IMG/VR virus record: IMGVR_UViG_3300042691_026427
Span: 85,249 to 149,248 of that record
Source: a virus
Length of the DNA stretch: 64,000 bases
Reading direction: 5' to 3' (one strand)
Shown here: positions 1 through 64,000 of the stretch, one piece after another
Layout of the letters: every line of letters starts with the position of its first letter
Numbering within the stretch: the stretch's first letter is position 1
Translations under genes and position numbers: made by a program
The notes under the pieces: generated by a model
What the model saw: only the letters and a program-made list of their open reading frames with translations
What the model was told of the DNA's origin: nothing
Databases searched by the model: none

Positions 1-2788
1 TATTAAAAGTACCAGTAGTTGAACCAACAATTTGTCCAGTTGAGGTACTGAAAAATAATGTACCCGGTAATGAGCTAGGACTTAAACTAAAACTTAATGT
101 TCCAACACCACCCGAGGCACCGATTGGAGTTAATAGGAAAGGTCCTGCATATGCAGAAAACACAACTGTTGAAGAATTAACAACAATAGTTGGCGGAACA
201 GGAGGTTTAATATATAAAGTAAATGTTCCAGTGTTAATCTGATTCACTGAATCACTAACACTTACACTGAAAGTATTTGTATTATAAGTCGATGTGGTTG
301 ATCCAGATACTCTGCCGGTTGATGTTGTAAAGGTTAATGGTGAAGGTAAAGGTTGATTAATATTATAAACTAACGAGCCTTTGCCTCCGGTACCAGTAAC
401 TGGAAAAAATGAATATGGGCCGCCAAACGAATCTAAAATTAAATTAGGATTATTAACAGTTATCGTAATTGGTGTCGGCGGTGGTTCTGGGGCTACATAT
501 AATGAGAATGTACCTGTATTGTTACCTCCAAGAGAATCCGTAACAGTTACTATATAAGTAGATGTAATTAATGTTGTAGTTGCTGTTCCAAAAATTGTGC
601 CTGTATTAGTAAAAGTAAGACCGTTGGGCGGCGGAATACTAGGACTTACAGAATATGTAAATGGCGCTACTCCACCTGAGCTTGCTGTAATTGGTCGAAT
701 ATAATTTGCAAATGTTATATTTTGAACTAATCTTATAGAAGACGATGTTTGCGTAAGAACTATTGGTGGCAGATTAACTGCAAGTAAAAATGAACTGGCA
801 GTCGTTTGTGCTAGCCAATCAGTTACTGTTACTGTATAAGATGTGCTACTACTCTGCACAGTAGGAACACCACTATAGGTGCCTGTACTTGTGTTAAATG
901 ATAAACTTATAGGTAAAGAAGGACTAATGCTAAAAGTAGAAGTTCCGAATCCTCCTGTAACATTGACAGGTTTAACTGGTGATGTTATAGGTACATTGTA
1001 GGTTAGATTTTGCGGACCTACTACAGAAGTTACAACTAAGGCCGGCGGAGGATTAATAGTTAAATTAAAATTCGACGAAGTTGTAGCACTAATTTCATCA
1101 TAAATGGTAACTGTATATGTAGTTTGAGGTAGTATACTTGTTGCAGTTCCACTAATTGTACCTGTACTAGAAAAAGTTAGACCAGTTTGAGAATTTAGAT
1201 TGGGACTTATAGTATATGTAAGGCTACCAAACCCTCCAGATCCTGTAATTGGTCTAAATGGGACAACAGGAACAGTATTTTTAACAAGAACAACACTACT
1301 ACTTGAAACAACTGCTGTTAACGGTCCCGAAGTTACACTTAATGAAAAAGATTTTGAATCGGTCTGCGAAATACTATCAGTAACACTTACTGTAAATGAT
1401 TGAGATATCTGGGAAGTAGGGGTGCCAGAAATTTGTCCAGTAGATGAGTTAAACGTTAATCCTGTTAAAGTCTGAATATTAGGATTAATTGACCATACAA
1501 CAGTTCCATAGCCCGCAGCAGTGGGGACTAGTGTAGCTGGTGAAAATGCGGTGATTGCGGCATTAACAGAAAATTGATAGCTTGTAACAGTCTGTTGTAA
1601 ATTTAATGACGGTACAGCTAAGACTGAAAGTGTAAAACTTTTTGCACTAGTATTTGCAGTAGGAGTAGTACTGTCTGTAACTGTTACTGTTACCGTTGCT
1701 GTACTAACTTGTGTAGCTACTCCTGAAATAAAACCAGTTGATGGATCAATACTTAATCCGGCAGGTAATCCAGTTTGACTGTAAATATACGGGGTTTTAC
1801 CACCACTAGCAGTCACTGGCTTAAATGCTGTAAATGATTGGCCTACATATAATGTAGGAATAGTTCCTAATGTGCTGCCCAGCGGCGCAGTTACTGTTCC
1901 GGCTGCAATAGCAATAGAATAAGATTGTTGGTTGCTTTTAGGAGGAGCAAAACTATCTGCAACTGCAATTGTAAAATTTGCAGTACCTGCTGGGCCAGTT
2001 GGTGTTCCGCTGATAACACCAGTAGTTGAATTTAACGTAAGTCCGTTTGGTAGACTACCACTTTGTACGGCAAATATAAATGGAGCAGTTCCTGTTCCTG
2101 AATTTACTGAAACAGTAGTAGTATATGCAACACCTACTGTTCCGGCTGGTCGAGCAACAGATGTTAATACTGGTGCAGTAGCAACAACGGTTCCAGATCC
2201 AGTTACAACTTCTAAATTAAAACTTACAGATTTTGTCGAACCGGCTTGGTCAGTAATTGTAATTGTATACGAAGTAGATGGAGATGTAACAGTAGGGGTA
2301 CCTGTTACTGAATAGGATACAGAGTTGTGCAGCCAAGGACCTGTTCCGTCACTTGCATTTGCAGACTTAATGGAACCGGTGCCTATTAATGTTAAACCGG
2401 CAGGAAGAGCAGGAACAATTGCTGATGTGTAAACCGGTGTAGTACCAGGCTTAGTTGCTGACGTTCCGCCAGTTGGGTATATAGATGTTCCGCCATAAAA
2501 TTCAACAACACCTTGATTTGCAAGCGCATTTACACCAAGAGAGAAGGTAGTACCGAGGGCAGTACCAATTAATTCAGGAATAAATGGTGCAATAACAGTG
2601 TTTACGTTGCGAGGATAAGGACCTGCGGCCGGTTTTGCCCATAGGATTTTACCTGCGTTGATACCCGTACCAACGCTGGCTTTAGATTGGCTACCGGCGT
2701 TGGTAACATACCAATCGCCGGCTCCGTAATTATAATTGGAGGCTACCGGAGTGGCTGCGGGGTAAGTGGAATAAAAAATTGCTGGCAC
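1..2788 (-). CDS. Giant tail-fibre/adhesin protein with Ig-like (He_PIG) repeats, C-terminus outside window
   Basis: The frame is open from a GTG at 2788 to the left edge, so at least 929 residues are visible and the end is missing. After a short N-terminal region the protein is a string of roughly 90-residue modules. At least eight carry the signature GLTFNSSTGxISGTPT or close variants, which is the hallmark of the He_PIG putative Ig fold (PF05345) found in adhesins and phage fibres. It is rich in Thr, Ser and Val and contains no enzyme motif. The GTG is the first possible start after an in-frame TGA, and the resulting MPAIF start resembles the MPALIF start of the 46680-51830 protein. A late-promoter octamer lies 4 nt upstream. 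Role in host binding is inferred from the family. Confidence 0.8.
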   Translation of the reverse strand, partial: MPAIFYSTYPAATPVASNYNYGAGDWYVTNAGSQSKASVGTGINAGKILWAKPAAGPYPRNVNTVIAPFIPELIGTALGTTFSLGVNALANQGVVEFYGGTSIYPTGGTSATKPGTTPVYTSAIVPALPAGLTLIGTGSIKSANASDGTGPWLHNSVSYSVTGTPTVTSPSTSYTITITDQAGSTKSVSFNLEVVTGSGTVVATAPVLTSVARPAGTVGVAYTTTVSVNSGTGTAPFIFAVQSGSLPNGLTLNSTTGVISGTPTGPAGTANFTIAVADSFAPPKSNQQSYSIAIAAGTVTAPLGSTLGTIPTLYVGQSFTAFKPVTASGGKTPYIYSQTGLPAGLSIDPSTGFISGVATQVSTATVTVTVTDSTTPTANTSAKSFTLSVLAVPSLNLQQTVTSYQFSVNAAITAFSPATLVPTAAGYGTVVWSINPNIQTLTGLTFNSSTGQISGTPTSQISQSFTVSVTDSISQTDSKSFSLSVTSGPLTAVVSSSSVVLVKNTVPVVPFRPITGSGGFGSLTYTISPNLNSQTGLTFSSTGTISGTATSILPQTTYTVTIYDEISATTSSNFNLTINPPPALVVTSVVGPQNLTYNVPITSPVKPVNVTGGFGTSTFSISPSLPISLSFNTSTGTYSGVPTVQSSSTSYTVTVTDWLAQTTASSFLLAVNLPPIVLTQTSSSIRLVQNITFANYIRPITASSGGVAPFTYSVSPSIPPPNGLTFTNTGTIFGTATTTLITSTYIVTVTDSLGGNNTGTFSLYVAPEPPPTPITITVNNPNLILDSFGGPYSFFPVTGTGGKGSLVYNINQPLPSPLTFTTSTGRVSGSTTSTYNTNTFSVSVSDSVNQINTGTFTLYIKPPVPPTIVVNSSTVVFSAYAGPFLLTPIGASGGVGTLSFSLSPSSLPGTLFFSTSTGQIVGSTTGTFN

Positions 2789-2792
2789 GGTA

Positions 2793-2800
2793 TATTTATT
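2793..2800 (-). promoter_or_regulatory. Late-promoter octamer AATAAATA
   Basis: Matches the RNTAAATA motif found before most structural genes here and resembles the T4 late -10 box TATAAATA. It lies 4 nt before the GTG at 2788, so any leader would be very short. Confidence 0.5.
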
Positions 2801-2820
2801 GCTTGTTAAAGTTCAATTTG

Positions 2821-5814
2821 TTATCGAGGTGTAATATCTTTTAATTGATAAGCGGTAAAGGATGCAGTTGTTACGGATCCAATTAACGGCTGTGTCAAAT
2901 AAATTGTATAGTTTCCCGATGCATCGGGACCTGAATATGCAGCAGAAAGAGGATCGGCTGGATCATAATTAGCAGTGATAGTATTAACATCAACTCCGTC
3001 ACCTCTTACATCCATACCAGGCATAATTCCAATAGGATTAGCAGGAGTTGTAACTGTAGTGGCTAATAAGTAAGAGTCGCCAGCAGTTCCAATTACAGGA
3101 AGATCAAATACAGGAGGAGTTATTTCTGCCATAACAAATACTGCTTGATTAACATCATCAAAATATGTGTCGCCGGGGCGCAGTGAAGAATACGGATTAG
3201 CTACAAAGTCTGTATAGTTTGTAAAATGTTTTGGTGCTCGTCTGTCTTGGTGTATGCCTTCGTCACCTAGGTCAATTCCTATATTTTTAACCCATTCAAC
3301 ATAGCCACCTGGGTTTATTGTTATATTTGTAAATGTTACAGATGCTGTTACAGCAACATCTTGCCCAATAGAAATAGTAGAAGTAGTGCCGGAACCTGTA
3401 TTAACAGAAACGCCAATCCCTCCTTCTATATTAGCCAACGAACTGCCGCCTGTACCCGGACTTCCTACATAACCAATTACGCCGGAACTACCGACAAAGC
3501 CGATACCTTCACTGCCAGTATAACCAAATGAACCTACAAATCCTTGACTACCATTATAACCGAAACTACCAGTAAAACCCACGGGTCCTTCACTGCCAGT
3601 ATATCCAATTGAACCTACAAATCCTATTGAACCTGTGTAGCCTTCACTACCAGTATATCCAATTGAACCTACAAATCCTATTGAACCTGTGTAGCCTTCA
3701 CTACCAGTGTAACCAAATGAACCTACAAAACCTTCACTTCCAGTATATCCAATCGAACCTACAAATCCTATTGATCCAGTATATCCAATCGAACCTGTCG
3801 ACCCTACAAAACCTTCACTACCGGTATAGCCAAATGATCCAAAGTAGCCTATTGATCCAGTATATCCAATTGAACCTGTTGAACCTACAAATCCTTCACT
3901 ACCAGTGTAACCAAATGATCCAAAGTAGCCTATTGATCCAGTATCGCCTTTGTCGCCCTTCGGTCCTTTGATTTCTCCTACGTCTGACCAAGATGATCCT
4001 GTCCATACGTTTAGGTGCCCGTCGTCATTAGTAATATATCCATCGCCGATATCTCCTGTATAGGGCAAAGGTAATAATGTGTAAGTTGATGTATTTCCAA
4101 CGATAGTTACCGATGTGCCATCATTTCCTTTGCTACCAGTATAACCAAATGATCCGGTATAGCCAAATGATCCTACAAAACCTTCACTACCAGTATAACC
4201 AAAACTACCAGTGTAACCAAATGATCCGGTATAGCCAAATGATCCTACAAAACCTTCACTACCAGTATATCCAAAACTACCAGTATAGCCTATCGATCCA
4301 GTATAACCAAATGATCCGGTATAGCCAAATGATCCTACAAAACCTTCACTACCAGTATAACCAAATGACCCAGTATAACCAAATGAACCAGTATAACCAA
4401 AGCTACCAGTGTAACCAAATGAACCTACATAACCTTCACTACCAGTAAAAGCTCGACTTCCAGTATAGCCAAATGATCCAGTATATCCAAATGATCCTGC
4501 ATAGCCTTCACTTCCTGTGTAACCAAATGACCCAGTGTAACCAAATGATCCGGTATAGCCAAATGATCCTACAAAACCTTCACTACCTGTATAACTTTGA
4601 CTACCAGTAAATCCAATGCTACCAGTAAATCCAATGCTACCAGTGTAACCAAATGAACCTACATAACCTTCACTACCTATAAATCCTCGTGAACCAGTAA
4701 AACCCTGACTACCTGTAAATGCTCTACTACCGGTATAACCAATGCTACCAGTGTATCCAAATGAACCTACATAACCTTCACTACCTGTATAACTTTGACT
4801 ACCAGTGTATCCAAATGAACCTGCATAGCCTTCACTACCAGTATAACCAAATGAACCTACAAAACCGTCGCTACCAGTATAACCAAATGAACCTACAAAA
4901 CCGTCGCTACCCTGAAAACCCTGACTTCCTACAAATCCCCTACTGCCAGCGAATCCTCGACTGCCAGTGTATCCAAATGAACCTACATAACCTTCACTAC
5001 CGGTGTAACTCTGGCTACCTGTAAAACCAATACTACCAGTATAACCTTCACTACCAGTAAATCCGAAACTACCGGTATACCCAAATGAACCTACAAAACC
5101 TTCACTACCAGTGTAGCCTATACTACCAGTGAAACCTTCACTACCGGCGTAGCCTATACTGCCGGGGGCGCCTTCACTACCGGTATAACCAAATGAACCT
5201 ACAAAACCTTCACTACCAGTGTAGCCTATACTACCAGTAAATCCAGTTTGTCCCACACTGCCCACATAGCCAATAATCTGACCTACGTTGACCCACTGCG
5301 AGCCATCCCATACATATAGATCTCCAGTGCTTTCTGCAATAAAACCATCAGATTGAGAAGCGCCAGTTGGCAATCCACTAGGATTAGTAACTGTTCCTTG
5401 AATTGTAACCGATGCACCTGGGGCACCTGGTTCTCCTTTTAGACCTTGACTACCAGTAAATCCAAAACTACCAGTATAACCTAAACCACCTAATTCTATT
5501 TGTTCCCAATTGGCATTAGCATTGGGCAAGTTACCGGTTGCTGTATTTCTATATTCACCTGGCAAAGAAACGTATTTGTAGTATTTTCCGCCTAAGAATG
5601 TTCTTCCGCTATTTGTATAACCAGTGACAACATAGACCAACATACCATCTTGCAGACGTTGTCCGGTTATGTTATGTAGTTGATCCCCAGAATTACCAGT
5701 TATAGAACGAAGAGAACCCCGTATTTCTGCATCTAATACGATGGGATGATTACTAGTCGGGCTCCATGTGCCCGGCCAAGTATTTCTTGTTAAGCCGTCA
5801 TAATTAGAAGTCAT
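2821..5814 (-). CDS. Collagen-like phage fibre protein (997 aa)
   Basis: Most of this protein is Gly-X-Y triplets in a six-residue pattern G-[FY]-[TV]-G-S-X (for example GYTGSEGFVGSF), repeated on the order of a hundred times, so it should form a long triple-helical stalk as in other phage collagen-like fibres. The repeat is interrupted by two related globular inserts of about 50 residues, each with a GDLYVWDGSQW or GHLNVWTGSSW motif. The second is followed by a classical GPKGDKGDTGS stretch. The first 100 residues look like an attachment domain, and the last 170 or so are a non-repetitive C-terminal head. It starts 1 nt after the upstream fibre gene, so the two are probably co-transcribed. 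Role in adsorption or as a head or tail fibre is inferred. Confidence 0.85.
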   Translation of the reverse strand: MTSNYDGLTRNTWPGTWSPTSNHPIVLDAEIRGSLRSITGNSGDQLHNITGQRLQDGMLVYVVTGYTNSGRTFLGGKYYKYVSLPGEYRNTATGNLPNANANWEQIELGGLGYTGSFGFTGSQGLKGEPGAPGASVTIQGTVTNPSGLPTGASQSDGFIAESTGDLYVWDGSQWVNVGQIIGYVGSVGQTGFTGSIGYTGSEGFVGSFGYTGSEGAPGSIGYAGSEGFTGSIGYTGSEGFVGSFGYTGSFGFTGSEGYTGSIGFTGSQSYTGSEGYVGSFGYTGSRGFAGSRGFVGSQGFQGSDGFVGSFGYTGSDGFVGSFGYTGSEGYAGSFGYTGSQSYTGSEGYVGSFGYTGSIGYTGSRAFTGSQGFTGSRGFIGSEGYVGSFGYTGSIGFTGSIGFTGSQSYTGSEGFVGSFGYTGSFGYTGSFGYTGSEGYAGSFGYTGSFGYTGSRAFTGSEGYVGSFGYTGSFGYTGSFGYTGSFGYTGSEGFVGSFGYTGSFGYTGSIGYTGSFGYTGSEGFVGSFGYTGSFGYTGSFGYTGSEGFVGSFGYTGSFGYTGSKGNDGTSVTIVGNTSTYTLLPLPYTGDIGDGYITNDDGHLNVWTGSSWSDVGEIKGPKGDKGDTGSIGYFGSFGYTGSEGFVGSTGSIGYTGSIGYFGSFGYTGSEGFVGSTGSIGYTGSIGFVGSIGYTGSEGFVGSFGYTGSEGYTGSIGFVGSIGYTGSEGYTGSIGFVGSIGYTGSEGPVGFTGSFGYNGSQGFVGSFGYTGSEGIGFVGSSGVIGYVGSPGTGGSSLANIEGGIGVSVNTGSGTTSTISIGQDVAVTASVTFTNITINPGGYVEWVKNIGIDLGDEGIHQDRRAPKHFTNYTDFVANPYSSLRPGDTYFDDVNQAVFVMAEITPPVFDLPVIGTAGDSYLLATTVTTPANPIGIMPGMDVRGDGVDVNTITANYDPADPLSAAYSGPDASGNYTIYLTQPLIGSVTTASFTAYQLKDITPR
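3480..5260 (-). repeat. Degenerate 18-nt coding repeats of the collagen-like gene
   Basis: At DNA level the hexapeptide repeats appear as near-identical 18-nt units, and longer blocks of 100 nt or more recur, for example the pair around 3610 and 3664 and the set between 4140 and 4600. Such arrays can change length by recombination. Open frames on the opposite strand here are by-products of the repeat. Confidence 0.8.
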
Positions 5815-5815
5815 G

Positions 5816-7465
5816 TTATATTATACTAACGTATGTATTCCCTGGTTGTAAAATAATACCATATAAATTATAAGTTTCCGAGACATAACCTACTGGTACA
5901 GAATCTGGTGTTAAAGACACTGTGCTGGTTGTTCTAGTCACGTCACTTAGTAATGTAGAGCTTGCTCCTGTTTGAAACGATGTAGGCTGCGCAACTGAAC
6001 TTCTAACACCCAACCAAAATACTCTAGGAACTAATGCAGTGTTATTAACAAAACTGGCAAAGTTTTTTACTTGATTTCCTAATATTGTTACTCCTGCTGC
6101 AAATGTTGATCCTGTTACTATATTTGTTCTCAACGGCGGCTGTGCAGATGAATCAGTCCATACCCAAAAACTAGGATAGGTAAATGCCATTGTCAGTGCT
6201 AGATCATTAGCCGATGCCTGTGCATTATATGCAATTCCAGTAACGGCTGCTGGTCTAGTAAATGTTGCAACAACAGCTACTGATACACTGTTGCCTGCAC
6301 TGTTTTTATGTAGGGGCGCAGAAAATAGTAAACTTCCATTACCAATTAGATTACTAGGAGTTCCGCCAACGCTGGTAACAGCTAACGTATAATTTGACGA
6401 TGAAGATATTCCTGTTACGGATATTGCATAATTTGTTTGAGTATAATTCTGTAGGAAATTATTTCCAGTAAGATCAGACATACTAATTGATATCGAAGGA
6501 GTAGCCCATGCAACTGTTGCAGTTACTATGCTATCGATGTATTCTGTTTCTGTTGGAGAATTACTTGATCTAAAGTTAAAATGTATATTTGCAGAAGCAG
6601 TGCCGCCGCTTAATGAAGAACTTGTTGATCTAATTACTGCGGTGCCGTTTGTATTAAAAATTTGAGACCACGAAATTCCAGCAGCTGGAGAAACACTAGG
6701 TCCTGTAGTGGTATAACTGGCAGCGGTAACTGTTACAGTTCCTGACAATTGTGTTAAACGTCTTACTGAAGAAATCCATTGATCCAAAAAGTCTGTTGGA
6801 TTAGTTACATTTACGGTAAATCCAGTGCAGGGCACATCCCAATTCAATGCATTGGATGGTAGTATACTGCCCGTTAACGTAGGAGTAAATCCTGCTAGAT
6901 TCAATATAAACGAACCGTTGATTAATTGTGTTTCACGGACGGTATAAGAAATTCCACCAGGGTCTACATAGCCAGTTAGTAGTCGTCTTGTACCTGTAGA
7001 AGTCCATACTAAATTGTTAGTACTAGTGCTAATTCCAGCAGAACCAGTATAACCTATCGATCCTTGACTGCCTGTAAACCCGACAATAACTGTAGAAGTC
7101 CCGGTGGTAATAACAGTGGTGCCGCCGCCAACAGGATTTCCATTGATAAACAGTGTACCTGTATTAGAAATGGTAACAGTATTTCCACCAACAAAAAAAG
7201 TACTAGAACTTAAATGTAGAGTTCTCCATCTATTAGTAGGACTGCCTAAATTATAGGTGTTGTCAATTCCCGGGAGAAAATTGTTGAATACTGTAGAAGA
7301 AGTAGCTGCGCCCGAAAAATTCAGCGGAATTCCGCCGGGAGTAATGCCATCTCCGATGCGTAATACACCTGTTTCGTCGTAAAAAAGCAGGTCTTTGTCG
7401 CCTACATACGCAGATGCAGCAACATTTGATACCCTACCAGCTTGTATTTTTAAGAGAGACGACAC
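5816..7465 (-). CDS. Tail-fibre protein with Mtd_N-like N-terminus (549 aa)
   Basis: The N-terminus (about residues 1-50) has the pattern KDLLFYDETGVLRIGDG followed by TPGGIPL, which matches the N-terminal domain of major-tropism-determinant-like fibres (Mtd_N). Next comes the fibre module NTYNLGSPTNRWRTLHL, which recurs four times in the 15336-19172 protein. A short collagen-like GFTGSQGSIGYTGS stretch sits near residue 135. The remaining 400 residues are beta-rich Ser/Thr repeats without a recognised domain. It starts with GTG, with an AAGG Shine-Dalgarno 8 nt upstream and a late-promoter octamer (7487-7494). It is followed by the collagen-like fibre gene, so the two probably form one late transcript. 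Confidence 0.75.
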   Translation of the reverse strand: MSSLLKIQAGRVSNVAASAYVGDKDLLFYDETGVLRIGDGITPGGIPLNFSGAATSSTVFNNFLPGIDNTYNLGSPTNRWRTLHLSSSTFFVGGNTVTISNTGTLFINGNPVGGGTTVITTGTSTVIVGFTGSQGSIGYTGSAGISTSTNNLVWTSTGTRRLLTGYVDPGGISYTVRETQLINGSFILNLAGFTPTLTGSILPSNALNWDVPCTGFTVNVTNPTDFLDQWISSVRRLTQLSGTVTVTAASYTTTGPSVSPAAGISWSQIFNTNGTAVIRSTSSSLSGGTASANIHFNFRSSNSPTETEYIDSIVTATVAWATPSISISMSDLTGNNFLQNYTQTNYAISVTGISSSSNYTLAVTSVGGTPSNLIGNGSLLFSAPLHKNSAGNSVSVAVVATFTRPAAVTGIAYNAQASANDLALTMAFTYPSFWVWTDSSAQPPLRTNIVTGSTFAAGVTILGNQVKNFASFVNNTALVPRVFWLGVRSSVAQPTSFQTGASSTLLSDVTRTTSTVSLTPDSVPVGYVSETYNLYGIILQPGNTYVSII

Positions 7466-7486
7466 GTTAAAGACCTTACTTTAACA

Positions 7487-7494
7487 TATTTACC
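7487..7494 (-). promoter_or_regulatory. Late-promoter octamer GGTAAATA
   Basis: RNTAAATA motif 21 nt before the GTG start at 7465, with an AAGG ribosome-binding site in between. Confidence 0.45.
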
Positions 7495-7506
7495 GAGAAA
7501 CGGTTT

Positions 7507-7854
7507 TTAAGATTTTCGAGCTTCAACCAAACGATTATATTCTGCAGAAAGTTCTTCAAAATCTTCCGAAATGTCAAATTCTGTTCTTTCATTAGTATTT
7601 TCGTTTGATGCTGCGCCATTGTCGTCTAAAATCTGGTTGATTACGGCACTACGTTTGCCGGATTTATGTTTTTCTAATTCTAAAGATTGCTGTAACGGAG
7701 AAACAAACACTGGTTGATCTGGTAGATCCTCCGGGTTGATAGGATCAGTAGACACAACCGGATCACCACTACCGTTAGGAATTGTAATGTTTATAGGTAT
7801 ATTGATAGTGACGGTTCTACTGTCAGCTTCGGATAGAAATTCTTTTGCTCTCAT
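7507..7854 (-). CDS. Small protein with head-targeting-like leader MRAKEFLSE (115 aa)
   Basis: The first nine residues, MRAKEFLSE, resemble the capsid-targeting sequence of T4 internal head proteins, which ends at an L/I-x-E site cut by the prohead protease. It is a paralogue of the 56003-56389 protein: both have a beta-type VTI/VTV stretch early on and a shared VSPLQQSLE / SPPLQQHLD segment. The rest is acidic and Ser/Asn-rich. It is preceded by the late octamer GATAAATA 5 nt from the ATG. Packaging into the head is an inference from the leader only; the function is unknown. Confidence 0.65.
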   Translation of the reverse strand: MRAKEFLSEADSRTVTINIPINITIPNGSGDPVVSTDPINPEDLPDQPVFVSPLQQSLELEKHKSGKRSAVINQILDDNGAASNENTNERTEFDISEDFEELSAEYNRLVEARKS

Positions 7855-7859
7855 AATAA

Positions 7860-7867
7860 TATTTATC
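7860..7867 (-). promoter_or_regulatory. Late-promoter octamer GATAAATA
   Basis: One of the closest matches to the T4 late box. It lies 5 nt before the ATG at 7854, leaving almost no leader and no Shine-Dalgarno. Confidence 0.55.
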
Positions 7868-7955
7868 GTTGTGCGTTAGCTGTTTATAATTAAGATATGT
7901 TAGTAAAACTCATTCTACGGTCACTCTCTTTTAACTATTTAGCTAGTTTTCTGTT

Positions 7956-7963
7956 AATAAATA
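7956..7963 (+). promoter_or_regulatory. Late-promoter octamer AATAAATA (plus strand)
   Basis: Sits 4 nt before the ATG at 7968, with no Shine-Dalgarno between. Same arrangement as on the minus strand. Confidence 0.45.
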
Positions 7964-7967
7964 TCCC

Positions 7968-8426
7968 ATGGACAATATACACAAAGATCAAGAGTATTGG
8001 TCCAATTTAACTTGGCCGGCGGCTCCTAATAATAGTGACTATGCGGTATTTGAGCACTATTGCAAAGGTAGTGTACTACTTTTAGGCAGTACACAACTGC
8101 TATTAACGTTAGCAGATGAAGCATGGGATTTAGAGCCCAAGTACTCTAACCCTAAGATTAAGAATCGTGATTGGTTTACGCTAGACGAACACTGGGATAC
8201 TGTTATTATTGATGGCGGATTAGCATTGGGCAAAGAGTTTACAGAACGTGTGCTCTCCGCAATATTACCAAACTGCGATAGATTTGTTGCCCGTGCTTTC
8301 TTAAATCCTAACTGGCCCACAAAGTACGCCTGCTATTTCCCCCGTGCTGAAGAACTAACACCACAACCTACGGAACACCCTATTAACGAGGTATATACAT
8401 TTTACATATGGAATCAAAACCAATAA
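7968..8426 (+). CDS. Methyltransferase-like Rossmann protein (152 aa)
   Basis: The pattern GSVLLLGSTQLLLTLA followed by WDTVIIDGGLAL and then a strand with FVARAFLNPNW looks like a reduced class I SAM-dependent methyltransferase fold, with the glycine loop in GSVLLLGST and the acidic end of strand 4 in IIDGG. It is short for that family, about 150 residues against the usual 200 or more, and the glycine loop is not canonical, so activity is uncertain. Its last 19 bases overlap the QueC-like gene, suggesting coupled translation. It might act on a nucleotide or protein; the substrate is unknown. Confidence 0.45.
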   Translation: MDNIHKDQEYWSNLTWPAAPNNSDYAVFEHYCKGSVLLLGSTQLLLTLADEAWDLEPKYSNPKIKNRDWFTLDEHWDTVIIDGGLALGKEFTERVLSAILPNCDRFVARAFLNPNWPTKYACYFPRAEELTPQPTEHPINEVYTFYIWNQNQ

Positions 8427-9004
8427 TATTAGCCATGTACTCAGGTGGGTTAGACAGTTTAGGCATGGTCTACAAGCTACTAGCTGATCCTGCGTATAAG
8501 GACTACAGTATCCATATCCATCATATACACAATCGTAATATAGAAAATAGGGATCGTGCTGAAGCCGTAGTAGTAGAATTAGTATTAAAAGAACTCAGAC
8601 GATTAAGTTTTAATTTTGTTTATAGTGAAAGCCAAATAGCATCACAACCCTACAATGGCAAGTTTCTGTTTGACTCAGATACAATCAACTTCTTTGCTGG
8701 ATATATTTGCAGTGTCAATCCCAGTATAGTAAATGTTGCTATGGGTATGCAGGCCAATGATGCTAATCAATCACTGGAACTACGGCGAAAACGTGCTGAT
8801 GCTATACTTGCAGCATTTACAACAGTTAAAAAGATTTTCCCTGTGTTAGAAATGACAAAGCGTGAAATACAGGACAGTTTACCAGACTCACTTAAAAAAA
8901 TGTTCTGGAGTTGTCGCCGTCCCGTGTACACAGAAAAAAATATCGCACCTTGTGGACAGTGCGATACTTGTGTTAAATTACGAGACCAGGGTATAATTAC
9001 TTGA
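8408..9004 (+). CDS. queC: QueC-like 7-cyano-7-deazaguanine synthase
   Basis: QueC is an ATP-pyrophosphatase-type enzyme that turns 7-carboxy-7-deazaguanine into preQ0 with ATP and ammonia. This 198-residue protein has the PP-loop MYSGGLDSLGMVY at residues 11-23 and, near the C-terminus, the zinc site WSCRRP...CGQCDTCVKLRD, with the four cysteines arranged as in QueC. Length is slightly below typical QueC (220-230 aa). In phages, preQ0 enzymes usually serve to place 7-deazaguanines in DNA as protection from restriction. No QueD, QueE, FolE or DpdA partner is visible in this window, so the pathway is either completed elsewhere or by the host. A related PP-loop enzyme of another substrate remains possible. 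Confidence 0.7.
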   Translation: MESKPIILAMYSGGLDSLGMVYKLLADPAYKDYSIHIHHIHNRNIENRDRAEAVVVELVLKELRRLSFNFVYSESQIASQPYNGKFLFDSDTINFFAGYICSVNPSIVNVAMGMQANDANQSLELRRKRADAILAAFTTVKKIFPVLEMTKREIQDSLPDSLKKMFWSCRRPVYTEKNIAPCGQCDTCVKLRDQGIIT

Positions 9005-9446
9005 AATTAAATGCTACAGTAATTCTGTAGTCGTTACTTCTATTCTGCTGTACTCTGTGTGCTAGGTTACCAGGAAATTGAATTAAATCTCCCACAGTGG
9101 GCATGAATATTTGATATTCTTCATACTTGCGAAACTCTATGCCACCTGAGTTCTCAGGAACCTGTACATACAGCACACCAGAATGTTGATACGGACCATG
9201 ATCGTGCCAACGATATTCGTCGCCTTGTTGACCGCAATTAAACCACCATTGATCTATTCTTAATGGTGCCACTGCTGCTACCACACGATCAAATGTCTGT
9301 TGAAACCACGGATAAGGATTATTTCGCATACGCTGGCCGTGCCAGGTACCAAACTTTCCTCCACGACCGCGATCTAGTTCTTTAAACAACTTAATCACCT
9401 CTGAGGCTACATTAGGGTCTACATCAATACAACTCTCACTGTACAT
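8997..9446 (-). CDS. 2-oxoglutarate/Fe(II) oxygenase family protein (149 aa)
   Basis: The core reads YRWHDHGPYQHSGVLYVQVP, then VGDLIQFPGNLAHRVQQ and DYRITVAFNF. That order (paired histidines or acid, distal His, then the Arg that binds 2-oxoglutarate, then a final FNF strand) is typical of the small putative 2OG-Fe(II) oxygenases common in marine and freshwater phages (PF13759-like). Such enzymes hydroxylate proteins or small molecules; the substrate here is unknown. It converges with the QueC-like gene, overlapping by 8 nt, and lies 3 nt downstream of the LamG-domain gene, so it probably belongs to the structural transcript. A role in modifying a virion protein is conceivable but not shown. 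Confidence 0.75.
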   Translation of the reverse strand: MYSESCIDVDPNVASEVIKLFKELDRGRGGKFGTWHGQRMRNNPYPWFQQTFDRVVAAVAPLRIDQWWFNCGQQGDEYRWHDHGPYQHSGVLYVQVPENSGGIEFRKYEEYQIFMPTVGDLIQFPGNLAHRVQQNRSNDYRITVAFNFK

Positions 9447-9449
9447 TGA

Positions 9450-10175
9450 TTAAACACCGTAGGCAGTTTGTAGTGTTGCGTAAGCAGCAAGCACGCCAAA
9501 TTCATCTAACCCGTAATCATGGACTCTAACATAATAATAAGTGCCATTGCAAGGATCGGTGGCACCTACGCCATTGTTGCCGTGTCTGGAACCAATAAAC
9601 AGGTTGCTAGTAGCAGTGTCGATCGGTGCTACATACCCCGAACTAACTGTAAGTTGAACACCGTTTCTATAGACGGCCATAACTCCGCCTATGTTGGTAA
9701 ATGCCCAGTGTGCCCTAGTTGATAAAGTAATGTTTGGAGTGGTTAGATCAACGCCCGCTGTACCCGAAGGTGATCCAACTTGTAGATCCATAGAACCACT
9801 AAGATAAGCCAAATAGCCCAAACTGCCATCGTAAACCTCATTGCCCCACAATGCTGCCCAGTAACTGGTAGGAACTAAACTACAGACCATGTCAACAGTC
9901 CAATTGCCTCGGTTTAGATTAACAGGAATATCAATATATCCCGAGTTTGTTAATATACCGTTGACTCCGCCCGAGGCGTTAACGCTCCAGCCAGATGATA
10001 TAGTTGCGTCACTACCAATACCGGCAAGCCAAGTACTGCCACTTGTTGGAACAGTACTTGATTCCCAAACAACACTAGAACCCGGTGTTCCTGATTCAGA
10101 ACCACCGCCGCCACCGCCGCCACCGCCTCCACCGCCAGTGGTATTGCTGGTTAATAATATCTGTGTAATAGGCAT
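9450..10175 (-). CDS. LamG/concanavalin-like lectin-domain virion protein with poly-Gly linker
   Basis: Residues 1-13 form a short N-terminal peg (MPITQILLTSNTT), followed by a run of 12 glycines, and then a single beta-sandwich of about 200 residues. Segments such as RGNWTVDMVCS, AHWAFTNIGGVMAVYRNGVQL and ATSNLFIGSR fit the LamG_3/concanavalin A-like fold that phages place at fibre tips or on capsids for sugar binding. The gene starts within the end of the preceding 1607-residue fibre transcript, with AAGGA as ribosome-binding site. A 36-nt poly-Gly tract is also a likely spot for length change. Sugar binding is inferred. Confidence 0.7.
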   Translation of the reverse strand: MPITQILLTSNTTGGGGGGGGGGGGSESGTPGSSVVWESSTVPTSGSTWLAGIGSDATISSGWSVNASGGVNGILTNSGYIDIPVNLNRGNWTVDMVCSLVPTSYWAALWGNEVYDGSLGYLAYLSGSMDLQVGSPSGTAGVDLTTPNITLSTRAHWAFTNIGGVMAVYRNGVQLTVSSGYVAPIDTATSNLFIGSRHGNNGVGATDPCNGTYYYVRVHDYGLDEFGVLAAYATLQTAYGV

Positions 10176-10184
10176 TGTGTTTCC

Positions 10185-13100
10185 TTAATCTACTGAAACA
10201 TTACCAGTCATAAACCAAGTTGAATTATCCACCTTGATCAATGTGGCCATACCTGGGTTGGCAAGATCCCAATAGGTTGCAGTATCCACTCCCGGAACTA
10301 TGATGTTGATAGTTCCGAAACCATCACCGTCAATTGACACTGTGCCGCCACTGTTGTTGATGATTACCACTGTGAATCCAATTGGTAATGGAACATCTTC
10401 ATGGTATGGTACAGCAATTCTAGTTTCGTTATCGGTAATGTAGATATGCTTACCCATATCTTCTAGACTGAGTCTATGATCCGCACCATTGAAAATTGCT
10501 CGTTGTGGAATCTGCTGTGCTGAGCTAGTCTGACGAGTACCATCTGCAAATTCAATAGCACCACCATCACGATCACGGATCTCTGACAAGGTATGATAAT
10601 GATTATCGCCATTGCTAGGATCCCACCAGTTTGATTCAAAGTCCGGATTCCAAGTTTCAAATTCACCTGTGCCAATGTTAGGTGTAAATGCTGTAGCTCT
10701 TGTTGAGTTAATCTTGTCCACATCATAGGCATCCATCATTACAGTCCAAGCACCGTAGATGCCATCACAGTCTCCACTCTTAGGCAGTTTGACCAAGAAA
10801 CCATTATCGTACTCGTTGTCAAAGGCTGTAGTGATTCCTGAAACATAAAGGTGCGTTGCATCTAGATGCAGATTGCGACCTTCACGTAAGTAATCATTCA
10901 ATGACTGTCCGTTGCTACCAATATGTGTGGCTAAAATCTTACGCCATACAACTTCACCGTAGGTGTTCAATCTAACAAGTCTAATACATTGGTTATATTG
11001 GCTTTCACTGAAGCTTTCTATTGCAGCGTAGATGTCACCGTTGGTGTCAACAGCTACTGAACTGTCACTATCATTAGCAACTACATCTCTCTGCCACTTG
11101 ACCGCACCAGTAGCGTCTAGTTTAGTGATCACAGTTCGATTATTATCATTATTATAATGTGACACTGCTATAGTGTTGCCAAGAACTGCTACAGATTTGG
11201 CATAATGGTCATCAAGACTGGTATTTAGAGCCTTGGTCCATTGATGAACACCAGTACTGTTAAATTTACTTACAACTGCACACCAATAGCTGTTTAGATC
11301 CGCACCTGCCGCATTGTTGACAGCAATCATTTCACCTACAGCATAAACGTTGTTGCTGGCATCTACTGCCACGGATCTGTAGCGTTCATTGTCAGTGCTG
11401 CCACCAGCACTGAGTACCTTGGTCCATACAGGAGCAAATGGTACACCCGACGCTGTGCCTACATATACAAATGCTTCACCGTTTATACTTTTTTGTACAG
11501 TCCAAGTTCCTGTGCTGCTGTAGTCCGGTGTTTGATTAGTGGTCTGTACTCTCCAGTGAGTAGTTGGAGCAGATCCTCCAACTGAATCAGTGCCGTTAAC
11601 ACCTCCAGGGCCAGCACCGCTGTTGTCAATTACAATCATTGTGACATCGTTACCGGCAAAGAAGTTTATAACACCACCACCATCACTACCACTAATCATG
11701 GTAAAAGCAACACCCCAGTTGGTTCCATCGGCATCTCGAACAACAGTAACTCTTCCGATAGCACCAGTTGCTTCAAATTTAGCAATAGCACCTCCGGATA
11801 CTGCGTTTAGCGTATCATTCAATGTTGGGTATGTAGATTTTGAGAAAAATGCCTCACCGCTGTAAGCCACAGTAGTTGCAGATAATATTTGGCTACTGGT
11901 TGTACCACCTAGGAACTGTGTGCCTGGGACAGTTAGTACATCGCCTATAACATAGTTTGTACCCGTAGTATCAAACGCATAAACAGAATTAACTATTCCG
12001 GTTGGCTCAAATTGCAATGTCATTGTACAACCACTACCTACGTTGTGGTTGATGCCAGTTCGTCCAGTATACGAAGCAGGCGATACACCGGCTGCTGTTC
12101 CCGCAACAGCGGTGTCAAAACTGTCAATAACGCCACCAGGGTCAATTGCTGAAACTGTAAGGACAGCATCGTTGACACCATCTGCACCGCCCAGTAATGA
12201 TCCTAGCACCTTAAGTTTATGCCCTACTAGATAGTTGGTACTGCCAACGCCATTAAAGGCAACAAGTGAATATGTTCCGTCGCCAACATCGTCGATATCA
12301 AAAGTTACAGTTCCACTACCTTGACGAACTGTAGTAGTCAATCCAGGATAACGATTCACTGAATCAATATTCACACGGGTACCAGTAATGTTAGCGCCAG
12401 CCACATACCAACTGTCAGTAATAGTCTCACCTGGGACATTTGATCTAAGGAATGACAATACACCAACGCCACTGCCTGTAGTGACAGGTGTCACTTGATA
12501 GGATTGATATTCGTCATACTTGCTGCCAACTACTACAATCTTGCCATCACTGAGAAAGTCAAAGTCATAGCCGTATGTGCCTGAATTGTTATTCAAGTCA
12601 CGGACACCTGCGGAATTGACCACACGAGCAGTATCTGGATCAATCTCAACTAGTAAAATATCACTATCATCGTAGATTGCCAATACCACAAGATTTCCCG
12701 TGGTAGGATTAATTTTCATAGCATATATGCCTGAAACATAACCTTCGTCATCGTCAAAGAGTCTAATACTCCACAAGACTTCACCCTGGCTGTTGTAGCG
12801 AGCTACAAATCCTCGCTGGTCGTCCTCCTCCTCGCCGCCTATATAGACATCACCTGTAGTGAAATCTACACAATTAGTACGGACGTCAATGTCATAAGTG
12901 TTGATATTGTTAGGTGGTCCAAATACAGAGAACCAACCCAATTGTGTTTGTGTTAATTGGATGTCGCCATCGTTAGGTATAGTCAATGTGCCATCATTGC
13001 CAAATACATATTCATAAGGTGCTGACTTGATCACTAACTGTGCCAGTTCAGGATCAGCGTAGGTAATTGTAGGAGTAGTAACTACAACATCTGCTGTAAT

Positions 13101-15008
13101 ATCTGCAACTGTTACAGTGACTGGACCACCTTCGACTACTTCCACATCATCTAGGGTTACAAACTTGCCCGGAATACGGCTTTCTTTAACTGTGAATTTT
13201 TCATTGCCCGAACCCACAGTCATTTCACGACCGTCTTGATCAATTTGGAAGGTTATGCTTTCCCAGTATTGTGTATCGTCATAACTAGTATCTGGATCAA
13301 GATTTTTTACTGTGACTTGGACTGCTAACTTGCCGGAGTTGTTGACTGCTAAACTACGTCCCATGCTAGCGCCATAATCAAACACTCCCGGAGCACCTTC
13401 AAAGTTGGCAGTAGTTCTGTTCTGAACAAACTGGTATCTGTCTGCTTCAATATAGCGTTGCCAAAGCACAGCACCTGAAGTAGAATATTTGGCAATGGCT
13501 AGGACATCTTTAGCAGGAGGATCTGAAAAATTGTAGTTATCGTTATCTCTGTTAGGATCTTTCTGTGCTGTGGTTAGAGCACTGAGATAGACATTGCCTA
13601 GACTATCGCAGTCGATACCTGTACCAACTGACGCACAAGGTCCTGGGCCCGCTCTGCGTATCCACTGTGTTACACCTGAGGTGTTGAGTTTTACAATGTA
13701 GACCACAGTTTTAGTATAAGTGTCGGATTGATCGTGTACAATATTGATACGACCGTTGATACTGACAAACACATTACCCTGACTGTCCGCAGTGATGTCA
13801 GCACCACTAGATTCACCTTCTAGGTTGCTTAGTACTCTAGTCCAAACTTCTGTGCCAGTTGTTCCATCAAATTTAGTAACATAGGCAAAAGTTGGTCCAG
13901 GAGGAACAGACCAACCTCCAGTAACAACAAGATCACCGTTAGAGTCTATTTCCATCCCTTGTGGCCTAACAACAAACCCTGGTTCTTCAAGATAAAAAGA
14001 TTTAGCCCATGTTAGCGATCCGTCAGAGTTGGAAATTTTTAGTAGAGCACCGATAGGGTCGTCATTGACGTTTTCTAGGTACCTTGCGGCAATAAAAGTA
14101 TGTGTACCGTTGGTAACTGCTCCTGCTAGTTCTAAATCACTGTTTACGCCCTGGCGAGTTAACCGATAAGCATACGGATCGTTGTTTATTATTTCTACAG
14201 GGGAGTTGGCTGCTATATATAGGGGAGTGGTATCAGTACCACTATTGTATGCTCCTATGCCTAATACTGCGGCAATTGTGGCATAGGTTGTGCCGGTGTT
14301 AGAGCTTTCCTGTAGGCTCCACCCGGTGTTGTCACTGAAATAAGCATAGTCCCCTGAAATAGTTACTACATCAACTGTGTTGCCCCCAAATGTTCCTGAG
14401 GTAACACCGCCGGCGCCTAAATTGAATCCTTCAGTAATTGGTACTAGCACCGAAGGACGATAGTCCTTCTTCCACAGTTCTGCACCCGATGATGTATATT
14501 TGATCGCCTGTAGTCTATCAACACTGGCGTCGCGGCTGAACAATACAATGATGTTGTCATCTGCGTCTATAACGACATCGTGTGACTGATCGATGTCCAT
14601 ATCTTCCTGTATCTCTTTTTGCCAGAGCAGAGTGGCTGAAGAATTAAACTTTGAGATTATTAATCGGTCTACATTGAATGGTCCAGTATCAACTTCGCTA
14701 ATGTGTAAGGTGATTAAATTGTCCTCACTGTCGTAGGCCACTGCTGATGATTCAACACCGTCATCTTCGTTGTTAGAACGATTTACAATGGCAAAGTAAT
14801 CTGTGTTGCCCACTGTGACAGTAACTGCTTGATCGTCTGTAAGTGTGTCGCCGCCAGCGTGTTGTAATCCAGACCAAGCAGTTACACCGTCACCGTATTT
14901 GACCTTGCCGGTGTCGGTTTCTAAACCCGGTTCACCTGCGGCCAAGATTGGATTAGTGTTTAGCCAATTAGCGGCTGTATCTCTGCGTAGTTTGATTCTT
15001 GTTGTCAT
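10185..15008 (-). CDS. Giant tail-fibre protein: Mtd_N domain plus beta-propeller repeats (1607 aa)
   Basis: Residues 1-50 (TRIKLRRDTAANWLNTNP, then GEPGLETDTGKVKYGDG) are a clear Mtd_N domain, used to anchor fibres of the major-tropism-determinant type. Two large regions carry repeated blades such as DSEDNLITLHIS, DADDNIIVLFSR, DSNGDLVVTGGW and DASNNVYAVGEM, each followed by a KFNSSG-type strand, as in SBBP beta-propeller repeats. A central region (about 800-1150) is beta-rich with no clear match. A C-terminal domain of about 100 residues ends in NSTWFMTGNVS. It is in one unit with the 69-residue protein upstream and the lectin-like protein downstream. Receptor binding is the likely role. 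Confidence 0.75.
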   Translation of the reverse strand: MTTRIKLRRDTAANWLNTNPILAAGEPGLETDTGKVKYGDGVTAWSGLQHAGGDTLTDDQAVTVTVGNTDYFAIVNRSNNEDDGVESSAVAYDSEDNLITLHISEVDTGPFNVDRLIISKFNSSATLLWQKEIQEDMDIDQSHDVVIDADDNIIVLFSRDASVDRLQAIKYTSSGAELWKKDYRPSVLVPITEGFNLGAGGVTSGTFGGNTVDVVTISGDYAYFSDNTGWSLQESSNTGTTYATIAAVLGIGAYNSGTDTTPLYIAANSPVEIINNDPYAYRLTRQGVNSDLELAGAVTNGTHTFIAARYLENVNDDPIGALLKISNSDGSLTWAKSFYLEEPGFVVRPQGMEIDSNGDLVVTGGWSVPPGPTFAYVTKFDGTTGTEVWTRVLSNLEGESSGADITADSQGNVFVSINGRINIVHDQSDTYTKTVVYIVKLNTSGVTQWIRRAGPGPCASVGTGIDCDSLGNVYLSALTTAQKDPNRDNDNYNFSDPPAKDVLAIAKYSTSGAVLWQRYIEADRYQFVQNRTTANFEGAPGVFDYGASMGRSLAVNNSGKLAVQVTVKNLDPDTSYDDTQYWESITFQIDQDGREMTVGSGNEKFTVKESRIPGKFVTLDDVEVVEGGPVTVTVADITADVVVTTPTITYADPELAQLVIKSAPYEYVFGNDGTLTIPNDGDIQLTQTQLGWFSVFGPPNNINTYDIDVRTNCVDFTTGDVYIGGEEEDDQRGFVARYNSQGEVLWSIRLFDDDEGYVSGIYAMKINPTTGNLVVLAIYDDSDILLVEIDPDTARVVNSAGVRDLNNNSGTYGYDFDFLSDGKIVVVGSKYDEYQSYQVTPVTTGSGVGVLSFLRSNVPGETITDSWYVAGANITGTRVNIDSVNRYPGLTTTVRQGSGTVTFDIDDVGDGTYSLVAFNGVGSTNYLVGHKLKVLGSLLGGADGVNDAVLTVSAIDPGGVIDSFDTAVAGTAAGVSPASYTGRTGINHNVGSGCTMTLQFEPTGIVNSVYAFDTTGTNYVIGDVLTVPGTQFLGGTTSSQILSATTVAYSGEAFFSKSTYPTLNDTLNAVSGGAIAKFEATGAIGRVTVVRDADGTNWGVAFTMISGSDGGGVINFFAGNDVTMIVIDNSGAGPGGVNGTDSVGGSAPTTHWRVQTTNQTPDYSSTGTWTVQKSINGEAFVYVGTASGVPFAPVWTKVLSAGGSTDNERYRSVAVDASNNVYAVGEMIAVNNAAGADLNSYWCAVVSKFNSTGVHQWTKALNTSLDDHYAKSVAVLGNTIAVSHYNNDNNRTVITKLDATGAVKWQRDVVANDSDSSVAVDTNGDIYAAIESFSESQYNQCIRLVRLNTYGEVVWRKILATHIGSNGQSLNDYLREGRNLHLDATHLYVSGITTAFDNEYDNGFLVKLPKSGDCDGIYGAWTVMMDAYDVDKINSTRATAFTPNIGTGEFETWNPDFESNWWDPSNGDNHYHTLSEIRDRDGGAIEFADGTRQTSSAQQIPQRAIFNGADHRLSLEDMGKHIYITDNETRIAVPYHEDVPLPIGFTVVIINNSGGTVSIDGDGFGTINIIVPGVDTATYWDLANPGMATLIKVDNSTWFMTGNVSVD

Positions 15009-15013
15009 TTTGT

Positions 15014-15223
15014 TTATGCTCCGCCACCGTCTATGGTGTTATCTGTTAGTTCGTTGTATACCGTATCAGAGTACCCGCCATCTGCTACTGAATATGCTTG
15101 CCCGTTTATTACAGGCCATGCTGTGCTCCATCTATTCCCAAGCCAGACATAAACTGCTGCGTTGTCAGGAATGTATTCCTGCCCCATTGTGGGTGTTGTG
15201 GGAAATGTGATCGGTGCTGTCAT
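15014..15223 (-). CDS. Small virion-associated protein (69 aa)
   Basis: It contains GQEYIPDNAAVYVWLGNRW, close in style to the DLYVWDGSQW inserts of the collagen-like fibre, so it is probably a small fibre-associated domain expressed on its own. It ends GGGA and is followed 5 nt later by the 1607-residue fibre. A late octamer AGTAAATA lies 6 nt before the ATG. No catalytic motif. It might be a chaperone or cap for its neighbour. Confidence 0.55.
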   Translation of the reverse strand: MTAPITFPTTPTMGQEYIPDNAAVYVWLGNRWSTAWPVINGQAYSVADGGYSDTVYNELTDNTIDGGGA

Positions 15224-15229
15224 AATATA

Positions 15230-15237
15230 TATTTACT
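15230..15237 (-). promoter_or_regulatory. Late-promoter octamer AGTAAATA
   Basis: RNTAAATA motif 6 nt before the ATG at 15223; no Shine-Dalgarno in the short leader. Confidence 0.5.
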
Positions 15238-15249
15238 TGTTTTTATTGT

Positions 15250-15339
15250 TTAGCGTACCCAGTACCAACTAACACCTAGGTTGTTGCTCAATTCATTCCA
15301 AGGTGCAGTTGTAAATCCTGAATTTAATATTAGTCTCAT
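15250..15339 (-). CDS. Possible 29-aa peptide after the 1278-aa fibre
   Basis: An ATG overlaps the stop of the 1278-residue fibre gene as ATGA. The frame encodes 29 residues ending VSWYWVR. The overlap style is the same as between confirmed genes here, so it may be translated by coupling. It could also be a remnant of a longer fibre domain. No function can be read. Confidence 0.35.
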   Translation of the reverse strand: MRLILNSGFTTAPWNELSNNLGVSWYWVR

Positions 15340-18300
15340 AGTGCAGCAATTCTAGTCTTGAAGTTTGCAAAATCAGTACTAGCAGCTACTAAAGTTTTTA
15401 GCTGTGCAATACTTATAGATGCTCCAGTTTGCTGTGTACCATTTGGAAATACTACAGTACCTGTAGTGCCAACAGACACAGTCCATGTACCGTTGGCAAT
15501 TGTAGCAGATTTGTCTTTGACTGGTAGGTACAAGGACCATGCATATCTATTAGTCGATGTTGTTTCTGCAACATCAATACCCACCATCTGATATCCACCG
15601 CTTCTAATATATTCTCTAGTATTGCCTACAATTGTGAACTCTTGATCAAAACCAGGAGCACCTGTTGCTCTAATTTTATTTCCCGGTTTTAGATCATAGA
15701 TAGCTGTTAATAATTCTTTTCCAGGAGTATCAAATGTAAATGTAGAAGTGTTCCATGCAATAGCAACAGCATCTCTAGGACCATAACCTTCTCCGCCAAA
15801 ATATTCTAATTTAGAAACTGCGTCATTACCGTTGACTAACATCTGACCTTCAGAAGATATAGATATTGTGCTGGTTCCTAAATAAATGGTACTAGAACTT
15901 ACATAGATATCCCTAAATCGGTTAGTAGGGCTTCCTAAATCGTATGCAACATCAGTGTCTGGAATAATGTTGCCCGGAACAGTTAAATTACCGGCCGCAC
16001 CAAATTCCCAAATATTATCTGTTACTGGTCCATTAACTGCTCCTGTTGCTATTTGTACAGTGCCGCTACTTGCTGAGAAAGGACTATTAACAATCACCGC
16101 TGCTGCGTTGGTAGTCGATGTAGTAGTGTCACCTATCCATTGTAAGGCAGCATATCCGCCCGTGCCTTGGGTAAGAACACCCACTGCGGTGCCGGTACTG
16201 CCCGCAATAACATCATTACCAGCACCATAAACATCACCAATACGAGTATTGCCGCCAGGTAATGTCAGTACACCATCTGCACCTAAAACTACGCTGTAAC
16301 TACCTGCAGTAATTCTATCTTTATTATCTTCAAGAGTAACTGTTCTACCAGCAAGTTCATCTAAGCCCGCTGTTATTGTTCCAACTGTGGGACTACCTAG
16401 CCAGTCTGCCGGAGTAGTCGGTGTGTAAATACTTCCGCCAGTGCCAGTGACTTCGCTGCCGTTAACTAACAACACACCAGCAGTGTTAATTGCCAGTGTG
16501 CTGCCATTCATATTAATGGTTGAACCGTCAATAGTGATCTCATCTAGGTATGTACCAGGTGCTGGAACTACTACAGGATTTGTGTCTACCCAAGTTCCGT
16601 TGTAGGAAACATAAGTTCTGCCGTCTAAATTATTATACCATAATTTACCTTCTTGACTAGCACTAGGAGCAGTGTCATCAACCGTTACAGGATTTGATGC
16701 ACCACCCAATACACTTTGTCCACTGCTGTTGACAATGTCGCCGCCTGATGGCAGTCTCAGTACTCCACGGTCATCAAACTCAAATACGTATTCGTCATTA
16801 TCCGTATTGGTGCGAATCTCAATGCCGCCTTGGCCGATCAGTTGTATGCGACTTGTAGAAGTTCCTTTGTTATAAATCTCTAGTGGCTGGCCACTTGTTT
16901 GATTTGGTACACTTGGGATAGTAATATATGCGTTGCTTTCGCCGCCTGGATCAAGGTACATATTATAGTAACCCCAACCAGTACCGCTTTGAGCCTTTGT
17001 TCCCAATGTGTTGTCTGATATCTTAAAATCACCTAGATCTGCGGTACCACCGCCTATTTCATACTCAACGTCAGCAGCTTCTGTGCTAACTGTGAATGGT
17101 ATAACTATCCAATCATTGGCTTGAAAGTTGTTGATAGGATTTAGATTACTACCAACATAGGCTCTCATCTGATCTCGCATCTTGGCTGCTACTGTTTGAG
17201 TTAATCCAGCGCCGCCATTGACTACAATGATCCTATCAATTTCACCGTCATCCATTTCATCTACTTCATACTGCGGAGGTTGATAGCCTTGCGGAGCAGT
17301 CAATACATTGCGTAGTATATCATAGTAGGCTGCGTCAATGACTATTGGCGTGCCAGGAAATGAGTAAGTTTGATCACCGTTTTCTTCTACTTCATCTATA
17401 GTGTAGTTAACACCTCGAGTAATACCTGGCAACACCAATTTGCCTGTAACAGATTCACTGATTACAGAATTACCAATAGTAATACTTCCAGGACCTACGT
17501 AGATATGTCTAACTCTGTTTGTAGGACTACCAAGATCTTGTAGGTTGTCTGTGCTAGGAACAAAGTTGTTACTAGCATCAACTGCCCAACTTGCTGATCT
17601 CGAACCAGTGATAGGAGTACCGTTAATTGCGATACCGCCATCAATAACACTCAATGATGTGCCACCTATATAGATAGTGCTTGTACCAACATACAGACTA
17701 CGCCATTGGCTTGATGTAGAACCTAAATCGTATGTTAGATCAGCTGCTGGTAGAATATGATTTCCTACATTTAATAAATCAGCACTAGTGCCACCTGATG
17801 GAGTTACCCACTCAACTGTATCTACATAAGTAGAAGTAGATGTTACTGCTAAAATCTGCCCAAATCGACCACGTGATAACGGTAATTTATATCCTTCAAA
17901 AGAACTGTCACTATTACCTGGATTTCCGCTTCCTTCTGTATCACTTAGACCAATATAAACGCCCTGCTGAGATATACTGAGTAGACCTGAAAATTCTATA
18001 TCTAAAGTTCTTGTATAGTCAGTAAGCGTATTTGAAATTAATGAAACAATATCGCCTTTTAAGTTCAGTGGAGAAAAGGTATTAGTGTCTTTTCGTGAAG
18101 TTATAGTCTGAGGTATAACTACATCTTCATCATAGAACGTTCTTAGCCAACTGTTTCTAGTAACTTCTAGATAATGATCACCGGACGTTAACAAAGTAGT
18201 GCTGGTAGATAAACTGGTAACAGTGGAAATTTGTCCTTGTAATCTTAAAGGTAAAGAAAGATTTCCCAGTATTAAGACTCCAGTTTGTGTGAGTCTCAAT

Positions 18301-19172
18301 TGCGTATCTCCGGATACTAAAGAAACGCCTGCTGTACCAGTGTTTACCAATGACGCTGCTTCAAAATTATTAGCGTTTATCCCAGGTAATTGTAACCATG
18401 CAGACGAATTCTGTATCCCGTTATTATTTGTAATGCTAAAAGAAATTTGATCAGATCTACTAATACTAGCAGCATTGAAAGTAAACCCTCCCAATGGGTC
18501 ATTGCCGTCTACTAACAATTTTCCAGATAGGGGTTCTATACTGATTCCGATACCCTTAATGTATACAGCATCAGACAGATATAATGTGCTCCATCTAAAT
18601 GATTCTTCTCCTAGGTTAAAGATATCAGCTTGAGCTGGAATTATACTGGTATCATTGACTTCTTGGAAAATTCTTGTATTGGTATAATTTCTTATAAGAG
18701 TGTCATTCGCTGCTAATTCAGTTTCAGTAACATATTGCGTTAAAAAGTTAGGAAGATTGATAGATGTAAGATACTGTTGATCATCTAGATAAGTTAATGT
18801 TGGGTATTCTGTTAATTTTAAATCTACATAATTTGTAGATGCAAAATTGTATGTCGATAAATCGGAAACAAATACAAAGGTAGTGTTTACATAATCTATC
18901 TTTGCATAATTTGACAAAGCAACAGTACTACTGGTAATAAATCCATCCGGATTTGTACTAGGATAAGGTGTGTAACCTAATAAAGTTAATAGATCTGTAT
19001 TAGTAAATTCAACAATACCAACCCTGCCATTCCAGCTAGTAACTCCTGCGGCGACAAAATTACTGACCAAACTGTCAAAATTTGAATTTATTTTACTAAA
19101 AGCCGTTCTTAAACTGTCGCCGTCTCCCGAGTTTGCTCCAGAACCTGTGTTTATATAATTGATAATAGCCAT
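15336..19172 (-). CDS. Large tail-fibre protein with repeated fibre modules (1278 aa)
   Basis: The N-terminus (NYINTGSGANSGDGDSLRTA, then FSKINSNFDSL) is typical of long fibre proteins in T4-like phages of aquatic bacteria. Four copies of a module of about 50 residues follow, each with [YN]DLGSPTNRFRDIYVSSSTI-type sequence then a SGKLLVNG-type strand, near residues 170-230, 470-525, 535-580 and 1120-1170. A fifth copy is in the 5816-7465 protein. The C-terminus (QTGASISIAQLKTLVAAS...) is helical. It is first in its unit, headed by an AATAAATA octamer. Receptor binding or stalk formation is inferred from architecture only. Confidence 0.75.
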   Translation of the reverse strand: MAIINYINTGSGANSGDGDSLRTAFSKINSNFDSLVSNFVAAGVTSWNGRVGIVEFTNTDLLTLLGYTPYPSTNPDGFITSSTVALSNYAKIDYVNTTFVFVSDLSTYNFASTNYVDLKLTEYPTLTYLDDQQYLTSINLPNFLTQYVTETELAANDTLIRNYTNTRIFQEVNDTSIIPAQADIFNLGEESFRWSTLYLSDAVYIKGIGISIEPLSGKLLVDGNDPLGGFTFNAASISRSDQISFSITNNNGIQNSSAWLQLPGINANNFEAASLVNTGTAGVSLVSGDTQLRLTQTGVLILGNLSLPLRLQGQISTVTSLSTSTTLLTSGDHYLEVTRNSWLRTFYDEDVVIPQTITSRKDTNTFSPLNLKGDIVSLISNTLTDYTRTLDIEFSGLLSISQQGVYIGLSDTEGSGNPGNSDSSFEGYKLPLSRGRFGQILAVTSTSTYVDTVEWVTPSGGTSADLLNVGNHILPAADLTYDLGSTSSQWRSLYVGTSTIYIGGTSLSVIDGGIAINGTPITGSRSASWAVDASNNFVPSTDNLQDLGSPTNRVRHIYVGPGSITIGNSVISESVTGKLVLPGITRGVNYTIDEVEENGDQTYSFPGTPIVIDAAYYDILRNVLTAPQGYQPPQYEVDEMDDGEIDRIIVVNGGAGLTQTVAAKMRDQMRAYVGSNLNPINNFQANDWIVIPFTVSTEAADVEYEIGGGTADLGDFKISDNTLGTKAQSGTGWGYYNMYLDPGGESNAYITIPSVPNQTSGQPLEIYNKGTSTSRIQLIGQGGIEIRTNTDNDEYVFEFDDRGVLRLPSGGDIVNSSGQSVLGGASNPVTVDDTAPSASQEGKLWYNNLDGRTYVSYNGTWVDTNPVVVPAPGTYLDEITIDGSTINMNGSTLAINTAGVLLVNGSEVTGTGGSIYTPTTPADWLGSPTVGTITAGLDELAGRTVTLEDNKDRITAGSYSVVLGADGVLTLPGGNTRIGDVYGAGNDVIAGSTGTAVGVLTQGTGGYAALQWIGDTTTSTTNAAAVIVNSPFSASSGTVQIATGAVNGPVTDNIWEFGAAGNLTVPGNIIPDTDVAYDLGSPTNRFRDIYVSSSTIYLGTSTISISSEGQMLVNGNDAVSKLEYFGGEGYGPRDAVAIAWNTSTFTFDTPGKELLTAIYDLKPGNKIRATGAPGFDQEFTIVGNTREYIRSGGYQMVGIDVAETTSTNRYAWSLYLPVKDKSATIANGTWTVSVGTTGTVVFPNGTQQTGASISIAQLKTLVAASTDFANFKTRIAAL

Positions 19173-19192
19173 TTGTTTGTCCAGTTATAAGG

Positions 19193-19200
19193 TATTTATT
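19193..19200 (-). promoter_or_regulatory. Late-promoter octamer AATAAATA
   Basis: Lies 20 nt before the ATG at 19172, at the head of the 19.2-15.2 kb fibre unit. Confidence 0.5.
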
Positions 19201-19213
19201 CAAAATGTCCAGG

Positions 19214-19242
19214 TTGCTCTTTGTGCAAATTCATGCTACAAT
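19214..19242 (+). promoter_or_regulatory. sigma70-type promoter TTGCTC-17-TACAAT
   Basis: -35 at 19214-19219 and -10 at 19237-19242 with exact 17-nt spacing, upstream of the HNH gene. Moderate match to consensus. Confidence 0.5.
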
Positions 19243-19260
19243 ATACGAATCTAAACCAGA

Positions 19261-19268
19261 AATAAATA
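19261..19268 (+). promoter_or_regulatory. Late-promoter octamer AATAAATA (plus strand)
   Basis: Located 7 nt before the HNH gene start at 19276, so this gene may be read both early (from 19214) and late. Confidence 0.4.
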
Positions 19269-19275
19269 GTTCATC

Positions 19276-19797
19276 ATGGGATCAACATTAGTACTTAACA
19301 CCGACGGATCACCAGTTTCCATGCTGCCTTTGAGCGTAATTCCTTGGGAAGAAGCCATTCGTTACATGGTTTTGGACAAGGCTATCGTTCTAGAATGGCA
19401 CGATGACTGGATTGTCCACTCTGCACATTGGGAAACTCAAGTCCCTGCTGTAATCATGCTGAAAGAATACATGAAAAAGAAAGCAGGCGTGCGTTTCAGC
19501 AAAAATAACGTATTTTTACGTGACGGGTATCGCTGTGCCTACTGCGAAACAGATGTTAGCAAGAAAGAAGCTACGTTGGATCACGTGCTGCCAACCAGCC
19601 ACGGTGGTAAAACTACCTTTGAAAACACTGTAACTGCCTGCGGTCCATGTAATGCTAACAAAGGCAATAACAAGAAGATTGTGCCAAAATTCAAGCCAAC
19701 AAAGCCCACATACTTTCAGTTGGTGGAAAAGCGCAAGAAAATGCCGTTTGATTTACAGCACCACAGTTGGGAACAATACTTAGGTGTTAATCGTTAA
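19276..19797 (+). CDS. HNH endonuclease (173 aa)
   Basis: The C-terminal half carries a zinc-type HNH nuclease domain: FLRDGYRCAYC, then ATLDHVLPTSHGG (His-Asp-His core), then NTVTACGPCNANKGN. The paired CxxC knuckles at both ends bind the structural zinc. The N-terminal 75 residues (LVLNTDGSPVSMLPLSVI...) match the usual N-terminus of a stand-alone HNH family widespread in bacteria and phages, whose members nick or cut DNA in phage maturation, packaging or homing. It is a lone plus-strand gene between two minus-strand units, with its own promoter and a strong terminator. Confidence 0.85.
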   Translation: MGSTLVLNTDGSPVSMLPLSVIPWEEAIRYMVLDKAIVLEWHDDWIVHSAHWETQVPAVIMLKEYMKKKAGVRFSKNNVFLRDGYRCAYCETDVSKKEATLDHVLPTSHGGKTTFENTVTACGPCNANKGNNKKIVPKFKPTKPTYFQLVEKRKKMPFDLQHHSWEQYLGVNR

Positions 19798-19821
19798 AAA
19801 GCCCCGCAAGGGGCTTTTTTA
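19797..19821. terminator. Rho-independent terminator after HNH gene, bidirectional
   Basis: GCCCC-gcaa-GGGGC stem flanked by A and T runs. It ends the plus-strand HNH transcript and could also stop the minus-strand ligase-infA transcript from the other side. Confidence 0.9.
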
Positions 19822-19882
19822 TTGGCTGTATTTTAATAGATATCCATAAGGATAAACGCATCCTCAATGGAATTTGGCACTT

Positions 19883-20101
19883 TCACTTTGATCTATATAC
19901 TATACGACATTTTGTTAAGTCGTACGGGCTCATTTCTACCTTAACTCGGTCGCCTAACAAAATTTGGATTCTATTTTGTCGCATCTTTCCCGAGATGAAC
20001 CCTAAAACTGCGGAACCTTGTTCCAATCTTACCCTGAACATTGCGTTAGGTAATACTTCTTCTATTTTACCCTCTAGACTGATAACGTCTTCTTTTGCCA
20101 C
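19883..20101 (-). CDS. infA: Translation initiation factor IF-1
   Basis: The 72-residue protein is a full-length IF-1. It starts [20 protein letters not shown], continues FRVRLEQG, then [20 protein letters not shown] and [15 protein letters not shown], and it aligns end to end with bacterial IF-1 (an OB-fold protein bound at the ribosomal A site during initiation). The ISGKMR and SPYDL motifs are intact. The gene lies 2 nt after an 80-residue unknown gene and downstream of DNA ligase, in an operon with a near-consensus sigma70 promoter. A phage copy could bias initiation toward phage messages, many of which have very short leaders here; that role is inference. Confidence 0.95.
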
Positions 20102-20103
20102 GA

Positions 20104-20346
20104 TTAAACACTTTCTCCTTTTAGTCCTTTGATGACCATTTCCTTAGCTCTCCTATCTAAATCGGCTACTTCAGCCGTGTGTATATTTACTGCCATTTGA
20201 GTCATGAAGTCTTTTATAGCAACCTGGCCTCGATCAGTAAAATAACAATACTCGGGCGATACTTCGCTACGATGATAGTATCGGCTGTCGCGAATCAGCT
20301 CGCAGAAGCCCCCGAACATTAAATTTTTAACAGCTTCTTTGTCCAT
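20104..20346 (-). CDS. Conserved-looking small protein between ligase and infA (80 aa)
   Basis: The start [20 protein letters not shown] at 20346 is chosen because it follows the ligase stop by 1 nt; the longer frame upstream lies inside the ligase gene and is not likely used. The protein has no recognised domain. It looks like a small alpha/beta fold with a charged C-terminal helix ([16 protein letters not shown]). Close packing (1 nt after ligase, 2 nt before infA) shows co-translation with these. Function unknown. Confidence 0.6.
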
Positions 20347-20347
20347 A

Positions 20348-21640
20348 TTATAGTTTTTCGCCTGCTGTAAAACCTCGGAATCGAAGAGCCCGTGGAAAGC
20401 GGAGGCTGTATACGTCTTCACTATCTTGGCTCCGAGTAATTGCATCTGCTCGCACTTCCAAGACTTGACCAATAACCTCATCGTTAATCTCGGCTCTCTG
20501 ATCATCTGTCCAGCCAGAGCCAACGTTAACACGGATGAACTTGCCATCGTCCTCGCCTTCGCAGATAGCCGCGCCCATTTTGCCTTCATTTTTACCCGTT
20601 CCTGGCTCAATGCCCACAATAGTCAAACTTACTTCGATGAATGGCTTTTGTTTAAGCCAAGCCACATGTCGTTTGCAAACATAGGGAGCATCGACATCTT
20701 TAATCATAATGCCTTCGAATCCTGAATCGATAGCTTCCTTGTTGTACTGCTTGAATTGCATTTCGCCCACAGCCGTACCTAGATCAACTTCGATCTGAGG
20801 AATAATATCGATACTGCCAATTTTCTTAAAAATTTCAGTCATGCCTTTCAGCATATTGGTTCGACGCTTTTGTCCAAGAATGCTTTTGCCTTTTTGGAAT
20901 TCGCTGAGAGGAATGATGTCAAACAACATTAACACAGCATCGCTAGCTTCTACATTGTCTTTTCGGTGTACCTGCTTCATCAGTGCTTGGAAGCTGGTGC
21001 TGACAATTTCACCGTCCAGCATAACACTGCGTCCAATTAGATCAATGTTTGCTTCAATAGCTTTGGTAATATGGCTGAAGTTTTCCAAAACTTTGCCGTT
21101 GCGACTGTATTGTGTAACAGTTCTTGTCTGCATGTCTACCAATGTAAGAACACGAACTCCATCTAACTTAGGTTCAATAAGTTTCTTACCTGATACCTTG
21201 CTTTCGTGATTAGCACCATCGTGAGCCAACATGCATTCAAATACAGGTACAGCATTTTTCTTGATCTTGTTGATTGTCTTTTCGCTAACGCCGCAACGAA
21301 GATCCTTAATAAGGATACGACGATACCAATCATTCCATTGTTTTTGTTTACTTGCGCCCAAAGCTAGTTCAATAGCATCACGTGCGGCGTCGCCTGTAAG
21401 TTGTCGGGTACTTAACAAGTGGCAAAGCTCTTTGAATGCCGCCCAAGGTAGACCCTGCCCATCTGGTCCGCTGTGGCTAGGGACCTTTTTAACACCGAAT
21501 GTGATAAACGGGCTAAGTGCAAGTCGGAAGCCTTCGAACAATTCTGCATTGTCTTGCTCTGCTTCGATAATTGCTTCTTTGTTGAGACGACTGGGATGTT
21601 CTTCCAGACTGCGGATAACTGCATCGCAAGGAGTTGTCAT
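20348..21640 (-). CDS. ATP-dependent DNA ligase (T4-type)
   Basis: The enzyme seals nicks in duplex DNA through a lysyl-AMP intermediate. The nucleotidyltransferase motifs are in order: motif I EPKLDGVR with the adenylated lysine at about residue 158, motif III MLDGEIV, motif IV FEGIMIKD and motif V WLKQKP. These are followed by an OB-fold with the C-terminal motif PRALRFRG. An N-terminal helical domain of 150 residues precedes motif I, as in phage ligases of the T4 type. Length of 430 aa is within the family range. It heads the ligase-orf80-infA operon, with a TTGACA-17-TATAAT promoter just upstream. Confidence 0.93.
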   Translation of the reverse strand: MTTPCDAVIRSLEEHPSRLNKEAIIEAEQDNAELFEGFRLALSPFITFGVKKVPSHSGPDGQGLPWAAFKELCHLLSTRQLTGDAARDAIELALGASKQKQWNDWYRRILIKDLRCGVSEKTINKIKKNAVPVFECMLAHDGANHESKVSGKKLIEPKLDGVRVLTLVDMQTRTVTQYSRNGKVLENFSHITKAIEANIDLIGRSVMLDGEIVSTSFQALMKQVHRKDNVEASDAVLMLFDIIPLSEFQKGKSILGQKRRTNMLKGMTEIFKKIGSIDIIPQIEVDLGTAVGEMQFKQYNKEAIDSGFEGIMIKDVDAPYVCKRHVAWLKQKPFIEVSLTIVGIEPGTGKNEGKMGAAICEGEDDGKFIRVNVGSGWTDDQRAEINDEVIGQVLEVRADAITRSQDSEDVYSLRFPRALRFRGFTAGEKL

Positions 21641-21671
21641 GTGTGTTTCATTAGTGTGTTACTATAAGACA

Positions 21672-21700
21672 ATTATACAACATTTTGAGCAGTTTGTCAA
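21672..21700 (-). promoter_or_regulatory. Consensus sigma70 promoter TTGACA-17-TATAAT for ligase operon
   Basis: -35 at 21695-21700 and -10 at 21672-21677 on the minus strand; both hexamers are perfect with 17-nt spacing. It sits between the erpA stop and the ligase start. Confidence 0.85.
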
Positions 21701-21703
21701 GCA

Positions 21704-22030
21704 TTATTTTACCGAAAAACTACTGCCGCAGCCACAGCTAGATTCAGCATTTGGATTTAGTATGTTAAAACTAGCACCTAAGAGGTCTTCTTTATAGTCT
21801 ATTACCGCACCGGTCATATATTGCATACTCATTGCATCAACTAACAGAGTAACACCATCTTTTTCCACAACAAAGTCATCCTCATTTTGTTGTTCGTCAA
21901 AGGTAAATCCATATTGAAATCCACTGCATCCACCGCCCTGCACAAATGATCTCAATTTCAAATTGGGATTATTTTCTTCAGCTAATAGACTGGTAATTTT
22001 ATCAATTGCGTTGTCAGTTACTTGTATCAT
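21704..22030 (-). CDS. erpA: ErpA-type Fe-S cluster carrier protein
   Basis: A-type carriers hold Fe-S clusters and pass them to apo-enzymes. The 108-residue protein matches ErpA along its length: [20 protein letters not shown], then [27 protein letters not shown] and the C-terminal [10 protein letters not shown]. The three cluster-binding cysteines (one in GGGCSG, two in CGCG) are intact. The gene overlaps iscA by 4 nt (ATGA) and is last of the iscU-iscA-erpA set. Placement next to a phage operon of eight radical SAM enzymes, all needing [4Fe-4S] clusters, suggests it loads them; that link is inferred. Confidence 0.93.
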
Positions 22031-22347
22031 ATTCTAAAACTTTCACCGCATCCGCAGCGGTCGCGTTCATTTGGATTTTTAAAATCAAATCCTTCGTTAA
22101 GTCCATTCCGAACCCAATCAATTTCAACACCTTGAATATATGCACAGCTTTTAGGATCAACATATAGTTGGCAACCATACGACTCAAAGCATCGATCTTC
22201 CGGGTTTGGTTGATCCACATATTCTAACACATAGGCCAGTCCAGAACATCCAGTAGTTTTAACGCCTACTCGTAATCCTATACCTTTACCTCTTTTGGAT
22301 AAGGTTGCTTTGACTTTTTTAGCAGCCTGTTCAGTTAGTGATATCAT
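22027..22347 (-). CDS. iscA: IscA-type Fe-S cluster carrier protein
   Basis: Starting at [16 protein letters not shown] (22347) gives a 106-residue protein of normal IscA length; a further upstream Met is inside iscU and unlikely. The cysteines are in [15 protein letters not shown] and at the C-terminus RCGCGESF, as in Isc[17 protein letters not shown] and [12 protein letters not shown] are also typical. It overlaps the end of iscU by 17 nt and the start of erpA by 4 nt, so the three are translated together. Confidence 0.93.
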
Positions 22348-22714
22348 GTTTGTTTTTGTAATCAGCCACGGCTGCTTTGATAGCATCTTCTGCTAAAATG
22401 CTACAATGTATCTTAACTGGGGGTAGTGCTAGTTCTTCAGCAATCTCACTGTTCTTGATAGTGCCTGCTTGATCAAGTGTCATGCCTTTGACCATTTCTG
22501 TTATAAGACTGCTGCTGGCGATAGCACTGCCGCAGCCATAAGTTTTGAAGCGAGCATCAGTAATAATACCATCCTCAACTTTGATCTGTAGTTTCATTAC
22601 ATCACCGCAGGCAGGTGCGCCAACCATGCCAGTTCCTACTGTGTCGTCAATATCAAATTTACCTACATTGCGAGGATTTTCATAGTGATCAATTACGGCG
22701 GCCGAATAAGACAT
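22331..22714 (-). CDS. iscU: IscU Fe-S cluster scaffold protein
   Basis: IscU is the platform on which the cysteine desulfurase builds the [2Fe-2S] cluster. This 127-residue protein has all key residues: Cys36 and Asp38 in APACGDVMK, Cys61 in [12 protein letters not shown], and Cys104 in the chaperone-recognition and ligand motif [16 protein letters not shown]. Length matches bacterial IscU. Its ribosome-binding site GAGG lies inside the end of the broken homing-endonuclease gene, and a TTTACA-17-TATAAT promoter is 50 nt upstream. No IscS, HscA/HscB or ferredoxin is seen, so host desulfurase and chaperones would be used. Confidence 0.95.
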
Positions 22715-23343
22715 ATAATTCCTCTAATTTAATGGAACATTTTGTTCCTTTACTAACATTTACATTATACGGAATAAATTCCAAATTGTAAATACTTCCG
22801 ATGACTTTAGGAGGAACTTTATTTTTAAATCCCTCTGTTATACTATACTTATGATCTAAGTGGTAACCAAATCTACTTCTTTTTTCATGATACCCTAGCT
22901 GTGTTAAATCATTTTTGCTAGTCCAATAATAAACTTTCCTGCGGTATTTTTTAAATTCAATATATTCAGGATCGTCTGGTTTCCAAAAAAATACCTTTAT
23001 CTATCTTAGTTTGAATCATTTTTTTAATAGACTCAGGTTTTACTTCTCTACCCGTTAATGCTATTGAACGTTTTCTATTAGATTCTTCTGTTTGACTTTT
23101 GCCAGCCATACCTTTTCTATTTAAATTAGCTAAACTATTTGTATTAGTTTGTCTTACACCAAACATAGGATTGTTTTCTCCTTGTTTAGCAAGGCTAGCT
23201 TTTTGTTTCCATGTTTCTGAACGATTATTTGCGGACCATCTTCTTGAACAAATAGGACCACAAAATCGTCTTGCTTGTTCTTTTTTGCCAGTCTTTAGTA
23301 ATATAAATTTATTGTTACAATGTTCGCAAATTTTTTCTAACAT
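22689..23343 (-). pseudogene. Frameshifted homing endonuclease (zinc finger, NUMOD3, HNH-like end)
   Basis: From the ATG at 23343 the protein begins with a CEHCNNKF...RRFCGPIC zinc finger, then a NUMOD3-type DNA-binding motif (GENNPMFGVRQ, and NLNRKGMAGKSQTEESNRKR). The frame stops at 22966 after 125 residues. One base more in the A7 run near 22985-22991 would restore KGIFFWKPDDPEYIEFKKYR and continue through HLDHKYSITEGFKNKVPP and IGSIYNLEFIPYN, a typical HNH-like C-terminal half, to a stop at 22689 inside iscU. So the gene is either broken by a homopolymer deletion or the base was lost in sequencing. It has its own late octamer at 23368. Confidence 0.8.
22764..22792 (-). promoter_or_regulatory. 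sigma70-type promoter TTTACA-17-TATAAT for iscU-iscA-erpA
   Basis: -35 at 22787-22792 and -10 at 22764-22769, minus strand, exact 17-nt spacing. It is inside the 3' part of the homing-endonuclease remnant, giving the Fe-S genes their own early promoter. Confidence 0.65.
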
Positions 23344-23367
23344 AATAGAAACCTCGTTGTGTTCTAT

Positions 23368-23375
23368 TATTTAGT
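23368..23375 (-). promoter_or_regulatory. Late-promoter octamer ACTAAATA
   Basis: 25 nt before the start of the homing-endonuclease gene; CGAGG ribosome-binding site lies between them. Confidence 0.45.
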
Positions 23376-23403
23376 CTGTTACGAAAATATGCCATATAGT
23401 TGA

Positions 23404-23814
23404 TTATGTCAGGTCAGCAATCATAAACTCTTCATCGAAATATTGACGAACATCTGGAACCATTCCTTGACTTGTGTCAAATTGCCATTGCCCAATGACT
23501 TCTAGTATTTGATTGTAAATTGTCGAGTTGTCTGTGTATCTTACAAAATATGGATCATTGCCGTATAACAGATCAGCATCGTCCAAATAGTCAATAGGAT
23601 CGCCACCAAAGTATTCCGATAACCAACGAGCGTAGCATATGCCTACCATGTAGCTTTTTGCAGGATAGATCCATCCGATATCTTTTTCAGTAAAATATCT
23701 TACAGCATTATTTGTTATGTCATCAGACAGCACAATTTCTTTGGTATTGAGATCGTCATCAAACACTTGATTGATCCGATGATAAACTTCTTGTCGTATT
23801 TTCCATTCTTTCAT
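23404..23814 (-). CDS. Unknown protein ending the radical SAM operon (136 aa)
   Basis: An alpha-rich protein with WIYPAKSYMVGICYARWLSE and ADLLYGNDPYFVRY but no recognised domain, signal or metal motif. Its first 56 bases overlap the end of the preceding radical SAM gene, which is a large overlap, but the only later Met (near residue 57) would remove a third of the protein. It may be a partner or immunity-type protein for the modification system; nothing in the sequence shows this directly. Confidence 0.6.
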   Translation of the reverse strand: MKEWKIRQEVYHRINQVFDDDLNTKEIVLSDDITNNAVRYFTEKDIGWIYPAKSYMVGICYARWLSEYFGGDPIDYLDDADLLYGNDPYFVRYTDNSTIYNQILEVIGQWQFDTSQGMVPDVRQYFDEEFMIADLT

Positions 23815-24724
23815 TTTTGTACCAGTTTATTAAATTGTAATAACCATTACAACTATTGTCAAGATCCTTAACATACCTATAGTGCTCAGTTAAGCACCCG
23901 CCAAAGTAATCACAAGTGCGGCAAACATCACTGACATTAGCTTGTTTTTCTTTCTTAGTCCATTTAATGTAGTCATCAAATGAATCAAGTCCTAGAAAGT
24001 ATTCTCTATCGTTAAGATCAAATTCAAGAACACCAAAGTTACCATTAGGAGTTATATAAACATGATCATCACTGAATGCATTTCGTTGCTTGTTTATCAC
24101 ATCTTCTATATAGTATTCATTAATAAATTCAAACTGTTTAGGTATTGAAGATGCTATCCATTTTTTAACAAATTTTTCGTAATCAGCATGGCTAACATTG
24201 TAGCAGTTGGCCTGATTAATACTATAAGGTTTTATCTCAACACTTTCGACACTTGAACATAAATTCATAGATTCAATTAACTCATCTACATTCATTTTCA
24301 ATACTTCAGGACTTGCCAATACTAACACTGCAATAGGCACAGGACTCATTAACATATTTTGATAAACTCGATCATGCTTTTCACGAGCTGACCAATCGTA
24401 ACTAACACTTAGATAAAAGTCATCTTCGTAAAATCCCTCATGTAACATTGAAAAATTAGTAATAACATTAATCTTTCCTTGATAATGTTTACGAATAACA
24501 TCACGCATTGCATAGAAGTAATCTTTTTTTAGAGCACCAATTTCACCGCCATATAAATCTATATGGCCTATCTCAGGTATTTGAGCCAATAGGCTATCTA
24601 ACTTATCTAAGTCTATTTTATTAGTATCGGCAAGTTGCTGTTCAGTAAGATAACAGAAGTCACATCTAAAATTACAAAAATAACTAGGATTGATCGAAAC
24701 GGTAATAGGCTTATTCATGTTCAT
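23759..24724 (-). CDS. Radical SAM protein (321 aa)
   Basis: The radical SAM cluster motif is CNFRCDFC (Cys17, 21, 24). It is followed by the glycine-rich SAM site IDLYGGEIGA and a barrel-type strand pattern (INVITNFSML, FYLSVSYDWSAREK). The C-terminal third has CRTCDYFGGC and a further Cys (NSCNGY), a short SPASM/twitch-type auxiliary cluster domain after the VYITPNGNFGVLEF strand. Such enzymes modify peptides or proteins. It overlaps the upstream radical SAM gene by 14 nt. Substrate unknown. Confidence 0.85.
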   Translation of the reverse strand: MNMNKPITVSINPSYFCNFRCDFCYLTEQQLADTNKIDLDKLDSLLAQIPEIGHIDLYGGEIGALKKDYFYAMRDVIRKHYQGKINVITNFSMLHEGFYEDDFYLSVSYDWSAREKHDRVYQNMLMSPVPIAVLVLASPEVLKMNVDELIESMNLCSSVESVEIKPYSINQANCYNVSHADYEKFVKKWIASSIPKQFEFINEYYIEDVINKQRNAFSDDHVYITPNGNFGVLEFDLNDREYFLGLDSFDDYIKWTKKEKQANVSDVCRTCDYFGGCLTEHYRYVKDLDNSCNGYYNLINWYKNERMENTTRSLSSDQSSV

Positions 24725-25781
24725 TTACATAAGGTGTAGGATCTACTTTTCCAGTCAATCCGTTTGCTTCAATTATGAGAGGCGCTAGAGTTTTCATCTT
24801 AACACAATGAGCTTCTACCATATTGTGGTCTTTTAGATCTTTGATTGTTTTCTTGCAACCGTTGCATATTTGAAACATAGGGCAAGTCCAACAGCTCTGT
24901 TTTAAACTTTGTAATTCAGGTTGAAACTGTAAGGGAAATACTTTCTCCCCTTTCATTTCTTCTTCAAAGTTTATATTGTAGATCCGGTCATCACCAAATG
25001 CTCCGCAACTGTAATAATCGCCTGTAGGCTGCAAGGTTCTTATACCACTATCGCACGATCTGTTCTGAGGACAACTTGTGGCATATCCGTTCAAACGATT
25101 TACCATTTGTTTTGTGTTAAATTCCCATTCAGTTAACCCTTGTTGCCAAATTTTTACATATATTTCGTATATGTCAGCTAACATGTATGGTCTACCTTCT
25201 TGTCCCATAGTAATATTTTTAAATTTAACTGGAGGGCCACTGCTAAATGCATAATTGAGTTTACATTCAACATTCATTTCTTTTGCCAGCTCTACATTCT
25301 TAATTGCAAGATGTTGATTCTCTTCTGTAATTACTGTGATAAAATCAGGACGATATCCTATGCGCTCTAGCATCATATTGCTGACTGCCCAAAAGTCCTC
25401 TTCGCTGAATTCTGTTAGGTCTCCCTTAAGACGGCCGCCGCCATATTGGAAACTAGTTGTGACTCCTAGGCGAGGATGCTTAAACAGAGATTCCCACTTG
25501 GTAGGATTTTTATAAAATGGCCACAGATTACTTGTAAAACTGATAGTAGCTGTCGAGCCTATATTGTCTAAGTGTTCAATAAGTTTCCAATAATAATCTG
25601 GTGGCATCATTAAGGGGTCGCCGCCATTGACAATTATAGTTCGAGTTTCTGGAAATCTTTCTAAGAAACGAAAGATATATTCATGATCAAGCTCTGCAGA
25701 CTTATCTTCAGTAATGTTCGTGCTAGAACAAAATGTGCATTTAAAATTGCACCGTTCAGTTGGCTTGATTATTAGATCCAT
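24711..25781 (-). CDS. Radical SAM/SPASM peptide-modifying-type enzyme (356 aa)
   Basis: CNFKCTFC (Cys11, 15, 18) is followed by TIIVNGGDPLMM, the SAM-binding GGxP-like motif, with the usual partial barrel after it (ISFTSNLWPF, GVTTSFQYGG). The C-terminal SPASM region has CPQNRSCDSG, YYSCGAFGDD and CWTCPMFQICNGC followed by HC, enough for two auxiliary [4Fe-4S] clusters. The RTLQPTGDYYSCGAF strand is the usual SPASM entry. It overlaps the B12-type enzyme upstream by 26 nt. Confidence 0.88.
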   Translation of the reverse strand: MDLIIKPTERCNFKCTFCSSTNITEDKSAELDHEYIFRFLERFPETRTIIVNGGDPLMMPPDYYWKLIEHLDNIGSTATISFTSNLWPFYKNPTKWESLFKHPRLGVTTSFQYGGGRLKGDLTEFSEEDFWAVSNMMLERIGYRPDFITVITEENQHLAIKNVELAKEMNVECKLNYAFSSGPPVKFKNITMGQEGRPYMLADIYEIYVKIWQQGLTEWEFNTKQMVNRLNGYATSCPQNRSCDSGIRTLQPTGDYYSCGAFGDDRIYNINFEEEMKGEKVFPLQFQPELQSLKQSCWTCPMFQICNGCKKTIKDLKDHNMVEAHCVKMKTLAPLIIEANGLTGKVDPTPYVNEHE

Positions 25782-27426
25782 ATTCTACTATTTCTTCAAA
25801 GAGGTTATTATAGATTAACTGCTCGTTTGAATTTATAAATTCTTCGATTATTTCTAATCTATTTTTTCCATTTATTTTTGTTATATCCTTAGCAGCAGTT
25901 TCGTAATTTAGTGTATCTTTTACATCGTTGTATATCTCTTTAAAAGAACTAATGTTATTCATAGCGGTCCAACAATATTCAAGAAATGTCCGAACATCTG
26001 GTAAAACATCTTTTAAGTTTTTCCAAAGTTTCCTGACTAATGTATCTGATGCAAAAGACATAATAAACATTTGAATGTTATCTTCTAATGTATAAGAGTT
26101 ACAACTGGATATAGTTTTAAAATAATTTTTACGATTTTTATAAAGGCCGCTTGAAATAAAAGAAATTCCTTCTTCTACGGTTTGTGTGAAAACTTCTACT
26201 AATTTTATTTTATTTAAAGCACAATAAAGATCATCAGTAATTTCACTATCTGGTAGAGCCATATAATCATAAAAACAATATTGAATATTATTGTTTTCTA
26301 AACTATTGTATATCACTAACAGTTCATCATAAAAATCATCCAATGTTGAACCCGGCATTGCTCTTATAAATTCCATAAAAGGAGATGATGCTCCAAAATT
26401 TTTTTCGCAGTATTCAATTAATTGTATTTTATCTATCTTGTTTAAATCAACACGTTTAGAAATCTTCATTGCATTATCACTTAAACTCTGAATACCTATA
26501 TTAGGAACTATCGATTTTCTCCCGTTTGACGTATCTGTTCCTGTTATTTTGAAAATCTCATCAATTATCTTAATTTTTTTATCTAGATTTGTTGTTTTAA
26601 ACAATGAAGAGTTTATAAATGACATTCCCAAGTCATATGCATATTTTAAGAAAAACAAGTCTCGTTCTAAGAATAATCCAAAGTTTGCATCAACATTATA
26701 AATTTGCTTATAACCTAATTTGTGCAGCACATCTATTTCTCTAATTACAATATCTTCAGGTTTCTTTAACACCTTAGTTCCAATGCCGCCACCCCATTCA
26801 CAATATGTACAATGAAATGGGCACCCTCTTGTAGTTTCTATTAATACGTGTGGAAATATTCCCTCAATATCGGCGTAGTCTTTTATCTTTTTTAAGTAAT
26901 CGAAATTTTCTTCATATGCACAAACATTGGGAAATTGCCATTCTCGGCATTTAGTACTTCTTAATTCAAAACTAATATCTTCTATGTTAGGTATTCCGTT
27001 ATTTTCAAAATAGGAATCTATAAAATCTTGCATGAATAGTTCGCCTGGTTTTGTTACCTGACAGAAATAATCATACATAGTTTTCTTTTTGAAGATATCT
27101 ATATCTTTCTGCCCTATTTGCGGACCGCCCAACACATTAACTATATTAGGGTTAATATTCTTTGCCAATCTTGCAACTTCATCTATGATATCAGTATTCC
27201 AAATGTAAGAACTGTATAAAATTATGTCAGCAGTATTAACTTCTTCCCATATTTCTTTACAACTTTGATATCTGTTATATTTGAATGGTGGCTCTAACCA
27301 TTCAACTAAATCTTTGTATTTTCCAAAATTATCATAGTATGATTTCATCCATATCCAAGTCACTGGACTGAATAGCTCAGTGTCAATGCTAGGAGGATTT
27401 ACAAAAGCTATTTTAATTTTTTTCAT
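25756..27426 (-). CDS. B12-binding-type radical SAM enzyme (556 aa)
   Basis: The first 150 residues have a Rossmann-like pattern (KIKIAFVNPPS, ADIILYSSYIWN, VNVLGGPQIGQ) as in the cobalamin-binding domain of class B radical SAM enzymes, without a clear DxHxxG motif. The cluster site is TTRGCPFHCTYCEWGGG (Cys202, 206, 209), and the following YNVDANFGL and FMEFIRAMPGSTLDDF segments are typical of this group, which includes methylases and ring-forming enzymes. The last 150 residues are helical. Its start overlaps the upstream stop as TAATG. It could add methyl groups to unactivated carbon, but the reaction is not shown. Confidence 0.85.
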   Translation of the reverse strand: MKKIKIAFVNPPSIDTELFSPVTWIWMKSYYDNFGKYKDLVEWLEPPFKYNRYQSCKEIWEEVNTADIILYSSYIWNTDIIDEVARLAKNINPNIVNVLGGPQIGQKDIDIFKKKTMYDYFCQVTKPGELFMQDFIDSYFENNGIPNIEDISFELRSTKCREWQFPNVCAYEENFDYLKKIKDYADIEGIFPHVLIETTRGCPFHCTYCEWGGGIGTKVLKKPEDIVIREIDVLHKLGYKQIYNVDANFGLFLERDLFFLKYAYDLGMSFINSSLFKTTNLDKKIKIIDEIFKITGTDTSNGRKSIVPNIGIQSLSDNAMKISKRVDLNKIDKIQLIEYCEKNFGASSPFMEFIRAMPGSTLDDFYDELLVIYNSLENNNIQYCFYDYMALPDSEITDDLYCALNKIKLVEVFTQTVEEGISFISSGLYKNRKNYFKTISSCNSYTLEDNIQMFIMSFASDTLVRKLWKNLKDVLPDVRTFLEYCWTAMNNISSFKEIYNDVKDTLNYETAAKDITKINGKNRLEIIEEFINSNEQLIYNNLFEEIVEYGSNNQAN

Positions 27427-28475
27427 TAGTTATATTTTAACACATTTTCTTCGTCGAGTCTATTAAAAAATTCTCTAAACAGACATTCGTCATTGCGTTC
27501 CAATTTTGCCCAATCAGCTTGCACAAAACATCTAAATGAGCAACGATCAAACCATTTACATCCCAAGCATTTGTTGCGTTCAAGATGCGCTTCTATAATA
27601 TTGCTGTTAGAAGAAAAATTAACCGGAGTTAGAAAATCTTCAGGCTCTGTCTTTACATAACGACAAGTTACTTCTCTACCTGACGGAAGTATAGTAGTCT
27701 TGTTCATCGAATAACAAGTCATCTTATTACGACTGTTTTCCAATAGATCTTTTACGGGATAAATGTTGGGATAATTCTTGGCAATATACATCATACAATC
27801 CAACATTTCCTGTTCACTAGGCATCATCTTATCTGCAGACAATTCTGGAACATAATAATCAAAATACAATGTATATTTTTTATACAGTGTATCTATAAAA
27901 AATTTGTCTTGGTTGCGTAATATCTTTCTAATAGCCGGAGCAGTGAGTACAAATCCAATAACAGTGATCCAATCTCCAAATATTTTTAAGTTATTTTCAA
28001 ATTGTAATGATCTGTTTAAATTAAAACCTCTGCCTGCAAAGTCATAAGATGTCGAGATATATGCATTATTTCCCACAGCTCGCATACGAGTTATTAAGTC
28101 AATTACACGTTGACTCTTGTTGAATATCAAATTAGTTACCCAATTAAATCTAACAATCTTGTTGTTGAGGTTAACCCAATCATTTATTTTTGAATAGAAT
28201 TCCCAATAAGATTCAAATGTGTTATCTGGCACTAGATCATTAAAAATCTCTCCACCCATGACGTTTACAATATGGGAATCCTTATCAGATGCCGTCATGA
28301 AATCTATAACTTGCTGAGCCTTATCAACAATACTGTTAAGTTCCATTCCTTCTGTAGAATCGTGATCTTGTCCGCAAAATGCACAACTTAGATTGCAAAA
28401 TTCAAATAGATGCAACTCGATTTCAGATGAATCGGGTACCTTATCTCTTAATACATGTTTTAGAAAATCACTCAT
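27426..28475 (-). CDS. Radical SAM protein with SPASM-like C-terminus (349 aa)
   Basis: The cluster motif is CNLSCAFCGQDHD (Cys27, 31, 34). SAM-binding glycines are in IVNVMGGEIFN, and a barrel strand reads YISTSYDFAG. The C-terminal part has KMTCYSMNKT, GREVTCRYV, KCLGCKWFDRCSFRC and ECLFRE, the cysteine pattern of a SPASM domain. The start overlaps the 137-residue gene by 8 nt. It resembles the 321-residue enzyme in the DFCY/AFCG layout and Asp-rich strand, and both lack a clear GGEP. Confidence 0.85.
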   Translation of the reverse strand: MSDFLKHVLRDKVPDSSEIELHLFEFCNLSCAFCGQDHDSTEGMELNSIVDKAQQVIDFMTASDKDSHIVNVMGGEIFNDLVPDNTFESYWEFYSKINDWVNLNNKIVRFNWVTNLIFNKSQRVIDLITRMRAVGNNAYISTSYDFAGRGFNLNRSLQFENNLKIFGDWITVIGFVLTAPAIRKILRNQDKFFIDTLYKKYTLYFDYYVPELSADKMMPSEQEMLDCMMYIAKNYPNIYPVKDLLENSRNKMTCYSMNKTTILPSGREVTCRYVKTEPEDFLTPVNFSSNSNIIEAHLERNKCLGCKWFDRCSFRCFVQADWAKLERNDECLFREFFNRLDEENVLKYN

Positions 28476-28881
28476 ATATATGTTCCTGTGTCACGTTGTC
28501 TATATTAAAATCTTTTGATAATTCAAAACAATATTTAGGCGACGTCTTAACATGGACCACTGCCAGTTTAAATTCATTCGACCATTTCTCTTCTTTATTC
28601 ATAGACGACGTTAATATTTTAAACAACTCCTCCATAGAAGTTATTCCTAGTTCTTCTGTTAGATATAGAATATTATTATCTATTAATCTAAATTCCATTG
28701 TTAACGGATAGTAGTATCGACAATTGTACTCGTATATTACAATAACAGATACAGGAAACAAGGCTTTCTTAAAATATGAATACTCTGTTACTGCTTTGGC
28801 ATTATCTATAGCAGTAATAGTGCATGATATTTCTATGTCTGTATTTTTTCTAATAAACACATCATCTGTAGATTGTAACAT
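28468..28881 (-). CDS. Unknown small partner protein (137 aa)
   Basis: A beta-rich N-terminal half (IEISCTITAIDNAK, VSVIVIYEYNCRYYYPL) followed by a helical C-terminal half. It is joined to the 310-residue gene by a TAATG overlap and to the next radical SAM gene by an 8-nt overlap. Size and position would suit a peptide-recognition or adaptor protein, as small partner proteins often accompany radical SAM maturases, but no RRE-type motif could be identified by eye. Confidence 0.6.
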   Translation of the reverse strand: MLQSTDDVFIRKNTDIEISCTITAIDNAKAVTEYSYFKKALFPVSVIVIYEYNCRYYYPLTMEFRLIDNNILYLTEELGITSMEELFKILTSSMNKEEKWSNEFKLAVVHVKTSPKYCFELSKDFNIDNVTQEHIYE

Positions 28882-29813
28882 TATCTCACCTCAAACATTT
28901 TATATATAGCGTTTGGATTATCACTGTGTTTATATGCCCAATAGACTTTGCTCACAAACGTGCAGATTGCATTTTTGCCCAACGAATCTGATAGATAGGT
29001 AATCCTACAATCATTGCCTAGATCTCTATATAGTAGTTCTTCATATTGTTCTGCATATATAAGAGAAACAGGTTCTAAATAACTATCAACGCCAGCAGCA
29101 TCTCTGTGAGCTATTGCATGATTATTAAATATTTTGATCATTTCTTTATAGTCAGGGAACAGTTTTCTTAATGCATGTTCGACATTAACATTGTTATGGT
29201 CAAAATCATAACCTAATATAAAATACCAGTCATTGTGATCTAGCATTTTTTTCGGAATATCAGAAAGTCGACTGGTTGAAAATTCTAAATCAGTTCCTGT
29301 AATATAATGAGCATTAAAAATGTCTCTCTTCATATCAGTTGCATACATTTGAAGTTCTTGAGATAACAATGACCAACAACAGAATTTAACGTATTCTAAT
29401 AGTTTAGTTTTTCCCAAACCGCTTAATAGAAAGTTTGGTAATAAAAACTCGTAACCTAAATTGTCAATTGACAATTCTTCTAGACAAGAAATCTTATTAT
29501 AATCTGTTTGGAAGATATCAACATATTTTTCTAAATTACTTTTTTCGTTATTCAAAGATAAATTTAAGAAGTATAACTCAAACAAATTGGTTAAGTTTTC
29601 TTTGCTGTTATCTTTTAATATATTTGAAAAAAAATCTCTAAAAATAGTTACAAACTGTTCTTCACTGCAATTAATCTTTATACTCTTTTCTTGGAATAAT
29701 AATGTTTGCCAAAAAGCATCACTATTCTTTCCCAAAAGGTTGTCAGCAGATATTGTTGAATCATAATCAGATTTACAACGTGTTAACCAAACATTGTTGA
29801 ATAATCTTATCAT
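28881..29813 (-). CDS. Unknown partner protein, paralogue of the 350-aa protein (310 aa)
   Basis: It aligns with the 35663-36715 protein in several places: MIRLFNNVWL against MFHLFKRAYL; LGYEFLLPNFLLSG against VSFEYLLPDYLYHG; and EQYEELLYRDLGNDCRITYL against EDWEGLLHRDINRNFGCLYT. The two therefore share ancestry and probably a role. No known domain, no metal motif. It lies in the second radical SAM module (383+367 aa enzymes), as its relative lies in the first. A substrate-binding or scaffold role is possible. Confidence 0.7.
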   Translation of the reverse strand: MIRLFNNVWLTRCKSDYDSTISADNLLGKNSDAFWQTLLFQEKSIKINCSEEQFVTIFRDFFSNILKDNSKENLTNLFELYFLNLSLNNEKSNLEKYVDIFQTDYNKISCLEELSIDNLGYEFLLPNFLLSGLGKTKLLEYVKFCCWSLLSQELQMYATDMKRDIFNAHYITGTDLEFSTSRLSDIPKKMLDHNDWYFILGYDFDHNNVNVEHALRKLFPDYKEMIKIFNNHAIAHRDAAGVDSYLEPVSLIYAEQYEELLYRDLGNDCRITYLSDSLGKNAICTFVSKVYWAYKHSDNPNAIYKMFEVR

Positions 29814-30553
29814 AATTTACAAACTTCAGACAATAAAATATCTTTTGCCCATCTAATAGGAATATGTTTAGATACATCTCTATTAGATGCAATAACTAGT
29901 GAGTTATCATGAGCCAATAAGCATTCTTCTACAGTACGATCTGACATAGTTAATGTGCCAATATCTTTTTCAAAACTTAATGCTGCTACTAAATTTGCGT
30001 AATTGAATAGTTTATATAAGTTTTCTCCATATATATTTTCTACATACTGTTTTATTTCTAGGAAGTTTATGGGCACAGCTAGAGTATGTGTATCTCTTAG
30101 CATATCGTATCCCATTAATAACTGATCACTAGTAAATCTTATCAATGATCCCATAAAGAAATATGTAGTGTTCTGTTCAATTGACTTCACGGGCTTATCT
30201 ATTTCAAGGAGTGCAATATCGAACTGAGACGCACTGGTCATCCACTTTAAATATCCTTGGTCAATAATTTCGTATACTGCACTATCAGACCTAGATTTAT
30301 TACGACTGTCTAGAGTACTGTGACGAATTTTACAATAAGATACCCAGTCTGATCTAGAATAGCGTAATCCAGTAGCTAGTTGACCAAAATAAACAGACAA
30401 CATTCCACTTATCGACAAGTGTCCTGGCTCATAATTTCTATCACCTAATGTAAATCTATAAAATCCTGGAAAGAAATCCCCAGAAGATAAAATTACCTTT
30501 GCAAATTCTTCGTCTGTAATATCTCTAGCTAGATATATTAAATCAATTGCCAT
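29810..30553 (-). CDS. Unknown protein in second radical SAM module (247 aa)
   Basis: Starts MAIDLIYLARDITDEEFAK and has no recognised domain. Helical stretches alternate with aromatic strands (NTTYFFMGSLIRFTSDQL). It overlaps the radical SAM gene upstream by 11 nt and the 310-residue gene downstream by 4 nt (ATGA), so it is a fixed member of the module. No counterpart is obvious in the first module. Confidence 0.6.
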   Translation of the reverse strand: MAIDLIYLARDITDEEFAKVILSSGDFFPGFYRFTLGDRNYEPGHLSISGMLSVYFGQLATGLRYSRSDWVSYCKIRHSTLDSRNKSRSDSAVYEIIDQGYLKWMTSASQFDIALLEIDKPVKSIEQNTTYFFMGSLIRFTSDQLLMGYDMLRDTHTLAVPINFLEIKQYVENIYGENLYKLFNYANLVAALSFEKDIGTLTMSDRTVEECLLAHDNSLVIASNRDVSKHIPIRWAKDILLSEVCKL

Positions 30554-31646
30554 ACGGAAGTGTACCCATTGCGTTTACTACTTCAAGGGCATTCTTTGCA
30601 ACTAGACAATCTTTTACATTATGAACATCCATTAGATGCAAAATACCACGATCAACACACGATCCTAAGAAAGGGCAGTCACCACATTCAGTCTTATCTC
30701 CGACATTAGAATACTGTGCTAATTGAACTGTCTGTTCAAAATTTTCAAAGTCTGTAGCGTGATGATTAGGTGTTGGAATTTTTAAGTCATCAATAAAACT
30801 AGCATATCGTTCATACAGTAATGGTGAGTAATAAAATTCTCCATTCTTCCAATTGTATTGTTTTTCAACTAGCGAATCAGATAGTCGTCCAAACGAAAAT
30901 CTTAGATAGTTATTTTTTTCATTAGTTACTACAGAATCATTAAACATTTTTTTAATTCGTTCTGCTGAATTAAAAAATTCTTCTGTAGTTAATTTCTCGT
31001 CTTTTCTTCCAAAAGAAAAATTAAAATCAATTGTGGTTTCGAATAAATGATTTACTCTCTTGTGTAGGTAATCATAATTTTTTAAGAGATCAGATATTTT
31101 AGTATTATCATAGTCGTAAACGTTCATAATGCCAAATGATCTTAGCTTTGTAGGCCAGTTCATCAATCGAATTACTTCTTCTTGATTTTTCTTAATTGTT
31201 TCTAAGTATTTGTCATTTTCTATCTGTTCAGGTTCGATAATGACATTGATTTCTAATTCGAGATTTGAATAATGATCTCTCAACACATCGGCAATTAAAC
31301 TGGCCTTGCTGATGTCTAAGTAAGTTGTTTGAAAAGATAATCTTTTAAATTTATTGAATATCTCTATAATTCTCTTGTCTGTTAGTAATGCATATGCATT
31401 TTTTGCTGAAAGGAAATCAGTAGGGCCAACAAATGCAATGAACGGACTGTAATAATTGCCAGTGTTAAATGAATTTAAAACATTTTTTAAATCTTCATAG
31501 TGTGCATCTGTAAGAGGTTCTGCACCTTCTTTGTTTACATGACATCCTTTGCAATTCCACTGACAGCCATTTAATAATTCAAAATTTAAATTAAAATAAA
31601 ATGTATAGGAATCATTTAAATTACCAGAAGCAAGATAGGCATCCAT
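30543..31646 (-). CDS. Radical SAM protein, second enzyme of pair 2 (367 aa)
   Basis: The cluster motif CQWNCKGCHVN (Cys28, 32, 35) is followed by IAFVGPTDFLSAKN in place of a GGEP motif, and the C-terminus has CGDCPFLGSCVDRG then DCLVAKN, a short auxiliary-cluster region. It pairs with the 333-residue enzyme of module 1: both have the NGC/NDC-x3-C-x2-C start, a PTDFL/PTDIF motif at the SAM site and CxxCxxxxxCxxxG near the end. It starts directly after the 239-residue gene. Confidence 0.85.
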   Translation of the reverse strand: MDAYLASGNLNDSYTFYFNLNFELLNGCQWNCKGCHVNKEGAEPLTDAHYEDLKNVLNSFNTGNYYSPFIAFVGPTDFLSAKNAYALLTDKRIIEIFNKFKRLSFQTTYLDISKASLIADVLRDHYSNLELEINVIIEPEQIENDKYLETIKKNQEEVIRLMNWPTKLRSFGIMNVYDYDNTKISDLLKNYDYLHKRVNHLFETTIDFNFSFGRKDEKLTTEEFFNSAERIKKMFNDSVVTNEKNNYLRFSFGRLSDSLVEKQYNWKNGEFYYSPLLYERYASFIDDLKIPTPNHHATDFENFEQTVQLAQYSNVGDKTECGDCPFLGSCVDRGILHLMDVHNVKDCLVAKNALEVVNAMGTLPYGN

Positions 31647-32366
31647 TTATTCTACTCCAAATACTTCTTCCGGATTTAGCGGAATTTCTTTGTTTATCAT
31701 TTGATACAATAAGGGAACAAACATATTTAAATCATTATTATAGTAGTCAAATAACGATTTTCCCTTAAACATGTGTGCTTCAAATTGTTGAGTAAAATAC
31801 GTTAAACTTAAAGGTCTGTCTACTGAAAAGTATATTTCTAAAAAGCCTGGCAAACTAAAAAGATTAACAACATTTAATCCAACATAATGGGGATCATCAA
31901 TATTTTCAAAGTTCTCTTTAACATTAAGTTCTGCGTTTAAGTCTTCAAAACTTTTAATTAGAAACAACATAGTAGAATCAATAAAATGAATCCAACGACC
32001 TACTAAACTTTCATTCTTAGTAATAAATTCTTCACACTCTTCTTTGGATAGCAAGCTCTTTCCATAATTTGCATCAGGATAAATGGCTTGTAAGATAATT
32101 TGAGCCGCAGCAACATTCAGATATGCAATGTTCGAAACACTGTTCCCCCCAAAATAAGCTTCAATTAATTCAAACTTTTGTTCTTTGGTTACTGACTCAT
32201 TTAGAACCAAGTCAGAAGGAATATCTAAATTTGAGAGGTATACTAACAGTACTTTTCCTTGAATTTTTGACTGTTGGTAATCTACCATAAAGAATGTATT
32301 TTTATCTTTAAAGTACTCTTTGATTTGATCAATTGGTATTGGTGCAATCGTCTGAACGTAATTCAT
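31647..32366 (-). CDS. Unknown protein between the two enzymes of pair 2 (239 aa)
   Basis: No recognised domain. N-terminal half has hydrophobic strands (GKVLLVYLSNLDI), the middle is helical (EFITKNESLVGRWIHFIDST), and the C-terminus is aromatic and acidic. It overlaps the 383-residue radical SAM gene by 38 nt and abuts the 367-residue enzyme gene. It could be the substrate or a leader-binding partner of pair 2, but it has no Cys/His-rich tail like the 220-residue protein of module 1. Confidence 0.6.
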   Translation of the reverse strand: MNYVQTIAPIPIDQIKEYFKDKNTFFMVDYQQSKIQGKVLLVYLSNLDIPSDLVLNESVTKEQKFELIEAYFGGNSVSNIAYLNVAAAQIILQAIYPDANYGKSLLSKEECEEFITKNESLVGRWIHFIDSTMLFLIKSFEDLNAELNVKENFENIDDPHYVGLNVVNLFSLPGFLEIYFSVDRPLSLTYFTQQFEAHMFKGKSLFDYYNNDLNMFVPLLYQMINKEIPLNPEEVFGVE

Positions 32367-33480
32367 TATAATTTTTCCTAAGTTCTGTTAAATTTTGTTT
32401 TGCTTTTGTTTCGTATAGTTGTATAAAGGTAGATTTGTTATTTCTAATCCTCGATATAACTTTTTTCGACAACGGGCATTCATCGCTGTCATCAAACAGA
32501 CTTGCATCACAATTTCCGCCGCAAATATCATAATGTTCACATGTGAAGCACATTTCATGTTGTGTCATTTCGGCTAATTTATTTATAATGACATCTACGG
32601 CCTTGGTTTGAAATGTATCCCAGTCGTTTACCATTTCATCAACTGTAGATACAGGTTCAACATAAGTCTTGTCGGGGCAAAATCCAACAGTACCATTTGG
32701 ATTTAACGTAAATGTTCTTTTATCGCAACAATTACATTTACAATCAAACATTTGACCGCTCAATAGAGTTTTGGTGAATAGATCTACTTGTGGTAAGCAC
32801 CAAGTAGTTTCATTATGTTGGTAATATTCAACCAAAGTATCTAACCAATTTGCCCATTTGATATTATTTGGTTTTAAACTTCTTGTCTGTTCATCAAACG
32901 TAGTGAGCAATTCAAAGTCTATAGAATCAACTCCATCAAATAGTTTTACAATTTCGAGAGGATCATAATTTAAAAGATATTTCTGTGCTGTGATAGATAT
33001 ATGCACTTTTATACCTGCATCTATTAATTTTTTTAAATTACCAAAGAATAAATCTTCTTGCTCATGTTTTTTATTAATTGCAATAGATCCAAATCTTATA
33101 TCAGCGTCCCAACTTACTCCAATAGTTGATCTATATTCATCCTTAATAAATTGAATAAATGTATCGTCTACCTTATAGAGTAAATTGGTTTGGGGTACAA
33201 TGTCCATCGGCATTGAGCCAAAAGTATTTCTTATTATTTCATTTACTTTAACTAAATGTTCGTAAGGTGATAAAAATGTCTCGCCACCATGTATGTAAAA
33301 AGTAGCCTTGGCAGGATCAACATTTTTTTTAATTGAGGTTAGAAATTTTTCAATGTAACCTAAATCAGTAAGCATATAGGGATCTTTGTCTCCTAATGTA
33401 AAACAGTGAGTACAATTTAAATTGCAACCCTGTATCACTCTTAGATAGATTACATTGAATTCGTTTGAAAAAACGTTCAT
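32329..33480 (-). CDS. Radical SAM/SPASM enzyme, first enzyme of pair 2 (383 aa)
   Basis: CNLNCTHCFT (Cys19, 23, 26) and FYIHGGETFLSP (SAM site) are followed by the barrel strand IGVSWDADIRFGS and a SPASM domain: CKCNCCDKR, GTVGFCPDK, MCFTCEHYDICGGNCDAS and ECPLSK. It is clearly a paralogue of the 351-residue enzyme of module 1 (shared CNLNCxHCFT, HGGExFL, SWDxDIRF and TLNxxGTxxxCP). SPASM enzymes of this layout act on ribosomally made peptides. It overlaps the methyltransferase gene by 4 nt. Confidence 0.9.
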   Translation of the reverse strand: MNVFSNEFNVIYLRVIQGCNLNCTHCFTLGDKDPYMLTDLGYIEKFLTSIKKNVDPAKATFYIHGGETFLSPYEHLVKVNEIIRNTFGSMPMDIVPQTNLLYKVDDTFIQFIKDEYRSTIGVSWDADIRFGSIAINKKHEQEDLFFGNLKKLIDAGIKVHISITAQKYLLNYDPLEIVKLFDGVDSIDFELLTTFDEQTRSLKPNNIKWANWLDTLVEYYQHNETTWCLPQVDLFTKTLLSGQMFDCKCNCCDKRTFTLNPNGTVGFCPDKTYVEPVSTVDEMVNDWDTFQTKAVDVIINKLAEMTQHEMCFTCEHYDICGGNCDASLFDDSDECPLSKKVISRIRNNKSTFIQLYETKAKQNLTELRKNYNELRSDDCTNTN

Positions 33481-34349
33481 AACTTCGGCTTGCTTGCCAC
33501 AATAAAATAATAGTTAAGTTTATTGTTTTTATGATTTTCTATAAAATATTCTTCAATGCCACTTTTAAGTTCCCACTGAGATCTCAATTCCCAATAAGGT
33601 ACCAAATCTTTAGTTCTATCTTCAGTAAAAATTAAGTTTAAGCCTGAGTTAACTATTGCAGTTTCGTATTCATTAATACCATGCATGGTAGATGCGTAAT
33701 GATCGTTAATAGGTTCAATAAATTCATTAAAATTATTAGTGTCTAGATTGTCGTTAAAACACCAAGTGGCAATTACAAAGCGGCCACCGGGTTCTAAAAC
33801 TCTGTATACTTCCTTAAACAACATGTCAAGTTCTAATGCATATTGAGTAACTTCGCAGCAATATGCATGACTAAAAGTAGCATCAGCATAGGGAATACTT
33901 AGAAAATTAGCCTGTCTAACTTCTGCTCTATCTTGTAAATTTCTTTTTTCTATTTCGTCTTTACAAAAATTAGTTTGATACTCAGTTAAATTTACACCAT
34001 CGACTTTGACATTTGAAAACTTTTCTATAATCCTAAACATGGTGCCTCCGCGTCCGCAGCCCAAGTCAATGACTCGTTGTGGTGTACCAAATAGTTTATC
34101 AAACTGTAAAAATGTTATTAAGTGACTAGTCAGTTTGTTTTCTTGTCGTTGGACTTCTGCTGTAATTTCTTCTGTAGTTGCAGTAGTAGCATCTATTTCA
34201 GTAGGGCCTAAGCCAAAGTGATGATGAACAAAACCATCAACTGCTTGTAGCAAGTTTCTATCATTCTTTTTATTGTTATAATAATCAAATACCGCAGTAC
34301 TAAGCGTGTTTTGAGTTTGGGTATGATCGTTGTTAAATTTTGTATACAT
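33477..34349 (-). CDS. SAM-dependent methyltransferase resembling geranyl-diphosphate C-methyltransferases (290 aa)
   Basis: The fold motif is VIDLGCGRGGTMFRI, followed by DGVNLTEYQTNFC, a VLEPGGRFVIATW strand and the ending LVPYWELRSQW plus SGIEEYFIENH. The N-terminal DYYNNKKNDRNL...VHHHFGLG and this C-terminal PYWELR...GIEE.FI pattern match the actinobacterial geranyl diphosphate 2-C-methyltransferase group (makers of 2-methylisoborneol precursors), not the usual phage DNA or protein methylases. Length is normal for that group. The real substrate in a phage is unknown. It abuts the oxygenase-like gene and overlaps the next radical SAM gene by 4 nt. Confidence 0.8.
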   Translation of the reverse strand: MYTKFNNDHTQTQNTLSTAVFDYYNNKKNDRNLLQAVDGFVHHHFGLGPTEIDATTATTEEITAEVQRQENKLTSHLITFLQFDKLFGTPQRVIDLGCGRGGTMFRIIEKFSNVKVDGVNLTEYQTNFCKDEIEKRNLQDRAEVRQANFLSIPYADATFSHAYCCEVTQYALELDMLFKEVYRVLEPGGRFVIATWCFNDNLDTNNFNEFIEPINDHYASTMHGINEYETAIVNSGLNLIFTEDRTKDLVPYWELRSQWELKSGIEEYFIENHKNNKLNYYFIVASKPKL

Positions 34350-34970
34350 TTAAATTTCCAGTAGTGCTTTTGCGTCTGTTGCAAAAGAATATCGTGTGCC
34401 AATAAAAGGTTTTGCCCTATGCCAAACATCCGACGCCATTACTATCATAGTATACGGGATAGGAGCATATTTGTAAACCGGATTTAAATTTTCAGGCAAC
34501 CAAACATGTGATAACGGGTTTTCTTTTAAATCTTCATAGAATTCAAAACATCCGTTATCCATTCCAATAGTATCATCTTGTTTGATATATAATACTGTGG
34601 TCACGTCACCGATTTCATCTGCTCTTAAAAAAGGTTGCCAGTGACGATGTATACGTTGGCCTTGCCAACTGTTAGGAGTGTTGAGCCATGAATCCTTGTC
34701 TAGATAATAGTTCTGGCCTTTGCCAGCAAATCTAGGATGCACCGTATCTAGAAAATCAAAAATAATGCTGTCTATTACAGCTTCAAACATCTTCACTTCT
34801 GGTGTATTTGTTTCCCAGACGTTTAATTTGTTTTTTTCATCATCGGGTCCCAAAAAATACATTTGCGTATTGTCAATTAACGAATTACAAAATGGTTCTA
34901 TAAGTTCTTTGTAATCATTTAAATCATATATCATTGCATTAAAGTTAGGAACTTTAAATTTGTTTGTCAA
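34350..34970 (-). CDS. Probable 2OG-Fe(II) oxygenase-like protein (206 aa)
   Basis: Candidate metal and cosubstrate residues are in QRIHRHWQPFLRADEIGD, NGCFEFYED and VMASDVWHRAKPFIGTRYSF. The order His ... acidic ... DVWH ... TRYSF resembles prolyl-4-hydroxylase-like enzymes of T4-like phages (distal His then Arg). The first His-x-Asp pair is not clear, so the assignment is moderate. It abuts the methyltransferase and overlaps the 229-residue gene by 4 nt. If active, it would hydroxylate a partner in the same modification pathway. Confidence 0.5.
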   Translation of the reverse strand: MTNKFKVPNFNAMIYDLNDYKELIEPFCNSLIDNTQMYFLGPDDEKNKLNVWETNTPEVKMFEAVIDSIIFDFLDTVHPRFAGKGQNYYLDKDSWLNTPNSWQGQRIHRHWQPFLRADEIGDVTTVLYIKQDDTIGMDNGCFEFYEDLKENPLSHVWLPENLNPVYKYAPIPYTMIVMASDVWHRAKPFIGTRYSFATDAKALLEI

Positions 34971-35656
34971 TTTTGAACCTCATCAAATACAGTAGATTTC
35001 ATCAAGGGGTCGGCAGGATAGTAATATAACTTTAACTTCAATGGTTGATAGGTAGTTGCGTTATATGTCAAACCAAACACCTTCATAAAAGTAGTGTCTT
35101 TGCAAAATTCTTTAACAGATTCGATGAACGGAATTGGAAGATTATAAAAATTTGCAACTGTTTCAACATTTTGATGCATAAAATATAAATCTTTCTTTTC
35201 GGGATTAACGCTGATACCTTGTCCCCAGTGACTTAATATTTGACTTCCTGCAACTATCATCGGCTGTGTATGTTTCCACAGATCTAAATCATAAAATTTT
35301 GGAACCTGTTGTTTGCTATCTAAAAAATAATTGATACAATAATCGTCATGTGGTCTAACGATATTAATGTTAAATTTGTTGCAATCGATCCTTCCTCCGG
35401 AATATACAGCCATGAACTTGTGTTCGGTATAGTTTATACCATCTGCAGGTTGGAAACTAAATTGTTGCAATTTTTCTAAGTTCACACCTTCATTAAAGAT
35501 AGAACCCATAACATCAATATAGGCGAACAAATAATCGTCTGGAACTTTTTTAGAATTAAACAAGTTCTCTTCTACTTTGTTACCTACGATTGTTATCTCT
35601 TCGGCATGTTGATTTATTTCTTTGCTTATTTCTTTAAAAAAGTCAATACTATTCAT
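34967..35656 (-). CDS. Unknown protein in radical SAM operon (229 aa)
   Basis: No recognised domain. It has several aromatic strands (DDYLFAYIDVMGSIF, HKFMAVYSGGRIDCN, KLKLYYYPADP) and a run PHDDYCINYFLD. It sits 6 nt after the 350-residue partner gene and overlaps the oxygenase-like gene by 4 nt. A role as a partner or enzyme of the same system is likely from position only. Confidence 0.6.
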   Translation of the reverse strand: MNSIDFFKEISKEINQHAEEITIVGNKVEENLFNSKKVPDDYLFAYIDVMGSIFNEGVNLEKLQQFSFQPADGINYTEHKFMAVYSGGRIDCNKFNINIVRPHDDYCINYFLDSKQQVPKFYDLDLWKHTQPMIVAGSQILSHWGQGISVNPEKKDLYFMHQNVETVANFYNLPIPFIESVKEFCKDTTFMKVFGLTYNATTYQPLKLKLYYYPADPLMKSTVFDEVQN

Positions 35657-35662
35657 AGTACA

Positions 35663-36715
35663 TTAGTAAAGTCTAAATGGAGCCAAATCTGCTGTTAAAT
35701 TTTGTCTCTTTTTTCTATAGCAATAAGTTGAAAATATTTGATTAGATTTTTCTCTAAATAATTCAAATGTATAAAGACACCCAAAGTTTCTATTGATGTC
35801 TCGATGTAGTAATCCTTCCCAATCTTCAGCCATAAGCATTTGGTTTACTTCAAACATATCTTCATTACCTGTATGATCGGGCACCCATATTCTTTCTAAG
35901 GAATGCCATTGATTAACAAGATTGTTGTAATCATAGTTAGAAGTAATGTAGGAAGGTTCTGCTGAGAAATTCTCATCAACCATCCAATTTAACGTTGAGC
36001 TGTTTTTCAATTGGTCTTCGACGTTACCTATTTCAAAGTTGCTGTCAGGGTCTATTACACCCATGTCTAAGAATCCAAACATCGTTTCTAATCTTAGTTG
36101 CTCCAACTCATCTCGCCAGTTGTCAATACTAATGATTCTAACACGGTCTAGTATTTCTTCTTTGCATAGACTTTCTTCACCATGATATAGATAGTCGGGC
36201 AAAAGATATTCGAACGAAACATCCTGTTTATTAATGACATTTCTTAAAAAATTAGAAACTGGTTGAGCATCGTATATAACTTTGAATTCTTCGAATGATT
36301 TCATCTTAAAAGTATCTCTTACCATTTGATGTCGCGTATCGGGTGCATTAACTTGTATATAGGATCTTACTCGCACACTTTCAACCATTGATTTATACAG
36401 GAGGTAAACATCTTGCTCTGAAGCATATTGAAATATACTTTTTGCATATTGTATTAACAATCTCTCAGTAACATCGGTTTTTAAATAGGCGATAAGTTTG
36501 TGATCAGCTTCGTACATATATTGCCAAAATTGTTCAACATCGTTTTCAAAATTGTTTGCCAATAACTCGTCAAATGTGCCAACTGACGGCAGTATACAAA
36601 TATCTGTTGGCATTGGAAAGAGATTGTATAAATCGGTTGCCATTAACATTTTGTAACCAATACTGTCGAATTTATAATCAAATTCTAAATAAGCTCTTTT
36701 AAATAAGTGAAACAT
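35663..36715 (-). CDS. Unknown partner protein directly after the Cys/His-tail protein (350 aa)
   Basis: The start MFHLFKRAYLEFDY at 36715 overlaps the stop of the 220-residue protein as TAATG, with an AGAGGAAGAAG ribosome-binding site inside the tail-coding DNA, so the two are translationally coupled. A longer reading upstream is unlikely because the 310-residue paralogue also starts at this point. Shared blocks with that paralogue (EYLLPDYLYHG, GLLHRDINRN) define a family without a known name. Being coupled to the candidate substrate, it may bind, protect or deliver it. Confidence 0.7.
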   Translation of the reverse strand: MFHLFKRAYLEFDYKFDSIGYKMLMATDLYNLFPMPTDICILPSVGTFDELLANNFENDVEQFWQYMYEADHKLIAYLKTDVTERLLIQYAKSIFQYASEQDVYLLYKSMVESVRVRSYIQVNAPDTRHQMVRDTFKMKSFEEFKVIYDAQPVSNFLRNVINKQDVSFEYLLPDYLYHGEESLCKEEILDRVRIISIDNWRDELEQLRLETMFGFLDMGVIDPDSNFEIGNVEDQLKNSSTLNWMVDENFSAEPSYITSNYDYNNLVNQWHSLERIWVPDHTGNEDMFEVNQMLMAEDWEGLLHRDINRNFGCLYTFELFREKSNQIFSTYCYRKKRQNLTADLAPFRLY

Positions 36716-37377
36716 TATCTTCTTCCTCTTGATCCGTGGCAATTATTATGGCACGATGAATGACACACACGTAAATCAACTGTTCCTATTGAACCTCTTA
36801 GTGCAGTAACTGCGGCAGCTAAATTAGTATAAAAATTGTTGATATTGGCTGCAGAAATAGTAGCATTTGTACTTGGTTCAGATGATACGAACCCTACAGA
36901 TTGCAAATAATTATTATTAAGATGGGCTTGGCCATAAGTTAATAAAACTGTTCCGGAGAAAAAGGGGATGTTTGCATTGTCTGACGGTACGCCAGTTTGA
37001 GTATATTGACCGTTAAAATATTGAGTATAATAAAGGCCCCAAACAGCTGGACGTAATCTAGTAGTAGCATTGGCAAATGCTTTGCACATATTAACAATTA
37101 AACTGGCGTTTATTGTCAAACCGGATGCTCCTGAACCAGGTAGATTAGAAGTCGTTGGATATGCGTATGTATTCGTACCTAACTCACTTAACCTTGCAGA
37201 GAGGTATGCTCCTGTCCAGCCGATAACAGTACCGTTGTCCCACATTCTAACGTTAATTACTGGAACGTTGTAGTAGTGTATGCTTCCACTAGGGTCCATT
37301 CGCGAGGTATTCATCACTGTTGCAATAAAGTCATTAACTACGCTGGCTTTGGTTATAACTTGTCCTGTAGATGCCAT
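36715..37377 (-). CDS. Candidate modified virion protein with C-terminal CHSSCHNNCHGSRGRR tail (220 aa)
   Basis: Residues 1-200 look like a phage structural protein: Thr/Asn/Ala-rich, with TGQVITKASVVNDFIATVMN, many aromatic strands and a helical region near 175-195. From Cys205 the protein changes to C-H-S-S-C-H-N-N-C-H-G-S-R-G-R-R: three Cys-His pairs spaced by four residues, in a protein with only one other Cys. It follows a pair of radical SAM enzymes by 14 nt, has its own AAGGA site and a possible late octamer (37392-37399), and is coupled to the next gene by TAATG. The tail resembles a modified core peptide and recalls the His-Xaa-Ser repeats of hxsA-type substrates. It could instead bind metal or heme. 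Substrate status is inferred. Confidence 0.75.
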   Translation of the reverse strand: MASTGQVITKASVVNDFIATVMNTSRMDPSGSIHYYNVPVINVRMWDNGTVIGWTGAYLSARLSELGTNTYAYPTTSNLPGSGASGLTINASLIVNMCKAFANATTRLRPAVWGLYYTQYFNGQYTQTGVPSDNANIPFFSGTVLLTYGQAHLNNNYLQSVGFVSSEPSTNATISAANINNFYTNLAAAVTALRGSIGTVDLRVCHSSCHNNCHGSRGRR

Positions 37378-37390
37378 TTATCCGTTCCTT

Positions 37391-38392
37391 TTATTTAATA
37401 TCCAAAAAACAACCCATGTTAAAATCTCTTGCTATAGGAAAATACCCTTTTCCCATGCAGTGGGTTAAATTTTTACAATTGACACATTTGTCTAGTATCA
37501 CGTTATTTATATCATCTATACTGCTGTAAGTTTTAATAAAACCTTCGTAATTTGGAGTCAGCACTCTAAATCGAGGATTATCTATAAAAACGTATTCATC
37601 AAAAGGAATAATAGGAGTTAAAAAAATATCACCCGGTGACCCTAAAAAAGTAAATGCAGGTTTTCGCAACAGTGTTCTGTCGTTGTATTGTTTTGTTGCA
37701 TTCTCTGTACCTAAATAATGATCAGTTATGTCATGTATGGTTCTAATGCTTTCTTGCAACATGTTTGTTTTTTTCTCCAAACTTATATCTGGATTATACA
37801 AAAATGTAAAATTTAGTTCAATTATCTCATCATCGGATAAAAAATCTAACATTTGGTTTAGTTTAACTTTTTCCTTATCGGACAATGTAAATCCGGTATT
37901 GATTGCCAAGTTGATTATAACATCATCGCCGTATGTTTCTTTAATCTTTGCAATTCTAGATTTTATTGTTATTTGATAGTTTATGTCAAACAGTTTTGCT
38001 ATCAATAGATTGACCTGCAATTCAATTTTGGCCAATGGATTATTGTTTTTTACAATTTTAAAAAATTCTGGATCAAACCCTGTTTCTAACGTAGATGCCA
38101 CACCCACATACTCAAACAATGAAACTGTTTCTGCAAATTCTGCATTTTCAAACAGTTTGTAATTGTCCTTGTTATCAAATATATCAGTTGGCAATAGATA
38201 ACAAGTTTCCAATTCATAACCGTTTTTCAACAAGTCTTTGGCCAACGATAACGAAGATGTAAAATCGTTGTAATTATTTTTAGTTCTGTTGTAAAAACAT
38301 CCCCGGCAATCCATGGAACAGTCATTCAATACCAGCATTCTAAATTCTGCCAGTTTGTATGGGTCACCATATCTTTCGTAGGAATTATACAT
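37391..38392 (-). CDS. Radical SAM protein, second enzyme of pair 1 (333 aa)
   Basis: The cluster motif is LNDCSMDCRGCFYN (Cys25, 29, 32). The SAM-site glycines are replaced by TCYLLPTDIFDN, as in its paralogue of 367 residues (PTDFL). The C-terminal region has CVNCKNLTHCMGKG and then GCFLD, a short auxiliary-cluster (twitch-like) region. It overlaps the 351-residue enzyme by 8 nt and is followed directly by the candidate substrate gene. Confidence 0.85.
   Translation of the reverse strand: MYNSYERYGDPYKLAEFRMLVLNDCSMDCRGCFYNRTKNNYNDFTSSLSLAKDLLKNGYELETCYLLPTDIFDNKDNYKLFENAEFAETVSLFEYVGVASTLETGFDPEFFKIVKNNNPLAKIELQVNLLIAKLFDINYQITIKSRIAKIKETYGDDVIINLAINTGFTLSDKEKVKLNQMLDFLSDDEIIELNFTFLYNPDISLEKKTNMLQESIRTIHDITDHYLGTENATKQYNDRTLLRKPAFTFLGSPGDIFLTPIIPFDEYVFIDNPRFRVLTPNYEGFIKTYSSIDDINNVILDKCVNCKNLTHCMGKGYFPIARDFNMGCFLDIK
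37392..37399 (-). promoter_or_regulatory. Possible late-promoter octamer ATTAAATA before the Cys/His-tail gene
   Basis: RNTAAATA-type motif at the very end of the upstream radical SAM gene, 15 nt before the ATG of the 220-residue protein. It would let the candidate substrate be made at higher level than the enzymes. It is the weakest match of the set. Confidence 0.3.
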
Positions 38393-39440
38393 GATGTACA
38401 GCCTTGATAGGAATTGTAATTCTCTTTGGCTTTGCCAATGCTTTCATCAAACTTTTCGGTGCTCCGCATATATCGTCCTGCCATTCTAGTTGATGACAAT
38501 CGCTGTTGCAGTATTCAAATACTTCGCAAGTATAACATCTAGGATCCCTAGCTCTTTCGCAAGAAATGTTTTCTAATCTCTGGGGACTTGTTAACAAAGA
38601 GGCAATGTCATCATCAATGTGGCCAAATTGATGTTCTGGGGCGCTATTGGGGCAACCAGATATAGTTCCATCAGCATTTAGGGTAAACAGCTTTTCTTCA
38701 CAGTCCCTGCAAAATGTAGCGCCATTGGTAAGTCCAATTTCAAATTTAGCATAGATGCTTTCCATAAATTCGTTACTGAACCATGACCTTGCGTCATGCT
38801 CTACTATCTGATGGTGCATCTTTAAAAACCACTGATCTTGTTCTAAGTTTGTGGGAAATATATGCAAATTTTCTCTTGCGCTGCCGTTCATAGTGAGACG
38901 CTCAAGTGCTAGATCAGTAACGCCTAAATCTCTTATCCATTCCAGCAGATCAATAGGTTCCATGGCAACGGTGCCTCGGGTAACACTGACAAACAGTTTG
39001 ACCTCAACTCCTAGATCAATTAGGGTCTGCAGATTCTTTCGCCATAAGTCGTATTGTTTAGGACTGGCAAATCTTATGTCTGGATCCCAGCTAGTTCCTA
39101 TGCGGCCTCCCAATGGCCCCATGATAAAATCAATCTTGTCCTGTGTTAACTTATAAGTTAAGTTGGTAGTGACACCCCAGCTGCGACTAGCCCATAATTC
39201 CTGGCATTGATCATACACATACTGCATCGATGATATATCTGCTAAAAAGGGTTCGCCGCCGTGAAACTCTAAATGTACATGGGGCGCACTAGCTGTTTCA
39301 ACATGTAGACGTTTAAGCCAATCGGCAACCTTTACATGATCCCAATATATCTTTGCGCCTTTGCTGCCGCTAGTAAAACAGTGCAGGCAATTGAGATTAC
39401 AGGTTTCTGTAGTCTTGAGGTAAATCATTAATTCTTTCAT
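38385..39440 (-). CDS. Radical SAM/SPASM enzyme, first enzyme of pair 1 (351 aa)
   Basis: Cluster motif CNLNCLHCFTSG (Cys14, 18, 21), SAM site LEFHGGEPFLAD, barrel strand GTSWDPDIRFAS, then a SPASM domain with FCRDCEEK, GTISGCPNS, RCYTCEVFEYCNSDC and ICGAP. All features of a peptide-modifying SPASM enzyme are present. It is a paralogue of the 383-residue enzyme of pair 2. Base composition is richer in G and C than its paralogue, suggesting a different history. It starts 9 nt after the cupin-type oxygenase. Confidence 0.9.
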   Translation of the reverse strand: MKELMIYLKTTETCNLNCLHCFTSGSKGAKIYWDHVKVADWLKRLHVETASAPHVHLEFHGGEPFLADISSMQYVYDQCQELWASRSWGVTTNLTYKLTQDKIDFIMGPLGGRIGTSWDPDIRFASPKQYDLWRKNLQTLIDLGVEVKLFVSVTRGTVAMEPIDLLEWIRDLGVTDLALERLTMNGSARENLHIFPTNLEQDQWFLKMHHQIVEHDARSWFSNEFMESIYAKFEIGLTNGATFCRDCEEKLFTLNADGTISGCPNSAPEHQFGHIDDDIASLLTSPQRLENISCERARDPRCYTCEVFEYCNSDCHQLEWQDDICGAPKSLMKALAKPKRITIPIKAVHHV

Positions 39441-39448
39441 CAGAATAT

Positions 39449-39919
39449 TTAATAGCCTACGCTAAGGGCCCAAGTATTTTGTACACTGCTGACTCGATGT
39501 AGATAGCCCCGTGGTATTATCACATGCTGACCCGGATGCAATACAACCTTTTTATTTCGAATGTAAACTGTCTTTCGACCCTTTATTACATGCAGTAATA
39601 CATTTACATCGTCTTTGTGCCAATCAAAACTGTAGCCAAATTTTTGATTGACAAATAGGTGTATGTTTTTAAAATTTATCTTGTTAAAACAAGAACTGAC
39701 AGCGTGATCTGTTTCAAGGCCTTCAACTTTTATCACAGGATAGGATTTATGCTGTTCTATCCATTGAGAAAAAGTAAAAAAATCTTTAACTATGCAATCA
39801 CTGTGTTTATAGTCAGGGTGACCTATAACTTTTATTAAACCCTGTTCATACTTGGAATAATCTAACAGCTGATCGGCCAGTAATTTACTTACTGTCTTGG
39901 TCAGGCAGTGGTCCGCCAT
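39449..39919 (-). CDS. Cupin/JmjC-like Fe-dependent oxygenase-type protein (156 aa)
   Basis: The cupin core reads GYSFDWHKDDVNVLLHVIKG then RKTVYIRNKK, VVLHPGQHVIIPRGYLHRVS. This gives the His-x-Asp and distal His metal ligands (WHKD and YLHRV) in a double-stranded beta-helix, as in JmjC-like protein hydroxylases. At 156 aa it is a minimal version. Its start overlaps the end of the head-leader protein gene by 35 nt, placing it as second gene of the late operon that continues into the radical SAM genes. Protein hydroxylation is possible; the substrate is unknown. Confidence 0.65.
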   Translation of the reverse strand: MADHCLTKTVSKLLADQLLDYSKYEQGLIKVIGHPDYKHSDCIVKDFFTFSQWIEQHKSYPVIKVEGLETDHAVSSCFNKINFKNIHLFVNQKFGYSFDWHKDDVNVLLHVIKGRKTVYIRNKKVVLHPGQHVIIPRGYLHRVSSVQNTWALSVGY

Positions 39920-40757
39920 ATTTAGAGCCTCTTATCTTTTTGCCTTTGATATAATTGCCCTGGCCGTCTGTATGGCCCTTGCCCTTGCTTTGATGTGCTC
40001 TTAACCCTTGACTGACGCAACTGCTGTGATCGCTGCTGCCCAATCGTTTGCTACTGCGGCAAAGGTCGGGATCAGTTTTTTCGGATACCGATTGATCTTC
40101 TGCCATAGCTGGCTGAGTATCGGAGTAGGCTGAAAATGCCTGCAATGCTTTGGGATTTTGTTTTAGCCATTGTTCAAACCGTTGAGCATTCATATTGGCA
40201 AAAATACCAGTACCTAGTACCCCAGGACTCGGCGGTCTTCCACCTAACTTTAACGCAAGTTCATGCGCTTCTTTGTCTCGTAGAATGTTTGCTTGATATT
40301 CTCTTTGATTGGCTTTGTCTTTCCAATCCATATAACTAGTCCACGAAGAGCCGGCTGGCGATCCTTTTCGTAAGTCAGCAGTAGCTGCTGGTCCAAACGC
40401 CTCCTCCACACCTTTCTTTTGCAAATAGAAATAGGAACTGACTAAATCACTAGGAAAGTCTTCATCGTAATTAAACAAGTGTCCTGCTTTCTTACGGCCC
40501 ATGTCACGGACAACATGCTCCCATGCGGCATTTAATACATCATCTTCAGACGTCAAATCTGGATATTGACTGAACACTTTTGATGCAATGTTTTCATTGT
40601 AGTAATTGCCAAAGTTCTCTCCAACAAGATCGCCCTGACTGGCAGGGCGTTTCATTGAACCTTTGAGGTGCCCAGCAGGGCCTAGTTTGTTTTTATCGCT
40701 GCCCGCAAAGGCTGATGTGGGCATGAAAGCTTCGGTGACAAGTTCGTGTATTCGCAT
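39885..40757 (-). CDS. Protein with head-targeting-like leader MRIHELVTE (290 aa)
   Basis: The N-terminus MRIHELVTEAFMP resembles the leaders of T4-type internal head proteins that end in a prohead-protease site (here V-T-E). The body is hydrophilic, with a central helical region (NAAWEHVVRDMGRKKAG...), and the C-terminal 60 residues are basic and Gly/Ser-rich (SSKRLGSSDHSSC, GKGHTDGQGNYIKGKK), which would fit DNA contact. A late octamer GCTAAATA is 8 nt upstream of the ATG. As first gene, it links the radical SAM operon to late expression. Confidence 0.6.
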   Translation of the reverse strand: MRIHELVTEAFMPTSAFAGSDKNKLGPAGHLKGSMKRPASQGDLVGENFGNYYNENIASKVFSQYPDLTSEDDVLNAAWEHVVRDMGRKKAGHLFNYDEDFPSDLVSSYFYLQKKGVEEAFGPAATADLRKGSPAGSSWTSYMDWKDKANQREYQANILRDKEAHELALKLGGRPPSPGVLGTGIFANMNAQRFEQWLKQNPKALQAFSAYSDTQPAMAEDQSVSEKTDPDLCRSSKRLGSSDHSSCVSQGLRAHQSKGKGHTDGQGNYIKGKKIRGSKYGGPLPDQDSK

Positions 40758-40765
40758 AATGTTTT

Positions 40766-40773
40766 TATTTAGC
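40766..40773 (-). promoter_or_regulatory. Late-promoter octamer GCTAAATA heading the radical SAM operon
   Basis: 8 nt before the ATG at 40757. From here all genes to 23.4 kb are on the same strand, mostly overlapping, so this may drive the whole unit late in infection. Confidence 0.5.
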
Positions 40774-40788
40774 GAACAACTGGGTCAA

Positions 40789-41115
40789 TCACCTAAACAG
40801 GATCAGGCCCATGATGAACGTCTGGGCGGCAAAGCCCAAACAGATAGTGGCAATGTAGGCCCGGTTGCGTTCAATCAAACTCTTGAAGAACAATGCAATC
40901 AAGGCGCTCCACACAAAAATCATAAGATCTACTGGAGGCAATCTATCACTGTCCGCCATTAGTACAGCCATCAAGGTAGGAACACTGGCAAGGTGCAACA
41001 ATAAGATCACTATCCAACCTAGGGTATTGCCCGTAACCCTGCCCAAATGATCACGTAGAAAATACCACACCCAACGAGGGGCCATACTCAACATTTCCAT
41101 AATTCGACGATTCAT
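40789..41115 (-). CDS. Small membrane protein, holin-like position (108 aa)
   Basis: Three predicted membrane helices: near residues 30-52 (TLGWIVILLLHLASVPTLMA), 63-79 (DLMIFVWSALIALFFK) and 85-106 (AYIATICLGFAAQTFIMGLI). The first 25 residues are amphipathic and basic. It starts 8 nt after the cell-wall hydrolase gene, so the two form a lysis-type pair and a holin role is plausible. No family could be named, so this remains a positional inference. Confidence 0.55.
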   Translation of the reverse strand: MNRRIMEMLSMAPRWVWYFLRDHLGRVTGNTLGWIVILLLHLASVPTLMAVLMADSDRLPPVDLMIFVWSALIALFFKSLIERNRAYIATICLGFAAQTFIMGLILFR

Positions 41116-41123
41116 GATAATCC

Positions 41124-41717
41124 TTATTTGTAAAAGATGTGACGGCCGATATGTGCCACTTTGGTACGTTTCCAGCCGGGGTTGATATAGTCTCCGTGAA
41201 AATACAGAGCCTGCTCTAGACTGGGTAGTCTAAATCCTTCTAGCAAGACTTTCTTGGCCACAGCCATGCTTTCTTCATATTCGCGGCCATTAGCTGGCTT
41301 GACTTTGGTCACGCCCGAGCAGGTCCAACTGAACTGGCACACGACCTTATCCATTATGGGGCTCTTTTGATAGATAACCCTGCAGATGTCATCAGGGAAC
41401 TGGCTGCTTTTAACTCTGTTGAGAGTAACCTGAGCTACAGCTACCTTGCCCTCAAAAGGCTCACCTCCAGATTCGTAATAGATATTACGGGCTAAACAGT
41501 CTAATTGGCGCTCACGTACAGCTACAGTAACTTCTGCGGTGTCGGGCACTGCTCGGGCTTGTGCCTTGTGATCCATGGCCCAACTTAGTAGATTGATCGA
41601 TACCCAAAGAGCTGCCACGGCAAAAATCACTGTAAGGATCATGCCCAATGCACCAGCTATCTTTTGATCAGTGGACCAACGTTGCTGTTGATCCGCTGTG
41701 TTCATGATATTATTCAT
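41124..41717 (-). CDS. SleB-type cell-wall hydrolase with N-terminal membrane anchor
   Basis: Residues 75-197 match the cell-wall hydrolase domain of the SleB/Hydrolase_2 family: LDCLARNIYYESGGEPFEGK, VAVAQVTLNRV, CQFSWTC and then ALYFHGDYINPGW and KVAHIGRHIFYK. The conserved Glu in YYESGGE is the presumed catalytic acid. A hydrophobic segment at about residues 23-48 (KIAGALGMILTVIFAVAALW) would act as signal anchor, so the enzyme could reach the periplasm without a holin, as SAR-type endolysins do. AAGGAGGT precedes the start, and a sigma70-type promoter is 140 nt upstream. It is the likely endolysin. Confidence 0.85.
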   Translation of the reverse strand: MNNIMNTADQQQRWSTDQKIAGALGMILTVIFAVAALWVSINLLSWAMDHKAQARAVPDTAEVTVAVRERQLDCLARNIYYESGGEPFEGKVAVAQVTLNRVKSSQFPDDICRVIYQKSPIMDKVVCQFSWTCSGVTKVKPANGREYEESMAVAKKVLLEGFRLPSLEQALYFHGDYINPGWKRTKVAHIGRHIFYK

Positions 41718-41853
41718 AACAATGAACCTCCTTGTATATGGTTAATAAGTAATGATGTTATGACAGGTTTTAAACACAGTGTTGAACACACTAGTATAAC
41801 CCTACATCTTGCGGAACTGGACACACAAGTGTGTGTAATCCAGCATAGTGTTA

Positions 41854-41882
41854 ATTATACGATCTAGTCAGCATCCCGCCAA
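41854..41882 (-). promoter_or_regulatory. sigma70-type promoter TTGGCG-17-TATAAT for the lysis genes
   Basis: -35 at 41877-41882 and perfect -10 at 41854-41859 on the minus strand with 17-nt spacing. The 236-nt divergent gap also has several short palindromes, such as ACACACAAGTGTGT near 41820-41836 and GTGGATCTATCCAC near 41886, which could be operator sites. Confidence 0.55.
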
Positions 41883-41953
41883 GTGTGGATCTATCCACTC
41901 TTGGTAAAACCAAATCTAACACATACTAATATTTAACAAGAAACAACTTATCT

Positions 41954-42742
41954 ATGCAAAACCAAAGTACTGGCACAGCCCTGGGCATTATCCAAAGTAG
42001 AGGCCTAGGCGACATTTTTATAGCCCTGCCTATAGCCAAGCATTATCATGATCAAGGTCGCAAGATCATTTGGCCTATTTGTGAAGAATTCCACAGTGCT
42101 GTAGCCCACACGGTGCCCTGGATTGAATGGGTACCTATTCCTGTAGATCCTATGGGCAAGTTTTTTTATGATAGACCATATTTTGAACTAGGTCGTAGGG
42201 GATGTAGTGAACACATTTGCCTATATCAGGCGCTAACAGGTCATCCAGAATTCAGCAGTGCAGCCTGGTTTCAAATCCAAAAGTTTGATGAATACAAATA
42301 TACTCGTGCCCAGGTGCCATTTTATAAAAAATGGACACTGAGAAACTGTTACGAGCCTAACAAAGAGCAGACTGCTAGCCTAAAAACTCAATTGCAGTTA
42401 GAAGATGGTCAACCTTACTGTGTTGTACATCGCAAGGGCAGTAACTATACCGCCAGCCCAGATCTATCCAGCTTGCCCCCTGAGTGGCGTGTAATAGACG
42501 TAGACAGCTACCCGGGCTACAGTCCGTTTGATTGGGTTCCCCTAATTGAAGCAGCGGATGCATTTATTGCCATTGATTCAGCATGGAGCAACATGGTGGA
42601 CCAATTGGATCTCGCGGTGGACAAGTACTGGATTCCTCGCAGTCACATACACTTAACTCCAGTATTAGGATCAACATGGACAATATTAGAGCCGCCCCAA
42701 GATAGCATGGCGGCAAAAGCAATATTTCAGGCAACAAAATGA
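41954..42742 (+). CDS. GT-B glycosyltransferase-like protein (heptosyltransferase-like, 262 aa)
   Basis: The N-terminal half starts GIIQSRGLGDIFIALPIAKH and continues KIIWPICEEFHSAV, the glycine loop and strand order of ADP-heptose/GT9-type GT-B enzymes. The C-terminal half has DAFIAIDSAWSNMVDQLDL, similar to the donor-site SGNSGLSHLA-type motif of that group. Length is shorter than full GT9 (about 320 aa). It overlaps the next gene by 4 nt. A role in glycosylating virion proteins, DNA or host surface sugar is possible. Confidence 0.6.
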   Translation: MQNQSTGTALGIIQSRGLGDIFIALPIAKHYHDQGRKIIWPICEEFHSAVAHTVPWIEWVPIPVDPMGKFFYDRPYFELGRRGCSEHICLYQALTGHPEFSSAAWFQIQKFDEYKYTRAQVPFYKKWTLRNCYEPNKEQTASLKTQLQLEDGQPYCVVHRKGSNYTASPDLSSLPPEWRVIDVDSYPGYSPFDWVPLIEAADAFIAIDSAWSNMVDQLDLAVDKYWIPRSHIHLTPVLGSTWTILEPPQDSMAAKAIFQATK

Positions 42743-43476
42743 AAATTTGGATTTATTATCATATAGCGCAATTTCCCGGATGGGAAGAACTGGTAGACGA
42801 AAAAATCGCCCTGATGAAACAACACGGGCTCTGGGATCGTGCAGATCGTATTGTGTTGCAATTACATTATGATCCAGACGCAGCATTAAGGTGGATGTTG
42901 AAACATAAGGATATCAGAACCGATCCTAGAATCGAAGTTCGTCGACACATAGAAGTTTTTGGAATCTTTGGAATCTTTCCCACACAGAAACCTGTAGGAG
43001 AAGTGTATTCAATTAGAGAACTGCATGATCAAAGTTTAAAGACTACGGAAAATACCGCAGTGTTTCACTATCATACCAAAGGTATTACTCATCGCTGGGA
43101 CGAAACATGGCCAGCAGCACAAGAGTGGAATCGATATTACGACTACTGGAACATTGAAAAATGGCAATTGTGCTATCAAGCATTGCAAGCAGGCTATGAC
43201 ACTGTAGGAGCCAATTGGCATAACGGGTGCTGGAGTGGCACTATCTGGTGGGCCACTACTGATTGGATGAATCAAATTCCCAAATTAAAATGGCCGCACG
43301 AAGTCAATTTTGAAAAGCAATTAAACAGCTGGAGTGCTCGACATGATGCAGAGCATTGGATTGGTTATTGTAATCCTCGCAGGTTAGAATTAGATCACTT
43401 CGAACATGCTGCCGATTGTAGATGGCAACCAGACGCTTCAGTTTACAGACTTGATCAAGATCAGCCTAAAGAATAA
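42739..43476 (+). CDS. Glycosyltransferase-like protein (245 aa)
   Basis: The pattern MKIWIYYHIAQFPGWEELVD, FHYHTKGITH, then YDTVGANWHNGCWSGTIWWA resembles a family of putative sugar-transfer proteins in phage and capsule loci, where a His-Lys-Gly segment and the GANW...SGTIWWA segment are conserved. The assignment rests on these patterns. It is co-translated with the GT-B-like gene. Terminator at 43494-43523 ends the unit. Confidence 0.5.
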   Translation: MKIWIYYHIAQFPGWEELVDEKIALMKQHGLWDRADRIVLQLHYDPDAALRWMLKHKDIRTDPRIEVRRHIEVFGIFGIFPTQKPVGEVYSIRELHDQSLKTTENTAVFHYHTKGITHRWDETWPAAQEWNRYYDYWNIEKWQLCYQALQAGYDTVGANWHNGCWSGTIWWATTDWMNQIPKLKWPHEVNFEKQLNSWSARHDAEHWIGYCNPRRLELDHFEHAADCRWQPDASVYRLDQDQPKE

Positions 43477-43493
43477 AACATTTATTTAGATCA

Positions 43494-43523
43494 TAAAAAA
43501 CCCCGGAACTTCCGGGGTTTTTT
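43494..43523. terminator. Bidirectional terminator between converging genes
   Basis: CCCCGGA-act-TCCGGGG stem with A6 before and T6 after, serving both the plus-strand glycosyltransferase unit and the minus-strand structural unit. Confidence 0.9.
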
Positions 43524-43542
43524 GTGGGTGCATAATCTAGCG

Positions 43543-46401
43543 TTATGCTTGTGCTTCTGACCAGTTCATACGTGCTGTAACTGATGCGTTGCCTGCAAGT
43601 GGAACAACAGCAACAGTCATAATATCAGGACCGTCTGGATATTTGTTAATGTCAGTAGTTGGGTAGTTTAGTGAATTTCCACCACCCAAAATACTGTTAC
43701 CAATGTCTCGTAACCTGAACAAATCTTGTGAACTAACACCACCAGCCGGTGCAATAAAGGTAAACATAGCCTCGCCCGATGACATAGTTTGAGTGTTGGT
43801 ATGTAGTGCAACCTGTGCAAGACTTGATCCACCGATGTTTACAAAAGTGCCGCCGGTTACCCTAGCATTTAACCAAAGTTCAACACGAACCGCAGCAGTG
43901 GTCGTAAACGTTCCAATACCTACAGGTTGTAACTGCATACGATTGATAAGTTCACGAGCACCTAAAATTCCAACGATACCAGAGTCAACTGTTGGTCCTA
44001 ATCGAATACTGAAAACAGGATAACGTTGACCAGCAGTGGCATAAGTGATAGGTGATACCATACCGTAGTTAAACAGAATAGATTTATCATCATCGTAACG
44101 TCCGTCCATGATAACTGAGCTACCCCAGTGACTGATTGTATTACTACACTGAGGACTAAAATACGTTACTCCGATTGGAGCCGTTGCACTGAATGTAAAT
44201 GTTTGACCGGTTGCAGCGCCACCACCACCAGTTAACCCCAACGGACCAGTTAAGTTAGTTCTTGCACGAGTTAATCCCGTAAACGATGTAGCAGTTCTTC
44301 CAGTATAGCTGATATACTCAATTGCTGCACCAGTATTTCCACTCTGTGTAACAACCAGTATTCCTGCTGGTGGAAAGCCAGCAGTGGTTACTACGTTTAT
44401 TGAAGTTGTTTCAGTGTTGCTAACTGTACCAGTAATCTTAGTATATGGAGCAATAGTGTTAACTTCATATCGAGCGGGCATGTTACCCGATCGCATAAAT
44501 GCTTCAGTTAAACTGTTTGCGTGGGCAATTCTATGTGCAAAAGTAAATTCACCTCTGGCATTCTTAACACCAAATCGAATTGCACCGGCACCGTACCAAC
44601 TGTAATCTAACATCCACATTTGTATTTTGGTAATATCGAGGTTAAATCCACTTGCTCCCGTTCCATCTAGTCTGTCAATGTTGAAACTGCTTTGTGGAAT
44701 TCTTAGATTGTCAGTACGACTGATAATACACTGAGTTGGGGATGCAATAGCAGTACCTCTATATTCAGGGTAGATAGTCATGGATGTATTGCTTTCAATA
44801 CTGACCACTGTATGACTCATTCCTCGTATAACAATAAAGTCTCCTGGGGATAGCTGTAACGCCCACTGTGTGTTTATTCCAGTACATATTTGGCCGTTTG
44901 CTGCCAACGTACTGATATATCCGGCTAACTGGAATGTGCTTGATCTGCGGACTACGTTGATACCCTGACCATCATATTCCCAGAAGAATCCATTTTGATT
45001 GTCAAACATGCCCAGTCGAATAAATGCTCCAAACCAGGTAAAAGGTTGTACAGTAATACCAGTACCAGTAGCAGGAGTAACACCGGGACTGCCGCCTGCT
45101 GTATAGGTAAATGTTAGTTCTGTCGGAACACCAGTTACTGTAAAAGTACCGTTATATGCTGCTTGATCAGCACCGCTAACTCTAATAACAGCATCAGTAA
45201 ACAAGTTATGAGGGAACTTGGTAGTAACTGTAACAGTTGCACCACTTGCAGTCAAACTGTCAAGCACGAATGGACTGGTCATACAACTACCAGTAGAGAA
45301 CTGCATACCTTTACCAGATTGGTAACGGAAATATCGACGAGTCTGACGAATTAGTTGGTTACCATGATATGGTGCACCAGCAGTAAAATATACGCCGCCG
45401 TCAAAAGGTCTGTGAATAGCATTACCCCAAGGACGAGCAAACAATGACAGTTGTGCACCGGCGGCGGCAGTTATTGCACCAACTGGTGCAGTGACTACTT
45501 CAAATGTAAATGTGTTACTAGTTGGGGTTGTTCTAACAAACCAAGATCCGTTTGGAGGATTTGACGTCGCTGCTGTTGTTCCTACAACGTAAACAGCATC
45601 GCCCACAGACAATCCATGGTGGAAAGTTGTTGTGCAAGTTACCAATGTACCAACGTTGGTAAATGCTGCACCAGATCCAGTGCCAACAGTAATACCAGCA
45701 CCTGTGTAAAATACTCCAATAAACACCAATGTCTTTGTAGCATCAAAAATGTTACCGTTAGTTACGTTTCCTCTGGCAATGTATGTAAGTGTACCGGAGC
45801 CAACAGTAGCGGGCAAATACCAACCGTTGGCAGAAGGATCAGCCGAATCTTGAACGAAAATTGGTGTGCTAACGGACGGTGCAACACTAGGTGTACCACT
45901 CCAGTTAAGTGTAACAGTTCTAGTTCCGTTGCCGGAAATAGCAGTTAAGGTAATGGAAGCTGTGGGATCATAAAATGCACTAGGTCTGTTGTTTAACAAA
46001 CTGATAGTTTCCCATTTAGTAGGCTGTGTTCCGAATTCAAAGTCAGTATCAATTAATGATTGAGGAGTACTGACTTTGAATTTTTGGTTGGCATCCATCA
46101 TAACTTCAGCCGGATACATTGTTTCATTTGTTTCGTCAACAATAATACTCAACTTATCACTGTTGCTCATTGAGCCAGTATTATAAGTCAAAACAATTAC
46201 AGTAGTTTCTACGTTGTTGGTTTGCGATGTAGTGTAACTGCTGGCAGTTAACGAACTATCTGCAAAATTGTAGATAACAGTATTTGTTGTGACGTTGGTA
46301 ATTAATACTAACTGCTCTCGCCTTACGGTTCTGCCATTAATAGTAATTGTTCGTGTACTAGCATTGAAAGAATAGGCTTCTAAAATTACGTGTTTAGCCA
46401 T
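43543..46401 (-). CDS. Large virion structural protein (952 aa)
   Basis: Beta-rich modules with TASGATVTVTTKFPHNLFTD and CTTTFHHGLSVGDAVYV recur, alternating with the segments NAIHRPFDGGVYFTAGAP and DNQNGFFWEYDGQGINVVRR. The block DITKIQMWMLDYSWYGAGAI then RFGVKNARGEF is, from memory, typical of long tail- or baseplate-associated proteins in T4-like phages of aquatic bacteria. The module QLSPGDFIVIRGMSHTVVSI also occurs in the 51890-54811 protein. No enzyme motif. AGGAAA serves as ribosome-binding site. Confidence 0.7.
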   Translation of the reverse strand: MAKHVILEAYSFNASTRTITINGRTVRREQLVLITNVTTNTVIYNFADSSLTASSYTTSQTNNVETTVIVLTYNTGSMSNSDKLSIIVDETNETMYPAEVMMDANQKFKVSTPQSLIDTDFEFGTQPTKWETISLLNNRPSAFYDPTASITLTAISGNGTRTVTLNWSGTPSVAPSVSTPIFVQDSADPSANGWYLPATVGSGTLTYIARGNVTNGNIFDATKTLVFIGVFYTGAGITVGTGSGAAFTNVGTLVTCTTTFHHGLSVGDAVYVVGTTAATSNPPNGSWFVRTTPTSNTFTFEVVTAPVGAITAAAGAQLSLFARPWGNAIHRPFDGGVYFTAGAPYHGNQLIRQTRRYFRYQSGKGMQFSTGSCMTSPFVLDSLTASGATVTVTTKFPHNLFTDAVIRVSGADQAAYNGTFTVTGVPTELTFTYTAGGSPGVTPATGTGITVQPFTWFGAFIRLGMFDNQNGFFWEYDGQGINVVRRSSTFQLAGYISTLAANGQICTGINTQWALQLSPGDFIVIRGMSHTVVSIESNTSMTIYPEYRGTAIASPTQCIISRTDNLRIPQSSFNIDRLDGTGASGFNLDITKIQMWMLDYSWYGAGAIRFGVKNARGEFTFAHRIAHANSLTEAFMRSGNMPARYEVNTIAPYTKITGTVSNTETTSINVVTTAGFPPAGILVVTQSGNTGAAIEYISYTGRTATSFTGLTRARTNLTGPLGLTGGGGAATGQTFTFSATAPIGVTYFSPQCSNTISHWGSSVIMDGRYDDDKSILFNYGMVSPITYATAGQRYPVFSIRLGPTVDSGIVGILGARELINRMQLQPVGIGTFTTTAAVRVELWLNARVTGGTFVNIGGSSLAQVALHTNTQTMSSGEAMFTFIAPAGGVSSQDLFRLRDIGNSILGGGNSLNYPTTDINKYPDGPDIMTVAVVPLAGNASVTARMNWSEAQA

Positions 46402-46415
46402 TTGTTATTTCCTAA

Positions 46416-46646
46416 TTATTCTTCTGTAACTACATCGATTGGACTACCAGATACTGGGCGTAGCCATTCAATTCCGGTTCCTAGATCGTGTTTTAATGCA
46501 AATATAATATTGCCGTTGTAGTTCATTACCTGTGGATTATCCCCAGTTAGCCTAGCACATCTGTCCATAGCTTCGTTCATTGTAATACCTAATACTTCGT
46601 AAAAATGTGTATGGTCTGGAAATGCGTTGTTTAGTTCTTGAAACAT
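46416..46646 (-). CDS. Small unknown protein before the 952-aa structural gene (76 aa)
   Basis: MFQELNNAFPDHTHFYEVLG then a helix with MNEAMDRCARLTG. No known domain. It has a late octamer 26 nt upstream and an AAGGA ribosome-binding site, and is followed by the 952-residue structural gene after 14 nt. It may be a chaperone or assembly factor. Confidence 0.6.
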   Translation of the reverse strand: MFQELNNAFPDHTHFYEVLGITMNEAMDRCARLTGDNPQVMNYNGNIIFALKHDLGTGIEWLRPVSGSPIDVVTEE

Positions 46647-46672
46647 GTTAAGTCCTTGTGGAAAATATATGT

Positions 46673-46680
46673 TATTTAGT
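46673..46680 (-). promoter_or_regulatory. Late-promoter octamer ACTAAATA
   Basis: 26 nt before the ATG at 46646; overlaps the stop of the upstream 1716-residue gene by one base. Confidence 0.5.
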
Positions 46681-49600
46681 TAATTCCAAAACTGTATTGG
46701 TTCCTTTTTAGGAGCTGCTACGTCTATAATTCCGGTGCTGCCGGTCTTAAAATCGCCCGTTTTAAGTTTTAGTATATTTTCAACTATTTGGAATTTGAAT
46801 GTCTCGGCAACTTTTTCTGGCGGAACACGGTATCTAAAAATATCGCCCCGTGAGAAGGACAAATCAACTGGTAATCTTACCTTGATGGAATCTTTTTGTA
46901 AATTGCCTTGTAAAATTATGGCAGATACGTCTTTGATCTTTGTCGAATCTCTTTGTAACAGTCCAGAGGTGATTCTAAAATTGCTGTCATCTAACGAACT
47001 GCCAAACGGTGTGTTGACAACTCCATATCGGTATCCTCCAGCCAACTCAGCATAGAATAAACTTTCTCTAGGTCGTGTTGGGGGAACTGTTGTTCTTACG
47101 CTTGATTTTGGATATATCGAAACACTAGCACTGGCAATAGTAGCGTTTGCTGTTTGATCTACATAAAACTCGTTAGATGTTTTTGTGTAAGTAATAAAAT
47201 TAGTGCCTGCATTTGTTACAGGAACAGTTATGTATGAACTATTATTGTTGTTAGTTATACGTACAAAAGATCCCACAACATACGGAATTAATGTTGTACT
47301 ATTATTAAAAAATACTGAAACATCATAACCAGTGTCTATCCTTTGAATAGTCATGCCACTGATACTAGGAAAATCATCTAATTCTAAAATTGTCACACTA
47401 TCAATAGTAGCAGACAATACTGTTACATCTCTTCCATAGTTTACATTGCCATTGTAAATTCTAATTCTATTACCCGCTGCAAATGTCTGAACTAATGTAG
47501 TAGAGAAGTATAATGTAATTGTTGGAGTACCCACAGGTAACACGGTAAGCACATCACGATCTTCAATATACCATAACACCGCATCATTGGTAAATTGACT
47601 AGTTCTACCCGTTACAGAAACTCTAGGGTCAGTAGATACATTGACTGAACTAAAAGGTTCACTAATTATGCCTTCATTATCAAATGTTGACAGTTTAGAT
47701 GCAGTTATTGTTGTATTATCTGGTGCAAACGCTCTTCCTTGATTATAAGTAGAATTTGATCTAAATCCTGGAGCAATGACAGAATATCTATACCATGCAG
47801 CAGGACTATTTGGTACAGTAATAGCTGAATAGTTGCTCTGATCAAAATAATTGTCAGTTATTCCAATTCTTACAGGTCTGTTTGCAGGTTCCTTAACTCT
47901 AATGGCCGCTGATAATTTATTAACAGTTAGTCTATTTCCGTCTGCTTTTACTTTAATAGCCGCTGATAATTTACTCGATGTAGGTGCAAAGAATACTTGA
48001 GAATATAATACTGAGAATTTAAATTTAGTAAGAGCACCTGTTAAAAAATACAGAGGTAATAGTGTGTCTGAACGTAGTTGGGATACAAATTTTATCTTTT
48101 CTGGAGTAAACGGAGCAATTACTGATGCTAATTTTACTATAGGTTTATTAATGATCTCTGTTCTAAATCTAACACCGTCACTTCTAACAGGTGATACTGA
48201 TCTTAATTTGCCTAGACCGGGTGTATAAAATACTTCATTGGTATTGAATTTAAATTTAACAGGTTCTAAATTGCCTTGCTCTAACAGATAAATTATATCT
48301 GTTACTTTTATAGTAGGTTTTCTAATTGACTCAGCAGGATTAAAAACAATCTTGTCTCCTTTTAGGGGAGTGATAGATTTTAATTTACCAATAGCAAGTG
48401 CCCTATCAGAAGATTGATCAGTAGCTAGTTTAAGTAATTGCTTGTTTAAATTTGCCGAAGTTGGTGCAAAGAATAATTGAGTTTTGAATAGTTGTTTGTT
48501 TAAATTGGCAGATGTAGGTGTATAAAATACTTCAGTATTTAAAAACGGTACTTTAAATTTATCAACTAGTGCTGTGTTTATTTCTTGAGGATCTGCACGC
48601 AATTGAGATACAAACTTTATCTTTTCTGTTCTAAATATTACGCCATCGCCCTTAACAGGTGACATTGATTTCAATTTACCAGTGATCGATAGTCCTTGCT
48701 CAATTGTATTACTGGTCAATTTAAACAGTTGTTTTGCAAGTTGGCCAGATGTTTCTGGCAACAAAAATACTTGATTTGTATTACTTCTAAATCTAATAGG
48801 ATTATTAATTGCACCTGCAGCAGATATTACTTTGTCACCACGTAGTTGAGATACAAATCTTATCTTTTCTGGTTTAAAAGAAGAATCCACTGATGCTAAT
48901 TTTAGAAGTTGTTTATTAATTGTTGCTGTTCTAAACCTAGTATCATCTGATGTTAATTTTAGTAGAGGTTTATTAATTGTTGCTGTTCTAAATCTAGTAC
49001 CGTCACTCTTGACAGGTGCTACTGATTTCAATTTACCAAAAGATCTCTGTGCATTATCTGCTGCAAAAGTTCTACCATAGGAATAGGTACCATTGTTTCT
49101 ATATCCAGGTGCAAGATTAAAATAATAAAATCTTTCAGCAGGAGTTATTGGTCGTGTAGTAAGTCTAACACTAGTCTGTGATGTTAAACTTTCTACCCTA
49201 TTCATATAGGTAGCAGTGGTAGTCACAGTGATAGTTACGGCTTTTAGTCTGTTGGCAGCGTTTACTTCATTAGTGTTTATTTTAGCAACTGACGGTATTA
49301 GTCTAGTAACTGCACTAACTTTAGCAACTGTTAAGTTTCTGCCTACCGATTCTACAGTGGCAGCAGACTGGCCTCTCAACCCAGGGGCCAATTCAAAATA
49401 GTATAAATTTTCTCTGGCGTTTGTAGGTGCTTCAAGTGGTTTGACAAACAACCTAGGATAGACGCTAGTCACAGTCTGCTCAATTGTAGAAGTTCCGGCG
49501 GGGAAATCGTTAGGATCTAATATTGTTACACTAGAATTTGTTCCTGTGATAACTGCAAATATTTTATTGTATCCATTAGAAGAATTTGTTACTCGAACAG

Positions 49601-51830
49601 TTGATCCTGAAGCAAATACAACTGACCCTTGCTCTGGAAAATAAATTGTTTTAATTAATGAATTTACCGTTGTTGCTGTAAAAATATCTCTGTCATTTAT
49701 ATACCAATTGACAGTTGGATATATCTGTTCAGTATTTTGTCCTACAATAGATAACGGAAAGTCTCCAGGCAGATTAGGTAACTGGAATAATTCTAATCTC
49801 TTAGTAGTTTGAGAAAGATCAATTGTATCATTTCCAATGGCTCTATCAATTGTATATACAACAGTTCGTCCTGGAATTAACGGTCTATACTCACTGTAGA
49901 ACAAATTGTTTCTAGGACTATCAACATTTACTATCGGAAGTTGAACTGGAAATAAATTTTCTGCAACTTTTTCTTTTGGATAAACAGCCGGGCTCACACC
50001 TTGAATAGTTAAACCACCTAAGCTATTAGAAGGAAAACCAATTACTGCATCAAATAAAATACTTCCAGGTGACGATGCTAACACCTGTACTGCCTGTCTA
50101 AATCCAGAATTGGCATCGATAATTTCGACATAGCTACCAGCTGGGAATCTAACTGTAAAAATTGAATTTGGTAATTCGGGATTATAATACAGAGTAGTTG
50201 GAGGCTCGAATAATATAATAGGAGATATGATATAATCGTCATATAGATAAGACGACAGAGCGTTATAATCTAATGTGTTATCTTGTGTTATGAATTTAAT
50301 ATTGTCTTGGCCTGTAACACCTACAATGGGGCCATCTAAAATTCCCTGATTGTCAAATGATTCCAACCTGTATACGTTTTCAAATTGAGGTGCTCCAATA
50401 ATACCACCTGGCAAGAAAGCAGGTTCTATAGTTAATACTGTTCCATTTAGGTATTCATAACCTAGTTTGTAAATCCCAGAAGGCCATCCACTAGCATATG
50501 CCGGACTAAGGAAACCAGTAGCAGTTGTAAAAGTTTGAATCTTGCTCGGTAGTCTACTAGGTGCAACTTCTCTTGGTTGAATGACTGAGGTAAGTTTTGC
50601 AGGCTGATAAGCTATTGAAGGCGTTTTCAATGTGTTTATAGATTTAGTAGTGCCCATAGAGCTAAATCTTAAATCAGTAAACTCTTTGTTTTCGAGAGAG
50701 TATGTAACAGCTCTACTATTCGGAGTTAATGTACTTAGATATAATGATTGTCTGCCACTGGTAATCTGTGTTACACCTCGTTTGTACGTTGCTAGATTAA
50801 TATATTCAAGTGCCGCTGGATATACTGACGGCGTGGGGTTAGTTAATAATGCACCATTATAGGGAATTGTTGCAGTAGTATTAATTGTAATTGTAGTTGG
50901 TGTAAAAGAAGTTACTGTAAAATTTTGTCTGTATACCGGTCTATCGTTTGATATAGTAACTGTATCTCCAACATTATAAGGACGGTTTGCAAAATTAGGT
51001 ATGTCTAATACGTTATTCCCAGTTCTGCTAGAATATGTTAAGATACTGCTGTCGTAGATGTAATCATTTACCACATTCCATTTGACTTTACTTTGTCCGT
51101 TAATGCCAATAGAATCAAAATTTATAGCCGGATCACTAAATGTAGATAATCTTGTAATTCCATATGATTGTTTAACAACAGATGGTATCCCTAATGCAGC
51201 AAAGCTAGTATCTAATGTCGCATTATATCCCGTTGAAGTATTTCCAATTTGTACTTGTGGGGCAGCAATATTTACAGACCCTGGACTACCAGATGCAATT
51301 GTCCATAGAGGATAAAATACAATTTCCGATGTAAATGGATTTGTTGTAAAACTAAAAGTAATTTTAGTATAGGTAGAAGTTGTTTGATTATAATAACTGG
51401 TCGGTGCTACAATCGTCGAAGAGTTTGTACGATCATAAACTCCGTACGACATATTGGTAGCAGATCCCCTCTTGGCAAAGAAACTAGCAGTATATCTAGT
51501 ATTGCTAGACACCGTTAGCACTTGACCAATGTAGGCAGTACTGGTACTAGTAATTACTAAGTTGTCTCCAAAGCCGTTAGACAACACGTATAAATCGTTA
51601 AATGGTAATATGTCATTATCGCTAACATACCAATCAACAACATCATAATTGGCTGTAGTAGGGCCGGCGGCCGATCCTTTAATCCACGAAGACTTAGATA
51701 GATCATTACTATTTTGTAAGAGGTTAACAAACGTTCCTCCACTACTGGATAGAATATCAAATCCTAGTAATATATCTGGAAATCGTTGTCCATCTGCACA
51801 ACCTGGTGCGGGGAATATTAATGCCGGCAT
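46680..51830 (-). CDS. Giant virion protein with repeated modules (1716 aa)
   Basis: The N-terminus (MPALIFPAPGCADGQRF) is followed by beta-rich regions. Four or five copies of [RE]xLFYxELAPGxR (for example RENLYYFELAPGLRG, AERFYYFNLAPGYR, RESLFYAELAGGYR) mark long repeats. Between residues about 950 and 1350 lie many short units of the type KLKSVSPVKSDGTRFRTA, TINKPLLKLTSDDTRF and EKIRFVSQLRGDK. No known domain was recognised. It is probably a long tail fibre, tape-like or baseplate spike protein; the basic KL/RF-rich repeats are unusual for fibres. AGTAAATA late octamer 5 nt before the ATG. Confidence 0.65.
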   Translation of the reverse strand: MPALIFPAPGCADGQRFPDILLGFDILSSSGGTFVNLLQNSNDLSKSSWIKGSAAGPTTANYDVVDWYVSDNDILPFNDLYVLSNGFGDNLVITSTSTAYIGQVLTVSSNTRYTASFFAKRGSATNMSYGVYDRTNSSTIVAPTSYYNQTTSTYTKITFSFTTNPFTSEIVFYPLWTIASGSPGSVNIAAPQVQIGNTSTGYNATLDTSFAALGIPSVVKQSYGITRLSTFSDPAINFDSIGINGQSKVKWNVVNDYIYDSSILTYSSRTGNNVLDIPNFANRPYNVGDTVTISNDRPVYRQNFTVTSFTPTTITINTTATIPYNGALLTNPTPSVYPAALEYINLATYKRGVTQITSGRQSLYLSTLTPNSRAVTYSLENKEFTDLRFSSMGTTKSINTLKTPSIAYQPAKLTSVIQPREVAPSRLPSKIQTFTTATGFLSPAYASGWPSGIYKLGYEYLNGTVLTIEPAFLPGGIIGAPQFENVYRLESFDNQGILDGPIVGVTGQDNIKFITQDNTLDYNALSSYLYDDYIISPIILFEPPTTLYYNPELPNSIFTVRFPAGSYVEIIDANSGFRQAVQVLASSPGSILFDAVIGFPSNSLGGLTIQGVSPAVYPKEKVAENLFPVQLPIVNVDSPRNNLFYSEYRPLIPGRTVVYTIDRAIGNDTIDLSQTTKRLELFQLPNLPGDFPLSIVGQNTEQIYPTVNWYINDRDIFTATTVNSLIKTIYFPEQGSVVFASGSTVRVTNSSNGYNKIFAVITGTNSSVTILDPNDFPAGTSTIEQTVTSVYPRLFVKPLEAPTNARENLYYFELAPGLRGQSAATVESVGRNLTVAKVSAVTRLIPSVAKINTNEVNAANRLKAVTITVTTTATYMNRVESLTSQTSVRLTTRPITPAERFYYFNLAPGYRNNGTYSYGRTFAADNAQRSFGKLKSVAPVKSDGTRFRTATINKPLLKLTSDDTRFRTATINKQLLKLASVDSSFKPEKIRFVSQLRGDKVISAAGAINNPIRFRSNTNQVFLLPETSGQLAKQLFKLTSNTIEQGLSITGKLKSMSPVKGDGVIFRTEKIKFVSQLRADPQEINTALVDKFKVPFLNTEVFYTPTSANLNKQLFKTQLFFAPTSANLNKQLLKLATDQSSDRALAIGKLKSITPLKGDKIVFNPAESIRKPTIKVTDIIYLLEQGNLEPVKFKFNTNEVFYTPGLGKLRSVSPVRSDGVRFRTEIINKPIVKLASVIAPFTPEKIKFVSQLRSDTLLPLYFLTGALTKFKFSVLYSQVFFAPTSSKLSAAIKVKADGNRLTVNKLSAAIRVKEPANRPVRIGITDNYFDQSNYSAITVPNSPAAWYRYSVIAPGFRSNSTYNQGRAFAPDNTTITASKLSTFDNEGIISEPFSSVNVSTDPRVSVTGRTSQFTNDAVLWYIEDRDVLTVLPVGTPTITLYFSTTLVQTFAAGNRIRIYNGNVNYGRDVTVLSATIDSVTILELDDFPSISGMTIQRIDTGYDVSVFFNNSTTLIPYVVGSFVRITNNNNSSYITVPVTNAGTNFITYTKTSNEFYVDQTANATIASASVSIYPKSSVRTTVPPTRPRESLFYAELAGGYRYGVVNTPFGSSLDDSNFRITSGLLQRDSTKIKDVSAIILQGNLQKDSIKVRLPVDLSFSRGDIFRYRVPPEKVAETFKFQIVENILKLKTGDFKTGSTGIIDVAAPKKEPIQFWN

Positions 51831-51835
51831 AGCAG

Positions 51836-51843
51836 TATTTACT
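51836..51843 (-). promoter_or_regulatory. Late-promoter octamer AGTAAATA
   Basis: 5 nt before the ATG at 51830 and touching the preceding terminator hairpin, so a transcript ends and another begins within 45 nt. Confidence 0.5.
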
Positions 51844-51879
51844 CAAAAAAATAGCTGCCTGGTGGCAGCTATTTTTGAG
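51842..51879 (-). terminator. Rho-independent terminator after the 973-aa structural gene
   Basis: AGCTGCC-tggt-GGCAGCT stem extended by TA and A/T runs (ctcaaaaa / tttttgag), 11 nt after the stop at 51890. Confidence 0.88.
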
Positions 51880-51889
51880 TCGCAGCATA

Positions 51890-54811
51890 TTAGGAAGGAA
51901 TTGCCCAACGGAAGCTGTTTAGGAATACAGCATTCTGGTTAGCAGCAATTACTGAACCGTCTTCCAATGAACGAGTACTTTGGAAGTTTGTACCTGCCAA
52001 TGAAGTTCTGAATGTTGTAGTGTTAGCAGTGGCTACCCAATGATCAGCAGCAGGTTGTGCTGCATCATAGAAGTCGTTGCTGTCAATAGTTACACTCACA
52101 GTATCCATCAATGTACCTAAGGCACTTGGAATAACTTTCAATCCGTATAGACGTCCACGGATGTCTGGATCGTATGATGGTCCAAGAACAACTACAGGAC
52201 TAAACATGAAACGCTTACTGTTATACACGTTGGTATAAACAGGAACCATATGACCCATGTGTGGTTGGAATATTGTGTTGGCGGCGCCAGTTAGTACACC
52301 AGTAGCTACGGTACCGGCTGACTGATACGAACCGCCACCACCTAATTCAAACAAGTGGCCCCAACGACCTGTTGTGATAGTACATGCAGAGTATACGTGA
52401 GCATTGGCACCAACTAGGTCGCCAGTACTTGCACGAACACGAGGAACAGCCAATACTCCACCGTGTACTGCTTGAGTATGGGCAACTGGTAATGTAGGTG
52501 TCAATGATAAGCCAACTGGGAATCTATTACCGTTGATGTATGCATAGCACGGCCATGGTGCAACACCTGGTGTTCCAGAAACTGGTGCACCTGTGCTGTA
52601 GTTAATACCAGAACTGGTTCCTAGACCTGCACCGCTATCTTCTGGCTGAGCACGTTCAAATTCCACACATCCTAACCATTGGGTTTGTACGTTGGCAAAA
52701 GTTTTTCCTTGGACCATTAAGTAGCGAGGTTTAGCAAACAGGTACATGAATCCACCAGTAGTTTGTGACATGCTTGTAAGATCAACAACGCCACCTGTTG
52801 CTGCTGTAGCTGGGATAGTGGTGTTGTCACTCAAGTGAGCAATGTTAACACCAACGCCATTAGTCAATCCGTATGCTGCTACCCAACGCTCATAGACTGT
52901 TAAGTTATATGCACTACCAGCGTTGGTAATCAAGTTACCAGCACCAGCACCAGTTGCCAATGGATAGAAACGGAATCCAACGTATTTGCGATCCAAACTG
53001 TTGTTGAATAACAATACACTGGCTTCTGTACTCTTATTTGGAGCACTGTAGATATATTCTAAGAAGTCAGTTGCAGCACTTGGTGTATAGATAGCCGGAG
53101 GGTTAGCACCGTTACTATATACAGTGTGTCTAATAGGATGTCCCAATGTCATGATTGCACCGCTGACTGCTGCAATGAAAGTGTAAAGAGGCATTGTCCT
53201 GTATATTGGACTTGCAGCAGCAACCGTTACAGTCTGTGATACTGTCAGTGCTGTGTTGCTTGCAATTGCAGTAACAGTCAAATACTGTCCGGCAATGGCA
53301 ATTTCTGCGCCAACGTGCAATTCTGTTGTAAACAGAGTGTTGACACCAGTTACGGTGTTGGTTGCCGCAGTACATTGTCCAGTTAATGCCACTGGTGGTC
53401 CGCCTGCACCTTGAATCTTAATTAGACCAAACTGGCTAAAACCTGTAGCAGTGGCCACAGTTACAGTGGTACTGCCAGCAGCAAAAAGAGTACCAGGAGC
53501 AACTACTGAAGTAGTCTGCGTGGTAAATTTGTTACCAGTGCCTGCACCTTCACGACTTCCTTCCATTACAAATCCGTGAAGTTTTCTCTTCTTGTAAACA
53601 GTTCCGCCTGTTAAAGAATGACTATAATCAAACGCTACTCTAAATTGAGCTGCGTTTATGATCTGGATTACCTTGACTTCATTACTGTCAATTATCAAAT
53701 CATCACCTACTCGTAGGTCAGTAGTAAATGTACTGCCAGAACCGTTAATGTAAGTGTCATCACGTTTAAAAGGTATTGCAGTAACAGTTTGACGTAGCAC
53801 GTTGATAGCTGTTCCAGAATAGCCAAGATAGTCAGTCAATGTCGCTGCTGTTGTTGCGTTAGCAGCAAAAGAGAATGTACGTAATTCATCACCAAGCAAC
53901 ACTTGATCACCTGTGACCAAATCCCAACTGAAGTTAGTGGCTGTACCAGTAACTGAAGCAGTTCCGCCTGTGACTGTTACCGTACCCCGCGGATATGCTT
54001 TCACATGTAAATTACTGTCAGTAAAATCCATTGGTACATTCAGCGTCATAGAAATGTTGCTGGCAATGGCGGTGATTTGTCTCACCCTACCGTTGATCAT
54101 GACAGTTCTTCCTGTTGCACCGTTAACTGCTTTGGAAATACCTTGACCGCTGGAAATGGCCACACTTGGAGATACCAATACAGTTGCGCTGGTGTCATTG
54201 GTAACTGTGCCAACAACAAAATATTGGCCAGCAACTAAAATACCGTCACCTGGTTGCAATCTGTTTGGGCTGCCGTCTGCACCTGTGGCAAAACTTGTGC
54301 CGACACCGGTAATTACACCGTTGGTAGCAATGGCTACTGTACCTGCTAGGGTAGCTGTGGTAACACTGTTGGTCAAGTCACTTAGAAAGAAAGTACCAGT
54401 ACCTACTACGGTTGCACTGCCGTTGGTCACGTTAACTCGGCCGCTGGTGTCGCCTCTTGCAACAATATCAACTGTACCAGTTACTGTAGCTTGAATAAAT
54501 TTAACAGCACTGGGCAAGGTAATAGCAGGGCTAAATCCCGAAGTGACTGTAAAAGCACTGTCGGAGGAAATTGCCAATACAGTTCTCACCTGTCCAGCAA
54601 TCATAATTGTATCGCCTGGTGTCAGCTGAGTTGTAAAAATTGTTCCCACACCAATAACGTTGGAGCCCGATGCTGTAACGCTTCCTTGAAGTGTGTCGTT
54701 TGTTAACCATTGGTCAAACAAAGCAAAGGAAGGCCACATTTCAGCGCCAGTTGCTGATGGTCCATATGTAATCGATGCACTGTTTTTACCAAGTTCGTTT
54801 AGTGTTGCCAT
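51890..54811 (-). CDS. Large virion structural protein with repeated Ig-like modules (973 aa)
   Basis: The first half is six or more repeats of about 60 residues with the pattern GTxxVTGxGTxFTxxLxxGDxIxIAGQxxTVxxIxSxTxxTV, for example FTTQLTPGDTIMIAGQVRTV and FTTELHVGAEIAIAGQYLTV. The second half is non-repetitive (FLEYIYSAPNKSTEASVLLF, LYGLKVIPSALGTLMDTVSV, ending NAVFLNSFRWAIPS). It resembles head-decoration or tail proteins of T4-like phages, without a family I can name. Strong AGGAG ribosome-binding site and a late octamer at 54858. Confidence 0.7.
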   Translation of the reverse strand: MATLNELGKNSASITYGPSATGAEMWPSFALFDQWLTNDTLQGSVTASGSNVIGVGTIFTTQLTPGDTIMIAGQVRTVLAISSDSAFTVTSGFSPAITLPSAVKFIQATVTGTVDIVARGDTSGRVNVTNGSATVVGTGTFFLSDLTNSVTTATLAGTVAIATNGVITGVGTSFATGADGSPNRLQPGDGILVAGQYFVVGTVTNDTSATVLVSPSVAISSGQGISKAVNGATGRTVMINGRVRQITAIASNISMTLNVPMDFTDSNLHVKAYPRGTVTVTGGTASVTGTATNFSWDLVTGDQVLLGDELRTFSFAANATTAATLTDYLGYSGTAINVLRQTVTAIPFKRDDTYINGSGSTFTTDLRVGDDLIIDSNEVKVIQIINAAQFRVAFDYSHSLTGGTVYKKRKLHGFVMEGSREGAGTGNKFTTQTTSVVAPGTLFAAGSTTVTVATATGFSQFGLIKIQGAGGPPVALTGQCTAATNTVTGVNTLFTTELHVGAEIAIAGQYLTVTAIASNTALTVSQTVTVAAASPIYRTMPLYTFIAAVSGAIMTLGHPIRHTVYSNGANPPAIYTPSAATDFLEYIYSAPNKSTEASVLLFNNSLDRKYVGFRFYPLATGAGAGNLITNAGSAYNLTVYERWVAAYGLTNGVGVNIAHLSDNTTIPATAATGGVVDLTSMSQTTGGFMYLFAKPRYLMVQGKTFANVQTQWLGCVEFERAQPEDSGAGLGTSSGINYSTGAPVSGTPGVAPWPCYAYINGNRFPVGLSLTPTLPVAHTQAVHGGVLAVPRVRASTGDLVGANAHVYSACTITTGRWGHLFELGGGGSYQSAGTVATGVLTGAANTIFQPHMGHMVPVYTNVYNSKRFMFSPVVVLGPSYDPDIRGRLYGLKVIPSALGTLMDTVSVTIDSNDFYDAAQPAADHWVATANTTTFRTSLAGTNFQSTRSLEDGSVIAANQNAVFLNSFRWAIPS

Positions 54812-54857
54812 TTATATATTCTCCTGTTGATTATATCGCTAATCAAATCTTATTTTG

Positions 54858-54865
54858 TATTTAGT
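54858..54865 (-). promoter_or_regulatory. Late-promoter octamer ACTAAATA
   Basis: 46 nt before the ATG at 54811, with a normal leader and AGGAG ribosome-binding site. Confidence 0.45.
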
Positions 54866-54874
54866 TCTCGTATC

Positions 54875-55990
54875 TCAAATGTTGAACAAAGCCAGCGAAA
54901 AATTAACGCCTGCGCCGCTGACCACATTTACTGTCAAATAATCATTAATGTTGATGGGATACTCTAGATCCCCGTAGACATAGGTAAAATTGCCCGCAGG
55001 CAGGGTAAAAAAGTTCAACAGTGTTCCATTTCTATAAAGACCCACAGTTAGGTCAACACCCGCTATTTTACCGTTGGTCAATCTAACTGATCTCACTGTG
55101 TCATTTGCATTGGGTGCAAAAACAGCACTGCCCAACAAGGGCGCATTGAAATTATTCAGTATATTAAAAGTTTTTATGGGCTGATCCGAAGCGCCGCCAC
55201 CACCCCCTCCAGAACTGGTAAAAGTGATAGTTTTGGGCGAAGCTGCATTGTTTGTCACAATGGACATGCCAGCACCCGCTACAAATCGAACAGTGTCAGC
55301 ACCCGTGGCAGTTATGGTGTTTTGTCCTGTAACTGCTATGCTTTTGAAACTGTCGGGATTTAGCAAACTGCTGTTGATGCTGACACGGGCAATGCCCGAG
55401 CCCAAATTGGTCACAATCAAACCGCTGGCATTGTCAAAGCGCAGGCTGACCACATTGGTCACTGTGGTCACAAGATCGGTTATGCTGCTGAGACTGCCGC
55501 CTCCTCCACTACCCCCACTGCCAGTAAAACCAACAACACCCTGTGGACCCTGTGGGCCAAATGAACCCACAAAGCCTCGAACGCCCATGCTGCCCACAAA
55601 GCCTGACTCACCCAGAGAACCAGTGAATCCACGAGACCCAAAGCTACCAGTATAGCCACGTGGACCCTGTACTACGCCTAGATCAACCCAATTGTTGCCG
55701 TCCCAAATGTACAGTGTGCCCGTGTCACGAGCCAGTACAGTGTCACCAACAGCACCAGTCCAGGGATCAACCAAATCCGCGGCAGTGTTGACATAGTTGG
55801 TAATGGTGATGGCCACTCCGGGGCCCCCGCTGCCCCCGGAAGCCACAATGGGTATGCCCCCGGGTGTGACACCGTCACTGTAGCGCAGTTCCGCTGAGTC
55901 GTTGTCGTAGAATAGTTCACCCTTGCGACCCACATAAGTGGCCGCAGTGCCCCCGCTTTTACTGGTCCATATAGTACGGATAATGGCCAT
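54875..55990 (-). CDS. Fibre protein with Mtd_N-like N-terminus and collagen-like linker (371 aa)
   Basis: Residues 20-50 (KGELFYDNDSAELRYSDG then TPGGIP) match the N-terminal domain also seen in the 549-residue fibre. A DTGTLYIWDGNNWVDLG segment like the inserts of the 997-residue fibre precedes a short collagen-like run (residues about 108-160, GPRGYTGSFGSRGFTGS). The C-terminal half is a beta-sandwich ending GVNFSLALFNI. It is thus a compact relative of the long collagen-like fibre. It follows the head-leader protein gene by 12 nt. Confidence 0.75.
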   Translation of the reverse strand: MAIIRTIWTSKSGGTAATYVGRKGELFYDNDSAELRYSDGVTPGGIPIVASGGSGGPGVAITITNYVNTAADLVDPWTGAVGDTVLARDTGTLYIWDGNNWVDLGVVQGPRGYTGSFGSRGFTGSLGESGFVGSMGVRGFVGSFGPQGPQGVVGFTGSGGSGGGGSLSSITDLVTTVTNVVSLRFDNASGLIVTNLGSGIARVSINSSLLNPDSFKSIAVTGQNTITATGADTVRFVAGAGMSIVTNNAASPKTITFTSSGGGGGGASDQPIKTFNILNNFNAPLLGSAVFAPNANDTVRSVRLTNGKIAGVDLTVGLYRNGTLLNFFTLPAGNFTYVYGDLEYPININDYLTVNVVSGAGVNFSLALFNI

Positions 55991-56002
55991 TGCTGGGGCC
56001 TG

Positions 56003-56389
56003 TTAACCCAATACGCCGGGCTGGATAGTTTTGGGTGCCAATGATTTGGCTCTTTTGACAGCCACTGGTGTCAAGTGAGCAGGGCCATTGACTTGACCTG
56101 CACCATGTGGACTGTGCTGTTGTGCGTCAGCTGATTCACTGTCCAAACTCACTGCTTGATCACTGGGTCCAACGGAATCTTTCACAGTGTCCAAATGTTG
56201 TTGCAATGGAGGCGACCATTTGACATCACCCTTGCTGTCTATTCTCTTGCCGGGATTGACAACGGCATCATCGTCCTCACCCCCGCCAACTCCCAGTTGA
56301 TTCTTAATGGCGCTGAGTGGCACCTGTACCGTGACCATTTGATCCGGTATATCTAGTTTAATTTCTTTGAGGAATTCACGTGCTCGCAT
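56003..56389 (-). CDS. Small protein with head-targeting-like leader MRAREFLKE (128 aa)
   Basis: The leader MRAREFLKE resembles T4 capsid-targeting sequences with a terminal L-K-E cleavage-type site. The body shares the SPPLQQHLD segment and an early VTV/VPL stretch with the 7507-7854 protein, so the two are paralogues. C-terminal half is Ser/Ala/His-rich and then basic (VAVKRAKSLAPKT). A late octamer GGTAAATA lies 6 nt upstream. Packaging into the capsid is inferred. Confidence 0.65.
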   Translation of the reverse strand: MRAREFLKEIKLDIPDQMVTVQVPLSAIKNQLGVGGGEDDDAVVNPGKRIDSKGDVKWSPPLQQHLDTVKDSVGPSDQAVSLDSESADAQQHSPHGAGQVNGPAHLTPVAVKRAKSLAPKTIQPGVLG

Positions 56390-56395
56390 AAGTGT

Positions 56396-56403
56396 TATTT
56401 ACC
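56396..56403 (-). promoter_or_regulatory. Late-promoter octamer GGTAAATA
   Basis: 6 nt before the ATG at 56389; no Shine-Dalgarno in between. Confidence 0.5.
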
Positions 56404-56434
56404 ATAGTGTGAGAGAATAAAATACGAGACAGAG

Positions 56435-57031
56435 TCAGCGTATAAACTCCAGCTGACTAGGCCCGTCAGTGACAGCAACTTCCACAATGATGCGACGACT
56501 GCCCCGGATCAGTATATCAAAGTGCTCAAAGTCCTGGGACTGTGCTATTGTTAAAGTGTAAGCTGCTCGTTGATCTGGTGCAATATACTTTCTCACTTGA
56601 CCCCGCATGTTGCTGTCTATTCTGGGCAGTCCCAAACCACAATCGTCATTGAGATCGGGTCTGGTAAAACAAGGAGGCCATAAGAACAGGTGTCTATCCT
56701 TCATGACTCCCATGTTACGTAACTGTAGTATAGAAGCTATGTCCGGATCAAATCGTATGGTAAATCTATTGCTGGTAAACACAGGCCACTTGAATGCTTC
56801 CGGATTTCTAAAGTGTACTCCCACTTGCCGTATAGCAGACTTGTGCTGTATCTGAGCAGTTCTTTTGCCATAATCAACAACGAGCACACTATTACCATCT
56901 TCGCTGTGACAGTCTATTTGTTGTAGTTGATGATCTCTTATCTTGTCCCAAAAGTAATAACAAGCAGCCCAGCTGTGTGAACTAAAAGACAGTAGAGCCA
57001 ATACAACAAGAGATCGAATGAATGTTAACAT
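56435..57031 (-). CDS. Secreted/periplasmic protein with signal peptide (198 aa)
   Basis: Starting at MLTFIRSLVVLALLSFSSHS (57031) gives a clear Sec signal peptide with an SWA-A cleavage site near residue 22. The longer open frame upstream is made from the palindromic AT repeats and is unlikely to be coding. The mature part has several cysteines (ACYYFWD, QIDCHS, PPCFTRPDLNDDC) that could form disulfides, and beta-type strands (NRFTIRFDPD, FDILIRGSRRIIVEVAV). No family recognised. Export suggests action in the periplasm, for example superinfection exclusion or lysis control. Confidence 0.6.
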   Translation of the reverse strand: MLTFIRSLVVLALLSFSSHSWAACYYFWDKIRDHQLQQIDCHSEDGNSVLVVDYGKRTAQIQHKSAIRQVGVHFRNPEAFKWPVFTSNRFTIRFDPDIASILQLRNMGVMKDRHLFLWPPCFTRPDLNDDCGLGLPRIDSNMRGQVRKYIAPDQRAAYTLTIAQSQDFEHFDILIRGSRRIIVEVAVTDGPSQLEFIR

Positions 57032-57622
57032 ATATGAAACGTATTTACAATTAGACACATATATATGTATATACACAGTAAGACCCCGCTGTAGTAACTT
57101 TGGATCGAGTGTGTGATAGATACACATATACACATATACACATATATACACTGGAGAGATCAGTTAGAATGCTGTATATACACAGTGTGGGAGAACTGTG
57201 GGAGAACTGTGGGTCCAGAATGGGGTTAGGGTGGTTGGCACCATTTGAGCATAGCCTCTCTTCCCCACCGCCTACCACTGTGCTGACACTGTGAAAACGG
57301 TGCCAAAACTGTGAAAAATACTCCCAAATGACGCCAATAGTGGTGATTTTTCGCCCCATATTCCACCTATTTGGCACCGTTTCTCACCGTTTTTTTGCTG
57401 ATTTTCCACGGTAGTTCGTTGCTCACTATAGTGCTGCAACGAGCTAGTTCGCTGATCAACGGTGGACCGCAACGATGTCTACACTGTATATATACACTAT
57501 ACATAAACTCTACACTGTATATATACATACACACAATGACCCCGCTGCTGTAGATCTCGTTGTATATGTATATGTCTATATATACACATAGATTGACTAT
57601 ATACAGCACTGTAAATATCAAT
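57032..57622. other. Non-coding strand-switch region with AT-rich repeats
   Basis: Minus-strand genes end here on the left and plus-strand genes begin on the right. It holds repeated TATA/CACATATACAC stretches (57120-57160), a direct repeat TGTGGGAGAAC x2.5 (57187-57213), and two copies of the GACCCCGCTG element (57082-57091 and 57539-57548). Open frames on both strands overlap each other and look like by-products of low-complexity sequence. Confidence 0.6.
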
Positions 57623-57826
57623 ATGAGCAAGCAAGATAACACACCCGTTGAAACTCTTATATATAATGCGGCTCTCAAAGAGCTCAATCGAAGTGACTAT
57701 AAGAACAGCACTAAAGAGATTCAAAAGGCTTGGGTTATGGGATGGCTGATATCACAGCTGAAAATGGAACATCAATACAGCTACGATCTCAAACGTAGGA
57801 TAGATCACATAATCCACAGTAGATAA
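57623..57826 (+). CDS. Small unknown protein (67 aa)
   Basis: The start MSKQDNTPVETLIYNAALKE at 57623 is preferred; the longer reading runs into AT repeats. The protein is helical, with NSTKEIQKAWVMGWLISQLK and a basic end LKRRIDHIIHSR, which could bind nucleic acid or protein. No clear Shine-Dalgarno. It lies between repeat elements and the tRNA promoter. Function unknown. Confidence 0.55.
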   Translation: MSKQDNTPVETLIYNAALKELNRSDYKNSTKEIQKAWVMGWLISQLKMEHQYSYDLKRRIDHIIHSR

Positions 57827-57828
57827 CA

Positions 57829-57909
57829 TGACCCCGCTGCTAGTGTATATGTATATACACAATGACCCCGCTGCTAGTGTATATGTATATACACAATGAC
57901 CCCGCTGCT
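57829..57909. repeat. Tandem repeat with palindrome GTGTATATGTATATACAC
   Basis: Three copies of TGACCCCGCTGCT (57829-57841, 57863-57875, 57897-57909) separated by two identical palindromes GTGTATAT-GT-ATATACAC (57843-57860 and 57877-57894). The third copy forms the left arm of a terminator. Degenerate copies occur at 57082 and 57539. Confidence 0.85.
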
Positions 57910-57925
57910 CCAAGTGGGGTTTTTT
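57900..57925 (+). terminator. Terminator upstream of tRNA genes
   Basis: CCCC-gctgctccaagt-GGGG followed by T6. A short stem, but with a good U run; it insulates the tRNA promoter from upstream transcription. Confidence 0.55.
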
Positions 57926-57939
57926 GCGGCAAAATCCCA

Positions 57940-57968
57940 TTGACAGGCTCTTTGTTTTCGTGTATAAT
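57940..57968 (+). promoter_or_regulatory. Consensus sigma70 promoter TTGACA-17-TATAAT for tRNAs
   Basis: -35 at 57940-57945 and -10 at 57963-57968; perfect hexamers and 17-nt spacing, 17 nt before the first tRNA. Confidence 0.85.
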
Positions 57969-57984
57969 AACTACTGTTGAGAGG

Positions 57985-58062
<78 letters not shown>

Positions 58063-58069
58063 GAATAAC

Positions 58070-58154
58070 GCGACTGTGGTGAAATAGGTAGACACAAGAG
58101 ACTTAAAATCTCTCGCTTAACGGCGTGCCGGTTCGATTCCGGCCAGTCGCACCA
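58070..58154 (+). tRNA. tRNA-Leu (TAA anticodon)
   Basis: Acceptor GCGACTG/CAGTCGC, anticodon stem AGAGA/TCTCT with loop CTTAAAA (anticodon TAA), long variable arm CGCTTAACGGCGT typical of tRNA-Leu, T arm GCCGG-TTCGATT-CCGGC, discriminator A and encoded CCA. Reads UUA, the Leu codon favoured in AT-rich genes. It is 7 nt after the other tRNA and on the same transcript. Confidence 0.93.
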
Positions 58155-58202
58155 AATGGTATCTATATACACATGTAGTATATAGTAGTAGTGATAAACC
58201 CT

Positions 58203-58394
58203 AGAACAACAGGATATTCTGTGGGGCAGTTGACAGGCACTTACCAGCCGAGAGTCAACAAGATCACAGAGAGGATAGGGTCTTAGACCGCCGCAACTGT
58301 TGAGAATCCAGGACCTTATGTGGTAAGAGGTTAGGGCTCGCTCAATGAGCAGGAACAACTGGATGGGGACAGGATCGGAGACCTGCCGAGTTCT
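58203..58394 (+). ncRNA. Candidate structured RNA downstream of the tRNAs
   Basis: The 247 nt between the tRNA-Leu and the terminator have no credible gene but several helices: a possible closing stem AGAAC..CAGG (58203-58213) with CCTG..GTTCT (58382-58394), a GTTGAC/GTCAAC hairpin near 58227-58257, GGTC-tta-GACC near 58289, GCTC/GAGC near 58337, and CAGG-atcggaga-CCTG (58370-58385). Six or more AGGA/CGGA motifs occur, several in loops. Transcription would come from the tRNA promoter. Could be a processed small RNA; no known family recognised. Confidence 0.4.
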
Positions 58395-58400
58395 GTACTG

Positions 58401-58436
58401 AAAAACCCTATAACCCTTGTGGCGGTAGGGTTTTTT
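58401..58436. terminator. Terminator after tRNA/RNA unit, works both ways
   Basis: AAAAACCCTA / TAGGGTTTTTT stem with a 15-nt loop. It ends the rightward tRNA transcript and would also stop leftward transcription coming from the promoter at 58644-58672. Confidence 0.85.
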
Positions 58437-58437
58437 C

Positions 58438-58555
58438 TTATCCACAGGTTATTCACACATTATTCACAGGTTATCCACAGGCCGAGGGAGTTGTGGATAA
58501 CCTGTGGATTTGCTGTGGATAACCTGTTGGCAAGCTGTGGATAACCTGTGGATAA
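58438..58555. other. Cluster of DnaA boxes, candidate replication origin
   Basis: Eight exact matches to TTATNCACA in 118 nt: four forward (58438, 58449, 58460, 58471) and four reverse (58492, 58514, 58536, 58547), plus a one-mismatch copy at 58503. Forward copies start 11 nt apart, about one helical turn, and so do the last two reverse copies. The layout of four facing four with no gene in between is what an oriC-like DnaA assembly site looks like. It lies at the strand switch, next to AT-rich repeats and a leftward promoter. Confidence 0.8.
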
Positions 58556-58643
58556 CTTCCGAGCAGGCTGTAGTATTTTCGTATGCAGAAAAACCGTTCG
58601 CGCAGCCTCGCCGTCCACCCCCACTATGTTCGAACATGCGTGT

Positions 58644-58672
58644 ATTATAACATGGTTTTACCAAATTGTCAA
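58644..58672 (-). promoter_or_regulatory. Leftward consensus promoter TTGACA-17-TATAAT facing the DnaA boxes
   Basis: -35 at 58667-58672, -10 at 58644-58649, 17-nt spacing, perfect hexamers. Its transcript would run through the DnaA boxes and stop at 58401-58436, about 235 nt, with no credible gene in it. It could be a primer or origin-activating RNA. Confidence 0.75.
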
Positions 58673-58711
58673 CCGGTAACCCTATAACCCTGCGGGCTTC
58701 TGGGTCTTTGG

Positions 58712-58740
58712 TTGCATGGGAGACGTTTTGCTGTTATAAT
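58712..58740 (+). promoter_or_regulatory. sigma70 promoter TTGCAT-17-TATAAT
   Basis: -35 at 58712-58717, -10 at 58735-58740. Drives the 82- and 46-residue genes. Confidence 0.75.
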
Positions 58741-58768
58741 ACACACATACACTAAAAAGGAGCTCAAA

Positions 58769-59017
58769 ATGTTTAATACACTTGCAAAAGCAAAATTAGT
58801 TCATAATAAACAAAAAGAATTGTATAAACTAGTTGTCGCATTTAATGTACATACTAAACAAAAAGATAATGGAGATATTGTACACATATTCCCTACGCAA
58901 AAAAAATGTGCTTATGTTAGCGGAGATATTAATTATGAGGAACTGCAAAAAGAAGTATCTCGTTTAACAGAAACTGCTAAAAAGCAATTGCGTACAGATA
59001 ATATTGAATTTGTTTAA
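58769..59017 (+). CDS. Small early-type protein (82 aa)
   Basis: The start MFNTLAKAKLVHNKQKELYK has an AAGGAGC site 7 nt upstream; an earlier Met lies before the -10 box and cannot be used from this promoter. The protein is basic and helical, with HTKQKDNGDIVHIF and QKEVSRLTETAKKQL. Codons are strongly A/T-ending, unlike the C/G-ending codons of neighbours such as 60297-60587. Function unknown. Confidence 0.65.
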   Translation: MFNTLAKAKLVHNKQKELYKLVVAFNVHTKQKDNGDIVHIFPTQKKCAYVSGDINYEELQKEVSRLTETAKKQLRTDNIEFV

Positions 59018-59032
59018 TTAAAAGGAGCTATT

Positions 59033-59173
59033 ATGCAAGATAATGTTAAAGAGAAACTCACTAGTTTAATGTTGCAAATGCAAGACATTATTATGGAGGA
59101 TTACGAGGATAATGTCGACATACAGGATGCATTTAATGCATTAGCAAGTGCATTTGATTATTATATAGATTAA
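59033..59173 (+). CDS. Small acidic protein (46 aa)
   Basis: MQDNVKEKLTSLMLQMQDII then an acidic, aromatic end (ALASAFDYYID). It has an AAAGGAGC ribosome-binding site and is 15 nt downstream of the 82-residue gene, with the same A/T-rich codon style. It is probably one helical hairpin. Function unknown. Confidence 0.6.
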   Translation: MQDNVKEKLTSLMLQMQDIIMEDYEDNVDIQDAFNALASAFDYYID

Positions 59174-59185
59174 TATTATATAATC

Positions 59186-59212
59186 AAAGGCCCTATGCAC
59201 TGTAGGGTCTTT
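59186..59212 (+). terminator. Terminator-like hairpin directly before the next promoter
   Basis: AAAGGCCCTA / TAGGGTCTTT, ten pairs with one G-U, ending 2 nt before the -35 box at 59215. Confidence 0.6.
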
Positions 59213-59214
59213 GG

Positions 59215-59243
59215 TTGACGGATTGGTAAAACCTTGTTATAAT
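59215..59243 (+). promoter_or_regulatory. sigma70 promoter TTGACG-17-TATAAT, leaderless gene
   Basis: -10 ends at 59243 and the ATG is at 59250, so a start 7 nt downstream of the -10 box would begin the message at the start codon itself. Confidence 0.75.
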
Positions 59244-59249
59244 ATACAC

Positions 59250-59588
59250 ATGACACAGACACTAGCACCCCGTAAGAAGCGAGCAGACCGCAACCACATC
59301 ATATACGAGCTGGTTGTCAACGGTCTCAACTACATTGGCGTCACTGCCAAGACAGAGTCTACAGTGAACAAGAGCGTGCTGTCGCGTGCGGCCAAGCACT
59401 TCTACCGTGCTAAGACTGAAGACAAGAACTGGTTGCTCTGTGCTGAACTTCGTAAGTTGAACAGCAAGGATGAGATCCTTGTATATGTACACGAAGTGAT
59501 CCGCGGCAAGGCGGCTGCTCACAAGCGTGAAGTTGAGATCCGTCGTATGGTCAAGCCTGTATTGAACACTGACACAAGAGGAGATTGA
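59250..59588 (+). CDS. Possible GIY-YIG-type nuclease fold protein (112 aa)
   Basis: IIYELVVNGLNYIGVTAKTE resembles the GIY-YIG core strand pair (Y-x-I/L ... YIGxT), followed by VLSRAAKHFYRAKTED, where the Arg/His region falls, and a C-terminal REVEIRRMVKPVLNTDTRG with a Glu and the usual PxxN ending. It is small and stands alone, like many phage GIY-YIG proteins. The start at 59250 is the first after the -10 box; it lacks a Shine-Dalgarno and is probably leaderless. The nuclease assignment is tentative. Confidence 0.55.
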   Translation: MTQTLAPRKKRADRNHIIYELVVNGLNYIGVTAKTESTVNKSVLSRAAKHFYRAKTEDKNWLLCAELRKLNSKDEILVYVHEVIRGKAAAHKREVEIRRMVKPVLNTDTRGD

Positions 59589-59589
59589 G

Positions 59590-59787
59590 ATGTATCGTTA
59601 TATATGTAAGATGTTCTACGGTGACAAACTCTATACGGGCCACTATTGGGGCGATGACTACAGTTTGGCCCGTGCTCGCAGGGAAGTTGTAAAAATGCAA
59701 CGGATGCATCCTGTCATGCGATTTGAGTTGACAGATGGTAAAACCGGTGTTACAATAGATACATACACTAACAAGGAGCTGGCATGA
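59590..59787 (+). CDS. Small unknown protein (65 aa)
   Basis: MYRYICKMFYGDKLYTGHYW then SLARARREVVKMQRMHPVMR and a C-terminal TDGKTGVTIDTYT strand. It looks like a small alpha/beta domain. Starts 1 nt after the upstream stop, with AGAGGAG as ribosome-binding site, and overlaps the next gene by 4 nt (ATGA). Function unknown. Confidence 0.6.
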   Translation: MYRYICKMFYGDKLYTGHYWGDDYSLARARREVVKMQRMHPVMRFELTDGKTGVTIDTYTNKELA

Positions 59788-60059
59788 GTTATACACTATA
59801 CATCTACAAAGCAGACAAGCGGTGCAAGACAGGGGAGCGCCTGTTCTCTACAACTGTTTGGCCCGTAAAGGACGACAATGCCATGCGTCGCACTGTGGCA
59901 GAACTGTTTCCCTTGTATCGTCCAGAAGACGGCTTCCGCTTTGATTGGACACCCAGCATGAAGACTGTTCGTAACCTGATGTCGGGTGTTGAGATCGAAA
60001 TCCCGCATGATACTCCTCGTTCATGCGATCCCTCTAGCGAACTCTATTGGAGTATGTAA
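59784..60059 (+). CDS. Small unknown protein (91 aa)
   Basis: MSYTLYIYKADKRCKTGERL, DDNAMRRTVAELFPLYRPED and ETIPHD-like acidic end. Its first strand and helix resemble the 65-residue gene before it in size and layout, so both may be small alpha/beta adaptor proteins. Overlaps the previous gene by ATGA and the next by TAATG, so three genes are coupled. Confidence 0.6.
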   Translation: MSYTLYIYKADKRCKTGERLFSTTVWPVKDDNAMRRTVAELFPLYRPEDGFRFDWTPSMKTVRNLMSGVEIEIPHDTPRSCDPSSELYWSM

Positions 60060-60226
60060 TGGTTTGTCCTCACTGTACTAGTTCTACGCCTGTGTTCAGC
60101 ACCAAATGTCCTCACTGTACTGGTGAGTTCGGGCTGTTGGAACTGTGGTTCCTCAACTCGATCTACGCTATTACACTGGTGATCGGAGTTGGCGTCATGC
60201 TGTGGTTGTTTTCGCTGATGCTGTGA
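60059..60226 (+). CDS. Zinc-ribbon membrane protein (55 aa)
   Basis: MVCPHCTSSTPVF and STKCPHCTGEFG give two CPHC knuckles, a zinc ribbon, followed by one membrane helix (residues about 32-54, YAITLVIGVGVMLWLFSLML). It overlaps the previous stop as TAATG. Small zinc-ribbon membrane proteins are common in phage early regions; the role is unknown. Confidence 0.65.
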   Translation: MVCPHCTSSTPVFSTKCPHCTGEFGLLELWFLNSIYAITLVIGVGVMLWLFSLML

Positions 60227-60240
60227 TAAAGCCCTTTCGG

Positions 60241-60270
60241 TTGACAGGGTTACCGGTTTTACCATATAAT
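60241..60270 (+). promoter_or_regulatory. sigma70 promoter TTGACA-18-TATAAT
   Basis: -35 at 60241-60246, -10 at 60265-60270. The -35 sits in a CCCT...AGGG stem shared with the end of the previous unit. Confidence 0.75.
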
Positions 60271-60296
60271 ATACACTTACACACAAAGGAGCTGAT

Positions 60297-60587
60297 ATGT
60301 CTATTCAAACTGTTAACGCAGAGATCCTCGCAGGCAACTTCACTAACGAGCAACTGGGCTCTATCATCGACGCTGTGAAATTTGCCAGGTCACGTTTGGG
60401 TCAGATGAACAAGCGGGCACTGAGCATCGGCAGTAACGTCAACTTCACCAGCACCAAAACGGGCGTGAACTACACGGGCGTGGTCACAAAGATTGCGATC
60501 AAGTACATCACAGTCAAGACCGTCGGCGGCCTGTGGAAAGTGCCTGCTTCAATGCTCACTGTGATCGAAGATCACGAGTTTGCTTAA
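60297..60587 (+). CDS. Small protein of a phage-common type (96 aa)
   Basis: Helical N-terminus (TNEQLGSIIDAVKFARSRLG) then a beta-barrel-like C-terminal half (ALSIGSNVNFTSTKTG, GVVTKIAIKYITVKTVGG, LWKVPASMLTVIED) that resembles a small SH3/KOW-like barrel. From memory, proteins of this shape are common in large phages of aquatic bacteria, but I cannot name a family. AAAGGAGC ribosome-binding site. It may bind RNA or a translation or transcription component. Confidence 0.6.
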   Translation: MSIQTVNAEILAGNFTNEQLGSIIDAVKFARSRLGQMNKRALSIGSNVNFTSTKTGVNYTGVVTKIAIKYITVKTVGGLWKVPASMLTVIEDHEFA

Positions 60588-60598
60588 TAACCCTACGG

Positions 60599-60627
60599 TT
60601 GACAGGGACTTAGTTCCCTGTTATAAT
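60599..60627 (+). promoter_or_regulatory. Consensus sigma70 promoter TTGACA-17-TATAAT
   Basis: -35 at 60599-60604 and -10 at 60622-60627, in a CCCT-acggttgac-AGGG junction directly after the previous stop. Confidence 0.85.
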
Positions 60628-60653
60628 ACATACATCGCAATAAGGAGCAGACA

Positions 60654-61016
60654 ATGACTGTAGTGTATAGAGCAGGTGATCAGACGTTTAAGGCCGTAGA
60701 GTTCCTGTTTGGCAAGCGTGAGCTGGTCAACGCAATTGTAGAGCAGGCCTTGATCAGCCAGACAGAAGCGTTCATTGAGATGATCATGGACGGGCAAGCA
60801 GACATGTCGCGCAATGGGATCAACGAAACACTGCGGGGCGTTAAGGACAGCGCCACTGACTTCATTGGCGACATGATGGGCGATCTCGAAAGCATGATTC
60901 GCGAGCGCATGAAGGCAGTGAACTACGGCGCGGCAGTTACTGGGATCAAGTACGATCTCGCTGGCGACGTTATAGACATCGAAGTTGATGTAAGCGTGGG
61001 CGTAGAAGTTCAATAA
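60654..61016 (+). CDS. Small unknown protein (120 aa)
   Basis: N-terminal YRAGDQTFKAVEFLFGKREL, then a long helical centre (SQTEAFIEMIMDGQADM, FIGDMMGDLESMIRERMKAV) and a C-terminal beta pair (IKYDLAGDVIDIEVDVSVGV). It may form a coiled coil. Own promoter and AAGGAGC ribosome-binding site. Codons are C/G-ending. Function unknown. Confidence 0.6.
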   Translation: MTVVYRAGDQTFKAVEFLFGKRELVNAIVEQALISQTEAFIEMIMDGQADMSRNGINETLRGVKDSATDFIGDMMGDLESMIRERMKAVNYGAAVTGIKYDLAGDVIDIEVDVSVGVEVQ

Positions 61017-61024
61017 CCCTTCGG

Positions 61025-61053
61025 TTGACAGGGCTATTGTTTCCTGTTATAAT
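61025..61053 (+). promoter_or_regulatory. Consensus sigma70 promoter TTGACA-17-TATAAT
   Basis: -35 at 61025-61030 and -10 at 61048-61053; the same CCCT-tcggttgac-AGGG junction as the previous unit. Confidence 0.85.
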
Positions 61054-61081
61054 ACATGCATAGACAACAAAGGAGCTAGCA

Positions 61082-61315
61082 ATGCGCAAATACACTACAA
61101 AGCTGTTGGAAATGATGGACGAGGGTTTGCTCTCTGCAGAAGCTGTGGCAGAGATGTGTCTTGCTTACATGAGCGAAGACGACGTCAAAGACATGTGCCG
61201 TGCTAACGACATCCTGGACGAAGAGGACGAGGACTACATTGTAGAAGAAGAGGACGAAGAGTGGACTCCGGACAATGCAGACTTCAATGATCCCGGCTCA
61301 CGTCACCACTATTAA
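61082..61315 (+). CDS. Very acidic small protein (77 aa)
   Basis: The N-terminal 35 residues are helical (MRKYTTKLLEMMDEGLLSAE); the rest is highly acidic, with DILDEEDEDYIVEEEDEEWT. Charge distribution of this type is seen in DNA-mimic and anti-restriction proteins and in some host-takeover proteins, but no family is recognised. First gene of a three-gene unit with its own promoter. Confidence 0.6.
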   Translation: MRKYTTKLLEMMDEGLLSAEAVAEMCLAYMSEDDVKDMCRANDILDEEDEDYIVEEEDEEWTPDNADFNDPGSRHHY

Positions 61316-61328
61316 TTAAGGAATGAAC

Positions 61329-61706
61329 ATGCGATACTATGACGAACTGGCAACTTACGAGCGCGATGGCTTTACTGTGATCGTAGACAAGAGCTGGGAA
61401 GATCTCAGCGTCCGTGACTGTTTCGACGAAGAGTGCCACGACATTGATCAGATCTGCCGAGACATTGATTCGGGCAACTTGGATTGGTTCATGCTGCGTG
61501 TACGTGTAATGGTTGACAGTCTTGAGGTGGGCTCGCACTACCTGGGAGGGTGCCTGTACAAGGACGCTCGTGAAGTACTTACAGACGGTACCGCAGAGGA
61601 CTGCATTGGTGAAGCACTGCATGAAGCCAAACGTGAAGTCTACAAATATAAACAGAAGTTCGCTGAACTGAGCGACATGGTGGATCGTGAAGGCATTGAT
61701 GCGTAA
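61329..61706 (+). CDS. Small acidic unknown protein (125 aa)
   Basis: The start at 61329 (MRYYDELATYERDGF) is preferred because the AAGGA site is 6 nt upstream; a Met two codons earlier touches the AAGGA. It has two strands (FTVIVDKSWEDLSV) and helices with many acidic residues (CFDEECHDIDQICRDID) and ends in a helix rich in Lys/Glu. Overlaps the next gene by 8 nt. Function unknown. Confidence 0.6.
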   Translation: MRYYDELATYERDGFTVIVDKSWEDLSVRDCFDEECHDIDQICRDIDSGNLDWFMLRVRVMVDSLEVGSHYLGGCLYKDAREVLTDGTAEDCIGEALHEAKREVYKYKQKFAELSDMVDREGIDA

Positions 61707-61926
61707 TATTAATGAAGTACTACAGTGGGCAGGTACAGTGTGCATTTTGACAATGTACGTGCTCATGAACTTCTTTCGGGAGTTGGGTCTAGATCCGTTG
61801 TTTGGACTCCTGGGCGGGTTGTGCTATGCCACCTGGGCATATCGTGTGGCAAATAAGCCACAATTGCTAGTTAACGTTGTGGCAATATCCGTATGTGTTG
61901 TAGGGTTATTCAAAGCACTTGGTTGA
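61699..61926 (+). CDS. Small membrane protein (75 aa)
   Basis: Two or three membrane helices: WAGTVCILTMYVLMNFF, LDPLFGLLGGLCYATWAYRV and LLVNVVAISVCVVGLFKAL. The start at 61699 has GAAGG 5 nt upstream; an earlier GTG in frame is less likely. It overlaps the 125-residue gene by 8 nt. It may act on the host membrane early in infection, but its role is unknown. Confidence 0.6.
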   Translation: MRNINEVLQWAGTVCILTMYVLMNFFRELGLDPLFGLLGGLCYATWAYRVANKPQLLVNVVAISVCVVGLFKALG

Positions 61927-61951
61927 CAAAGTGGTAAAACCTTGCTATAAT
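61923..61951 (+). promoter_or_regulatory. Consensus sigma70 promoter TTGACA-17-TATAAT for the 222-nt RNA
   Basis: -35 at 61923-61928 and -10 at 61946-61951. A start 7 nt after the -10 box is 61958, exactly the first base of the RNA closing helix. Confidence 0.85.
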
Positions 61952-61957
61952 TAGCAC

Positions 61958-62179
61958 ATGGACAGTTAGAAAAGAGTTAAAGGTTACCTAGACCACTAGG
62001 CGACTGGGATGATGACAGTACCGACGGGAGCTGGTCAAGTCCAGGAGCATGAAGCAGGAGCAATCCGGAGTTGCGGTGGACAATCTAGGAGTAATGACCG
62101 TGCAGGCCCTTGACGGAGACGTTCCCCTGGGTAGAGACAGATGCACAATGGTTCCTTTAATTCTTTTCTAACTGTCCAT
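61958..62179 (+). ncRNA. Structured RNA closed by a 26-bp helix (222 nt)
   Basis: The first 26 nt (61958-61983) pair with the last 26 (62154-62179) along their full length, with a single G-U. The inner 170 nt has no coding frame and further helices: CCTAG-acca-CTAGG, GCAA-tccggag-TTGC and CAGG...CCTG. GGA occurs about eight times, several in loops (CAGGAGC twice, TCCGGAG, CTAGGAG, ACGGAGA). It has its own consensus promoter starting at the helix, and ends 6 nt before the next -35 box. Unlike tmRNA, RNase P or 6S by eye. A GGA-rich decoy for a CsrA-like protein is one idea; no family recognised. Confidence 0.75.
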
Positions 62180-62185
62180 AAGGGG

Positions 62186-62214
62186 TTGACAGGTTGGTAA
62201 AACCGTGTTATAAT
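62186..62214 (+). promoter_or_regulatory. Consensus sigma70 promoter TTGACA-17-TATAAT
   Basis: -35 at 62186-62191, -10 at 62209-62214, spacer with the recurring ggttggtaaaacc. Drives the 88/70/183-residue genes. Confidence 0.85.
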
Positions 62215-62245
62215 ACATACTTACACACAGCAACTAGGAGCAAAG

Positions 62246-62512
62246 ATGAAAGCACTACAAGAGTTCATTGCACAGAAGAATCACTGGAACTCATTCTTCA
62301 AAGGCGAGCAATACGAGATCAAGACTGCCAAAGGTCGTCAGCGTGTCGCAGATATGATTGACAGCGCACTGAGTCCCGAGAACTTGACCTGTGATGGAGA
62401 ACTTCCCCGCACAGAGGTCAATCGGAGATACAAAGAGCTGATGACTGCGGCCAAGCAACTGAAGAAGATGGACCCTGCTGTTAAGTTCTACGAATACGAA
62501 ACGGAGATCTAA
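62246..62512 (+). CDS. Small unknown protein (88 aa)
   Basis: MKALQEFIAQKNHWNSFFKG, QYEIKTAKGRQRVADMIDSA then a helical C-terminus (RRYKELMTAAKQLKKMDPAV) ending FYEYETEI. Basic-acidic mix, no known domain. AGGAGC ribosome-binding site; next gene follows after 1 nt. Function unknown. Confidence 0.6.
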   Translation: MKALQEFIAQKNHWNSFFKGEQYEIKTAKGRQRVADMIDSALSPENLTCDGELPRTEVNRRYKELMTAAKQLKKMDPAVKFYEYETEI

Positions 62513-62513
62513 T

Positions 62514-62726
62514 ATGCAAGCACAAGTCACAACCATCCTCCGACAGACTATCGAAGTGCCGGAAGGCACCGATCGACAGAGCGTGCTAGAGTTCCTAGCA
62601 GAGAATCAAAGCTTCAGTGAAGCGTTCATTGGGGTTAGCGACATGACACAACGGTTCCGCATTGTTGATATCAGTGTGGTGGAAGAAGAGATTACTGAAC
62701 TTGGTGAGGAGAGCTACGATGCCTAA
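62514..62726 (+). CDS. Small acidic unknown protein (70 aa)
   Basis: MQAQVTTILRQTIEVPEGTD begins with a strand, followed by a helix (RQSVLEFLAENQSFSEAF) and a strand (QRFRIVDISVVEEEI), a compact alpha/beta domain. It overlaps the Api92-like gene by 8 nt. Function unknown. Confidence 0.6.
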   Translation: MQAQVTTILRQTIEVPEGTDRQSVLEFLAENQSFSEAFIGVSDMTQRFRIVDISVVEEEITELGEESYDA

Positions 62727-63270
62727 TTGGTGTAACAATACGCTGGAGCTCCAGCACGAAGACCCTGCAATGATCGAGCGTGCCAAGGCCGCTATGATGC
62801 GAGGCGAGTTCCTACAGGAGTTCATTCCTGTGCCCAAAGAGCTCAGCGAGGCAACTGCTAACTTCACAACCAACGAAACATTGGTGGAGAAGTATGGATA
62901 CAGTTCTTGGTACGACTTCTGTGTAGCCAATTGGGGTACCAAGTGGGATGTGGGCGGTGATGACTACGGTACTCCTACCATTACCGAAGACGGCAAGATG
63001 ATCGCAGGCTTCGACAGTGCCTGGGCTCCTCCTACTACTGCAATGGAGCGGTTGGTAGAGATGGGGTTCACTGTCAAGCTCTACTACTACGAGCCTGGTA
63101 TGTGCTTTGCTGGCATTTGGGAAGACGGTATCGATTCCTACTACGAGTACGGTGATATGTCGGCAGCTGAAGTCGCAGAGTGTTTCCCTAAGGAGCTGGA
63201 CGAGATGTTCTGCATTAGCGAAAGCATGGCAGAGTGGGAAGCAGAGAACGCCGAAGAAGATCAAGAATAA
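62719..63270 (+). CDS. Api92/YubB-like ferredoxin-fold protein (183 aa)
   Basis: The start MPNWCNNTLELQHEDPAMIE at 62719 is the conserved beginning of this family (Api92-like, DUF1281 type), found in phages and plasmids. The core continues FLQEFIPVPKEL, YDFCVANWGTKWDVGG, FDSAWAPPTTAMERLVEMGF and a C-terminal YYYEPGMCFAGIWEDGIDSY, all typical. The longer frame upstream lies inside the previous gene. Members have an unknown role, suspected in phage-host or plasmid-host contact. Preceded by AGGAG. Confidence 0.85.
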   Translation: MPNWCNNTLELQHEDPAMIERAKAAMMRGEFLQEFIPVPKELSEATANFTTNETLVEKYGYSSWYDFCVANWGTKWDVGGDDYGTPTITEDGKMIAGFDSAWAPPTTAMERLVEMGFTVKLYYYEPGMCFAGIWEDGIDSYYEYGDMSAAEVAECFPKELDEMFCISESMAEWEAENAEEDQE

Positions 63271-63274
63271 CCCT

Positions 63275-63292
63275 AAGCCCGCAAGGGCTTTT
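63275..63292 (+). terminator. Terminator hairpin after the Api92-like gene
   Basis: AAGCCC-gcaa-GGGCTT followed by TT, 2 nt before the next -35 box. Confidence 0.65.
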
Positions 63293-63294
63293 GG

Positions 63295-63323
63295 TTGACG
63301 CTGTGCGCTTTTTATTGTATAAT
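63295..63323 (+). promoter_or_regulatory. sigma70 promoter TTGACG-17-TATAAT
   Basis: -35 at 63295-63300, -10 at 63318-63323, directly after the terminator. Confidence 0.75.
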
Positions 63324-63349
63324 ACACATACACTAACAAGGAGCACTAA

Positions 63350-63535
63350 ATGACAATTTACATTTTGCAAGCACAAGGGCTTGGGGACTTAGAGGACGCT
63401 TTTTACAACATAGGCGTTTACAGTACACACGACAAAGCACTGAACGCAGAGGAAAACTTTGTACGCGACTATTACAGCGAAGAGGGTTTTGCTGTAGCAA
63501 CTAACATAGAGATGATAGAGTTGGACATGGAATAA
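63350..63535 (+). CDS. Small unknown protein (61 aa)
   Basis: MTIYILQAQGLGDLEDAFYN then DKALNAEENFVRDYYSEEG and a C-terminal strand FAVATNIEMIELD. Small alpha/beta domain, acidic, similar in size and shape to the 59590-59787 and 59784-60059 proteins. AAGGAGC ribosome-binding site. Function unknown. Confidence 0.6.
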   Translation: MTIYILQAQGLGDLEDAFYNIGVYSTHDKALNAEENFVRDYYSEEGFAVATNIEMIELDME

Positions 63536-63559
63536 CACTACAGCGTATAGGGTTACTAG

Positions 63560-63588
63560 TTGACACTATGCGCTTTTTATGCTATAAT
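63560..63588 (+). promoter_or_regulatory. Consensus sigma70 promoter TTGACA-17-TATAAT
   Basis: -35 at 63560-63565, -10 at 63583-63588; spacer shares the ctatgcgctttttatg style with the previous one. Confidence 0.8.
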
Positions 63589-63612
63589 ACATTTTTAAAC
63601 GGAGCACACACT

Positions 63613-64000
63613 ATGCAAGCACTTAACGCACAAACTGTACAGCAGTTTATTGAAAATACAGAAGACGGCTTTAATTTTGAGATAGTTGTTAATAAAACAT
63701 TTACTACAGCAGGCGACGGCTTGTGGAGTAGTATTAGCAAAGCAGTATTTGTTGAAAGTATTAGTATGTTTATTAGTACAGAAAATAATGAAGGCGATTT
63801 TTACGACGGCGATTTAGCTATTAACTATACAAACGCTACATGGGATAATGATGTAGACGGATTAATTTATACTGACAGAGCATTTATTGCACAAGTAAAA
63901 GCATTTTTAATTAATGCGGGCTTTGATAATGAAGCTGTTAATGCTATTAATTATAGCGAACAAGGTATGCAAGACGACGAGCGTGTTAGTTGCGACGCTT
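63613..64000 (+). CDS. Unknown protein, C-terminus outside window (at least 129 aa)
   Basis: MQALNAQTVQQFIENTEDGF at 63613 with GGAGC 8 nt upstream; the frame is open to the right edge. Composition is acidic and Asn/Asp-rich, with the strand-helix pattern FNFEIVVNKTFTTAGDG, WSSISKAVFVESISMF and DRAFIAQVKAFLINAG. Codons are strongly A/T-ending, like the 58769-59173 genes and unlike most neighbours. No domain recognised. Confidence 0.6.
   Translation, partial: MQALNAQTVQQFIENTEDGFNFEIVVNKTFTTAGDGLWSSISKAVFVESISMFISTENNEGDFYDGDLAINYTNATWDNDVDGLIYTDRAFIAQVKAFLINAGFDNEAVNAINYSEQGMQDDERVSCDA

Follow-up and report, generated by a model that had tools for sequence, protein, structure and literature searches.

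A multi-enzyme radical SAM cassette of large phages linked to a protein with a C-terminal Cys/His tag: a candidate RiPP-like maturation system

We analyzed a 64,000-nt stretch (the window) of the IMG/VR virus record IMGVR_UViG_3300042691_026427, positions 85,249 to 149,248, in which a first-pass annotation had noticed two radical SAM (rSAM) enzymes beside a 220-aa protein with an unusual C-terminal tail (hereafter, the tail protein). Both enzyme genes, the tail-protein gene and the TAATG that follows it were found on the minus strand where that annotation had placed them (Table 1). The ORFs of the two enzymes, rSAM2 and rSAM1, share 8 nt, and the ATG of the gene at 35663..36715 overlaps the stop codon of the tail protein within the TAATG; while this coupling stands, the length of the product had to be corrected, to ~350 aa if read from that ATG. 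The enzymes had also been described as a pair. Both are indeed present, but they are not self-contained, being part of a cluster of eight rSAM genes (23759-39440), which the window holds together with IscU and IscA genes. Nor is the pair a conserved unit, as homologues of rSAM2 occur in only a minority of the related loci, i.e., in a subset of cassettes, and rSAM2 itself matched no family above cut-off in Pfam, NCBIfam and PHROG searches. What recurs is the order cupin, rSAM1, tail protein, 240-aa partner (31647) and further rSAM enzymes, with the cupin gene preceding rSAM1 both in the window and in the majority of the related loci.

Table 1. Features of the cassette and its flank in the window, in order along the minus strand
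Feature	Position	Strand	Evidence
156-aa cupin protein, opens the conserved cassette	39449..39919	-	Pfam Cupin_2, 31.4 bits (cut-off 27.2)
rSAM1, core radical SAM enzyme of 351 aa, complete SPASM domain	38385..39440	-	TIGR04085; cysteines
rSAM2, rSAM-like, 333 aa, short auxiliary-cluster domain	37391..38392	-	CSMDCRGC motif; C-terminal cysteines
Tail protein, 220 aa, putative substrate, ends VCHSSCHNNCHGSRGRR	36715..37377	-	PHROG 35144
Tag CHSSCHNNCHGSRGRR at the C-terminus, CHx[S/N] three times and RGRR, then TAA	36718..36765	-	
Partner, ~350 aa, TAATG-coupled	35663..36715	-	PHROG 36207
229-aa protein	34967..35656	-	phmmer matches in 5 loci and in L184
2OG-Fe(II) oxygenase-like protein	34350..34970	-	PHROG 81, E 7e-9; homologue in L184
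SAM-dependent methyltransferase	33477..34349	-	Pfam Methyltransf_11, 59 bits (cut-off 21.2)
Second rSAM/SPASM enzyme, 383 aa, rSAM1 paralogue	32329..33480	-	TIGR04085, 28.9 bits (cut-off 27)
Partner, 239 aa, near-universal	31647..32366	-	Homologues in 97 loci; PHROG 20767
rSAM-like enzyme, 367 aa	30543..31646	-	CxxxCxxC motif; Pfam PF04055, E 0.0012, below cut-off
rSAM enzyme, found with R-x-R-R tails	27426..28475	-	Co-occurrence, suggestive
B12-binding-type rSAM, candidate C-methyltransferase, 556 aa, optional	25756..27426	-	NF033712 KedN5 family
rSAM/SPASM enzyme, 356 aa	24711..25781	-	Pfam, 37.4 bits (cut-off 29.5); TIGR04085, 27.8 (cut-off 27)
rSAM enzyme, 321 aa	23759..24724	-	Pfam, 28.0 bits (cut-off 29.5)
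Small partner, 136 aa, closes the cassette	23404..23814	-	PHROG 20737, E 5e-54
Fe-S assembly proteins, IscU-like and IscA-like (two of the latter)	21704..22714	-	Pfam NifU_N and Fe-S_biosyn, both well above cut-off

Several other parts of the cassette recur as well. In many loci, the tail gene has a homologue of the ~350-aa partner beside it or close by, related cassettes likewise end with a homologue of the 136-aa partner, and the 229-aa protein (34967) is common to some phage cassettes and a Bdellovibrionaceae cassette; no protein similar to the methyltransferase (33477) was found among the related loci. As for the additional enzymes, the one at 32329 resembles rSAM1 (phmmer, 1.8e-34), relatives of that at 30543 stand up to five in tandem within one phage lineage, and that at 24711 shares 58-65% identity with its counterparts in isolated jumbo phages, while the B12-type enzyme (25756) scored 101.5 bits against NF033712 KedN5 (cut-off 700). 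The Fe-S assembly genes just downstream are presumably linked to the cassette. Some related cassettes also carry DHFR and 2OG-oxygenase genes.

A tblastn search of phages with the tail protein of the window aligned no more than its final 39 residues, and homologues were therefore sought by pattern scans. The same tail was found in about 95 IMG/VR phage contigs and in the isolated jumbo phages FLC6, FLC8 and SURPRISE13 of Burkholderia, Atu_ph07 of Agrobacterium, Phosso of Sinorhizobium and DT01 of Pseudomonas. In all, the large phages with tag and enzymes number in the hundreds, most of them uncultured, and a few relatives of predatory bacteria have them as well. An rSAM gene was present at 120 of 124 tail loci, the other four comprising contigs that are truncated, a spurious ORF, and a locus whose downstream flank measures 1.1-1.5 kb. 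The earlier proposal had named the same tail without nearby rSAM genes as the observation that would speak against it, and no genuine case was found among these 124 loci. Pattern-matched control loci had rSAM genes in 3/74, and those three were tail fragments or an internal repeat. In the opposite direction, 80 loci were gathered by the SPASM-enzyme profile alone, the tail playing no part in their choice: a neighboring gene has the tail in 75, and in the remaining five the contig stops just past the enzyme. The predicted co-occurrence of tail and enzyme pair thus holds for rSAM1 (75/75 intact loci) and fails for rSAM2. These findings strongly support the conclusion that the rSAM enzymes are dedicated to the Cys/His tail of a phage protein, and, in line with what defines RiPP-like systems, a putative precursor with a conserved core lies beside dedicated enzymes.

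The tail itself reads as first described, with three Cys-His pairs four residues apart and then GSRGRR; it can be parsed as three C-H-x-[S/N] units followed by RGRR and the stop codon, and its consensus across relatives is (CHx[S/N])3-R-[G/S]-R-R. In all ORFs with CHxxCHGxRGRR (107/107) the motif is the exact C-terminus, and the Ser positions are encoded by TCN and AGY codons alike, indicating that selection acts on the protein; on both grounds, the tail is not a chance occurrence. Its C, H and R positions do not vary in an alignment of 43 proteins, nor among 143 unique tails (the latter picked by the motif), while mean column identity across the aligned tail proteins is 28%. The x positions are free, whereas Ser is replaced only by N, A or Q and never by G, which is what a requirement for a beta-carbon would predict. 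Tails without RxRR also exist, ending in CHGSI/CHGSL or CHGDGPG, and rSAM1 is kept there. In one cassette the repeat is internal, with ~125 aa after it.

Turning to the core enzyme, an alignment of 33 homologues showed that the CX3CX2C cysteines of rSAM1 (C14, C18 and C21) and its SPASM cysteines (C247, C263, C302, C305, C311, C315 and C325) are invariant. rSAM1 matched PHROG 1802 (E 8e-68) and the SPASM model TIGR04085 (32.1 bits, over the cut-off of 27), and scored under the cut-off of Pfam PF04055 (20.7 bits against 29.5); its nearest PDB structures include anSME 4k37 and 5wgg, with matches to further rSAM proteins. The best family matches of the cassette enzymes are peptide maturases (PapB, anSME, DynA and YhhB), although none reaches the cut-off of any curated peptide-maturase model in NCBIfam. 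Judging by these family matches, the cassette enzymes most probably belong among the peptide-modifying rSAMs. One accessory enzyme (27426) may track the RxRR end of the tag: both were found together in 60 cases and neither in 8, with no case of the enzyme without RxRR (p 4e-7 by counts). On the tree, this association comes down to three independent changes (two concordant, none discordant), too few for significance, and we therefore treat it as a lead only. A link between the B12-type enzyme and the residue after the third His was also considered, and was lost in a tree-aware count.

The bodies of the tail proteins are highly divergent (about 125-320 aa), yet share a recurring fold. The AlphaFold model of the window protein (pLDDT 69) has no structural match in the PDB and matches a 296-residue protein of Atu_ph07 in BFVD, equal in length to gp170 of that phage; the window protein had no sulfatase Pfam, cytochrome c Pfam or NCBIfam match. 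The predicted structure of the 31647 partner (AF2, pLDDT 94.6) has no similar fold in the PDB either, and profile searches of the two proteins against PDB sequences gave chance matches only. Genes upstream of the cassette match tail-fiber and virion PHROGs. Moreover, the tail protein of Atu_ph07 is gp170, the first gene of the virion-protein cluster 'CDS 170-215' identified by mass spectrometry (PMC6102473). The three virion clusters given there are each exactly 46 genes long (PMC6102473), and the cluster edge may therefore be a drawing choice. On such indirect evidence, the tagged protein is probably a virion part. The same tail and cassette were also found in chromosomal loci of Bdellovibrionota MAGs, and so the substrate does not have to belong to a virion; what had been described as a phage system does occur in phages but is not strictly theirs. 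A prophage-only origin of the bacterial copies was rejected, as their flanks hold COX1, SecA, MetRS, FeoB and thiolase genes, and a search of those genomes for the large terminase (PF03237) found none.

From the linkage, gene order, conservation and enzyme class observed here, we infer that the tag is the substrate, and consider it likely that the locus encodes a phage-borne, RiPP-like multi-enzyme maturation cassette whose target is the C-terminal tag of one phage protein, probably a component of the virion. The variable body would bring the invariant tag to the enzymes, of which rSAM1 would be the first to act, with the CHxS units as its target; most plausibly it would form intramolecular links, either a Cys thioether or a bond from His/Cys to the beta-carbon of the unit-final Ser/Asn. 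The ~240-aa (31647) and ~350-aa (35663) partners would probably serve in recognition or as scaffolds, and further rSAMs, including the B12-type candidate methylase and the 27426 enzyme, would make later changes. The matured tag would then stay on the virion protein, which probably belongs to the tail or adsorption apparatus, and would help the particle to contact or cross the Gram-negative envelope. A more specific version, which we offer tentatively and at somewhat less than an even chance, is that an assembly line of 3-8 rSAMs, one of them B12-type, cross-links the (CHxS)3RxRR tag of a fast-evolving adsorption protein for envelope breaching; relatives of predatory Bdellovibrionota, for which the Gram-negative envelope is likewise the barrier, would have this device in common with the phages.

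Could the modified tag instead be cleaved from the protein to yield a small peptide product, antibacterial, signaling or cofactor-like (cf. PQQ and mycofactocin), with the body as an unusually long leader? A many-enzyme rSAM cassette with a B12-type member is typical of RiPP clusters, and the tag is strictly C-terminal on a poorly conserved body. However, RiPP leaders are usually short and conserved, unlike these variable bodies of 125-320 aa with their recurring fold; no protease or exporter was recognized among the cassette families (several partners have no assigned function), and the one cassette with an internal repeat followed by ~125 aa speaks against this reading. We regard this as unlikely. 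It is also rather improbable that the tag is an unmodified metal-binding tip with Cys/His ligands, like those of Zn- or Fe-tipped spikes, the rSAMs serving another substrate: CH pairs at four-residue spacing could bind metal and the cassette adjoins tail-fiber and virion genes, but tag and SPASM enzyme are linked both ways, and RxRR and the S/N/A/Q limit at every fourth position would be left unexplained. Formylglycine formation, in which rSAM1 would oxidize the last Cys as an anaerobic sulfatase maturase does, draws on the anSME matches of rSAM1 in families and PDB and on the C-x-x-S-R register of RGRR-type tails (C-H-G-S-R resembling C-x-P/A-x-R). We consider it very unlikely, given an anSME model score of 47 bits against 349, the absence of Arg at +4 of the first two Cys, and the retention of rSAM1 with Arg-less tails. 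Very unlikely too, and slightly more so, is an rSAM cluster directed at DNA, RNA, lipid or glycan, with the tail protein as merely a regulator or neighbor; the DHFR and 2OG-oxygenase genes of some cassettes would suit this, but the tag is the sole element kept to the residue beside the enzyme, whose best matches are peptide maturases. Haem c attachment, with CHxSCH as CX3CH, has the spacing in its favor and can practically be dismissed, since such attachment occurs outside the cytoplasm, the tail protein has neither a cytochrome c Pfam match nor a signal peptide (by eye), and the rSAM linkage would go unexplained.

The maturation cassette we favor can be compared with several known systems. 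The parallel first drawn with His-Xaa-Ser systems holds in that there, too, several rSAMs (the HxsB/HxsC pair) lie beside a protein (HxsA) whose tail consists of His-x-Ser repeats, but it does not extend to homology: Hxs scores stay below curated cut-offs (TIGR03978, 30.6 bits against 370; TIGR03977, 30.6 against 267.9), no HxsA-type NCBIfam match was found for the tail protein, and the cassette differs in its phage setting and in C-H-x-S every four residues, not three, plus RxRR. Ranthipeptide and sactipeptide maturases (PapB, CteB/SCIFF) are full-SPASM rSAMs acting on Cys-rich peptides, as proposed here, and among NCBIfam models rSAM1 scores highest with PapB NF047865, although its 49.7 bits fall well short of the cut-off (340); in contrast, the cassette has a putative 125-320-aa protein substrate in phages and many more enzymes, and its tag has no PapB-type C-x3-D/E ring motif, C+4 being C, or R in the last unit. 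anSME, which modifies protein at C-x-x-x-R, aligns (4k37) with rSAM1 over most of its length, yet the cassette has no sulfatase, keeps the enzyme with Arg-less tails, and scores 47.4 bits against the equivalog TIGR03942 (cut-off 349). Three-residue cyclophane maturases (YhhB, GrrM/OscB, FxsB and DynA) are rSAM/SPASM enzymes that join the side chain of an aromatic residue or His to the beta-carbon of the second residue after it, a spacing that H-x-[S/N/A/Q] fits; such a linkage here would be a guess, the best score against these equivalogs being 45.6 bits (cut-off 445).

In phages, radical SAM genes that are the same as, or close relatives of, the cassette genes are known from PHROG 1802, FLC6 (gp71/76/79/81) and RP31 (ORF72-76), annotated singly as radical SAM or Fe-S oxidoreductase, with no link to a tagged neighbor and no protein modification proposed in the portions of those reports consulted (PMC8066314, PMC11898562, PMC5468394). 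No description of rSAM protein modification in phages, or of such a cassette, was found in the literature searched. If true, our proposal would explain the rSAM gene clusters of jumbo and marine phages, annotated singly and without a role, and would add rSAM families to those known to modify peptides, with their substrate evident from the start: the tag has 16 residues and lends itself to fusion and testing, and the proposal can be tested directly in the isolated phages, whose hosts are culturable. Large phages and the relatives of predatory bacteria would also be connected by a molecular device common to both. We know of no example of RiPP-like chemistry building a virus particle; if the tag is modified, that chemistry would here serve the particle and not a secreted peptide.

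The gene set that the first-pass annotation had proposed at 35663-39440, a pair of radical SAM (rSAM) enzymes beside a tailed, virion-like protein, was found there on the minus strand, with the C-terminus RVCHSSCHNNCHGSRGRR and with the ATG of the next gene overlapping the stop codon of the 220-aa protein (TAATG). In total, the window carries eight rSAM or rSAM-like genes (named here by start coordinate, except rSAM1); a cupin, a 2OG-Fe oxygenase, a methyltransferase and several proteins without known role are encoded nearby, and IscU/IscA-like genes look as if placed to supply Fe-S clusters to the rSAM cluster. This type of CH-repeat tail occurs once in the whole 149,248-base viral record.

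Features of the window and carriers of the tagged protein in bacteria
Feature	Position or locus	Strand	Remark
rSAM/SPASM enzyme (rSAM1)	38385-39440	minus	
rSAM-like protein	37391-38392	minus	
220-aa tail protein	36715-37377	minus	C-terminus RVCHSSCHNNCHGSRGRR
Further rSAM or rSAM-like genes	32329, 30543, 27426, 25756, 24711, 23759		25756: B12-binding type
IscU-like scaffold and two IscA-like carriers	21704-22714		Fe-S assembly; directly downstream of rSAM cluster
Putative fibre proteins	2821-5814, 54875-55990		long collagen-like G-x-x-G-S repeats (GYTGSEGFVGS)
Proteins starting MRAKEFLSE, MRAREFLKE, MRIHELVTE	7507-7854, 56003-56389, 39885-40757		similar N-terminal peptides, otherwise unrelated-looking
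QueC-like protein	8408-9004		weak Pfam match
Tagged protein in Bdellovibrionota MAGs	L174, L184, L191, L194, L197, L200; G149, G283		

Elsewhere in the window, the three similar N-terminal peptides are perhaps a common signal.

When the whole 220-aa protein was compared with phages by tblastn, the tail alone matched; the hits were in three jumbo phages of Burkholderia. Searching with a degenerate DNA pattern that encodes CHxxCHGxRGRR gave 93 viral contigs, and a stop codon immediately followed RGRR in 107/107 ORFs bearing this motif. Across 43 aligned proteins, a set selected by the motif, mean column identity was 28%, and the tail residues C, H, C, H, C, H, G, R, G, R and R were invariant. 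The 143 unique tails follow (C-H-x-[S, less often N/A/Q])3-R-[G/S/A]-R-R, with the C, H and R positions preset by the search pattern, and use both families of Ser codons. Isolated phages carry natural variants: CHSSCHASCHNSRSRR in Atu_ph07, CHTSCHASCHSSRSRR in Phosso and CHTSCHTSCHSARGRR in Pseudomonas DT01. Less common tails end without RxRR (CHGSI, CHGSL) or contain four to five repeats. The tail is the hallmark of the family.

Among the related loci compared, L042 (2486-3433), L035 and L064 have four or five CHxx repeats, with RxRR replaced by a Gly-rich extension; the L042 repeat is internal and followed by ~125 residues. Some phages encode two tagged proteins in tandem. In one such lineage (L059, L060, L076, L133, L138, L163, L169) these are small (124-144 aa), and at several loci up to five tandem relatives of the 367-aa rSAM-like enzyme 30543 follow them.

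The tail is conserved and linked to rSAM genes in both directions. An rSAM family member was present in 120/124 loci with a C-terminal tail, versus 3/74 control loci that fit the DNA pattern by chance. The four tail loci without one comprise truncated contigs, a spurious ORF and a locus with a short downstream flank, and the three positive controls proved to be disguised tail loci (truncated tails in L083 and L170, the internal repeat in L042). In the reverse test, a SPASM profile, used as the sole search basis and independent of the tail, found relatives in 353 viral loci. Among the best 80 of these, 75 encode a tagged protein, every one ending in RGRR or RSRR, and in the other five the contig stops 0-300 bases from the matched stretch. 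The anticipated co-occurrence of tail-bearing proteins with rSAM genes was borne out. Most often, the genes run cupin, rSAM1, tail protein, homologue of the 239-aa partner 31647, rSAM 27426, (B12 rSAM), rSAM 24711, rSAM 23759 and homologue of the small 136-aa protein 23404. Genes 37391 (the second enzyme of the proposed pair), 32329 and 34967 are present in a subset of loci only; therefore, the pair is not the core unit, nor does it always accompany the tail.

rSAM1 has a full SPASM domain (TIGR04085 above cut-off), and its cysteines are invariant among relatives. Its closest curated families are the peptide maturases PapB, anSME and DynA, each scoring far under cut-off; its nearest PDB sequences include 8vpo, 5wgg and 4k37 (anSME), the last aligning over most of its length. 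Enzyme 25756 is closest to KedN5-type B12 rSAM C-methyltransferases, also far under cut-off. Since rSAM1 is found both with and without RxRR, the CHxS units are the likely site of its action. Enzyme 27426 and RxRR were both present in 60 loci and both absent in 8; none had the enzyme without RxRR, and 7 had RxRR without the enzyme, due at least partly to missing flank. As the rSAM1 tree holds three independent changes (two concordant, none discordant), the association of 27426 with the RxRR end is only a lead. Within the tag unit, x is free and the fourth position is S, N, A or Q, never Gly, which suggests that a beta-carbon is needed there; such a need would fit a ring of the thioether or cyclophane type.

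Several cassettes have large genes upstream with matches to tail-fibre and virion PHROGs. The Atu_ph07 tail protein is gp170, which opens the cluster CDS 170-215 (numbering confirmed through gp181, gp198, gp204 and gp215); PMC6102473 reports that most virion proteins detected by mass spectrometry fall in three clusters, this one included. Each is 46 genes long, and because all three are equal, the cluster edge may be inexact. These findings lend indirect support to the tagged protein as a candidate virion protein. Upstream of the cassette, another protein ends in the same hexapeptide, WPPQWQ, at six loci: L001 (3486-4934), L002 (8808-9929), L035, L040, L146 and L167; that of L167 is virion-like by PHROGs.

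Unexpectedly, cassettes were also found on chromosomal contigs of Bdellovibrionota, flanked by COX1, SecA, MetRS, FeoB and thiolase genes; in the four cases checked, the contig carrying the tagged protein had housekeeping genes in its flanks. Scanning 84,980 species genomes gave seven genuine tails, 6/7 in Bdellovibrionota; a survey of that phylum found 8/291 genomes positive, including those six. The seventh lies on a Rickettsiales MAG contig, and the end of its tail protein and those of marine phages are nearly identical. Predatory Bdellovibrionota members and these phages alike must cross Gram-negative envelopes, and this shared need suggests that the system may serve attachment or penetration, the MAGs found here standing as relatives of predatory members and at most as putative predators.

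Taken together, the tail and rSAM cassette are a real, large system, apparently not previously described. While the window cassette falls under no curated definition of a known RiPP-type system, it would work like a RiPP-type maturation cassette, with a putative modification, virion location and function.

What the first reader, a model, noticed from the sequence alone, without database searches (positions are those of the whole stretch)
61958..62179. 222-nt RNA with a 26-bp closing helix and its own promoter
The first and last 26 nt pair fully, with one G-U, the promoter start falls exactly on the first paired base, and the interior is rich in short hairpins with GGA in loops. No coding frame is present. 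I could not match it to tmRNA, RNase P, 6S or known large phage RNAs by eye. The GGA loops suggest capture of a CsrA/RsmA-type regulator, or masking of anti-Shine-Dalgarno pairing.
Basis: partly seen in the sequence, partly recalled or inferred. Interest (0 to 1): 0.8.

Follow-up and report, generated by a model that had tools for sequence, protein, structure and literature searches.

The report
New structured RNA of large phages
The 222-base stretch is a real, previously uncatalogued RNA gene shared by many large uncultured T4-like phages, usually placed inside or at the head of their tRNA gene clusters and here standing alone behind its own promoter; it does not look like a CsrA trap, and its job is unknown but now testable.

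Summary
Bases 61958-61983 and 62154-62179 pair over 26 bp with one G-U, and a perfect TTGACA-17-TATAAT promoter puts the start on the first paired base. The fold is far more stable than shuffles (z -6.0).

Over 70 distinct relatives from IMG/VR share one architecture: a closing stalk P1, then P2 with hairpins P3 and P4, then P5. Invariant unpaired motifs are UUA, A-GAA and UAAUG. Base-paired changes are abundant: 34 of 57 pairs are compensatory in 16 sequences, covariation score 0.50 against 0.17 shuffled. It matches nothing in Rfam 15, none of 11 cultured relatives, and no bacterial genome by the two patterns tried.

52 of 76 copies sit in tRNA arrays, often behind a boxB-boxA-like leader as in rRNA operons, or directly after tRNA-Glu. 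The rest stand alone, mostly with a strong promoter, like the window copy. Every record that has it has one copy.

GGA motifs are not enriched (4.4 versus 4.5 shuffled) and mostly paired, so CsrA capture or anti-Shine-Dalgarno masking is unsupported. Most likely it is a stable, trans-acting structured RNA, excised through its stalk. That step and its function are inferred; transcription was not shown.

The parts
61923..61951 (+). sigma-70-type promoter TTGACA-N17-TATAAT (extended -10 TG)
   Evidence: 12/12 consensus; in 13 distinct copies (window included) the -10 end lies exactly 30 nt before the core GG
61958..62179 (+). structured non-coding RNA gene (single copy in the phage)
   Evidence: CM hit 180.8 bits; found also by R2, built only from class-B relatives
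61958..61983 (+). P1 closing stalk, 5' arm (26 nt)
   Evidence: 11 of 14 inner pairs show double changes in relatives
62154..62179 (+). P1 closing stalk, 3' arm (26 nt)
61987..61997 (+). P2a/P2b 5' strand CCUAGA+CCACU; UUA (61984-61986) before it is invariant single strand
   Evidence: relatives show CCUAGA/UCUAGG, CCUACA/UGUAGG, CCAAG/CUUGG, CCCACA/UGUGGG
62075..62089 (+). P2b (62075-62079) and P2a (62084-62089) 3' strands
62000..62048 (+). P3 hairpin domain; distal stem 62018-62031 capped by a GACG tetraloop (62023-62026; G(A/C)CG or similar in 69 of 76 relatives)
62048..62053 (+). conserved motif CAUGAA (A-GAA invariant)
62057..62066 (+). P4 hairpin GGA-GCAA-UCC with GNRA tetraloop; P4 differs most in size between relatives
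62091..62096 (+). conserved motif GUAAUG (UAAUG nearly invariant over both classes)
62096..62153 (+). P5 domain; hairpin 62115-62125 with GACGN loop (GACG/GAUG in 73 of 76 relatives)
62186..62214 (+). independent promoter of the next gene, 7 nt after the RNA; argues against a cis role on downstream genes

Best explanation
It is the gene of a phage-encoded, trans-acting structured RNA of a new family. It is made from a strong sigma-70-type promoter, or, in most relatives, as part of a tRNA operon that is often headed by a boxB-boxA-like leader. The long 5'/3' stalk works like the leader-trailer helices of rRNA precursors: it brings the ends together and is probably cut by host RNase III, releasing a compact stable RNA with a junction of P1, P2 (carrying P3 and P4) and P5. 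The folded core then acts in trans beside the phage tRNAs, most plausibly on translation or tRNA biology of the infected cell, alone or with a protein that reads its GACG-type loops. Shown by sequence: fold, covariation, promoter, single copy, tRNA linkage, exchangeable stalk sequences. Inferred: transcription, RNase III excision, trans action, target.
For: Fold and covariation. One family: R1 from 16 class-A sequences finds the class-B copies at E<=1e-6; R2 from class B alone finds the window copy at 6e-6. Gene-like behaviour: exactly one copy in 24 of 31 large phage records. The same core is found in different contexts with different stalk sequences: 13 copies with the promoter at a fixed distance from the core; over 20 copies 51-59 nt after boxA; over 20 copies 14-15 nt after a tRNA, mostly tRNA-Glu(UUC). 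In the window phage the boxB-boxA slot before tRNA-Glu holds a different stalk-enclosed RNA while this RNA sits elsewhere with its own promoter, as expected for a movable trans-acting gene. Leader-trailer helices plus boxA are the anatomy of rRNA operons (PMC10250234).
Against: No transcript data exist here, and RNase III cutting was not tested. No protein partner was found: TROVE is absent, a Ro-like DUF7788 protein is in only 4 of 31 records. The RNA is patchy: only 1 of 12 long T4-like contigs chosen by major capsid protein alone has it, so it is accessory. Some array copies sit at operon heads, where a cis role is also possible.
Confidence: 0.6

Rival explanations
1. A cis-acting transcription or processing module of tRNA operons (put-like antiterminator or processing scaffold) that lets RNA polymerase read through long untranslated arrays.
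For: Many copies lie at the head of a tRNA operon just after a boxB-boxA-like leader.
Against: About a third of copies, the window's included, are stand-alone with no tRNA array directly downstream, and in the window the next gene has its own perfect promoter 7 nt later. Other copies lie mid-array after tRNA-Glu. The P3 to P5 interior is more elaborate than put RNAs need (from own knowledge).
Confidence: 0.2
2. CsrA/RsmA sponge.
For: Eight GGA in the window core; hairpin-rich fold.
Against: GGA not enriched in the family (4.37 vs 4.53 shuffled), 0.72 unpaired per RNA, none unpaired in 37 of 76; no Rfam match of any kind.
Confidence: 0.03
3. Mask of anti-Shine-Dalgarno pairing: SD-like GGAG runs bind the 3' end of 16S rRNA.
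For: Several GGAG in the window copy and its near relatives.
Against: The GGAG sites fall in variable segments and are missing from many relatives, while base-paired structure is what is conserved.
Confidence: 0.03
4. Retron-type ncRNA or other mobile-element RNA with terminal repeats.
For: Long terminal inverted repeats; differing genomic positions.
Against: No ORF over 202 aa within several kb of the window copy, so no reverse transcriptase beside it; single copy per genome.
Confidence: 0.02
5. RNA component of a Ro/Y-RNA-like RNP.
For: The window phage encodes a DUF2828/DUF7788 protein that PHROGs annotates as RNA-binding (phrog_850).
Against: That protein is present in only 4 of 31 records, TROVE in none.
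Confidence: 0.04

Closest known systems
ROOL and GOLLD RNAs
   Same: Structured RNAs of unknown function encoded by phages and prophages, often near tRNA islands (PMC12286853).
   Different: Those are much larger and form multimeric cages; this RNA is about 170-260 nt with an unrelated fold and no Rfam match.
T4 rnaC (species 1) and rnaD (species 2)
   Same: Small stable RNAs in the tRNA cluster of a T4-superfamily phage; function unknown as far as I know.
   Different: The covariance model gives nothing of note over rnaC/rnaD; rnaC ends in a T-arm-like hairpin and neither has the P1-P5 architecture.
rRNA operon leaders (boxB-boxA, leader-trailer helix)
   Same: Array copies share promoter, hairpin, boxA, and a long 5'/3' helix enclosing a structured RNA followed by tRNAs (PMC10250234).
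   Different: The enclosed RNA is not rRNA; the window copy has the stalk but no boxA.
HK022 put RNA (from own knowledge)
   Same: Structured phage RNA at the start of transcripts.
   Different: put is about 65 nt and acts only in cis; this RNA also occurs as an isolated gene.

Membership tests
CsrB/CsrC/RsmZ CsrA sponges | many conserved GGA hairpin loops | tested here: not met
CsrB/CsrC/RsmZ CsrA sponges | match to the Rfam covariance models | tested here: not met
   no hit to any family at E<=5
CsrB/CsrC/RsmZ CsrA sponges | binds CsrA | not testable with these tools
   needs pull-down
ROOL / GOLLD | match to the Rfam models | tested here: not met
ROOL / GOLLD | phage-encoded, near tRNA arrays | tested here: met
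ROOL / GOLLD | homo-oligomeric cage | not testable with these tools
   needs cryo-EM
T4 rnaC / rnaD stable RNAs | RNA in the tRNA cluster of a T4-superfamily phage | tested here: met
   array relatives; T4:
T4 rnaC / rnaD stable RNAs | sequence/structure homology | tested here: not met
   unfiltered CM search, best 9.5 bits elsewhere in the region
rrn-type leader-trailer units | long helix joining 5' and 3' flanks | tested here: met
   stalk sequences differ by context but stay paired
rrn-type leader-trailer units | boxA upstream | tested here: inconclusive
   present 51-121 nt upstream in 29 of 52 array copies, absent at the window copy
rrn-type leader-trailer units | RNase III cleavage in the stalk | not testable with these tools
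   needs RNA analysis with and without RNase III
tmRNA / RNase P RNA / 6S | match to known models | tested here: not met
Ro / Y RNA RNP | TROVE protein encoded by the same phage | tested here: not met

The most novel reading that the evidence does not exclude
A new functional class of phage RNA: an rRNA-like structured RNA, made in an operon that copies the boxB-boxA/leader-trailer design of host rRNA operons and co-delivered with phage tRNAs, which remodels host translation or tRNA metabolism as an RNP or ribozyme.
Probability: 0.25. Interest if true: 0.9.

Novelty: new variant of a known kind. Interest (0 to 1): 0.74.

Why it matters
Phage tRNA arrays harbour stable RNAs, such as T4 rnaC and rnaD, whose purpose is unknown. 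This family has unusually strong covariation support, tight conserved motifs and a single-copy distribution, so it offers a defined structure and clear mutational tests. The rRNA-operon-like leader suggests phages copied the host's way of making abundant stable RNA. No cultured phage searched here carries it, so it marks a gap in Rfam and in isolate collections.

Tried and rejected
CsrA sponge: GGA not enriched. Anti-SD mask: sites not conserved. Coding: frames not maintained. Rfam families: only sub-threshold chance hits. T4 rnaC/rnaD homology: none. Ro/Y RNP: TROVE absent, DUF7788 in 4 of 31. Presence in cellular genomes: no hit with pattern 1, two hits with pattern 2 that the CM does not support. 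Presence in cultured phages: blastn and CMs on 11 relatives, none. Pseudoknots: a covariation scan gave only weaker signals beyond the nested pairs, which look like class differences. Literature searches found no description of this RNA; only open-access papers were searchable. R1 missed a class-B copy in a whole-record search that R2 found (G014), so absences are soft.

Full report
OBSERVATION. The window is the 3' 64 kb of a 149,248-bp virus record. The RNA at 61958-62179 is as described: 26 paired bases at each end with one G-U, the longest mismatch-free inverted repeat in the window; MFE -88.2, z -5.99; perfect promoter 61923-61951 placing +1 on the first paired base; no intrinsic terminator; another perfect promoter at 62186-62214.

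RELATIVES. Core length is 156-238 nt, with closing helices mostly of 20-31 bp. A covariance model from 16 class-A sequences (R1) found class-A and class-B copies at E<=1e-6. A model from class B alone (R2) found the window copy at 6e-6. These E-values are rough because of the short calibration, but bit scores are high (181 for the window).

STRUCTURE. On the MAFFT alignment A1, not fitted to a structure, RNAalifold gives 57 pairs. 93.6% of cells pair (76.5% shuffled, 35-44% when slid), 34 pairs have double changes (20.5 shuffled), covariation score 0.495 (0.170 shuffled), 0 of 500 shuffles as good on any measure. On 82 distinct sequences aligned to the model (this alignment leans to the structure) the score is 0.521 vs 0.139. 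In a scan of all column pairs on that alignment, the 27 best-scoring listed pairs are all pairs of this structure. Architecture: P1 stalk; invariant UUA; P2a/P2b enclosing P3 (G(A/C)CG loop) and the variable P4 (GNRA loop in most of class A); conserved A-GAA; conserved UAAUG after P2; P5 with GACGN loop. A third variant (e.g. L020, L161) has a larger P4.

CONTEXT. 52 of 76 copies lie in tRNA arrays. Three settings recur. (1) Promoter, a short hairpin resembling boxB, boxA-like TGTTCTTTAAAAA 51-59 nt upstream, stalk, RNA, stalk, tRNA usually 25-31 nt on. (2) 14-15 nt after a tRNA, mostly tRNA-Glu(UUC), the stalk reaching to the tRNA's CCA. (3) Stand-alone with a consensus promoter at fixed distance, as in the window. 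Stalk sequences differ between settings but always pair. The window phage has a cluster of over 20 tRNAs at the other end of its record; its boxB-boxA slot before tRNA-Glu holds a different stalk-enclosed RNA. I read this as relocation of the present RNA to a stand-alone gene; the order of events is inference.

DISTRIBUTION. Exactly one copy in 24 of 31 large records (many were chosen because they carried the RNA or its neighbours). Of 12 long T4-like contigs chosen by capsid protein alone, one carries it. Carriers include T4-superfamily phages by gp23. Nearest cultured relatives by capsid (121Q, PA5oct, Vibrio 2.275.O, Phosso, Melnitz, Mosig, HTVC008M and others) lack it. Two pattern scans of 84,980 cellular genomes gave no supported hit.

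FUNCTION. GGA is at shuffle level and mostly paired, so CsrA capture and SD masking have no support. A cis-acting antiterminator fits operon-head copies but not the stand-alone ones. The simplest reading of all settings is a trans-acting stable RNA released through its stalk, with the rRNA leader-trailer system as the mechanistic analogue (PMC10250234). What it acts on is not known; linkage to tRNAs points to translation. No transcription evidence was available.

NOVELTY. Not in Rfam 15, not in the phage records searched, no paper found. It is a new RNA family of the general kind 'phage structured RNA in tRNA clusters' (ROOL, GOLLD, T4 rnaC/rnaD), with an unrelated fold and an rRNA-operon-like expression setting.

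Noticed in passing
L259:1-3319 (G000:C1:1-3319): The window's phage record starts with a tRNA cluster of over 20 genes; before tRNA-Glu it has promoter, boxB-like hairpin, boxA and a stalk-enclosed tRNA-like RNA (z -4.6) that ARAGORN does not call.
   Followed up: partly
L149:2820-3376, L179:3059-3603, L183:3439-3794: ARAGORN calls permuted tmRNA genes (tags ANDEQFALAA, ANDNTFALAA) in phage contigs carrying this RNA.
   Followed up: no
L138:6130-6600, L218:3140-3580: In some relatives the RNA core is nested in what looks like a longer transcript with an extra 3' stretch shared between them (GCGGATAGGGTCAAGTGCGATCCTGTAG...), no Rfam match.
   Followed up: partly
window 61923-61951, 62186-62214, 58635-59252: Phage promoters share a spacer motif TGGTAAAACC between -35 and -10, suggesting a common regulator site; a divergent pair forms a 37-bp inverted repeat with two mismatches.
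   Followed up: no
L260:8078-9970, L260:13871-15268, L259:8702-10483: The phage record encodes full-length DnaK/Hsp70, a DUF2828/DUF7788 RNA-binding-type protein and a thiamine-pyrophosphate enzyme.
   Followed up: partly
window 25756-27426, 32329-33480, 38385-39440: Radical SAM-type proteins in the window: two with PHROG matches; the 25756-27426 call is by eye.
   Followed up: no
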